Virus record (IMG/VR): IMGVR_UViG_3300032132_000764
Coordinates: 1 to 33,839 of that record
DNA length: 33,839 bases
Direction: 5' to 3' (one strand)
DNA from: a virus
Made by a program: the position numbers and the translations under genes. Shown one piece after another: positions 1 to 33,839 of the stretch (within the stretch, counting starts at the first letter, position 1; every line of letters begins with the position of its first letter). The notes under the pieces were generated by a model. That model saw only the letters and a list, made by a program, of their open reading frames with translations, did no database searches and had not been told where the DNA came from.

Positions 1-237
1 TCACATGAAAATCTTATCGATGATACGGTTGACGCCGGCGCCACCGAGGCCGGCCAAAACCAGGACGGCGGCAAGTACACCCCAACCGCGATTGAGCTTT
101 GCATCCATGCTGGCGACATTGTCGTCCAAATGCTGAATTCGTGTTTCCTGACGCTCGATCAACGCCCGCAAGGCCTTCACTTCGGCAGTCAATGCACCGA
201 GCATCATGGCGTCTCGCGGACTTAGTTGGTCCGGCAT
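1..237 (-). CDS. Small coiled-coil membrane protein, XhlA/holin-associated-like
   Basis: A complete 78-residue protein. Its ATG directly follows the TAG stop of the exported-protein gene upstream, so the two are translationally coupled. Residues about 15-45 (VKALRALIERQETRIQHLDD) form a heptad-like coiled coil. Residues about 51-70 form one hydrophobic segment (GVLAAVLVLAGLGGAGV), followed by a short basic tail. A short coiled coil plus a C-terminal membrane helix is the layout of XhlA-type lysis accessory proteins, and the position after the tail genes suits a lysis module. No endolysin lies inside the window, so the lysis role is an inference. It could instead be a small inner-membrane virion or host-interaction protein. 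Confidence 0.6.
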   Translation of the reverse strand: MPDQLSPRDAMMLGALTAEVKALRALIERQETRIQHLDDNVASMDAKLNRGWGVLAAVLVLAGLGGAGVNRIIDKIFM

Positions 238-549
238 CTAAGCGCCCTCTTCCACCGCCGGATTGTCGGTCAAGGCTTCCCATGCCTGACCGGCGGCGAC
301 CACGCAGCTGACGCCGCCGGGTGTGGTTACGAAGATCGTCCAGCTCTTGCCGCCGGGTTCCACAAGCAGTTCGAGCACGCCGCCGCCGCCGGTCAGCCCA
401 ATTCCGACCGGCCGTTCGCCGTACTTGTCCTGCAAGTGTCTCAAGAAGTCAGCACGTGGCCCGCAAACGGGTTGGGCTAGCACTGCCGCCGGCCACAAAA
501 AAACCGCCAGAACGGCGGCGGTGAAAAACCAAATTGCAAGACGTCTCAT
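238..549 (-). CDS. Small exported protein of unknown function
   Basis: 103 residues. The N-terminus is a clear Sec signal: basic MRRLAIWFF, a hydrophobic core, and a likely cleavage after AVLAQ (around residue 25). The mature part has two cysteines (PVCGPRADF and GVSCVVAAG), which could form a periplasmic disulfide, and a conserved-looking core of LLVEPGGKSWTIFVTTP. Small exported proteins of this kind are, as I recall, common in alphaproteobacteria and their prophages, but I know no assigned role. A purine-rich site (GAGGGAACC) precedes the ATG. It lies between the tail-tip genes and a possible XhlA-like gene, so a part in lysis or envelope passage is possible but unproven. Confidence 0.6.
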   Translation of the reverse strand: MRRLAIWFFTAAVLAVFLWPAAVLAQPVCGPRADFLRHLQDKYGERPVGIGLTGGGGVLELLVEPGGKSWTIFVTTPGGVSCVVAAGQAWEALTDNPAVEEGA

Positions 550-567
550 TGTCCCGGTTCCCTCATG

Positions 568-1314
568 TCACAGCACCCGCACCACGCCGAAATGGTATCC
601 CTCTACCGTAATCACCCGGGCTACGCCATAGACTGCGGCTTCCACTTCTAGCGTATCGCCCAAATTCAGCGGGTGCATTTCGCAGATGTTGGCCATTATT
701 GACTCCGTCCCGTTCGTGTCGCGAGTATTGTAGGCGTGCGCCCGTGACGCCGCATGCGGACGAACCCCATTGATCCCGAAAGCGACATGATACTGATCAT
801 GTGATGCTGTCCACATAGCGGAATAAAATCTAACGGTTGCCGTCGCCAGATACACCCCCGTCGCCGGCGCGGTGTACGTCGTGCCGTTGGCCATATTGCC
901 ACCGACATCTTTCTGTTCCGACCCAAAAACGCAGACATATTCCGTCTCGTCCCCCGTCGCCTCAGGGACGGCGGTGCCTTTGCCGAGAATCGCCATCGCC
1001 GACGACAGGGTGTATTCCTCGGACGTCGAGACCAGAACGACATCCTTGGAACCGGCCGCAAAGTTGACTAACGAGCCGCTGTTCGACGAGTTGACGACCC
1101 GGTCGCGGGTTAGTGTTTTCGCCGAGTCCGTATAGACACCCTCCGAGATTTCCCAATTGCCGCCGCCATCATCGATCAGGAACTTGGCAGAATTGCCGTC
1201 GCCGATCGCTGCGAAGTCGCGAAAGCCTGACGGTGGCGTCTCGTCAAGGGTGATCGTGCCCGTCCCCGTGGTTTGGCTGGTGTCGTGGACTCTGTCTTCG
1301 AATACTAAGGCCAT
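568..1314 (-). CDS. Tail tip/fibre protein with C-terminal C1q-like fold
   Basis: 248 residues, with its ATG immediately after the stop of the upstream tail gene. Residues about 1-95 carry the pattern seen at the start of many phage fibre proteins: DTSQTTGTGTITLDE, then GFRDFAAIGDGN, WEISEGVYTD, TLTRDRVVNSSNSGS and VNFAAGSKDV. Residues about 140-248 look like a TNF/C1q-type trimeric jelly roll (GTTYTAPATGVYLATATVRF, ending EGYHFGVVRVL). I infer a small trimeric fibre or tip protein that contacts the host surface. Domain assignments are by eye. Confidence 0.65.
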   Translation of the reverse strand: MALVFEDRVHDTSQTTGTGTITLDETPPSGFRDFAAIGDGNSAKFLIDDGGGNWEISEGVYTDSAKTLTRDRVVNSSNSGSLVNFAAGSKDVVLVSTSEEYTLSSAMAILGKGTAVPEATGDETEYVCVFGSEQKDVGGNMANGTTYTAPATGVYLATATVRFYSAMWTASHDQYHVAFGINGVRPHAASRAHAYNTRDTNGTESIMANICEMHPLNLGDTLEVEAAVYGVARVITVEGYHFGVVRVL

Positions 1315-2070
1315 CTATAGGCGCTCCTCTATGCGATAACGTTTTCGGACTCGGCCGGGCGCCCAATGCTGTAGTGATGTGGCCCGCATCAACGGCCCCC
1401 AGATCGAAAGCTCTTGGACGTAAGTAATGGGATCGAGCATGACCAAAATATCGCCGCCCGTACCGCGTAGGCGGTCGACCTCGAAAGCATTGGTCATCAT
1501 TTCTGTCTCGGTATTGTGATCGACCTGGAACTCGGCGATGCGATAACGCGCGCCGTCGGTCGACAGCACCTGTCCGCCGATGGTCCGTAAATGCGCCGAG
1601 GCATCTTCCCACCAAATCCCGCGGCCATAGGATTCGCCAAAGGTCGGGCGCCAGACCGGCCCGGCGAACACCCGGCCAATGTCAATCCAAGCCAGGTTAG
1701 AGTCGGATACCGTGATGCGGCCGTAACGCGCGGTGAGTGCCGCCGCCATAACATGGTAGACCTGGGCGTACCCAGGCTTGACACCGGCCGAAACCATCTC
1801 CGTGTCGTAGACATCACCGTTACCCGGCGCGACAGCGGACAAGGTTATTCGAACCGTCGCCGTCGGCGTTAGATTGGTACCCAGCAGCGCGAAAGCCGCC
1901 CAAACCGTGGCGGCGCCATAATCGAAATCGATGTTGAGGGTCGATCCGGTGACCCGGTAAGGCCGGGCAATCGGATTGCCTTGGATGTTGGCCGCCGGCA
2001 AGCCGGAGGAACCGGCTGCCGAGCCGATGAGAATACAGGCGTCGATGCGGTTTACGTAACCAATGATCAT
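1315..2070 (-). CDS. Tail tip structural protein of unknown function
   Basis: 251 residues. The ATG overlaps the stop of the hub-like gene by four bases, which indicates coupled translation within the tail-tip operon. The protein is mostly beta-rich with no signal peptide or membrane segment. Recognisable stretches are IDFDYGAATVWAAFALLG, VWRPTFGESYGRGIWW and a C-terminal MLDPITYVQELSIWGPL. I recognise no named domain. Position between the putative hub and a fibre protein points to a virion component of the tail tip. A distal-tail-like role is possible but not shown. Confidence 0.6.
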   Translation of the reverse strand: MIIGYVNRIDACILIGSAAGSSGLPAANIQGNPIARPYRVTGSTLNIDFDYGAATVWAAFALLGTNLTPTATVRITLSAVAPGNGDVYDTEMVSAGVKPGYAQVYHVMAAALTARYGRITVSDSNLAWIDIGRVFAGPVWRPTFGESYGRGIWWEDASAHLRTIGGQVLSTDGARYRIAEFQVDHNTETEMMTNAFEVDRLRGTGGDILVMLDPITYVQELSIWGPLMRATSLQHWAPGRVRKRYRIEERL

Positions 2071-3572
2071 GCAAATATCTCCATGACCGTTTCGCCCTCA
2101 GAGAGGTCTACTTCGATCGCTATGACGGTGCCGAGTTTTTTGCTTAAGCGGAAACGCGGATAGGAAAGCTCGACGGTGTCGCCGATGTCGAGTAAGGGCG
2201 ATACACCCCGCGACTCGACCCGCCAGATGTTTCGATCGACACTGTAGAGCGCGAGCAAGCGTTCGGCTTCGGCCCTGGCATCGTCTTCCGAAACGAAGAG
2301 CGAGCCCAGAAACACCGGCTTTGAGCCTCTATGCTTGAGCTTCACCGATTGATCCTGAACCATGACCTCGCGGTATTCCGCGGCCATGAAGGCGCGTTGC
2401 GCCTCTGTCGCTCCGGCCGGCGCGTCCTTGAACACCGAATGATTGCGCCGCCAGCCGACGCGAACGCGATGCGTCGGCGGGTTGATTACATCTGGCGGCT
2501 CCAGCCGTTCCAAGGACACGATGTTGGTGCGATCGAAGCGGGCGAGGATCGCGCCCGACGGCGGTCGAAGGATTTTCGGCGCGAACCGGCCCTGCCGGTT
2601 GAAACCGCCATAGGCGGTGCTGGCGCTCAACACACGATCGACAGCGGCCCGCGTTGCGGTCGCCTCGGCGCCGATCCACAGGCCGGCAGTCCGGCCGCGT
2701 GTCTCGGTGGCCAGCCGGTCGAACGCGACTACGTCCAATTCATCGAGCCCGGCGAAGTCGACCAGCAATGACCTTAAGATGCCGGCGATGGTCGGATCGT
2801 AAACGCCGCCCGGCGCATAGCCTTGAATGTCGGCCGTGATCAGACCGGTCGGCGCGCCGCCATGCTGCAGAATGCCGGTCGCCGTGTTGACCGACCATTC
2901 GCCGACCGACGGCGTGCCCGCCACCTTGGTCACCCTGACACCGCGGTCGTAGAACGCTATGACATCGCTAATGTTTTCACCGACATGGTAGCTGTGACGG
3001 CCTTCGACGATGCCGAGATAGGGCGGTGCCACGCCATAGACTTCGCCCAAGGCAATCGGCTTGGGCTTGCTGGCAAGATCCGTGCCGCCCTCCGCGCCGC
3101 CTTCACCGGTGAACGTGGCCGGCTGCACGGGCTCGTCTAACAATGAATCCTTGGTCCGTAGACTGATGGCGATCGCCTGATTGTTGAACGAAGTGGTCAA
3201 TGCGGCACCATCGATGACCAGTTCGGCGCTTCGATAGGGCGCGCCGGGCTGAACCGCGAGCACACGCACGCGCCGCCCGGAGACGGAATAGGCAGTTCCA
3301 AGTCCGTCGAGATAGCCGTCGGCGTTGCGGATCTCCATCCTTGCCGTCGCCGCGCTAGTGCCGGCGGCAACAAATCCACCCCGACGAACCGATCGACTCA
3401 TGAACAACGGATTGCCAAGCCGCGGGTCGTAGTAAACCGATGCCGGCGCGTCGCTCGGCAGAGTGACGTAAGGCGCGGTCGACAAAGCAAACAACGCCTC
3501 GCCGGCTATGGCCGACTCCGCCCCGCGGATCGCGGATACCGCGACCCGTCCGACTGCATAATGTCCAATCAT
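2067..3572 (-). CDS. Putative tail hub/baseplate-like protein
   Basis: 501 residues, starting three bases after the stop of the long fibre gene, with GGTGAG just upstream. The N-terminal part is rich in beta strands (ATARMEIRNADGYLDGLG, RRVRVLAVQPGAPYRSAEL). The C-terminal part ends in a segment typical of tail-hub or gp27/gpJ-type proteins, where a late domain defines local geometry (SPLLDIGDTVELSYPRF, then KLGTVIAIEVDLSEGETVMEIF). This resembles the hub proteins that follow the tape-measure gene in many alphaproteobacterial siphophages. No catalytic motif is seen. The hub role is inferred from order and style, not from a firm family match. Confidence 0.6.
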   Translation of the reverse strand: MIGHYAVGRVAVSAIRGAESAIAGEALFALSTAPYVTLPSDAPASVYYDPRLGNPLFMSRSVRRGGFVAAGTSAATARMEIRNADGYLDGLGTAYSVSGRRVRVLAVQPGAPYRSAELVIDGAALTTSFNNQAIAISLRTKDSLLDEPVQPATFTGEGGAEGGTDLASKPKPIALGEVYGVAPPYLGIVEGRHSYHVGENISDVIAFYDRGVRVTKVAGTPSVGEWSVNTATGILQHGGAPTGLITADIQGYAPGGVYDPTIAGILRSLLVDFAGLDELDVVAFDRLATETRGRTAGLWIGAEATATRAAVDRVLSASTAYGGFNRQGRFAPKILRPPSGAILARFDRTNIVSLERLEPPDVINPPTHRVRVGWRRNHSVFKDAPAGATEAQRAFMAAEYREVMVQDQSVKLKHRGSKPVFLGSLFVSEDDARAEAERLLALYSVDRNIWRVESRGVSPLLDIGDTVELSYPRFRLSKKLGTVIAIEVDLSEGETVMEIFA

Positions 3573-3575
3573 GGC

Positions 3576-6500
3576 TCACCCCAATGTTATGTGGAGGCCC
3601 GACATGTTGCCGTCGCCGTATGTCGGGCGCACGGTGACGTTCGGGTGCTTGTTCAAGACCAGCACGTTGCCGCTGATCTCCGACGTCCAGCCCGAGCCAG
3701 CGACAAAATGTGCGATTGTAATACGGCCGCTAGTCATGCCGGCCAGGTCGACAGTCATGTCCTTGACCGTCATTTCGCCATGTCTAGCGCCAGTAAAAAT
3801 GGTCAAATTCATATTTGCCATGACGCGGACAAGATCCTCAGTCGATGTCCAGCGCAATCGGTTGGGCAACAAATCCGGGCGATATACATGCTGAGAATTG
3901 ATGATGTCTTCGCCGGCATCGCAGTTCCAAAGCATCGGCTCCTTTGCGTTGTGGAAAGTCGAATAGGTGTGGTTGTTTATTTCCGGCGTCGCCGTGATTT
4001 GGAATTCTCTGCGTATTGTATGGTATGGGCCGATGCATGCTTGATTCGGCGTATTAGCCGTAATGCGACGGCCTGTTACGTTAATGATCGCGGTGCCGTC
4101 ACGATATATCGAATCCCAGCCGGAAACGTTGCGACCGCCCCAGCCCGCCGACGCATTGCTGCCGCCGAACATATTAACATTGGCCGGCGTGTAATCCGCC
4201 CGAGATTCGTAATTCTCGATGATTGACATATGGCCACGGCCTTGCGCGCACCGTACAAAAACCCATGACGTCACGCCCGCGCTTTTTACCTCGGTGGTGA
4301 ATTCAAACGAGTGAGCCCACATTGCGACAGTTGCCTCATGGCCACTGAATCCGGAGCCGATTTTTCGGCCTGCCGTCAAGTCCTTGTGGCCGGTTTCATA
4401 GTCAGACCCAGCACGTTCAGCGTAGTAATAATCAGATTGGCCGGTATTGTAGCCCCAACTGCCCGAAGCACCGTCGATGAAATCTCGGCAACATTCGGCA
4501 TTGACGGGTTGCCCACCGGCTGGGCCGTCCTCGTTGACAACAGCAACTGTACGTCGACCGCAAAACAACGACGATATTACGATCTGTTTCAGTTGCGGAA
4601 GATCAGCCGGGCTGGTGTACGACGGATTATACAGCTTGGTTTCAAAGCAATTATCGGGCTGGATCTTCGGTAAAAAGTCCCCGTCATGGCTCGATTCAAT
4701 TCGCGGCCTCAACAGGTGCGATCGCTCCAACGTCCAAAGCCACAACGCCCGCTGATCGGTGCCATCGCGCTGCCAATAATCAACCAAATATAAACTATCG
4801 GGCCGCACTTCATAGCGGCGCGCCTTCATTAAGCCTTTCTTAGCCACCTGATCGAAATAATTCTCGGCCGGATCGTCGTAAAATATCCCGTCTGTTTTGC
4901 ACTTAACCGAATTCGCAAGATGCTCGATTTCCAGCACACGAAACGCTATCCCGATTTTGCGCTTATTCGATTTGCGCGCCCAGTATTCACAACCGAGGGT
5001 CGGGTCATATGTATCAGATGTATGTGGAACATATATTTTTATGATCGATCCGGTTGGGTAAGGCCCGGCGACAGTGCCGGTAGGCAGCGCGTCAAATTCG
5101 ACGATTGCATTGTCACCCCACGATGCCGTGCCGAATTCATATTCGACACCAAGCACGTTGACGCTGTCGCCCATGGTGCCCTTGAAGACCGGACAGAGTT
5201 CATTTCCGTTACCGTCCAGCCAAAAATTGTTACCGTTGTAAATGACCGTTGCGCCGTCTTGAATAGTGAACGTCTTTCGCCAACCCGTCTCGCCGCCAGT
5301 GATGTCTTGGCCAAGCTTAACTTCGGTAACCTTGCCGACCGCGGCGCACGCCGTGTTCAGATGTGTTTCGAGTTCCCCCAAATCGTTCGCCGTCAAGATG
5401 TCTTCGGGCTCCGTCGGCGTCGGCAGCACCGGATTGGCGTTGTCGAATAGGAAGTCCCGCGCCTGTTGCGACCATTGCGGCGTGGTGTCGAGCGGCACGG
5501 TCGCGTTTTCATCAATTACGTTTATGGCCGACGAACCTTTGACAATCTGAATGTTGTTCGGGTTGTTGATGACGACCGTCCCGCTTGCCGCGCTTGCCGG
5601 CGCCCCATCGGCCGCGCCTTCGACTGAACAAACAGTGAATGTCCCGCTCGTAACGTGCTGCAAATCAATCCGATAATGGTCGAAAACGATCTCGGCGCCG
5701 TTCTTGACCCTGGCGGCCTGCCGGCACGTCGACCCCGGCATGATAATCAGGCCGCCGTCTTCGCGCCCGCTGGCCGTGTAGCCGGCTAGTTTGCCGGATG
5801 GATAGACCTCGCCGGTATGGTCTCCGTAGGCAACGCCGGGCGAAAAGTCGAGCGGAATGGACGACCCGTAGTGGTGGATCGTATTGTTGTCGTGCTGGAA
5901 CGGCCCGTACCAGCCATCGTCTATCGAGAACAGCGACTTGCCGGACGGCACGACGAACAGATTGTTTCGGAAATGAATATCGAACAGTGAATTACTGGTC
6001 CCGAACCACGGCGAATCACCTTGGCCGGTCGATCCGAATTCAAACAGCGATTCCGACGCCTCGTTGAACCCCTGGAAAATTGCGTTGTAGGGCGTATTTG
6101 TCGGGTTCGTGACCATGTCCATATTCTCAACGATATGGTTCACGCCGCGCATGGCGATTAGGTAATCGGTCGTGTTCGTGCCGAGATTTTGCAACGCGCC
6201 GCGCCAGCGACAAGCGTTGGCGTTTTGATGCATGGCGAATGGGTTGTTGTCGTTTCCGCTGCCCATGTCGCCGGTCTTGCAGTCGGTAACACCGAATTCG
6301 TGCGTCTGGCCGGCGCGCATCAGGTCAGTTTGGTCGTTATTGGAGTTTGGCTTGCTGTCGCCGCAATCGGTAAAATGCCTAAGCCGCGCAGCGTTATAGG
6401 CAAGGTTCGAATTCCGCGTTCGCACGACGTTGCCGCGCTTCATCGCGTTGCCCCGAATGCCATAGGCTTTCGTGCTGATGACGGCCAGCTCATCGGGCCG

Positions 6501-8426
6501 ATCGATGTAGGGGTCGAAGACCCGCCACTCGACGCAGCCGATGAAGAGCATGAAGTCGGAAAAATCGACTGAAGAACCGAGGCCGGTTTTCCAGGTCAGC
6601 CACGGCTTAATGACGCGCGGCGCGTTGAGCCGCTCGAACCTGAACGTATTTCCCTTGTTGTTCACGACTTTGGGCTGAACGAGCCATAGGGACTCAAACT
6701 TGTTCTTGATCTTCCCGCCGTATATCGGCGCCGTGATGTTGTCCCAGCGATCGGAGAAATAGAGCTTGGTGCCGAACGTCAACGCGTTGCCGATGATCTC
6801 TTCGATCTGCACCTCCTCGCCATGCCGATGGCTGTCCGGCGTGCGTGCATGTGGATAAGACCCGTCAGCCTCAGCCGTCGAGCGGGTCCTGGCGAAGCAG
6901 CCGAGCTTTATCCAGTCGCCAACATTGCAGTTGGCGGGCAGCGTGTTGAACGTAGCGGTCGTCTTGCCGTTCGGCGCGGTGCCGGCGGTGTGCGAAAGCG
7001 TGGAAACCGTGTTGACGTTTTTGTTGAACGCGTAGCTGTCGGCCAAAACCCACTGCAGCCGATAATAACTCGATCCATTCTTGCACTGGATCTGATGGCC
7101 GTTGAAATCGATGACGACTTGGCCGCCTTTGCCGTTGAAATTGTATGTTGTTATCCAGTCTGAGGACAGCGTGATCGACGACGTCAAGCGGATTACGGTG
7201 CGGCCCGAACCGTCGAATGCAGCAACCATGGCGTTGTGCAAATCCGGACGATTGCCGACTGAAACCGGCTCCTGGTGTGTCGGCGCGGCCGGCGGGCCTG
7301 CCAAGCCGTCCGTCTCTTGAAACCAGGCGTCGGTCGAGTTCTGAATTGGTGTCGGATCGGGCGGCGGCGGCGGCGGGATGACAACGACATCCTCGCCGGT
7401 CACGCCGTCATAGGTGCCGGACAGGGGTTCGGCACCGTCTCCACTTACCGAGAAGAACCCGGCCGGATCGGATTGATTGAAAAATTCGGTTTTGATCCAG
7501 CCCGCCGAACGGGTCTTGGCCGTGATCCTGAGTTCGTCGATCAAGCCGTTCCACGGCGCCTCGCCGTCGCCGAAACCCGCCTCCTCCCAGCTCGGACCGA
7601 CCATGAATTTGTAACCCGCCGGGATCGACCAGGGCGACGTCAGAGCATTGCCGTTGGTCGGATCATGGGTTGCCGCCCATGCCACCGGGTCGCCGTTGAC
7701 GTACAGCGTGGGTGCCGAGCCGGCGGCTTTCGCGATGGCGATATAGGTCGCGTCGGTAGATTGTAGGTTAAGCGGCGATTCCCATTCGGCACCGTTATGG
7801 CCGAACTTGAAACAGTTGCCTGTATTGCCTTGCAGGAAAGCCCGCTTATCGAAACGGAAGTAGTTGCGCGCGTTGTCTCGACTGGCCGGCGCGTCGCTGA
7901 TCACGTAGACCGCCGCGTCGGTGTCGATCGCATCCGCCTTGATCCAAAACGACATCGTCCACGACGTCAGGCCGTTCAAGAATGCAGCGTCGATCTCCAT
8001 CCGGTCATTTGCGAAGTCCCCAGCCGAGCCGATCAGCGACCCCGCCGCCGGCGCCGAGACGACCGACAGGTCATGGCCGTTGCCAGTCCGGTCGGTTCCG
8101 TCGAGCGTATCCCAAACCGCGATGTAGTCTCTCCAAACGGCGACTGCCGTTTGTTCCGATGCGGCCAGATCCTTCTTGCCGGTGTATTGGTAAATCGCCG
8201 TGTCCGCACCGTTGGAAAGCCGTGGGATCGACACCCAGGCGACTGCGTCGCCGGCGGCACCGTCATAATCACTGGCCTTGATCTCGTGGCTCAGACGGAC
8301 GTTTGTCTTGGTGCCATAGCGCAAATCGAGCGGCGCTGTGCCCTCGATTTCACCGCCGGCAGAGACTGGTTTCAGGTAATCGGCCCCGCCGACCTTCACC
8401 AGAAAAGGGAAATTGAGATGCGGCAT
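3576..8426 (-). CDS. Giant tail fibre: DUF2341-like + LamG N-terminus, two beta-helix modules
   Basis: 1616 residues with a strong Shine-Dalgarno site (CCGGAGGCGCCG before ATG). Residues about 1-95 resemble DUF2341 (AWVSIPRLSNGADTAIYQYT). Residues about 100-330 form a concanavalin/LamG-like domain (RTGNGHDLSV to WNGLIDELRITAKT), followed by a proline linker (VVIPPPPPPDP). Two long right-handed beta-helix-like modules follow, about 370-960 and 980-1616. The first aligns with the body of the neighbouring 979-residue fibre and ends in the same VVINNPNNI-type strand. The second has no counterpart in that fibre. I infer a host-surface-binding or polysaccharide-binding spike. I see no defined glycosidase site, though depolymerase activity cannot be excluded. 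Confidence 0.75.
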   Translation of the reverse strand: MPHLNFPFLVKVGGADYLKPVSAGGEIEGTAPLDLRYGTKTNVRLSHEIKASDYDGAAGDAVAWVSIPRLSNGADTAIYQYTGKKDLAASEQTAVAVWRDYIAVWDTLDGTDRTGNGHDLSVVSAPAAGSLIGSAGDFANDRMEIDAAFLNGLTSWTMSFWIKADAIDTDAAVYVISDAPASRDNARNYFRFDKRAFLQGNTGNCFKFGHNGAEWESPLNLQSTDATYIAIAKAAGSAPTLYVNGDPVAWAATHDPTNGNALTSPWSIPAGYKFMVGPSWEEAGFGDGEAPWNGLIDELRITAKTRSAGWIKTEFFNQSDPAGFFSVSGDGAEPLSGTYDGVTGEDVVVIPPPPPPDPTPIQNSTDAWFQETDGLAGPPAAPTHQEPVSVGNRPDLHNAMVAAFDGSGRTVIRLTSSITLSSDWITTYNFNGKGGQVVIDFNGHQIQCKNGSSYYRLQWVLADSYAFNKNVNTVSTLSHTAGTAPNGKTTATFNTLPANCNVGDWIKLGCFARTRSTAEADGSYPHARTPDSHRHGEEVQIEEIIGNALTFGTKLYFSDRWDNITAPIYGGKIKNKFESLWLVQPKVVNNKGNTFRFERLNAPRVIKPWLTWKTGLGSSVDFSDFMLFIGCVEWRVFDPYIDRPDELAVISTKAYGIRGNAMKRGNVVRTRNSNLAYNAARLRHFTDCGDSKPNSNNDQTDLMRAGQTHEFGVTDCKTGDMGSGNDNNPFAMHQNANACRWRGALQNLGTNTTDYLIAMRGVNHIVENMDMVTNPTNTPYNAIFQGFNEASESLFEFGSTGQGDSPWFGTSNSLFDIHFRNNLFVVPSGKSLFSIDDGWYGPFQHDNNTIHHYGSSIPLDFSPGVAYGDHTGEVYPSGKLAGYTASGREDGGLIIMPGSTCRQAARVKNGAEIVFDHYRIDLQHVTSGTFTVCSVEGAADGAPASAASGTVVINNPNNIQIVKGSSAINVIDENATVPLDTTPQWSQQARDFLFDNANPVLPTPTEPEDILTANDLGELETHLNTACAAVGKVTEVKLGQDITGGETGWRKTFTIQDGATVIYNGNNFWLDGNGNELCPVFKGTMGDSVNVLGVEYEFGTASWGDNAIVEFDALPTGTVAGPYPTGSIIKIYVPHTSDTYDPTLGCEYWARKSNKRKIGIAFRVLEIEHLANSVKCKTDGIFYDDPAENYFDQVAKKGLMKARRYEVRPDSLYLVDYWQRDGTDQRALWLWTLERSHLLRPRIESSHDGDFLPKIQPDNCFETKLYNPSYTSPADLPQLKQIVISSLFCGRRTVAVVNEDGPAGGQPVNAECCRDFIDGASGSWGYNTGQSDYYYAERAGSDYETGHKDLTAGRKIGSGFSGHEATVAMWAHSFEFTTEVKSAGVTSWVFVRCAQGRGHMSIIENYESRADYTPANVNMFGGSNASAGWGGRNVSGWDSIYRDGTAIINVTGRRITANTPNQACIGPYHTIRREFQITATPEINNHTYSTFHNAKEPMLWNCDAGEDIINSQHVYRPDLLPNRLRWTSTEDLVRVMANMNLTIFTGARHGEMTVKDMTVDLAGMTSGRITIAHFVAGSGWTSEISGNVLVLNKHPNVTVRPTYGDGNMSGLHITLG

Positions 8427-8507
8427 CGGCGCCTCCGGTTATGCTGGATGCTGTGAGAATTCGGAGAGTTGGGTGTATTCGTCGCTAGGCGCCTGTGCTG
8501 CGCTTAC

Positions 8508-8630
8508 TCAAACACCACTTTGTTCAAGTTCGATTCGCCTCGCCAGGCGCCAATTGCCGTAAATAATTTTTTCGGTCTCCGGCGGCCCGCTGTCGTAAAT
8601 GACGGCCCACCCTCTGTCGTCACCGGGCGC
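8508..8630 (-). other. In-frame coding-like extension after a TAG stop
   Basis: The 40 codons directly after the TAG of the 54-residue gene at 8631-8795 stay open in the same frame to a TGA. They read like a small phage protein (GWAVIYDSGPPETEKIIYGN, then WRLARRIELEQSGV). There is no ATG, GTG or TTG start within them. They may be an amber-interrupted C-terminus, a remnant of a separate gene, or chance. The rest of 8427-8507 holds only the leader of the long fibre gene. Confidence 0.3.
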
Positions 8631-8795
8631 CTAAATCTCAACCACGCAGCAATCGGCCTTAACGCCATCAAGGAAGATGTCAAAATTTTGTTTGTGTACG
8701 TCTTGCGGCAGACCGAGGCGAGCACTTGCAAATACCCTTTCGGCCGCCATCTTTGCGAGCGTCGTGACCTCAGTTAGTGTCACAATCTCGTGCAT
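8631..8795 (-). CDS. Small protein between the two fibre genes
   Basis: 54 residues. I chose the ATG at 8795 because GGAAGG lies just upstream (AGCGAGGAAGGAACG-ATG). The open frame runs further upstream into the end of the shorter fibre gene but has no better start. The product is a short helical protein (LTEVTTLAKMAAERVFASAR) followed by NFDIFLDGVKADCCVVEI. I do not recognise it. Its position between two long fibres would suit a small fibre chaperone or an accessory factor, but nothing in the sequence proves this. The same frame continues after the TAG, see 8508-8630. Confidence 0.5.
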   Translation of the reverse strand: MHEIVTLTEVTTLAKMAAERVFASARLGLPQDVHKQNFDIFLDGVKADCCVVEI

Positions 8796-8808
8796 CGTTC
8801 CTTCCTCG

Positions 8809-11748
8809 CTATTCGTTGATAATGGTCCCGGTCCAACTGCCGCCGCCAGTTTTATCAGTGATATCAATATTGTTTGGATTATATACGTTAATCGTACCAA
8901 ACGCCGAACAGGCCGGATGCGTGTTCGGTTCTTCAGTTTCCGCGCCCTCTAAAGACATGATCGTGAACGACCCTGACGAATAGGCGGAAACATCAATGCG
9001 AAAATGATCAAACTCAACGATAGCGCCGTTGCCAATCGTGAAGGCCTTTCGGCACGTTGAGCCTGATTGGATAACCAAGCCGCCGCCCTCTTTGCCACGG
9101 AATCTCCAAGTCCCAAGCCCGCCGCCCTCGCGTTCGCCGGAATGATAGCCGTTGGCCACGCCGGGCGTAATCGTGAATGCAGTGTTAGAACCATATTTGT
9201 TCCACGTATTGTTGTCAAAATACATGGGCCCGTAGTAGCCGGGGAAGATCCCGAGAAACACCACGTCGAAGCCATTATTCTTGTCGACCAAGACCGAATC
9301 GCGCAACGTGTGACCGAAGCAAGCGTTATGGTAGCCGCCAGAATTGCTGCCAACCGCGCCGAATTCGAAATACTTTGCCGAACTTTCGTTGTAAGGCTGA
9401 AATATGTGATCAAAGTAACCAGCCGCCGGCGGATTGGCCACCATATCGATACCTTCAACGACCATATGCGTCCCGCGCCATGCTTGAATTCGCCGCGGGA
9501 TAATGTTGTTGTTGGTGCCGATCGTTTGAATATCGCCGCGGACGCGTTGCCCGACTTGCTGGCTATGTGATGACACTGGGTTCTGCCCGGCGGCGTCTCC
9601 CATCTTGCCATTGGAAATGCCGGGCTCTATCTGACCGCCGGCCTTTAGAAGCTTTTCGGTATCGGTCCCGATCGTGGTCCAAGCCTCGCCGCCATCCAAC
9701 ATGGATTTGAGGCCGCGCGCGTTTTCGGTGAACGGGCATGCCGGCGTTCGGATCAGATGCAGCCGCTTGCACGATGCCGGATTGAAGCCATACGACACAT
9801 TGCCTGCAATCGACAGGCCGCTAGGTGTGCCCATAAACCAGTCGAACATCTTGAATTGGACGGCGCCGCGTGCGGTGCAAAGTCTCCCGTCGCCAATATT
9901 AACGTTCGCATCCCATCCCATGTAAGGTCGGATGACACGGGCGTCGACCAAGGCGCCAAAGTTGAAATATTGCCGGGAATTGCGGATGGCTTTGAAGTCG
10001 ACCAACCAAAATGATTCGGGTTTGTTCTTGTAACGGCCGCCATAAATCGGTTCGGTCACTTGATCCCAATATTTGGCATGATAGAGCTTCGTCGTAAATG
10101 TAACGGTGTTGCTCGAAATGCTTTCGACCTGCATAGCTTCGCCCAAAGTATGCCTATGCGGCCACCGGGTGAAAAGCGCTTGGCCTGCCTCTTTGAACTC
10201 CGTTTCTTTGCCGAGATACGCCTCCGCGTTCGCCCAAATCTTGCTGAAAGTGCCGAGCTTAATCCAGTCACCAATCGACAGATTGGCCGGCAACGTCGCG
10301 AATGTGACCGTAGTCTTGCCGTCCGGCGCTTCACCGGCCGTATGCGACATGGCGGTGACACGGTTCGTCACCGCGTTGAAATCCATATTGTCGGTGATGG
10401 TCCAGCCGAACTCGTGGGAGCCGCAGTCGATCTGCCGGCCGTTGAAATCGATGACCAGCCGGCCGCCATGGCCGCTGAAGCTGTAGGTCGTGACCCAATT
10501 CGACGTCAAGGTGATGTCGGCAGTCAGCCTGATGACCGTAAGATTTCCAGCGTTGCCGCTGTTCAACGCCGTGGTAATGGCCGAATCCAGCGCCCCACGC
10601 GTTGATACCTTCTTTACCTCCGGCTCCGGCACCGTCGGCGCTGTTGGAATTGCCTCGTCGGCGAACCATTCGTCTGTGGTATTCATCGATGTCGGCGGTG
10701 GTGGCGGCGGTGGCACCACGACGTTGTCCTCGCCGCTCAAGCCGTCATAAGCATCGGCCGGGACCGGCTCGGCGTCGGCGCCAACGGAAAAGAACGATGC
10801 CGGGAACGCCTGGTTGACGTATTCGGTCTTGATCCAACCAGGTGACCGCACCAGCGGGGTAATTCGAAACTCATCGAACAGACCGTGCAGCGGCGCGTCG
10901 ACCGACGTTATCTCGGTCGGCCCGAATAAAAGTTCTTCGCCAGGTGCCACGGCAAAAGGATCGGATACGACCCCGCTTGTGTCTTGCTTCCAATAATGCA
11001 CCCAACTCACGAACTCGCCGTTCACGTACAGCTTCGGTACTTCACCGACGCGCCATGTAATGCAGACGAAAGTGGCCGAAGAGGTAAGCGCACCGCCTTC
11101 AGACCAGTAGTGGAATGAGTTGAGGCCATACTTCAATACGTCGGTCGCACCCGATCCCGACCCACTGGAATTGAATCGAAAATAGTGCCGGTTGGCGCCG
11201 GCAGTGTTCCCGGCAGGGCCGATCGCCCAAATATTTCCTTCTGTCGGCAGGCTATCCGGTTTGCACCAGAACGAAATCGTGACGCTCTCTAAGCCATTTA
11301 GAAACAACGCATCGCCGGACATCAACGAATTGTTGTATTGGCCGGCCCGGCCGATCAACGTGCCGCTTGATGGCGCCGAAAGTACCGTCAAATCGTGGCC
11401 ATTGCCTGATCGGTCGCGGCCATCGCGGGTGTCCCAGACGCCGAGATAGTCACGCCAGAGGCCGGCCGCCGATTGCTCCGTCGCGGCAAGCCCGGCTTTA
11501 CCGGTGTATTGATAAATCGCGGTATCGGCGCCGGTCGCGAGATGCGGGATGCGGACCCATGAAAGCGCGTCGCCGGCCGTGCCGTCGTAGTCGGCCGCTG
11601 CGATCTCATGATCGAGCCGCTGGTCGCCGGCAGTGGCGAACCGTAGGTCGAGCGGACTGGCTCCCTCGATTTCACCGCCCGCCGACCTGGCTTTCAAATA
11701 GTCCTGGCCAGCGATTTTGACCAGGAACGGGAAATTTGTGTGTGGCAT
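8809..11748 (-). CDS. Tail fibre: DUF2341-like + LamG N-terminus, one beta-helix module
   Basis: 979 residues, ATG overlapping the stop of the 51-residue gene upstream (TGATG). The first 330 residues are paralogous to the 1616-residue fibre: both begin MPH.NFPFLVK, carry GGEIEG, then a DUF2341-like strand set (SWVRIPHLATGADTAIYQYT) and a LamG-like domain with RSGNGHDLTV. A proline-rich linker (VVVPPPPPPP) leads to a single beta-helix-like module with many short parallel-strand repeats, ending in FGTINVYNPNNIDITDKTG. I infer a second receptor-binding fibre sharing the attachment half with its paralogue. Whether both occur in one particle is unknown. Confidence 0.75.
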   Translation of the reverse strand: MPHTNFPFLVKIAGQDYLKARSAGGEIEGASPLDLRFATAGDQRLDHEIAAADYDGTAGDALSWVRIPHLATGADTAIYQYTGKAGLAATEQSAAGLWRDYLGVWDTRDGRDRSGNGHDLTVLSAPSSGTLIGRAGQYNNSLMSGDALFLNGLESVTISFWCKPDSLPTEGNIWAIGPAGNTAGANRHYFRFNSSGSGSGATDVLKYGLNSFHYWSEGGALTSSATFVCITWRVGEVPKLYVNGEFVSWVHYWKQDTSGVVSDPFAVAPGEELLFGPTEITSVDAPLHGLFDEFRITPLVRSPGWIKTEYVNQAFPASFFSVGADAEPVPADAYDGLSGEDNVVVPPPPPPPTSMNTTDEWFADEAIPTAPTVPEPEVKKVSTRGALDSAITTALNSGNAGNLTVIRLTADITLTSNWVTTYSFSGHGGRLVIDFNGRQIDCGSHEFGWTITDNMDFNAVTNRVTAMSHTAGEAPDGKTTVTFATLPANLSIGDWIKLGTFSKIWANAEAYLGKETEFKEAGQALFTRWPHRHTLGEAMQVESISSNTVTFTTKLYHAKYWDQVTEPIYGGRYKNKPESFWLVDFKAIRNSRQYFNFGALVDARVIRPYMGWDANVNIGDGRLCTARGAVQFKMFDWFMGTPSGLSIAGNVSYGFNPASCKRLHLIRTPACPFTENARGLKSMLDGGEAWTTIGTDTEKLLKAGGQIEPGISNGKMGDAAGQNPVSSHSQQVGQRVRGDIQTIGTNNNIIPRRIQAWRGTHMVVEGIDMVANPPAAGYFDHIFQPYNESSAKYFEFGAVGSNSGGYHNACFGHTLRDSVLVDKNNGFDVVFLGIFPGYYGPMYFDNNTWNKYGSNTAFTITPGVANGYHSGEREGGGLGTWRFRGKEGGGLVIQSGSTCRKAFTIGNGAIVEFDHFRIDVSAYSSGSFTIMSLEGAETEEPNTHPACSAFGTINVYNPNNIDITDKTGGGSWTGTIINE

Positions 11749-11903
11749 CAGATCGAGACCTTGGAATGATCGATCAGCACATAGCGACGATGTGCGTATG
11801 GGCTCGGCAGCGGCATTTGTCCGGCCTCTAGGCTGTCGAGGCGCCGGCGGATCTGCCGCAGCGCCCTGTCGATTTCTTCGGTGGTATACAAGGTCACGGT
11901 CAT
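11748..11903 (-). CDS. 51-residue protein with HRRxxLID tail
   Basis: A short gene read directly from the sequence. Its ATG overlaps the previous stop by four bases (ATGA) and its TGA overlaps the fibre ATG (TGATG), so it is fully embedded in a translationally coupled chain. The product starts MTVTLYTTEEIDRALRQIRR, forms one predicted helix, and ends PYAHRRYVLIDHSKVSI. The end resembles that of the neighbouring 87-residue protein (YKHRRVILIDSDSQVFL). Function is unknown. The location directly before a fibre suggests a small connector or fibre-assembly factor. Confidence 0.6.
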   Translation of the reverse strand: MTVTLYTTEEIDRALRQIRRRLDSLEAGQMPLPSPYAHRRYVLIDHSKVSI

Positions 11904-12163
11904 AGGAACACCTGACTGTCGGAATCGATTAAGATGACGCGGCGATGCTTATAGCCATTGACGTAGTCGCCGGTGTCGATGGCGATCTGGACCGCCTCGG
12001 TCGGTGTCACCCGCAGGTCGATATAGGCGGCAAGCTCGACCAAGTAGATCACGTCCGGCGCCGGCGGCGGCAGCAGACGTGCATAGGGCGCTGGCGAGGC
12101 CAACGCCAAGACGTCGGGCACCGATGCAACGGCACCGGTGCCGGGTGTTGTTGTACCAATCAT
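11900..12163 (-). CDS. 87-residue protein with HRRxxLID tail
   Basis: Starts at an ATG with GATGAGG upstream, after the heptamer repeat that follows the tape-measure gene. The middle is proline-rich (YARLLPPPAPDVIYLVEL). Then comes RVTPTEAVQIAIDTGDYVNG, and the end is YKHRRVILIDSDSQVFL, which matches the tail of the next small protein. There is no signal peptide or membrane helix. Not a family I can name. The shared tail suggests that both small proteins dock to a common partner, for instance the fibre N-termini encoded next. Confidence 0.6.
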   Translation of the reverse strand: MIGTTTPGTGAVASVPDVLALASPAPYARLLPPPAPDVIYLVELAAYIDLRVTPTEAVQIAIDTGDYVNGYKHRRVILIDSDSQVFL

Positions 12164-12196
12164 TTCGGCCTCATCTGTAACGACAGCAATGTTCGC

Positions 12197-12245
12197 TTAG
12201 TGGTTAGTGGTTAGTGGTTAGTGGTTAGTGGTTAGTGCTTAGTGC
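12197..12245 (-). repeat. Seven tandem copies of a heptamer
   Basis: On the plus strand, TTAGTGG occurs five times in a row, followed by two copies of TTAGTGC, with no interruptions. It lies in the gap between the tape-measure stop and the next gene. A pure 7-base array can change copy number by slippage. Being outside the coding frames, it would alter spacing rather than protein sequence. Confidence 0.9.
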
Positions 12246-12252
12246 CGACTGC

Positions 12253-15200
12253 TCATCCCCATGACTCTCCGCCGCTGGCGTTGCCAGGGCCAGTGCTGCC
12301 GCCGGTGCTGCCGCCGGTGCTGCCGCTGGTGCTGCCGCCGGTTCCAGGACCTGGGCCTGGTTCGCCGCCGCCCAAATGACCTTCCCGACGTTTCAAGACC
12401 CTAATGATCTCCGAGCGTTGCCGTGCCGCCAGTATCGCCGCGTCCGCTGCCTCCTGGCGCGCTTCCTCCTCCAGGATCTGGCGGCGCCTTTCCTCTTCTT
12501 CGCGCTTCGCCTCGTCGCGCATGTCTTCTAGATCCGCGTCGGTCGGCTTGACCGTTTCAAATTTCTCGACCGCCTCGCGCAGTTTTTGGATTTCCTCGAT
12601 CTGGGCTTCCTGCAAGGTTTTGAGGGTCTCCGTCTGGTCTTTGGTGGCGTCAAGATGCAGGGAGGCGAGATCGCCAAGGACGGCGCTTTCGCTTGCGTCA
12701 ACGTCGCCGATCACGCCGCTCAAAACTTTGTTGACTTCCTTGAAGACGTCACCGAACTGGGCGCCGGAGGCAAAATTCTCTTGCGCCAGTTGGATCAGGC
12801 TTTGGCCCGAGCCGACCAGGCCTTGAATGGCCTCGACCTCGCCGCGGCCGGCGCGCTTGGCCAGGGAGCGGAAGTCCGACCGCGCCTCGGCGAACTGCTC
12901 TGCCGGCGACAACTGACCGGAATCGATCCGCAGTCTCCGCTGGAACGCCGTCAACGGATCGCGTAACGCGTCAAACCTGTCGCTCGTGCTGTCAAATATG
13001 ACCCGTCCGGCCTGCTCAAACTGCGTTTCCATATTATCCCGGCCTTTGGCCAGGAAATCGGCCATCAGATCTTTGTCGATTTCGAAACGATCGGCGGCGC
13101 GCTTTAGTTTCTGTTGCTCTGCCTCGTATTTTTCGACCATCTCGACAAAGGGATTAACCAGCGATCCGGCGACGACATTGTCGATTTCGTCCAGAAACGC
13201 GTTGCGCGTTTTGACAAATTCCAAGCCCTTCGACCCGCCCAGCTCTTCGATTTTCTTGGCCGCGAATTCGTCGATGTTTTCGATGAACCCTTGCTCTACA
13301 GCGGTTTCGATCAGGTAGTTGACGGCTTTGTCGTAGTCTCTGATTTGATTGAGCTTGAATTGCGTCTCACGATCACGCTCCTCGCCCGGCCGTGTAATCG
13401 GCTGATGATTTTCGTCGAAGTCGATCGGGACCGGTTGCAAGTCCTTTAGCTTGGGGACATAGCCGACTTCGTATCGTATGCCGCCACTCTCTGTCGTCGA
13501 AGAGCCGACGGATAGGTCTACAAGGTTCTTGAAATTCCCGCCAACGACGTCCTGCAAAAAGTACAACTCATCGATGAACTGATTCGAGGCTGCTATGGCG
13601 TCGCCGACAGTGGCATCACGTTTGCGATTGATTTTCGAATGGCCGATAACGCCGTCGCCGCGCGCCTCAAGCCTTGCGGTGCCCCGACTTGTTTCGTTGC
13701 CGCCGTCGCCGGCATAAAGGCCGCCGACAATGTTCCCGATACTGGCGCCGATAGCGGGTTGACCAAAATACGCGCCAATGACACCGCCACCGACAGTGGC
13801 GAGTTTCTGGCTGCGCGGCTGATCCGACAACAGGCTGCCGGCGACGATCATTCCGGCGCCGGCATAGCTTGCACCGGTTCCGCCGAACGGTTCAAACCCT
13901 GATCCCGCCTGCGCGTTCGGCCCGCCCGCCAGCCCGCCTTGCGCTTGCGTGTAAGCGTCGATTTGGGAGGTTCCCGGCGATGACGCGCCGTAATACGTGT
14001 CACCGACCCAACCCGTAGCCCCGCCCGTTGGCTGCGCGGAAAACACATTGCCAATGGTCACCCCTTTACCGGCTTTGGTTTCGGTCGTGACTGATTCCGA
14101 TATCGCCCTAAACACCAGTGCCGACGCGATTTCCGCCACCGCGTCTTCCATGATGTCCACAATCGTCTCGGCGAAATCCCGAAAGCTTGTAATATTGCCG
14201 TCCAACGCGTCGCGGAAGCTGTTGGCCAGCGTGTTTTGGATGTTCTCGCCGGCCCGGCGCCAGATCTCCTCCGTCCTGCGGGCCGCTTGATTCTCGCGCT
14301 CGACCTGCGCGCGTTTCACCGCGTTCTGTTCGCGTAGGCGTAATATCGCCGCCGCCTGCTCCGTGGTGATATCCTTGTCGTTGGCGCGTAAACGGGCCTC
14401 CAACATCAACAGCTCGGCCAATTCCTTGCGGCCGGCCAGCTCGTGGTCCAGCATCTTGCCTTGGAACTCGAGCTCGGCTTTCGTCCGTTCAAACTGCTGC
14501 AGCTCCGGGCGGTCCACCAGGGCGGTATTGATCCTGCCGTGCGTATCGGACTGGGCATTCAAAATGTCGAGGATCGACTGGGCGGAATCGGCAAGGTCGA
14601 TGGCCTGTTCCGTGCCGCGCGCCCTTAGGTCGTCGATTTTTTGTTGTGCCTCTCCAATCGAGAGCTCGCGCTCGTGCGCCTCGGTCAGGCCATTCAGCTG
14701 CGCCTGCTTCTCCGCCGTGCGCTTGACCTCGGCCTCCACCGTTCCCTGCAGCGTATCGCGGCTTTGCCGCGCCTTTTCGGTGCTCTCGCCCGCGGTCTTC
14801 AATTGCTCCCGTTGGATCTCGAGGGTCGATTGTTCGAGCGCATTCTTCTCAGTGGCGCACGGGTCGCACGCCTTGGCCGCGTTGTTGGTGCTGGGTCTGG
14901 TTCGTTCGTGTTCTTGGCAACGCTCGAAAGCGGATTTTCCGTCGAACCCACCATCAACCGATCCCGCCGCATCGGCCCGGATCCCGCGCCAACGCCCCGC
15001 CGATCCGGTACCGCCAGCGTCCGGCGCCAAATCGCCAAAGCCGCCGAATTGGCCATATCCATCAACGGTCGCCAAGCTGCCGTTCAACCCATGCACCGCA
15101 AACTCAAACTGATGCAGCGCGTCAGCCGTTTGGTAGAGATCCTGCGCCAGATGGCTCGTGCCCGCGCCACCGCCGTCGCCGGCCGCCGCCAACGCCCCGG

Positions 15201-16914
15201 CGAGGTTGCCGATCGGCATCCCCATTCCCCCGCCGGCGAGCCGCCGCGGGCCACCCGTATTGTCGCCGGGTTTGTTGAAGCCTTTCGGAGAAACATTGTG
15301 CACGCGGCGCTCCTTGGAAACATAAGATTCAAGGTTACTAACGGTCAGGTTGTAGTACGGATCGGGTGAAACCGAAGCCAGCAGCGCCGCCGCGTCCCCG
15401 GGCACCCGGTTGGCCGGCTCCTCCGCCACCGGTTGGTTGGTGCGCGCCCGGACCAAAGACCCGTCGGCGGCGACCACGGTGCCGTCGCGGCGGATGATCT
15501 CGTCCAGGCACTCGAAGCCGCCCTCGCCCGACAGAAACTGATGCCCCGGCGTCACCCACATGCCGTGGAAATCGAACAGCGGCGTGCCTTGGCCGGTATG
15601 GGTCTCGGTCACCGTCTCGGGCCGCAATGGACCCCGGCCCGCATCCACCGCGCCGTCGAAGGCCATGACCCTGTCGCCGACGCGGACCTCCTCGATCGGC
15701 CTCTCCGTGCCGTCGGCCATCAGGATCGGGGTGCCGGCGCCAAAGCAAAAACTGTGTCTCGGCCGCGGCGCGGCGGCACGGATGGCCGCGGCCGCCCGCG
15801 CGGGATCGGCGCCGGTATTGGTGCGGCTTGCCTCCTCCGCCGTGTCGCCAATTTCCGCTTCGGCGATATCCTTAAGAAATGCAAGCATTTCATCGAACGT
15901 CACCGATCTGATGCCGTCGACCGTGATCCGGGTGTCGGAAATGATATGGGTGATGCCATGAAGCTTGGTTGTAAAGTAGTGCTGGCCGATCAGGCCGCCG
16001 CTTGGATCGTAGGCCACCAAAACCATCTTAGTTGCCTTGCCCAACTCCGGTTTTCTGGCGGCCAGGACAAATTTCTCTCTATAGGTCCCGAGCTTAGTCA
16101 GCAACTTGTCGATCGGCACGGTTTGGTTGTCCAGAAAATGACCGAAAACAGCGCGCCGATTGTAGTCGACCCTCTGTTCCTGCTCGTCCGTCCAATAATC
16201 CGGCGTCTCGACCCGGTCGAAATCGGCGACGCGAAACACCGTGCCCTGGCTGCGGCCCACGCTTGTCACAATGTCCGCGCCAAAGTGGATCTCGACGATT
16301 CTGGCATGCCTTTGCGGGCCGGACTTGGTTTGCCGGATGCTGCCGAGGATGCCGCCGGCGCCCGGCGACGATATGGCGACGACCTGGTCGACCAGCTCTT
16401 CATGTCGGATGGTCAGCCACTTGGCCAGAATGCCGCCGGCGGAATGCCCGGCCACGACGACTTTGGTGAAACCGCGCGCTTTGTCGCTTTTCTTTGCCTT
16501 CACGACAAAGTCGTGCAGCGCTTTAAGCTTCTCTTCCGCCCGCTTCGCAACCACGCCGCCCACCACATTGAATAGCATGGCAAGGCTATCGACGGTATTC
16601 CAGTCCGATTCGTACTCCAGGCCATCGACGTGGATCGACAGTATCTTGTTGTCCGGGTCAAATACGGCAAGCATGCCGACGTTCAATTTGTCGGCGGCGT
16701 CGACGAACTCGAACTCGTTTCGCAGACGGTCGGCCAATTCGGTGCGCGGTGCATCGTTGGGGCCTAGGACTGTGTCCTTGACGGCATTGTGAAAATCGTC
16801 CTCTGTTTTTACATTTTTGAATTTTTTACCGGCACTGACCTGAACCAGCGCATGCCATCTGGCAAGGTCTTCTACGTCTATCGTAGCGACATCTCGCCCG
16901 TTGATTCGTGCCAT
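12253..16914 (-). CDS. Tape-measure protein fused to N-terminal lipase and Hint domain
   Basis: 1553 residues; the upstream stop TAG overlaps the Shine-Dalgarno site (AGGAGA). Residues 1-290 look like a class-3-type lipase: GHSAGG with Ser158, a likely Asp214 in GADIV, and a possible His259 in VFGHFLDN. Residues 390-540 are a PT-HINT/intein-like domain: Cys390 in SFCFGAGTPIL, TPGH (455-458), and terminal VHN with Asn540 followed by Val, so splicing is unlikely but cleavage is possible. Residues about 685-1000 are coiled coil, with a typical tape-measure stretch around SFRDALDGNITSFRDFAETI. A glycine-rich hydrophobic part and a GST-repeat tail follow. Tape measures set tail length and enter the host envelope. 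The added lipase could act on membranes there; that part is inference. Confidence 0.75.
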   Translation of the reverse strand: MARINGRDVATIDVEDLARWHALVQVSAGKKFKNVKTEDDFHNAVKDTVLGPNDAPRTELADRLRNEFEFVDAADKLNVGMLAVFDPDNKILSIHVDGLEYESDWNTVDSLAMLFNVVGGVVAKRAEEKLKALHDFVVKAKKSDKARGFTKVVVAGHSAGGILAKWLTIRHEELVDQVVAISSPGAGGILGSIRQTKSGPQRHARIVEIHFGADIVTSVGRSQGTVFRVADFDRVETPDYWTDEQEQRVDYNRRAVFGHFLDNQTVPIDKLLTKLGTYREKFVLAARKPELGKATKMVLVAYDPSGGLIGQHYFTTKLHGITHIISDTRITVDGIRSVTFDEMLAFLKDIAEAEIGDTAEEASRTNTGADPARAAAAIRAAAPRPRHSFCFGAGTPILMADGTERPIEEVRVGDRVMAFDGAVDAGRGPLRPETVTETHTGQGTPLFDFHGMWVTPGHQFLSGEGGFECLDEIIRRDGTVVAADGSLVRARTNQPVAEEPANRVPGDAAALLASVSPDPYYNLTVSNLESYVSKERRVHNVSPKGFNKPGDNTGGPRRLAGGGMGMPIGNLAGALAAAGDGGGAGTSHLAQDLYQTADALHQFEFAVHGLNGSLATVDGYGQFGGFGDLAPDAGGTGSAGRWRGIRADAAGSVDGGFDGKSAFERCQEHERTRPSTNNAAKACDPCATEKNALEQSTLEIQREQLKTAGESTEKARQSRDTLQGTVEAEVKRTAEKQAQLNGLTEAHERELSIGEAQQKIDDLRARGTEQAIDLADSAQSILDILNAQSDTHGRINTALVDRPELQQFERTKAELEFQGKMLDHELAGRKELAELLMLEARLRANDKDITTEQAAAILRLREQNAVKRAQVERENQAARRTEEIWRRAGENIQNTLANSFRDALDGNITSFRDFAETIVDIMEDAVAEIASALVFRAISESVTTETKAGKGVTIGNVFSAQPTGGATGWVGDTYYGASSPGTSQIDAYTQAQGGLAGGPNAQAGSGFEPFGGTGASYAGAGMIVAGSLLSDQPRSQKLATVGGGVIGAYFGQPAIGASIGNIVGGLYAGDGGNETSRGTARLEARGDGVIGHSKINRKRDATVGDAIAASNQFIDELYFLQDVVGGNFKNLVDLSVGSSTTESGGIRYEVGYVPKLKDLQPVPIDFDENHQPITRPGEERDRETQFKLNQIRDYDKAVNYLIETAVEQGFIENIDEFAAKKIEELGGSKGLEFVKTRNAFLDEIDNVVAGSLVNPFVEMVEKYEAEQQKLKRAADRFEIDKDLMADFLAKGRDNMETQFEQAGRVIFDSTSDRFDALRDPLTAFQRRLRIDSGQLSPAEQFAEARSDFRSLAKRAGRGEVEAIQGLVGSGQSLIQLAQENFASGAQFGDVFKEVNKVLSGVIGDVDASESAVLGDLASLHLDATKDQTETLKTLQEAQIEEIQKLREAVEKFETVKPTDADLEDMRDEAKREEEERRRQILEEEARQEAADAAILAARQRSEIIRVLKRREGHLGGGEPGPGPGTGGSTSGSTGGSTGGSTGPGNASGGESWG
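12293..12340 (-). repeat. 12-base tandem repeat encoding the Gly-Ser-Thr tail
   Basis: Four head-to-tail copies of GTGCTGCCGCCG (plus strand, one substitution in the third) lie inside the tape-measure gene and encode repeated Gly-Ser-Thr-Gly units near its C-terminus. The unit is a multiple of three, so copy-number change would keep the frame. Confidence 0.85.
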
Positions 16915-16926
16915 GTGTCGGTTCTC

Positions 16927-17670
16927 CTACTGTGCCGGCGCGCCCTTTGGCACCAGCAAAATCTCACGGAAATTGATTTCTGGTTTCGCGCCCACGCGGC
17001 AATACCATATGTGTGGGCCAAGGCGATCAGCGGAAATGGAAAAGACCAGTGACTGTGAGAAGGCGATGATCTCACCGGTATTGCGGTCGGTCACTTTGCG
17101 AACATGCCGGGATAAGGTCGAGCCATTGGTTCTTGTTCTCGTCGACTCGTTATCGTAGCGATAGCGGGCGGTAAACGCCTTGATTGGCGTGGTCGCGATG
17201 CAGGTGTGCTGAAATCTACTATACCCGGGGCTGCGGGTTCCCAACGGCCGGTTCGAACGCCACGCTTTTCTTTCCTCAAACAGGGCACAATTGGGGTGGC
17301 CGATCGGCTTTTCCTCGAACCGATAAAGCCCGGGGCCCGGCACGATCGAAAGCAAGTACGCGGTGTAGTCCGCTTCTTTCATCTCCACTTCGACGAAATC
17401 ATAGCCATCGTATTTGATCGCCGATCGACAAATTCCTGAACAGCCCTCCCCACTGCCGTAAACAAATCCCCGCACGTTCTGGACGGTTCGCTTCACGTAA
17501 TACTGCGATTCCTTTTCGCAGACTTCGTCGAACCAGGCCTGCGGGTAGAACAGCGCCGAGCAGCCGGCCAGGGAGAACGCCGCCGGCAATACGGCCACCT
17601 TCAACAACCGCCCCGCGCCCGCCGCGGTGCCGGTCGCCAAGCGCTTCATCTTCCAAATTATCAGTCTCAT
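16927..17670 (-). CDS. Cysteine-rich lipoprotein A, putative immunity partner
   Basis: 247 residues from the ATG at 17670 (a TTG at 17691 is also possible), seven bases after the orphan-lipase stop. The N-terminus has a basic start, a hydrophobic run (VAVLPAAFSLAGC) and a perfect lipobox LAGC with Cys37, so it should be lipidated and placed in the envelope. Six further cysteines (EVC, GCSGIC, NC, TC, YC) could form three disulfides, as expected in the periplasm. It lies 12 bases before the lipase-Hint-tape-measure gene. Immunity proteins of secreted phospholipases (Tle/Tli pairs) are often periplasmic lipoproteins, so I infer protection against the encoded lipase. Superinfection exclusion is another possibility. 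No named family is recognised. Confidence 0.75.
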   Translation of the reverse strand: MRLIIWKMKRLATGTAAGAGRLLKVAVLPAAFSLAGCSALFYPQAWFDEVCEKESQYYVKRTVQNVRGFVYGSGEGCSGICRSAIKYDGYDFVEVEMKEADYTAYLLSIVPGPGLYRFEEKPIGHPNCALFEERKAWRSNRPLGTRSPGYSRFQHTCIATTPIKAFTARYRYDNESTRTRTNGSTLSRHVRKVTDRNTGEIIAFSQSLVFSISADRLGPHIWYCRVGAKPEINFREILLVPKGAPAQ

Positions 17671-17677
17671 AAGCCTC

Positions 17678-18511
17678 TCACCGCGCGCCAATCATCCATA
17701 GACAGCCCACGTGCAAGCCGGCCCGATCAATGCGCCAACCCAGGGACTGCTGCGACCGACGATAACGGTTTACATATTCATATGCAATTTTAAGGCGGTG
17801 CTTCGGCCACACGCGTAAGTTGGCGACGCGAAACACCGTGCCCTGGCCGCGGCCCATGCTTGTCACAATGTCCGCGCCAAAGTGGATCTCGACAATTCTG
17901 GCATGCCTTTGCGGGCCGGACTTGGTTTGCCGGATGCTGCCGAGGATGCCGCCGGCGCCCGGCGACGATATGGCGACGACCTGGTCGACCAGCTCTTCAT
18001 GTCGGATAGTCAGCCACTTGGCCAGAATGCCGCCGGCGGAATGCCCGGCCACGACGACTTTGGTGAAACCGCTTGCTTTGTCGCTTTTCTTTGCCTTCAC
18101 GACAAAGTCGTGCAGCACTTTAAGCTTCTCTTCCGCCCGCTTCGCAACCACGCCGCCCACCGCATTGATGAGCATGGCAAGGCTATCGACGGTATTCCAG
18201 TCCGATTCGTATTCCAGCCCATCGACGTGGATCGACAGTATCTTAGTCTCCCGTTCAAAGACGGCAAGCATGCCGACGTTCAATTTGTCGGCGGCGTCGA
18301 CGAACTCGAACTCCTCTCGCAGACGTTTAGCCACGCCGGGGCGCGGTGCTTTACTTGGGCCTAGGACCGTCTTGTCGAGGGATTCGAGATATTCTTCCTC
18401 TGTTTTCACATTTTTGAATTTTTTACCAGCACTGACCTGAACCAGGGCATGCCATCTGGCGAGGTCTTCTACGTCTACTGTAGCAACTTCCCGCCCGTTG
18501 ATTCGCGTCAT
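17678..18511 (-). CDS. Orphan truncated lipase, paralogue of the tape-measure N-terminus
   Basis: 277 residues with Shine-Dalgarno AGGAGA. Residues 1-230 align without gaps to the N-terminus of the tape-measure protein, keeping GHSAGG (Ser158) and GADIV (Asp214). It then breaks at TVFRVAN and continues with an unrelated tail (RLKIAYEYVNRYRR, to GCLWMIGAR). The region with the candidate catalytic His259, the Hint domain and the tape measure are all missing. Differences from the tape-measure copy cluster at residues 38-66, 86-89 and 115-117. It may be an inactive orphan effector fragment that serves as recombination stock, as in orphan toxin cassettes, or a decaying duplicate. The intact frame favours recent origin or retained use. 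Confidence 0.75.
   Translation of the reverse strand: MTRINGREVATVDVEDLARWHALVQVSAGKKFKNVKTEEEYLESLDKTVLGPSKAPRPGVAKRLREEFEFVDAADKLNVGMLAVFERETKILSIHVDGLEYESDWNTVDSLAMLINAVGGVVAKRAEEKLKVLHDFVVKAKKSDKASGFTKVVVAGHSAGGILAKWLTIRHEELVDQVVAISSPGAGGILGSIRQTKSGPQRHARIVEIHFGADIVTSMGRGQGTVFRVANLRVWPKHRLKIAYEYVNRYRRSQQSLGWRIDRAGLHVGCLWMIGAR
17759..17787 (-). promoter_or_regulatory. Candidate promoter upstream of lipoprotein A
   Basis: On the minus strand, TTGCAT is followed after 17 bases by TATCGT, inside a locally AT-rich patch in otherwise GC-rich DNA. It lies about 90 bases before the lipoprotein ATG and is kept in the second copy. The matches to sigma-70 boxes are modest (3/6 and 4/6). It would allow lipoprotein expression independent of the late operon, but the patch also lies in the tail of the orphan lipase frame. 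Confidence 0.25.
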
Positions 18512-18523
18512 GTGTCGGTTCTC

Positions 18524-19267
18524 CTACGGTGCTGGTGCGCCCCTCGGCGGCAGCAAGATCTCAAGAAAACTAATTGATGGTTTCACGCCCCCACGGCAAT
18601 AAATTGTGTCTGGACCAAGGCGATCGCCGGATATGGAAAAGACCGGTTCCTGTGAGAACGCAATGATCTCACCGGTTTTGCGGTCGGTGATTTTGTCAAT
18701 ATGCCGAATCAACATTGAGCTTCCGGAATCCGTATAAGTCGTCTCGTTATCGAATCTGTATCGGGCGGTAAACGCCTTGATCGGCGTGGTCGCAATGCAG
18801 GTGTGCTGAAATCTATCATACCCGGGACTGCGGGTTCCCAACGGTAACCCCGAACCGCTCGCCAAATACTCCTCGAACACCCTGCAATTCGGATGGCCGA
18901 TCGGCTTTTCCTCGAACCGATAGAGCCCCGGACCCGGCACATACAAACGTTCGTACTCTGTGTAACTGGCTTTTTTCATCTCCGCTTCGACGAAATCATA
19001 GCCTTCGTATTTGATCGCCGATCGACAAATCGCTGAACAGCCCCGTCCCTCGCCGTGAACGAATCCCCGTACGTTCTCGACGGTCCGCTTCACGTAGTAT
19101 TGCGATTCCTTTTCGCATACCTCGTCGAACCAGGCCGGCGGGTAGAACAACGCCGAGCAGCCGGCCAGGGAGAACGCCGCCGGCAGTACGGCCACCTTCA
19201 GCAACCGCGCCGCGCCCGCCGCCGTGCCGGCCGCCAAGCGCTTCATCTTCCAAATTATCAGTCTCAT
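18524..19267 (-). CDS. Cysteine-rich lipoprotein B, paralogue of lipoprotein A
   Basis: 247 residues from the ATG at 19267 (TTG at 19288 possible). The lipobox LAGC and all six downstream cysteines are conserved with copy A. It ends 12 bases before the orphan lipase gene, the same spacing as copy A to the tape-measure gene. Against copy A it differs in clusters, for example KASYTEYERLYVPGPG versus EADYTAYLLSIVPGPG, YLASGSG versus RKAWRSN, and TYTDSGSSMLIRHIDKI versus TRTRTNGSTLSRHVRKV, while RFEEKPIGHPNC and RFQHTCIATTPIKAFTARYR are kept. The clustered change parallels that in the partner lipase, as in effector/immunity pairs that change specificity. Function is inferred. Confidence 0.75.
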   Translation of the reverse strand: MRLIIWKMKRLAAGTAAGAARLLKVAVLPAAFSLAGCSALFYPPAWFDEVCEKESQYYVKRTVENVRGFVHGEGRGCSAICRSAIKYEGYDFVEAEMKKASYTEYERLYVPGPGLYRFEEKPIGHPNCRVFEEYLASGSGLPLGTRSPGYDRFQHTCIATTPIKAFTARYRFDNETTYTDSGSSMLIRHIDKITDRKTGEIIAFSQEPVFSISGDRLGPDTIYCRGGVKPSISFLEILLPPRGAPAP

Positions 19268-19274
19268 AAGCCTC

Positions 19275-19490
19275 TCACCGCGCGCCAATCATCCATAGAC
19301 AGCCCACGTGCAAGCCGGCCCGTTCGATGCGCCAACCCAGGGACTGCTGCGACCGACGATAACGGTTTACATATTCATATGCAATTTTAGGAGGTGCTTC
19401 TATCACACGCGTAAGTTGGCGATGGGAGCCGCCGCGCCCGTGCGGACAGGCCCGGATCTTGGATGGCCAGCCACTTGGCCAGAATGCCGC
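19275..19490 (-). pseudogene. Decayed third lipase cassette fragment
   Basis: From 19275 to about 19417 this repeats the tail of the orphan lipase (KIAYEYVNRYRRSQQSLGWR, ending GCLWMIGAR). Further upstream, pieces of the lipase body remain, such as the plus-strand GCCAGCCACTTGGCCAGAATG at 19464-19484, which corresponds to the codons just after GHSAGG. Large parts between are deleted. A 77-codon open frame crosses it, but it starts in scrambled sequence. It shows that at least three cassettes once stood here. Confidence 0.75.
19356..19384 (-). promoter_or_regulatory. Candidate promoter upstream of lipoprotein B
   Basis: Exact counterpart of the element at 17759-17787 (TTGCAT, 17 bases, TATCGT on the minus strand), again about 90 bases before the lipoprotein ATG. 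The same modest consensus match applies. Confidence 0.25.
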
Positions 19491-19512
19491 TGCGTTGCCC
19501 ATACACAAGCGA

Positions 19513-19536
19513 GGGCGGATGCGATTGCATCCGCCC
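19513..19536. repeat. REP-like hairpin at the scaffold/cassette junction
   Basis: Perfect inverted repeat GGGCGGATGC-GATT-GCATCCGCCC (10-base arms, 4-base loop), 27 bases after the scaffold stop. Neither strand has a T-run after it, so it is not a standard intrinsic terminator. It could be a REP-type genomic repeat or a weak transcript-end structure. It lies exactly where the portal-scaffold block meets the decayed cassette. Confidence 0.7.
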
Positions 19537-19563
19537 CTAACACCGTCCTGTCGTCACCCAGCC

Positions 19564-20340
19564 TTAGTACGGCAGGCGCAGGTAAGCGACGTCGCCGTGC
19601 TCGGCGATAAAGTGGGTCTTTTCCTCGACCGACATGCGCGAGCGCCGGGTCGCGCCGGCCGCGGCCTGGCCCGCCGGGCCGACGCCGGAACCGGAGCCTT
19701 GCTGGCCGCTGCCGTCGAAGGCCCGGCCAAAGTCTTCGCTGGCCCGCATCTCCGCCACCAGTTCGGCCACGGTCATGAACGCGCCGTCATCGGTGCTGCG
19801 CGCGTTGCCGTCCTGGTCGATCACCCGGACGACGAAGGCGCCGTCTTCCTCGACCGCTTTTGACTGGACTTCAACATGGGGCATCAACAGGGTCGGCAAG
19901 CCGCCTTGGCCGGCGATCGCCGCGGTCGCCTCGCTGGCGACCAGTTGCTTGGCAATCATCGCGTCCTTGGCCGCCAGCAAACCGTCCTTGGTGGCGAGCG
20001 CCTTGGCGTGTTCGGCTTTCTGACGTTCCAGGATTTTGTCGAACTCGCCGCGTTCGCGGGCGCGGCGCTCGGCGCGCTCCGTCGATTCCTGGCGCAGGCG
20101 CTTGTGCTCTTCGGGATCGATATCGCCGAACCGTTCGGCCTGTTGCTTGGCGGCGCGGGCGGCACGGCGTGCTTCCTCACGCTCCCGCTTGGCGTGTTCG
20201 AGGGAGCGTTTCAAGCCACCGACGTCTTCGACGCCATCGACATCGAGGCGCCAGTCGCCGTCCTCATGCTGCTTGTAATAGGCGCGCAAGGGTTCGGCGA
20301 CGCCGTCCAGGTCCTGCAGCGTCATGTGTAGTTGGGGCAT
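19564..20340 (-). CDS. Capsid scaffold protein
   Basis: 258 residues, with its ATG one base after the portal stop. Residues about 45-160 form a highly charged, alanine- and arginine-rich coiled coil (EHAKREREEARRAARAAKQQ, then ERAERRARERGEFDKILERQ). A short domain follows (AFMTVAELVAEMRASEDFGR) and a C-terminal helix MSVEEKTHFIAEHGDVAYL. A long coiled coil plus a terminal coat-binding helix and partnership with a portal gene fit a scaffolding protein, which organises coat subunits during procapsid assembly and is later lost. It resembles the DUF6651-type scaffolds. Its usual neighbour, the capsid gene, is some 10 kb away at 30779-31759. Confidence 0.75.
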   Translation of the reverse strand: MPQLHMTLQDLDGVAEPLRAYYKQHEDGDWRLDVDGVEDVGGLKRSLEHAKREREEARRAARAAKQQAERFGDIDPEEHKRLRQESTERAERRARERGEFDKILERQKAEHAKALATKDGLLAAKDAMIAKQLVASEATAAIAGQGGLPTLLMPHVEVQSKAVEEDGAFVVRVIDQDGNARSTDDGAFMTVAELVAEMRASEDFGRAFDGSGQQGSGSGVGPAGQAAAGATRRSRMSVEEKTHFIAEHGDVAYLRLPY

Positions 20341-20341
20341 A

Positions 20342-21772
20342 TCAGTTGGTCTCCTTCAAAGAGTGCCTTCCGGCGGGATTGGCCTCTTGGGCCGGTTCAG
20401 CCGGCAGGCCGGCATCGGGTTCGGCGCGGCGCACCGCATCCAGGGCCACGTCGAAATCATCGGACAGGACACCGAGCCGCTTGAGCTCACCGAGATAGGC
20501 GGCGCGGCTGATTTCGCCGTTGGCGCGGGCGCTGGTCAGGATGTCGGCCACGTGTTTACGGTCGCCGATCCAGTCGGGCTGGCAGTCGACGATGATGGTG
20601 CCGACCGTGGCCGGGTCGAGCCCTTGCCAGCGGGCAAACAGGCCGAACATGTCCTCCAGCGCAACCTTCAAGGCGCCTGCCCAGGCCAAGAGCGGCGCCA
20701 TCCCCTCGCCTGCATCGATCGCCCGACCCGTCGCCGTTTCCTTGGACCCGGCGCGGGTCTCGAACTGCAGCCCGAACTGGCGCATCTGGCGCTCCAAGGC
20801 CTCGATCTCGTCGCGGCCGGCGGCGAGATGGGCGCCGCTCGATTCGACGTAATAGAACTTGCCGTTGTCGCTCGACATGGTGAGCAGCTTGTTGGGGCCG
20901 AATTCGATTTCGCCATCGTCCTCCTCGCGCCAACCCGACGCGGCAAGGATGGGAAAACTGGCGACGTTCAACGCATTACGCTGGTCGGAACGGAGCTGCC
21001 AATGTTCGAGCTGCATCCAGGCCAGCGCCTCCAATGGCGGCCGCGCCTCGAAGAAGCCGACTGGCGCGGTTTGCAAGGCAACGACCGGTACGGCGCCGAG
21101 GGAATTGCGGCCGTCGGCGGCCAGGCTCCAAGCGCCCTCGACCAAGCGATAGCGGCGCCATAGATCAGGCTCCAGCACCAGGATTTCCTCGACGCTTTGC
21201 TCACCGAAGGCGTCGGCCGGCTCGGTCAGGGCACGGCGGATACGGACCTGGGTCAGTACCTGGTGGCCGCCGATCATTTCCGCCCGCGCGCCGATTACTT
21301 CGGCTGCCGACAAGCCAACCGCATAGGGCCGGGCGCCGAGGGCGCGTTCCTGGGCCAGGTTGAGCGCCGCCGACACCGCCGGAAAATCCACCAACACATA
21401 GGCGATGCCGTCGATCAAGGCGTCACGAAACAAGGTGCGGGCGAAGGCGTCGAGGCCGTGGCCGGCGAGGTCGACATTGGCGGCATAGGCGCGGAGTGCG
21501 GCGGGCATGTCGTCGCCGAGGCAGAGCGGCTTGGCGAAGACCTTGCCGATCAAGCTGTCGATGGTGCGGGCAAAGAAGTTGCGCAGCACCGTGCGTTTTA
21601 GACGCGCCTCATAGTGGCGTCTGTTTTCCGCCGGATGGCGCGGCAAATAGGTCTCGCCCGCCGCCCGCATGGCGGCATTGCCGCCCATCAGGCTGCGTGG
21701 CAGGTGATAGCGCTCAGCCATCCGCCGATAGGCGGCCGAGGGCTCGGACGGATCCGGATCCGGGTCGTTCAT
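20342..21772 (-). CDS. Portal protein, DUF4055-like
   Basis: 476 residues, ATG with AGGAGACC upstream. Features of this portal family include the N-terminal YLPRHPAENRRHYEARLKRT and NFFARTIDSLIGKVFAKP, the central GIAYVLVDFPAVSAA and SLGAVPVVALQTAPVGFFEA, and the stem/wing helix WQLRSDQRNALNVASFPIL, followed by long C-terminal helices. The portal is the dodecameric vertex that binds terminase and passes DNA. Normally it follows the large terminase gene and precedes scaffold and capsid genes. Here portal and scaffold stay together but sit between the tail chaperones and the tape measure. The family call is by recalled pattern and I am fairly sure of it. Confidence 0.8.
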   Translation of the reverse strand: MNDPDPDPSEPSAAYRRMAERYHLPRSLMGGNAAMRAAGETYLPRHPAENRRHYEARLKRTVLRNFFARTIDSLIGKVFAKPLCLGDDMPAALRAYAANVDLAGHGLDAFARTLFRDALIDGIAYVLVDFPAVSAALNLAQERALGARPYAVGLSAAEVIGARAEMIGGHQVLTQVRIRRALTEPADAFGEQSVEEILVLEPDLWRRYRLVEGAWSLAADGRNSLGAVPVVALQTAPVGFFEARPPLEALAWMQLEHWQLRSDQRNALNVASFPILAASGWREEDDGEIEFGPNKLLTMSSDNGKFYYVESSGAHLAAGRDEIEALERQMRQFGLQFETRAGSKETATGRAIDAGEGMAPLLAWAGALKVALEDMFGLFARWQGLDPATVGTIIVDCQPDWIGDRKHVADILTSARANGEISRAAYLGELKRLGVLSDDFDVALDAVRRAEPDAGLPAEPAQEANPAGRHSLKETN

Positions 21773-21853
21773 GGCTCGGGTCTCCTGGATGGACGGAATG
21801 GGATGGCGGATGGGAACGTGGGGGGCGGTACGTAGATCGAACGCGTCTGGGCT

Positions 21854-22210
21854 CTAATGGTGCTTCTTGGCCCCTCTTCCCCGATCCTTGTCCTTCTCCC
21901 TCTGCCAGGCCAGATACTCCTCGTCGATCGCCGCGACCATATCGAGCATATCCCGGCAGGCCTCCGGACCGTCGATTTCATGGATCCGGCAATAGTCGAT
22001 CACCGCGTCGATCGGGATCGGGCCGAGGCCGCCGAAATGCACCACGCGATAGCGGTTCAGGAAGTGGAACGCCGTCATATAGGGCCTGAGCCGGTGGTCG
22101 ACGTCGGGGCGGTCTTGCATCGCCTTGACCTTATGGCCGCCGGCGGCCAGGCGTTCGAACCAGGCCGCTTGCTCACCCCAGGTCAGGTCCCAGCGGAGCG
22201 CGGCTTTGAC
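21854..22210 (-). CDS. Tail assembly chaperone, frameshift (T) part
   Basis: Read in the -1 frame relative to the upstream chaperone. From the slippery site the frame is open without a stop through LRWDLTWGEQAAWFERLAAG and into DRPDVDHRLRPYMTAFHFLN, ending in a basic KDRGRGAKKHH tail. An internal ATG at 22120 exists, but the coding-like sequence clearly begins before it. That fits a G-T fusion made by ribosomal slippage: about 130 residues of the first frame plus 118 of this one. Such fusions bind the tape measure and recruit tail-tube subunits in lambda-like tails. Unusually, the tape-measure gene does not follow directly; portal, scaffold and cassettes intervene. Confidence 0.75.
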   Translation of the reverse strand, partial: VKAALRWDLTWGEQAAWFERLAAGGHKVKAMQDRPDVDHRLRPYMTAFHFLNRYRVVHFGGLGPIPIDAVIDYCRIHEIDGPEACRDMLDMVAAIDEEYLAWQREKDKDRGRGAKKHH

Positions 22211-22599
22211 TTTTTTGCCGCCTTGGCGTCGTCCTCCGCCTTGAACGTCTCCATGCTGACCGACAGGCTGAATATCTGTTCGCGCAAATCAGAATAGCTG
22301 CCCAGCACCCGGACCGCAGTGTCGACACTGTAATCCAAGGGCTCGCCGCCCTCCTCGATACCGCCCCAATCGACGATCACGCCCTCGGCAATCTGTCGGG
22401 TCAGGATGTCTTCCATGACCTTTTCCGGGATCTTGGCGAGCTTGCCGTAGGGGCGCTCCAGGCGTTCGCGGACGCGCCGGCAGGCTTTCGAGGAGAACCG
22501 TCTCACCACGATCCACGTACCGTCGCCGAGGTCGATCCGCTTGCCTTCTTCCTCGGCATCCCGATCCGTGCCGAATTCCTTCTTCAAATCCAATGCCAT
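22183..22599 (-). CDS. Tail assembly chaperone, G part
   Basis: 138 residues. I chose the ATG at 22599 over an in-frame upstream start because GGAGAGAAA lies just before it. The protein starts MALDLKKEFGTDRDAEEEGK, contains IDLGDGTWIVVRRFSSKACR, and ends in lysine-rich DDAKAAKKSKPRSAGT, the stretch where the slippery codons lie. Size, charge and position after the major tail tube gene match the G protein of siphovirus tail chaperone pairs, which is made in excess over the G-T fusion. A 24-base perfect palindrome lies directly upstream of its ribosome binding site. Confidence 0.75.
   Translation of the reverse strand: MALDLKKEFGTDRDAEEEGKRIDLGDGTWIVVRRFSSKACRRVRERLERPYGKLAKIPEKVMEDILTRQIAEGVIVDWGGIEEGGEPLDYSVDTAVRVLGSYSDLREQIFSLSVSMETFKAEDDAKAAKKSKPRSAGT
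22210..22216 (-). promoter_or_regulatory. Programmed -1 frameshift site A AAA AAG
   Basis: On the minus strand the codons GCA AAA AAG form the heptamer A AAA AAG in the correct X XXY YYZ phase, eight codons before the first-frame stop. Slipping by one base enters an open frame to 21854 with coding character. A AAA AAG is among the most efficient bacterial slippery heptamers, and tail chaperone genes are its classic phage site. Confidence 0.85.
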
Positions 22600-22618
22600 C
22601 GCTTTCTCTCCATCGCTA

Positions 22619-22642
22619 GCCCTGTTTCGATCGAAACAGGGC
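22619..22642. promoter_or_regulatory. 24-base perfect palindrome upstream of the chaperone gene
   Basis: GCCCTGTTTCGATC and its mirror make a 24-base perfect palindrome centred at 22630/22631, ending about seven bases before the chaperone ribosome binding site. As DNA it could be an operator for a dimeric regulator. As RNA it folds into a 10-base stem with a GAUC loop next to the Shine-Dalgarno sequence. No T-run follows, so it is not a normal terminator. Confidence 0.75.
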
Positions 22643-22769
22643 ATCTAGGTTGCGCTTACGCCAATGCGCTGTTGGCACATGGCTCCACGGGGGCGGCGTT
22701 TACCGCGCCGGGGCCACAGTCGCGGCCCTGACCGCGTCATTCACAATCGAACGCGGTCTATCAAAGGGT

Positions 22770-22800
22770 GCGGGCCGGGCAGCGACGAAACCCGGCCCGC
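22770..22800 (-). terminator. GC-rich hairpin after the major tail gene, possible weak terminator
   Basis: GCGGGCCGGG and CCCGGCCCGC form a perfect 10-base stem around an 11-base loop, about 70 bases after the tail-tube stop. The minus strand continues ACCCTTTGATAG with no proper U-tract, so termination would be partial or Rho-aided. It may lower transcription between the abundant tube protein and the chaperones. The rest of the 22600-22870 spacer shows no convincing gene. Confidence 0.45.
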
Positions 22801-22870
22801 GAGGCCCACGTGAGCCATCAGGGCGCCGTGCTGAGGGGACAGGCACGGCCGTCGCTAAACGTCGTTGTGT

Positions 22871-23794
22871 TTAAGAGTTATCGATCTTGATGTCGGTCGC
22901 GTCGGTCGCGTCGTAGATCGCCTGGAACGCGCATTCCGCCATCAAATCGTTGTTCTGACCGGTTGCGGTCACCTGGCCCGACGTCAACTTAATGCGCGGG
23001 AAAGTGACCGCATAATTGTTGGTGCCGTCGGTCAGCGTCAGGGTCAGATCGGTCTCCGTGCCGGCAACGAACCGGTCATAGAGCTCGGTGTTTTCGAAAT
23101 AAGCGTTGACCGTTCCGGTGACGCTACGGGTGCCGTAGCCAATGGCGATCGAATCCGTATTGCCGATGGCCGAAAGTGCTCGCAGGTTGTTGGTCACAGT
23201 AAACGACAGATCCTGGTAGAATATCGGGCTCGAGACACCGGTGACAGCAATAGAGCCGACATCGGCGGACGACATCACCGCGTTGGAATTGGCCGCGCCG
23301 TAGGTCGCGCCGGTTATGATCGCTGTGCCAACCGAATGACCCATGCCCATAACGGCGGCCGTTCCGGTAACGATTTCCGCGGCACGGACGTTGAGCGTGA
23401 GCGTGTTGATCCGGCAGCCGGTGAAGCGAAAGTAGCGATCGGTAGCCCCGGTCTCGTGCAAAACCTCGAAAGTGAGGCTGTCCTGGTCGGATCCGGCCTT
23501 CAGAACGTTGCTGGCAAAGGTGCCGCGCAGTGCTGCTTCGAGAAGCTTGTCGGTGTCGCTCGCGCCGAACGACAGCTCGAAGCCAATTTCACCGGAGACG
23601 GTCCCGCCGTTGTCTATCAGGTCACGGACCGCCGGGTTGGCGTTTAGTTCCGTGGAGGCGATCAATGTCTTATCCCGGGTCAGGCTCTCACTGGTAACAC
23701 GTAGGTTTTGAAATGCGGGGGTTGCCGGCGTCGTGCCGGCCGTTGCTTCGGCGATGAAGGCGATTGTGGTTTCAGACGCATTGCCGATCGACAT
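22871..23794 (-). CDS. Major tail tube protein
   Basis: 307 residues with AGGAG before the ATG. The sequence is threonine-, alanine- and glycine-rich and mostly beta strand. It begins MSIGNASETTIAFIAEATAG with a following TTPATPAFQNLRVTSESLTR, and contains DNGGTVSGEIGFELSFGASD and SVTGTVNAYFENTELYDRFV, then a strand set ending IKLTSGQVTATGQNNDLMAE. This is the usual form of siphovirus tail tube subunits of the Phage_tube type. Position after the tail terminator and before the chaperones supports it. The tube polymer forms the tail channel around the tape measure. Confidence 0.85.
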   Translation of the reverse strand: MSIGNASETTIAFIAEATAGTTPATPAFQNLRVTSESLTRDKTLIASTELNANPAVRDLIDNGGTVSGEIGFELSFGASDTDKLLEAALRGTFASNVLKAGSDQDSLTFEVLHETGATDRYFRFTGCRINTLTLNVRAAEIVTGTAAVMGMGHSVGTAIITGATYGAANSNAVMSSADVGSIAVTGVSSPIFYQDLSFTVTNNLRALSAIGNTDSIAIGYGTRSVTGTVNAYFENTELYDRFVAGTETDLTLTLTDGTNNYAVTFPRIKLTSGQVTATGQNNDLMAECAFQAIYDATDATDIKIDNS

Positions 23795-23853
23795 GGTGCG
23801 GCTCTCCTAAGGGTGAAAAGGCCGCGACATCGCGGCGGTCGGGGTTGACGTCG

Positions 23854-24264
23854 CTATTTGATTTCGTCAAACCGAAAGTCGGCGGTAATATGGATTGTGA
23901 ACCAACCGCTCTCGTCGTTGCTTACCTCGCCGGGCGAGACCTTGGCGAACCGAACACCGGCCGGTTGCACGACTAAGCCTTCGAAAATGGCCATGACGGC
24001 GTCCGCGTGCTGCGTCGCCGCGGTCGGTCCGGTGTTCTCTTGTACGTAGACATCCGCAACGACTTTACCGGTGCGGCGAAACAGCCGATTGGCCGAGCCG
24101 ATAGAAATCTGCTCACCTTCGCCGTGTTCGATATGAAAGCGCACATAATCGGTGCCGACGGTTGGAGTATAGTCCACGTTGTCCCAGGCAATCTGCGTTC
24201 TGGCGGCCCATGCCGTGTCGAAATGGGATTCGATCGCCAGTCGAGCCTCGCTAAGCGTCGTCAT
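23854..24264 (-). CDS. Tail terminator/tail completion protein, DUF4128-like
   Basis: 136 residues, overlapping the head-closure gene by four bases. It begins with a helix (SEARLAIESHFDTAWAART), then YTPTVGTDYVRFHIEHGEGE, RLFRRTGKVVADVYVQENTG and a helix with ATQHADAVMAIFEGL. The order of helix, beta sheet and helix with a final strand (TIHITADFRFDEI) fits the gpU-like tail terminator fold and the DUF4128 group. Such proteins cap the finished tube and bind the head-closure protein. The location between head-closure and tail tube genes is exactly as expected. Confidence 0.75.
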   Translation of the reverse strand: MTTLSEARLAIESHFDTAWAARTQIAWDNVDYTPTVGTDYVRFHIEHGEGEQISIGSANRLFRRTGKVVADVYVQENTGPTAATQHADAVMAIFEGLVVQPAGVRFAKVSPGEVSNDESGWFTIHITADFRFDEIK

Positions 24265-24623
24265 TGGCGCACCTGCAGCTTATGGAGTACGGCAGTGCCG
24301 ATCGGCGGCACCGTTTCGACGCGGGCCACTTCGTAGGTGGCGCCGTCAATGATAACCCGCCAATCCGCAGTCGGTACGGCGTCGAGGCTGTTGGCGGCGA
24401 CGATCAACTCGAAGTCCGTTGCTTGGATGAGGCCGCCGGCCCGCTCAAGCGCGGCGAAATCGCTGCCAACCGCGTCGACGACGTAGTCAGTCAGGGTCTC
24501 TGCCTTCGTGCCGGTCGCGGGATCGTAGCTGCTATCGACCTTCCTCAAGGTCACCTGGTCTTGGCTGTAGCGGCCGAGCAGGTCCTGTGCCCGGGCGCCC
24601 ATCCGCTCATAAATTCCGGTCAT
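24261..24623 (-). CDS. Head-closure/head-tail joining protein
   Basis: About 120 residues. The start is the ATG at 24623 (overlapping the upstream stop, TGATG) or a GTG one codon earlier. It opens with a helix (YERMGARAQDLLGRYSQDQV) and then forms a small beta barrel (TLRKVDSSYDPATGTK, ADWRVIIDGATYEVARVETV). This is the pattern of the small head-closure proteins (lambda FII/SPP1 gp16 type) that plug the connector after DNA packaging. It lies immediately before the tail terminator. Assignment is by order and fold impression. Confidence 0.7.
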   Translation of the reverse strand: MTGIYERMGARAQDLLGRYSQDQVTLRKVDSSYDPATGTKAETLTDYVVDAVGSDFAALERAGGLIQATDFELIVAANSLDAVPTADWRVIIDGATYEVARVETVPPIGTAVLHKLQVRQ

Positions 24624-24973
24624 CACTGCTGGACCACGGTGAATTTGACCGTTCGCTCATAGGTTCGGCCGGCGGTATCGGTCATGGTGATCTTGATGGT
24701 GAACGCGGTACCGGTCGGTGCATCGAACCCAGCGTCGGACTGGTTTGCGCCGTTGACTTTGAGCCAAACCGTCGACGTATTGGTGTCATTGGTCTGTTGA
24801 TCGATTTCAACACCCGCAGCACTTGCCGCCGAACTCAAGGCCCAAGAATCGGACGCGATCGACGCGCCAGTGGCGCTCAGCTCATTGGCCCAACTGAATG
24901 TGAACGACATCAGTTCCATGGGGTCAAGCGCGGTGGTCCATTCGTAGATCGCGTCGGTGGCTGAAATCGGCAT
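24623..24973 (-). CDS. Small beta-sandwich protein, fibre-tail adaptor-like
   Basis: 116 residues with a good TAGGAG site before the ATG, starting ten bases after the 1061-residue fibre-like gene. It is a single immunoglobulin-like beta sandwich: DPMELMSFTFSWANELSATG, then STVWLKVNGANQSDAGFDAP and a final strand pair GTAFTIKITMTDTAGRTYER. It looks like the short phage fibre-tail adaptor proteins described in similar modules. It may connect the adjacent large protein to the virion. I see no signal peptide. Confidence 0.6.
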   Translation of the reverse strand: MPISATDAIYEWTTALDPMELMSFTFSWANELSATGASIASDSWALSSAASAAGVEIDQQTNDTNTSTVWLKVNGANQSDAGFDAPTGTAFTIKITMTDTAGRTYERTVKFTVVQQ

Positions 24974-24983
24974 TGCGTAGCTC

Positions 24984-27900
24984 CTACGGCACGACTACCC
25001 GAGCAACGCGCCCGGTGCTTAGGCCTTCGACAGTGACGGTGCGGCCCGTCGACTGGGTCGCCATGGTGACGGCACGACCGCCGGCCTGTCCGGCAATCGC
25101 CTGATCCCGACCCGCGGCCTGTTCAGGCAAAAGAATGAAGCGGCCGCCAGGCGCGATGACATGCGGCGTCTGCGTAACCGACGGGTCGCCGATCACAGTC
25201 CCGGCGAGACCCGGTGGCTTGATCGGTTCGAGGATCGTCGTTGGTGAACCAATCGCGGTTCCCGTCACCGCCGGTGGCGACACGGTAATCGCGCCGGGTA
25301 CAAGCAGAGGCACGCCAATCTCCAGATCGGATGCGAATCCAACCGCAGCAAGCGTCGATAGAAAGGCCACGGTAGGGCTGCCGAATTGCACGCCCGACAC
25401 GGGGCCGGCCGGCTCGAGCGGGGCTATCCCGGCATCAACAGCGGCGTTGCCGAACCGTGTGACGTTGCCGTGGCTCGGCACTTCGATCCACTGGGTCAGG
25501 TCGATGGTGTTCCAAGTCCCGCCGTTGAACGTGTCGCCGACATGATCGGACCACAAAATGGCCGCTGAGCCCTCATCGTCGAAGTCATCGGCGCCGGACA
25601 CCCAGACCTGGTAATCCTCCATCGAGCTTGGCGTGTTCTGCTGCCTGTAGCGCAACTGAACCGGATGGATACCGTTGCCGGAACCAAGATCGATCTGCAG
25701 GTATTCAAGCGCGTGATAGCCGCCGCCGGAGGTCGGGTTAGTCGTCGGGTTCGTCTCGTAATCCTTGGTGCCGCTACCGAAATCGTCGTCGAAGGCTCGC
25801 CATGCGCCGCTGTTGGCGTTAAGTTCGGCCGGCGCCGAGGCGACGTAGGGTGCCGGTGTCACATTGTCAGTCATCGCGACCGGCGGCCAGAAACCGCCAA
25901 ATTCGTCGACCCATTCCAACTGACGGATGGCATGGTTGTCGGTCGCCGTATCGCCGGTGTTGTGGGTCTTCTTCACTTGCAGCCGGATGTAACGAAAGCG
26001 CCGCCGCGCGTTCTGCAAAACCGGTTGGCCGAACAGAGCGCCCGTGAGCATCTCGGTCGGCAGCAGGGACTGATTGCCGCCGGAGACCACCGCCGCGCCC
26101 GCGGTGAAGGCGCCGGCGACGCCAGGTGCCGTCAAACCGTGATTGAGCTGAGGCACGCCATAAACCGCGCCGGAGGCTAAGCCGGCTGGCAGCAGTCCCT
26201 GCCCGGTACTCGCGACCTCCGGCGCACCGAACGCGGCGCCGGAAGCCAGACCGGTCACCGTGATGTTCTGGCCTACCGTCGCCGTAGACAAATCGGTGTC
26301 CAGGTCGATCAGGTTTGCCAGCTCGGAATCGCTGGCGCGCAGTTCCCACCGCGCCGCCATGCGGAAGAAGGTCGGCGGGACGACGGTGCCGTTGAGTTGG
26401 CCAAGGCCCTCCCAATCGATGCCGGTCGGTGTGGCTTTGGTCCAGGTTTTGTCGACAGCCGATCCGACAGACACATCGATCCGGCCGTCTGATTCATCCC
26501 AGGTGATGCCGACGCGGTACGCCGTATTTTCGGAAATATCGCTTAGGTGATCGCCCTGATCCGAGCCGGCGGCAACGCTGCGCACGACTGACAGGCGCGG
26601 CGTGCCGGAAACGTCACGGAACTTGATGCGGACATAGTTCGACGCTGCGGAATCGTCCCAAGCCGACCACAGTGTGGCCCCCTCGTAATCGCCGCCATGC
26701 GCTTGGCGTAACTTGAATTCGACGACGACGGTGCCGCGTTCATTGATCCGGCCGAATGTCGCCGGTGCATCGTTCTCGACAAGATCGGCATTGTGCGTGA
26801 TATGGCTCGCGCCGGTGTTTTTGATCGGATAGCGCCAAATATGGCCGTCGTCATTGAGAAATTGCGCGTCGGAAAACGAAAAGTCCCAGGTGTCGGAGAC
26901 GCCGAAGTTTGTCGGACAGAATTGAGCTTTGAAATCGCTTTCAGCAACCGTGGCGTTCATCGCCCAGAACATGAAGCGGTTATCGCCCAGATACCGATAG
27001 CCCTTATCGGTCGCGTCGTCCGTCGTGAAGCCGACGGCCAAAGTCTCGCAATTGAAGGTTACATGATAGTCGTCGGCGCCAGAGACATCATCGTTGCAAA
27101 CCATCGAGACGATATCTGGATTGGCGATGTCGTTCCATCGATACACGCCAGATTGCACAACAGGAGCAGAGGTCGTCAAAGTCCCGGTGTTCAAGTTCCA
27201 GTCTGCTCGCGTCGCATAAGCGGACGCATTCAACAGCCGATCGGCGATCGTGGCGCCAAAGGCGTCGTCGGCGTAGTTGCGGGTTTCGGAGCCTTGGCCG
27301 GTTTGATTGCCGCCCCACTCGGAACCGTCATCAAGCTCGGAATTGAGCGATATAAGCTGTGTATAGGCGTTCTGGATCAGCAGCCCTTCGATGTTGACAC
27401 CGTTGCCGTCTTCGTAGCAGCATTCGAACACATCGGTGCCGAGCGTCTTCAAGTCGCCTTCATCGCCTGTGACTTTGGAACCGGTCGTCTCAACGAAGGG
27501 CTGCACCGTGCCGTGGGTCAGTTGGCACGCGCCACAATAAACATAATTCGAAGTCGACCCGGCATATTCCCAGTCCTCGCTGGTCGCGCCTAAGCCAAAA
27601 TGCCACCGATAATTAATGTGCGGCCTGATTGTCAGCCAAATTCGGTAGGCCGATTGCCCGGCATCGATCAGTTCGATCCCAGCGTCGATCCACTCGCCAT
27701 TTGGGAAGTTTATTAAGCCATCGGTATTGCCAACACTACCGGTGTCAAGGTTAAACCACTGCCTATCGTTCGCCGCGGCCATGCCGAGACAAACATCGTT
27801 GATCCCATTCCCCTGGACAACAACCGCGCTCATTGTGACGACGTCGTAGAGCGCGAACTCCGCACTTGATACTTCGTTCACGATGATATGCCGCGCATTT

Positions 27901-28169
27901 GTGGTCGTTTCTTCGGTGCGGCAAAGTGTGGAGGAAACCCCATCGACCGTGACCGTTTTCGTATCGCCATTGTCGACAGTCACGTTGGTGTGCGCCCCCC
28001 ACGACGCACCGTCGACTTTGGAATGATCTAGTAGATTTTCCGCCGAGCCAGCGCCCTTGACGACCCGCGAGCTGGACCGTGTTGAATCCGGCCAGTCGTT
28101 GGTCATCGCAGACGACAGGCCGGATGTCGTCATGAGATTGGCGTGATAAACCGCCGTCAACGCCGCCAT
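24984..28169 (-). CDS. Large fibre/receptor-binding protein with discoidin domain and two repeat types
   Basis: 1061 residues, ATG overlapping the upstream stop by one base. Residues about 1-600 are beta-rich, with a LamG-like part around VVVEFKLRQAHGGDYEGATL. Residues about 634-721 hold four repeats of the type GLASGAAFGAPEV. Residues about 722-900 resemble an F5/8-type discoidin domain (FRYIRLQVKKTHNTGDTATD to DYQVWVSGADDFDDE). Four more repeats follow (GPVSGVQFGSPTV to GLAGTVIGDPSV). The end has a second, shorter repeat (GRAVTMATQSTGRTVTVEGL). These are typical carbohydrate- or surface-binding modules. Its location among head-tail connector genes is uncommon for a fibre; a head-fibre or neck-appendage role is possible. 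Confidence 0.7.
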   Translation of the reverse strand: MAALTAVYHANLMTTSGLSSAMTNDWPDSTRSSSRVVKGAGSAENLLDHSKVDGASWGAHTNVTVDNGDTKTVTVDGVSSTLCRTEETTTNARHIIVNEVSSAEFALYDVVTMSAVVVQGNGINDVCLGMAAANDRQWFNLDTGSVGNTDGLINFPNGEWIDAGIELIDAGQSAYRIWLTIRPHINYRWHFGLGATSEDWEYAGSTSNYVYCGACQLTHGTVQPFVETTGSKVTGDEGDLKTLGTDVFECCYEDGNGVNIEGLLIQNAYTQLISLNSELDDGSEWGGNQTGQGSETRNYADDAFGATIADRLLNASAYATRADWNLNTGTLTTSAPVVQSGVYRWNDIANPDIVSMVCNDDVSGADDYHVTFNCETLAVGFTTDDATDKGYRYLGDNRFMFWAMNATVAESDFKAQFCPTNFGVSDTWDFSFSDAQFLNDDGHIWRYPIKNTGASHITHNADLVENDAPATFGRINERGTVVVEFKLRQAHGGDYEGATLWSAWDDSAASNYVRIKFRDVSGTPRLSVVRSVAAGSDQGDHLSDISENTAYRVGITWDESDGRIDVSVGSAVDKTWTKATPTGIDWEGLGQLNGTVVPPTFFRMAARWELRASDSELANLIDLDTDLSTATVGQNITVTGLASGAAFGAPEVASTGQGLLPAGLASGAVYGVPQLNHGLTAPGVAGAFTAGAAVVSGGNQSLLPTEMLTGALFGQPVLQNARRRFRYIRLQVKKTHNTGDTATDNHAIRQLEWVDEFGGFWPPVAMTDNVTPAPYVASAPAELNANSGAWRAFDDDFGSGTKDYETNPTTNPTSGGGYHALEYLQIDLGSGNGIHPVQLRYRQQNTPSSMEDYQVWVSGADDFDDEGSAAILWSDHVGDTFNGGTWNTIDLTQWIEVPSHGNVTRFGNAAVDAGIAPLEPAGPVSGVQFGSPTVAFLSTLAAVGFASDLEIGVPLLVPGAITVSPPAVTGTAIGSPTTILEPIKPPGLAGTVIGDPSVTQTPHVIAPGGRFILLPEQAAGRDQAIAGQAGGRAVTMATQSTGRTVTVEGLSTGRVARVVVP

Positions 28170-28828
28170 TAGCCTACCCCCACGAAAGTCTGAGGCCAGA
28201 CGCGGCGAGGATGCCCGTCAAGATTTTTGTCGGCCACATAGAATCGCACGCCACGATAGGTAAGAAATCGATAGCGCCGGCCATCAAGCTTTGGTCGTGC
28301 GGCCTTGACGGCGAGCATGATTTTTGATCCGACACCGATCCGTTCGACGCCGGGAACGCTGTTGTCGACCAGGAACCGCATCACCCTATCGTAGTGAATC
28401 TCGTCTGTGCGAATGAATAGCCACGGCCCAGCGGCAACACTCTCACGCACCAATACTGGCCGTCGGCCACCGACAAACCGCCCATTACTGCCGTTGATCG
28501 CCGGCTTGACCATGACAATGTCGACCACTTCGCTGGCATCGTCATCCGGATAGCGCGGCACCCGTCGATAGACCGCAGGCACTGTAAACTTCGTTGCCGG
28601 GTCAAATTCAATTGGCGGGAATCGCCATTTTTCGCCGAGGATCTGGATATGCCGGAAGATTCTCGCTTCGGCCGGCATACCATCCGATCGTGCGGTAGGC
28701 TTGCCGTCACCAAACGTCGGAAACTTTAGCGACGTCATGATCCCGTTTACATCGGCTAAATCGGCCCGCCGCGCCAAGGCAGCAATCAGCGTCCGGTTGA
28801 GCCTCGCGGACTTGACCAGCTGCGCCAC
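28169..28828 (-). CDS. Conserved-looking virion protein of unknown function
   Basis: 219 residues from a GTG at 28828. GTG is chosen because a strong AGGAG, overlapping the upstream TAG, lies at the right distance. The sequence includes MTSLKFPTFGDGKPTARSDG, WRFPPIEFDPATKFTVPAVY and a C-terminal RYRFLTYRGVRFYVADKNLD. There is no membrane segment or catalytic motif that I recognise. The stop overlaps the start of the 1061-residue protein, so the two are probably made together, suggesting a partner or attachment protein for that fibre. Function unknown. Confidence 0.65.
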   Translation of the reverse strand: MAQLVKSARLNRTLIAALARRADLADVNGIMTSLKFPTFGDGKPTARSDGMPAEARIFRHIQILGEKWRFPPIEFDPATKFTVPAVYRRVPRYPDDDASEVVDIVMVKPAINGSNGRFVGGRRPVLVRESVAAGPWLFIRTDEIHYDRVMRFLVDNSVPGVERIGVGSKIMLAVKAARPKLDGRRYRFLTYRGVRFYVADKNLDGHPRRVWPQTFVGVG

Positions 28829-28839
28829 GCCCCATTCTC

Positions 28840-29247
28840 CTACAATGCGAAGATCTTGTTGGCGCCAGCATCCCAGGTCACGCTGATATCGCCGCCATTC
28901 GGCGTGACAGGCAGGCCAGTTACGCCGGTGTCAAGAAACAGAATCAACCGACTGGTCGCCTCGGTGCCGGTGTCGATATAGATTACAATTGCCTCGGATT
29001 GATCACCTGATACACTCGACCAGGTGATATCGGCCGCATCGAACACACCGCCAGTGACGGTTTTCGACGCCAGCGCGCCGGATGTCGCGACCCGGCCCGC
29101 CGACGCAACGTCAGCTAAATCCTCATGCGCCGCGGAGAATGTGTAATCCGCCAAATCGACCAGAACGGCCTTGATCGTAACGGACGTTAAGTCATTGGTG
29201 GCGGTCAGGCATTCCTCTTTGAATTTGTCGTAGAGGGCGTTGGCCAT
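28840..29247 (-). CDS. Conserved phage structural protein
   Basis: 135 residues from the ATG at 29247, preceded by AAAGGAGT at good spacing; the open frame extends upstream but lacks a ribosome site there. The pattern MANALYDKFKEECL, then IKAVLVDLADYTFSAAHEDL, RVATSGALASKTVTGGVFDA, SGDQSEAIVIYIDTGTEATS and PNGGDISVTWDAGANKIFAL recurs, as I recall, in many phages of proteobacteria as a small beta-rich virion protein. Its exact place in the particle is not known to me. A decoration or head-fibre role would suit its position between connector and fibre genes. Confidence 0.7.
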   Translation of the reverse strand: MANALYDKFKEECLTATNDLTSVTIKAVLVDLADYTFSAAHEDLADVASAGRVATSGALASKTVTGGVFDAADITWSSVSGDQSEAIVIYIDTGTEATSRLILFLDTGVTGLPVTPNGGDISVTWDAGANKIFAL

Positions 29248-29293
29248 GAGCAGACTCCTTTCTTGGCAGCGCGAAGCTCGCGCGGACATTCAT

Positions 29294-29629
29294 TTACGGT
29301 GATTTGTGGGTTGACGTTTCGCTGACGACGCCGTCTGCCAGTTTTTCAAGACGGTAACCGCGGCCCGCATAAGTTGCGATGCAATAGCCCGCCGCTTTGA
29401 GGTGCGGTCGCAAATTTCGAATGCGTTGGCAGAGAACATTGGCACTGTCAGTAGGTCCACCATCCGGTAAAGCGCCATACATTCGTTCTGCCAAAGCCCT
29501 CAATGAGATCGGGGCGATCTCGCTGCACAATACGTTCAGCAGGTGGCGCTGCGAGCGGCGGGTCAAGCGCGGTCGCGCGACTTCGGCTATCCGCAAAAGG
29601 TCACGGTAATCAAGTTGGTTGTGCGCCAT
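29294..29629 (-). CDS. Solitary OmpR/PhoB-type winged-helix DNA-binding protein
   Basis: 111 residues from the ATG at 29629, overlapping the zinc-ribbon gene by 20 bases. Residues about 15-100 fit a Trans_reg_C winged helix: LTRRSQRHLLNVLCSEIAPI (first helices), RALAERMYG, a recognition helix around SANVLCQRIRNLRPHLKAAG, and the wing signature CIATYAGRGYRLEKL, which matches the usual I-x-T-x-x-G-x-G-Y-x-L. The receiver domain of a response regulator is absent. It probably binds DNA as a phage regulator of late or lysogenic genes. A transcription factor embedded in a structural operon is unusual. Targets are unknown; the 24-base palindrome at 22619 is only a candidate. Confidence 0.75.
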   Translation of the reverse strand: MAHNQLDYRDLLRIAEVARPRLTRRSQRHLLNVLCSEIAPISLRALAERMYGALPDGGPTDSANVLCQRIRNLRPHLKAAGYCIATYAGRGYRLEKLADGVVSETSTHKSP

Positions 29630-29798
29630 CAGCTTCGGCCGCATCTTCAATGCGGGCCTCACGGCAGCGTGCTGAATCACAGAGATAACGCCGGACGACG
29701 ACTCTTTCCCAATTATCCAAAGTACCGATTGGAAAAACTTTGCGACCGTCGACATAGCCCGTACCGCGGCACTGAGGGCATGGTATTGCATCCGCCAT
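29610..29798 (-). CDS. Small zinc-ribbon-like protein
   Basis: 62 residues. The ATG at 29798 overlaps the upstream TGA (TGATG), with GAGAGG before it. It carries two cysteine pairs, CPQC within AIPCPQCRGTGYVDG and the CDSARC pair, which could bind one zinc. CPxCxGxGxV resembles a DnaJ-type knuckle. It lies between the connector gene and the winged-helix gene and overlaps both, so co-translation is likely. It could act with the winged-helix protein or be a small assembly factor. No family is named with confidence. Confidence 0.6.
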   Translation of the reverse strand: MADAIPCPQCRGTGYVDGRKVFPIGTLDNWERVVVRRYLCDSARCREARIEDAAEADGAQPT

Positions 29799-30310
29799 CA
29801 ACCTCTCACAAGGTTGGGTCGGTCCGGCTTTAGCAATGGCGCCAGTGTCCGTTCGACCGCGGGATATCTGGGTCCAGTCGGCGCGCCGTCCTCGTAACTG
29901 ACGGCAATCACATCGACCTTCTCGGATTTGATGCGCCCTCCTCGGGGTAAATCCGGTGCCAACGACCCACCCAATGCTCGTACGGCCAATTCAGCAGTCG
30001 TGGTCTTGACCTCCTGCGGCACCACATTGCTGCCGAGTTCTTCGCCCAGGGCATCAGCCAGGTCTTCGACGATTACGCCGGATCGCGGCCAATCGAGGGT
30101 CTGGACCGAACTCACGGGTATGCCCTTCCAACGCTGTCGATAGTATTGCCGCAAATAATCCGTGGCCTTGCGTAACGCCGCTTCCTTCACGGCGTCCGTA
30201 CCGGTCCACAAGGAATTGTCACGATCGCTGTGATGGCTATTCGCATCGGCGAGAGAAAGATAGCTTTCGGCACCGGCGACCACTGTCCCGTCTTCGACGA
30301 TCAGGCTCAT
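29798..30310 (-). CDS. DnaT-like head-tail adaptor protein
   Basis: 170 residues, ATGA overlap with the gene upstream. It begins MSLIVEDGTVVAGAESYLSL, then EAALRKATDYLRQYYRQRWK, and QTLDWPRSGV, followed by a helical region LGSNVVPQEVKTTTAELAVR. This matches the phage group labelled putative DnaT-like proteins, which in practice sit at the connector position and resemble gp6/YqbG head-tail adaptors with a helical bundle. I infer that it binds below the portal ring. The DnaT name should not be taken as a replication role. Confidence 0.75.
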   Translation of the reverse strand: MSLIVEDGTVVAGAESYLSLADANSHHSDRDNSLWTGTDAVKEAALRKATDYLRQYYRQRWKGIPVSSVQTLDWPRSGVIVEDLADALGEELGSNVVPQEVKTTTAELAVRALGGSLAPDLPRGGRIKSEKVDVIAVSYEDGAPTGPRYPAVERTLAPLLKPDRPNLVRG

Positions 30311-30702
30311 GGGTAATTCTCCGAACGGTTAGCGACTGCATTCGGATCGGCGTGCAGGCGGGCGATAATGCGGTCGCGCCGGCGCAAATTGGCGCGCAAC
30401 TTAATGCCCCTCGTCGCCGCCAAAGCCCGCAATTCATCGACACTCATTGTGTCAAGCCGTGGTGACGCGGACGTTGTATCACCGTCGTCGACGTCGACGG
30501 TGATGCCGGCCTTTCGATAGGCGGCCGCGACGGCATCGTCGGGCTGTAGAAGGCGGACGCGATCGCAATGCTCGATCCGGTCGCGACGAAAGTGACGAGG
30601 GTCTCGCGTCTGTGCGATCCAACCGGCTTCTCGATAGGTGCGCGCCGCAGATATAAGGCGGCTTGGATCCGTTCCATAGACCAGCACGAAACTCTTGGCC
30701 AT
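30307..30702 (-). CDS. Small head-region protein with C-terminal SAP/HeH-like motif
   Basis: 131 residues from the ATG at 30702 (AAGGGAG eight bases upstream), although the open frame reaches back into the capsid gene; the upstream part lies across the terminator hairpin and is not coding. The N-terminus, MAKSFVLVYGTDPSRLISAA, is followed by a basic segment and, at about residues 90-120, MSVDELRALAATRGIKLRAN and DRIIARLHA. That pattern resembles the Rho-N/SAP/HeH helix-extended-loop-helix motif, which often binds nucleic acid. It may be a capsid accessory or DNA-contact protein. Function is not established. Confidence 0.65.
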   Translation of the reverse strand: MAKSFVLVYGTDPSRLISAARTYREAGWIAQTRDPRHFRRDRIEHCDRVRLLQPDDAVAAAYRKAGITVDVDDGDTTSASPRLDTMSVDELRALAATRGIKLRANLRRRDRIIARLHADPNAVANRSENYP

Positions 30703-30737
30703 TCGCGGGACTCCCTTAGCCGGTGCGGCCGACGGTA

Positions 30738-30771
30738 GAAAAAAATGTGGGCGGGACCAGGTCCCGCCCAC
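30738..30771 (-). terminator. Intrinsic terminator after the capsid gene
   Basis: Eight bases after the capsid stop the minus strand has GTGGGCGGGAC-CTG-GTCCCGCCCAC, a perfect 11-base stem with a three-base loop, followed by A and seven T. This is a textbook Rho-independent terminator. It probably lets the capsid protein be made in excess over the genes that follow, with read-through supplying those. Confidence 0.9.
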
Positions 30772-30778
30772 GCTGACG

Positions 30779-31759
30779 TTAGGTTGTTTTGATCCGGACA
30801 CCAGGGCCATCCTTGTGGCTCGCGACCTGCTTGTCCCAGTTGGTCGTGGTGGCCAGTGCGGTGTCGTTGGGATTGGCACCGCCGTTGGTCACATCCCACT
30901 GATAACCTTTCACGGCGACATTGTAGGCAAATTCGCCTTGCAGACGCGCGACCAGATTGTCCAAGCCCGTCACCACTTCCTGGACCACGTCGATCTGTTC
31001 GGAATTGGTGGCGACGACCGCACCCTCCGACAGGCCAAGGGTCAGGTAATTGTCTGGCGAGCCTGTGATCACTAAGGCATCGGAATCGCTGACGATGACC
31101 GGGCGGCCAAGTGTGACCGGGGCGGATTCGCGGATGACCGTCCCTGCTACTTCATAGGTGTTTGCGGATATTTGCGCGGCGACCAAGTCGAAATAGACTT
31201 TTGAGTGCATGACCCAGGCAACGACCTGATCGGCGGCATCGCCCATTTTGGCAAGACCTTGAACCAGGGCGCTGGTCGACAAATCACCGGTGCCGGAATA
31301 ATCAAACTCGACATTGGCGGCGTCAGCCCCGATCGCGGCGGCACTGGAGCGAACGCAGGCGTTGAGCTGATCCAACTCAATGCCCTTGGCGACTTGCGTG
31401 CCGAGCAAAAACGACATCTGCTCCGGGCCCGCTTCGGATGCGATCTTTCGAAACGAGTCATAGGTCTGGTCGATCGGACCGACCGCGCGATTGAGTTTGA
31501 CCGAGACGAATTCACCCTGTTCCAACTTGAGCGCGGTGGCCGCGGCAGTGCTTGCGGTGTCGCGCCGGGAAATCAGACTGGAAATGCTCTTGAAGTAGGA
31601 TTCGTAGCGGTATTGCCCGGCCAACGATTCCGTGGTCATGGCGATCGCACCGCGTGACGCTTCGTTAAACGCGCGCGATGCCTGGGTCAGTTGTTCGATA
31701 TACGCGCCGCGGATCTGCGGTTCGTAAAGTTTAAAATCACTAAGCGTACCGGTGGCCAT
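30779..31759 (-). CDS. Major capsid protein, gp13-like HK97-fold family
   Basis: 326 residues, ATG with AGGAGCC upstream. Pattern elements I recall from the gp13-like major capsid group are MATGTLSDFKLYEPQIRGAY, then TESLAGQYRYESYFKSISSL, ISRRDT, SVKLNRAVGPIDQTYDSFRK, LAKMGDAADQVVAWVMHSKV, VVTGLDNLVARLQGEFAYNV and YQWDVTNGGANPNDTALATT. It should form the icosahedral shell. A separate scaffold gene exists, at 19564-20340. It lies directly after the large terminase gene, without the portal and scaffold normally found between, and is followed by a strong terminator. High confidence in identity. Confidence 0.88.
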   Translation of the reverse strand: MATGTLSDFKLYEPQIRGAYIEQLTQASRAFNEASRGAIAMTTESLAGQYRYESYFKSISSLISRRDTASTAAATALKLEQGEFVSVKLNRAVGPIDQTYDSFRKIASEAGPEQMSFLLGTQVAKGIELDQLNACVRSSAAAIGADAANVEFDYSGTGDLSTSALVQGLAKMGDAADQVVAWVMHSKVYFDLVAAQISANTYEVAGTVIRESAPVTLGRPVIVSDSDALVITGSPDNYLTLGLSEGAVVATNSEQIDVVQEVVTGLDNLVARLQGEFAYNVAVKGYQWDVTNGGANPNDTALATTTNWDKQVASHKDGPGVRIKTT

Positions 31760-31771
31760 TGCAGGTGGCTC

Positions 31772-31912
31772 CTATGAGTAGAGATTGACCGTAACGGCAT
31801 GCATGCGGCACTGAGGCCAAAATATACGTTGCATGCCGACGCGAAAGGCATAGGCACCGCCGACGCCATAGGGTTTGGAGTACCACTCCGGTGTGAGTTC
31901 TTTGCCGCTCTG
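31772..31912 (-). pseudogene. Coding-like remnant between terminase and capsid genes
   Basis: After the terminase TAA the same frame stays open for 46 codons (GKELTPEWYSKPYGVGGAYA, FRVGMQRIFWPQ, HAVTVNLYS) to a TAG that overlaps the capsid Shine-Dalgarno region. It has no usable start until an internal ATG giving only 20 residues. It reads like the C-terminal end of a lost gene. Since portal and scaffold, which usually stand here, are elsewhere, it may be the scar of their removal. Confidence 0.4.
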
Positions 31913-33178
31913 TTACCAAAGCGCCCGTTGGGTGTTGTGGGACCGCGGCGTCACCATCAACTCGGTTAGTGCCCAGACCAGCGCATCAAGCCGATCCGGC
32001 GACCCGGACGAACCTGGCTCCCAACCGGTCATCTGATCCTCCAGTTCGGGAAAACCGCCGACATGGTGTACGCGGCCTTGCTCGTAGAGCGCGGCAATCG
32101 GTTCAGCGCGCAGCCATTTGCCACGGGTTGCCCGGACCGCTCGATACGGCACGCGTCGGTCTTCGACGCGAAGATTGCGCTCAACCAAATCGCCGCCTTG
32201 ATTTGCCTCGCCAATGATGCGGTCGGCGCCGTAGCGATGGAACGCGCGCACCGCGCATCGTGCCCATTCGGCCGGCGAATGGCGTCCGGACAAATCTTCA
32301 AGGATGTAGGCATGACCGTCGTCGCATTGACCGGCAACGATGATCCCAGTTTCGTCCGCGGTCTCACCGCTCGTCACCGCCGGATCGATAGCGACAACGA
32401 TACGCTGCAGTGACGGCGTTTCCCCGCACCGACCGGCATCAATCCTGTTGAGCGTCCACAACGCACCCGCTGCTTGTTCGAGCATCGCCGCTTCGATCTC
32501 CTGACGACCGATCCGGGTTCCGGCGTAAGTCCGTTCCAGCCGGCCAAGATAAGTCGCGGGCAGGTTTGCACTATTGTCGTAAGTGGACCCGGTCGTCACG
32601 TGTGTGGTGCGGCCATCTTCATTCAACAAGTCACGGATCAGCGGAATGGGCCGCGGTGTTGTCGTGACGATCGCGCGCGGACGGTGTCCCAAACGAAGTC
32701 CGAATCTTAAATTTTCCCAAACGCTACTGGCGTGGCGCCAGGCGGCAAGTTCGTCACACCAGGCAAGATCGTGCTCCGGTCCGCGCAATTGATCGGGTTT
32801 GTCACCGGTATAGGCAATGGCAACGGCACCGGTATGAAAGGTAATTCGCCGCTTAGACGGTTCATAGATCGGCCTCGTGGCCGCCGGAAACACGTCTAGA
32901 ATTCCGGACGGACCCTCGACCATAACGTCGCGAACATCCGCCGAAGTGCGGCCGACCAACGCAATCCGTCGCGCCCGGCCTTTCTCAACCATAAGACGGA
33001 TGGACTCCGCGCCGGTACGGGTCTTGCCCCAACCCCGGCCCGCCAGGATAAGCCAGGTGTCCCAGTGATTGCCCTTTGGCCATAATTGTTCTGGCCGGGC
33101 GATCCGCTGCCAGTCGTAGCTCTGCCGCTTCCGGTCCGCCAGACTGCGCAGCCCATGGCTAATCCGGTGGATCGTCAA
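31913..33178 (-). CDS. terL: Terminase large subunit
   Basis: 421 residues from a TTG that overlaps the small-subunit gene by 20 bases; no better ATG lies before the conserved domain. The ATPase half shows Walker A LAGRGWGKTRTG (about 45-56) and Walker B DLAWCDE (about 137-143). The nuclease half has VVAIDPAVTSG with Asp265, IIGEANQGGD with Glu324, and SPDRLDALVWALTEL with Asp395/Asp398. The enzyme cuts concatemeric DNA and drives it through the portal into the procapsid. It fits the Terminase_6 group in length and motif order. The frame remains open after its TAA, see 31772-31912. Confidence 0.93.
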   Translation of the reverse strand: MTIHRISHGLRSLADRKRQSYDWQRIARPEQLWPKGNHWDTWLILAGRGWGKTRTGAESIRLMVEKGRARRIALVGRTSADVRDVMVEGPSGILDVFPAATRPIYEPSKRRITFHTGAVAIAYTGDKPDQLRGPEHDLAWCDELAAWRHASSVWENLRFGLRLGHRPRAIVTTTPRPIPLIRDLLNEDGRTTHVTTGSTYDNSANLPATYLGRLERTYAGTRIGRQEIEAAMLEQAAGALWTLNRIDAGRCGETPSLQRIVVAIDPAVTSGETADETGIIVAGQCDDGHAYILEDLSGRHSPAEWARCAVRAFHRYGADRIIGEANQGGDLVERNLRVEDRRVPYRAVRATRGKWLRAEPIAALYEQGRVHHVGGFPELEDQMTGWEPGSSGSPDRLDALVWALTELMVTPRSHNTQRALW

Positions 33179-33725
33179 GCTGTTCGATCTCGTCGGCCAA
33201 CCGTTCGAGCTGCTCAGGCGTCAACTCGGAAAGGGCACGGGCATCTATGGTAAGTTCTTTGCGATCGACGAACAGGCCGTAGTGGCGGGCCAAACTGTCG
33301 AGGGCGGCGCGTTTGTCATGCAGTTTGAGCTTGACGGAAACGCCGCTGGAATTGCGCACTTCGTGGACTTCCGCGATCGCCCGTGCGGCGACCTCATCGA
33401 GATCTTCCGACGACACGACCCGTACGCCATCAGCACCGAAGCTCAAATAATCTCGAATATCGGCGAAGGCGATGCTCGCATATTCCTCGAGAATACGGGT
33501 GATGCTGGTCCGGGAGCGTGACACCGGTTTGCCGCCAGCGTTTGCCGGTTGTTTCGTATCGCGCGCGGCCAATTCGCCGACGATTGCCGGTTTGCGGAGC
33601 AACCGCCGCGCTGTGGATTGAGCCCGTCCCGGTGCATAACCGGCAGAAACGGCCGCCGTTCGACCATCACGGGTCTCAGCGAAGGCCGACACAAAGGCCA
33701 TTTCCTTGTCGGTCAACCCGTCCAC
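33159..33725 (-). CDS. terS: Terminase small subunit
   Basis: 188 residues if started at the GTG at 33725, which has GGGAGAGGAAA just upstream; the frame is also open to the window edge, so a longer form cannot be excluded. The N-terminal part is a homeodomain-like helix-turn-helix typical of Terminase_2 proteins (GLTDKEMAFVSAFAETRDGR, AAVSAGYAPGRAQSTARRLL, RKPAIVGELAAR). The C-terminal half contains ALDSLARHYGLFVDRKELTI and an acidic tail ELTPEQLERLADEIEQLDD. It recognises the packaging site and stimulates the large subunit. Confidence 0.88.
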   Translation of the reverse strand: MDGLTDKEMAFVSAFAETRDGRTAAVSAGYAPGRAQSTARRLLRKPAIVGELAARDTKQPANAGGKPVSRSRTSITRILEEYASIAFADIRDYLSFGADGVRVVSSEDLDEVAARAIAEVHEVRNSSGVSVKLKLHDKRAALDSLARHYGLFVDRKELTIDARALSELTPEQLERLADEIEQLDDPPD

Positions 33726-33839
33726 GCTTTCCTCTCCCAAGCCAAAGCCGAACTCGCGTCGGACCAAAGGCCGTCGAGAAATCGGTTGCTGAAGACATAC
33801 GGTTTTGGAAAAGTCGCGCGGCTCTCGTCGCGAGCCCAT

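Follow-up and report, generated by a model that had tools for sequence, protein, structure and literature searches.

A lipase-like hydrolase and a Hint domain at the head of a phage tape-measure protein, encoded beside a putative guard lipoprotein

Results

Gene content of the locus

We analyzed the whole of virus record IMGVR_UViG_3300032132_000764 (33,839 nt, hereafter the window), a single record whose relatives point to Alphaproteobacteria as the host. The original prediction for this DNA described an uninterrupted frame of 1553 residues at 12253-16914 that joins a lipase, a PT-HINT domain and a tape measure. We confirm these coordinates and this length; the gene runs from 16914 to 12253 on the minus strand, which had gone unstated. 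Its sole stop lies at the end of the frame, and the other five frames across the gene carry 16-49 stops each. We looked for a frameshift or stop between the lipase and tape-measure parts and found none; a frameshifted gene or pseudogene is thus ruled out by the continuous frame, and the codon pattern is steady across all junctions of the fusion. The motifs had also been placed exactly (GHSAGG at 156-161, Cys390, T455-P-G-H458, and His539-Asn540). Of the proposed architecture, the putative hydrolase, a Hint domain of complete self-processing type and the tape measure all stood, and the name PT-HINT did not. The features of the region are as follows.

12253..16914, minus strand: fusion gene, 1553 aa, hydrolase, linker, Hint domain and tape measure (frame and motif inspection)
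16015..16914, minus strand: putative lipase-like alpha/beta hydrolase, residues 1-300, with elbow GHSAGG (Ser158) and candidate Asp214 and His259; the G071 homologue has GHSLGG
15748..16014, minus strand: linker, residues 301-389 (sequence)
15295..15747, minus strand: Hint domain, residues 390-540, with Cys390, TPGH at 455-458 and His539-Asn540, followed by Val541 (Pfam, alignment and model)
12256..15294, minus strand: complete tape-measure protein, residues 541-1553 (homology and gene order)
15217..15219, minus strand: Met566, candidate internal tape-measure start, with GGGGGA 6 nt upstream (sequence only)
16927..17691, minus strand: lipoprotein B, 254 aa, lipobox LAGC, directly upstream of the fusion gene
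17678..18511, minus strand: truncated hydrolase duplicate, 277 residues, alike over 1-232 and then continuing in out-of-context sequence, without the His259 region (alignment)
18524..19288, minus strand: lipoprotein A, 254 aa, 79% identical to B (alignment)
19564..20340, minus strand: scaffold-like protein, displaced from beside TerL (gene-order comparison)
20342..21772, minus strand: portal protein, displaced from beside TerL (gene-order comparison)
21854..22644, minus strand: tail assembly chaperones in two frames, directly ahead of the tape measure in relatives (gene-order comparison)

Several of these elements were absent from the original prediction, namely the lipoprotein partner, the tandem duplication and the complete tape measure behind the fusion, as was the hydrolase–Hint head that we find on a bacterial RTX/T1SS protein. 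Neither the fusion gene nor the lipoproteins nor the large fibre-like ORFs matched any PHROG, and NCBIfam gave weak matches only, far under the cut-offs.

The stop codon of lipoprotein B (TAG) is part of the TAGGAG ahead of the fusion gene, which couples the stop of one gene to the ribosome site of the next. DNA alignment reveals one tandem duplication of approximately 1.6 kb that comprises the leader, the lipoprotein gene and the first 232 hydrolase codons, and its junction deprives the first hydrolase copy of the His259 region. Comparison of the copies gives a dN/dS of 0.41 for the lipoproteins, a pair under purifying selection on average, and of 0.53 for the hydrolases. In the hydrolase copies dS falls toward the 3' end (0.29, 0.12, and 0.06), which suggests gene conversion between them. 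The lipoprotein family has no Pfam match and no PDB relative.

The hydrolase and Hint domains

The hydrolase stays under the Pfam cut-offs: PGAP1 reaches 20.8 bits against a cut-off of 24.3, and there are sub-threshold alpha/beta-hydrolase matches at approximately 143-233. It has a homologue in the N-terminal hydrolase of a protein from the alphaproteobacterial genome G071 (Z 10.9 against shuffles). Ser158 and Asp214 align with homologues, and His259 is placed by position alone. Likeness to the type VI secretion system (T6SS) lipase 7ubz is weak (E 0.13), and a structure model of residues 1-545 built from the phage's own two hydrolase copies was uninformative (pLDDT 34). From motif and homology, residues 1-300 are assigned as a putative lipase-like alpha/beta-hydrolase with a GHSAGG elbow.

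For the Hint domain, Pfam Hom_end_hint matches residues 390-423 at 34.6 bits (cut-off 32.1). The fusion gene has no match to the PT-HINT family (PF07591), and the Hint domain of the G071 protein reaches 20.6 bits with that model, under the cut-off of 27.7. We therefore set the PT-HINT label aside, the domain being nearer to A-type bacterial intein-like (BIL) domains and Hom_end_hint. Cys390, His458, and His539-Asn540 are kept in an alignment with 20 Hint domains of other viral contigs, where His-Asn was itself the criterion by which the rows were selected. The structure prediction proposed for approximately residues 385-545 gives a Hint fold: the AlphaFold2 model of residues 385-548 has a mean pLDDT of 77, with a poorly predicted insert near 490-510, and the best Foldseek match to the PDB is 2lwy (E 2.1e-7, TM 0.60/0.70), a bacterial intein-like domain from Clostridium thermocellum, followed by other BIL and mini-intein structures. 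Anti-phage defence models matched nothing beyond the Hint domain, where a homing-endonuclease model scored weakly.

The marks of an A-type BIL domain are present (N-terminal Cys, TxxH in block B and C-terminal His-Asn), so that by its residues the domain appears complete for self-processing and closer to the A-type BIL domains than to PT-HINT. Such domains cleave and require no +1 nucleophile (PMC7765530). Because the residue after Asn540 is Val, cleavage would be expected here instead of splicing. Intein splicing was considered and is unlikely, as a +1 nucleophile is lacking and a different protein lies on each side.

A complete tape measure behind the Hint domain

The part after Asn540 comprises 1013 residues, and the tape measures of relatives comprise 1020-1185. 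The relative-like size indicates that the lipase and Hint domains are additions ahead of a complete tape measure. The closest relative is an IMG/VR contig (L023/L089) that has terminase (53%), portal, adaptor, tube, and chaperones in common with the phage, and in which a tape measure of 1185 residues lies directly behind the chaperones. Three further relatives are genome-borne, with tape measures of 1020 (Thalassobaculum fulvum, L104/L203), 1084 (Alpha proteobacterium BAL199, L105/L204), and 1055 residues (L119/L205). Over shuffles, residues 850-1290 of the fusion score Z 13.5 against the L089 tape measure (none of 100 shuffles as high) and Z 6.4-12.2 against those of the other relatives. A second segment, approximately residues 1325-1460, matches the relatives' tape measures with E of about 1e-9 to 4e-7, and the two segments are collinear. 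The tape-measure part of the original prediction is thus borne out by homology and by its position among the genes, which four relatives share. Residues 542-850 show no significant similarity to the N-terminal parts of other tape measures (Z 1-2.3), so the exact native start is uncertain; it could be Met566, a candidate start that would permit separate translation of the tape measure.

The gene order shared by the relatives runs TerL, portal, scaffold, adaptor, tube, chaperone, and tape measure. Here the portal and scaffold genes have moved to between the chaperones and the cassette (19564-21772), and the position of the tape measure is conserved apart from the inserted block. Two tail genes (2067-3572 and 1315-2070) follow the tape measure in the relatives as well, with two large fibre-like genes intervening in the window. 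GC3 is 0.81-0.85 in portal, scaffold, and Hint domain versus 0.67-0.72 in hydrolase, lipoproteins, and tape measure. These differences, with the displaced portal and scaffold, indicate that the region is a mosaic.

The intervening genes (3576-8426 and 8809-11748) encode two large proteins whose N termini are related (DUF2341, LamG-like), the second of which is weakly pectate-lyase-like; they are probably duplicated receptor-binding or depolymerase fibres. Elsewhere in the window, a 1061-residue protein encoded amid head-tail genes (24984-28169) has no family match of any kind.

Related genes in Alphaproteobacteria

Searching 385 alphaproteobacterial genomes with residues 1-545 for hydrolase–Hint proteins gave Hint matches in 18 of them, and none was found in a hydrolase–Hint search of 36 genomes of one order. 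The homologue in G071 is the following.

158732-173818 of G071: hydrolase–Hint–RTX protein, 5029 aa, with an N-terminal GHSLGG hydrolase, then a Hint domain, then RTX/FG-GAP/Ig repeats

Downstream of this gene lie genes for a C39-type ABC exporter and HlyD (a type I exporter), and a lipoprotein gene overlaps it by 4 nt (ATGA). The phage lipoprotein matches the G071 lipoprotein with Z 12.2 after removal of the signal region, and matches orphan lipoproteins of two other genomes (G204 and G418) with Z 26-29. A third locus, in G478, has two lipoprotein genes in tandem and behind them a hydrolase gene interrupted by an in-frame stop; this hydrolase matches that of G071 (Z 51), and its direct comparison with the phage hydrolase is not significant. 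One or more lipoprotein genes thus lie directly upstream of the hydrolase at three of three loci (phage, G071, and G478). Because the hydrolase is rare (one strong match among 372 sampled alphaproteobacterial genomes), such pairing at all three would be unlikely to arise by chance, small as the number is.

Further members of the lipoprotein family found by profile searches are mostly solitary, without a recognisable hydrolase, and some form tandem pairs. Tandem lipoprotein duplication occurs in bacteria at G845:C111:21282-23337 and G478:C1:369592-371556, and at G446:C1:139303-140301 the lipoprotein match falls in two pieces inside one frame.

A possible tape-measure-like segment in the G071 giant protein (L198, residues 742-1021) was set aside as weak (1.8 bits with bias 13; Z 6.3 for the best of four relatives). 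After its Hint domain (residues 742-1031) this protein weakly resembles the glycine-rich middle of related tape measures, with E 0.004 for one segment. Separately, a group of alphaproteobacterial proteins of 400-540 aa (L173-L177, L191, and L192) combine a variable N-terminal part with a Hint domain very like that of the phage (TPGH and the following block), most with a conserved tail whose last residue is His; what is cleaved off may be the variable part.

Searches of viruses and the literature

Searches of viral contigs with single proteins (fusion, hydrolase, and lipoprotein) returned Hint matches only, as did searches of phage and plasmid records; both used short exact patterns, which distant relatives can escape. 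A hydrolase profile scan of the viral contigs found nothing. The Hint profile scan of 2.9 million viral contigs yielded 62 loci, several of which encode J-like tail tip proteins with the Hint domain near the N terminus. None of the 62 matched the hydrolase or tape-measure profiles, and the proposed search for other tape measures with a Hint domain accordingly found none among them. In the open-licence literature no paper pairs "tape measure protein" with "lipase domain," and one of the four papers that mention both a tape measure and a Hint domain has its Hint domain in the terminase. The original prediction knew of no described example of this domain order, and within search sensitivity that holds for the 2.9 million viral contigs, 50,697 phage records, and open-licence papers. 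The predicted lipase–Hint–tape measure arrangement is therefore known from one contig.

The J-like proteins form a pattern of their own. In many viral contigs (L253, L255, L261, L266, L279, L290, and others), lambda J-like central tail fibre proteins carry a Hint domain ending in His-Asn at a distance of approximately 15-40 residues from their start, where it is probably a recurrent self-processing N terminus of tail tips. Other phage proteins with Hint domains include a fibre-like protein with two in tandem (L251, 6001 region) and a radical-SAM/SPASM-like enzyme with two Hint/intein-like insertions at cysteine motifs (L260).

Discussion

Comparison with known systems

T6SS phospholipases are neutralised by adjacently encoded periplasmic proteins or outer-membrane lipoproteins (PMC9860674). 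The phage locus resembles the Tle1/Tli1 and Tle3/Tli3 pairs (PMC9860674) in placing a gene for a putative GxSxG lipase, an enzyme that in those pairs acts on the envelope, beside a lipoprotein gene whose product would neutralise it. It differs in having no T6SS parts (VgrG/Hcp/PAAR), in lying amid head and tail genes with the tape measure as the carrier, and in the lipoprotein family having no Pfam or PDB match and the hydrolase only a faint likeness to a T6SS enzyme. In polymorphic toxin systems, HINT lies right ahead of the C-terminal toxin; the same survey found HINT never with T6SS or PVC, and described phage delivery through MuF head proteins (PMC3482391). As in polymorphic toxins with a pretoxin HINT, a Hint domain stands between a toxin-type enzyme and its long carrier, and an immunity-type gene is adjacent. 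The phage enzyme, however, is N-terminal of the Hint domain, the carrier is C-terminal and the lipoprotein gene is upstream, an order outside that pattern.

With A-type BIL domains (PMC7765530; 2lwy) the phage Hint domain shares Cys1, TxxH, terminal His-Asn, the absence of a +1 nucleophile and a similar fold, but it sits between an enzyme and a phage structural protein, and its cleavage is predicted. The G071 protein has a homologous upstream lipoprotein, an N-terminal hydrolase and a Hint domain next, whereas its carrier is a series of RTX/FG-GAP/Ig repeats beside a type I exporter and not a tape measure. The tape measure of phage phiCbK is likewise fused to an enzyme, a CHAP domain thought to be active at entry (PMC3556154); that enzyme acts on the cell wall, lacks a Hint domain and has no guard lipoprotein described.

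A proposed captured effector–immunity cassette and rival explanations

A cassette of lipoprotein and hydrolase–Hint is well supported by these sequence comparisons. We tentatively read it as an effector–immunity cassette that a tailed phage acquired and joined in frame to the beginning of its tape-measure gene, where the Hint domain would free the hydrolase and the lipoprotein would guard the producer; this reading seems to us only a little short of an even chance. In its favour we count the Pfam and 2lwy matches of the Hint domain, the relative-sized tape measure behind it, the homology of lipoprotein and hydrolase, the upstream lipoprotein at all three loci, the lipoprotein dN/dS, the coupling of stop and ribosome site, and the T6SS phospholipase–lipoprotein precedent (PMC9860674). 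Against it stand a hydrolase below family thresholds, the single phage contig and the lack of any other virus with the cassette. Because most of its relatives are solitary, without a recognisable hydrolase, the lipoprotein family may serve another role.

Under the captured-cassette reading, the Hint domain would cut after Asn540, and perhaps also before Cys390, to leave a relative-sized tape measure and a separate hydrolase. The hydrolase would stay with the tail or exit with the tape measure and attack envelope lipids of the entered cell. The exported lipoprotein would bind the hydrolase in the periplasm and so shield the cell, whether producer or lysogen; further infection by a phage of its own kind would be kept out as well. 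Export of the guard to the periplasm makes sense if that is the side from which the enzyme meets the cell. According to HK97 work cited in PMC10240207, the tape measure leaves the tail at infection, reaches the periplasm and is tied to inner-membrane passage, which would make it a plausible carrier. We infer, as originally suggested, that the lipase is carried inside the tail and freed by self-cleavage; the lipoproteins encoded alongside, expected to function outside the cytoplasm, make this more likely without proving it. A wider proposal is possible but doubtful: that the self-cleaved head of the tape measure is a membrane-lipid-cleaving effector which the virion delivers, paired with a matching lipoprotein guard, for superinfection exclusion or the killing of competitors, and that phage tails and RTX/type I exported proteins exchange this cassette. 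Counted against virion delivery is that a folded domain of 30 kDa may not fit in the tail tube.

The main rival is cleavage ahead of assembly, in which the Hint domain cuts off the hydrolase in the producer, the hydrolase never enters the particle and aids lysis or acts on kin from outside, and the Hint domain protects the tape measure from its passenger. We consider this unlikely. It would give a mature tape measure of normal size, and the Hint domains ahead of lambda J-like proteins, with so few preceding residues, can have hardly any use but to make a new N terminus. A lipoprotein guard, however, acts outside the cytoplasm, and a hydrolase freed in the producer would be inside; lysis enzymes, moreover, seldom need a dedicated guard. 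Less probable still is an entry enzyme, a virion lipase that would help DNA across the outer or inner membrane in the manner of muralytic tape-measure domains, with the lipoprotein serving superinfection exclusion and not as an antidote. Tape measures with cell-wall enzymes are known (CHAP in phiCbK, PMC3556154) and tape measures reach the periplasm and inner membrane (as cited in PMC10240207), but the homologous pair on the RTX/T1SS protein lies outside phages, and the related tape measures have no such enzyme.

That the fusion is a recent, possibly non-functional accretion by tandem duplication and gene shuffling, with the true tape-measure start at Met566, appears highly improbable: the truncated hydrolase copy, the moved portal and scaffold, and the possible ribosome site ahead of Met566 are in keeping with such a history, but all catalytic residues of the Hint domain are kept, as is the coding pattern across the fusion, and purifying selection has acted between the copies. 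A chimeric contig, in which the fusion or the block order is an assembly artefact, is scarcely credible. There is a single virus record, and the portal/scaffold block is out of place with a GC3 of 0.81 versus about 0.70; yet one open frame with a steady codon pattern passes through every junction, the stop of the lipoprotein gene is coupled to the ribosome site of the fusion gene, and the same pair order recurs in G071.

If the captured-cassette reading is true, the tape measure would be a carrier of effector enzymes beside the known MuF head route, and effector–immunity cassettes would move between secretion systems and phage tails. The self-cleaving joint would explain how a length-measuring rod can bear a bulky passenger without disturbing tail assembly. 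The locus also brings to light an uncatalogued lipoprotein family, whose role is testable.
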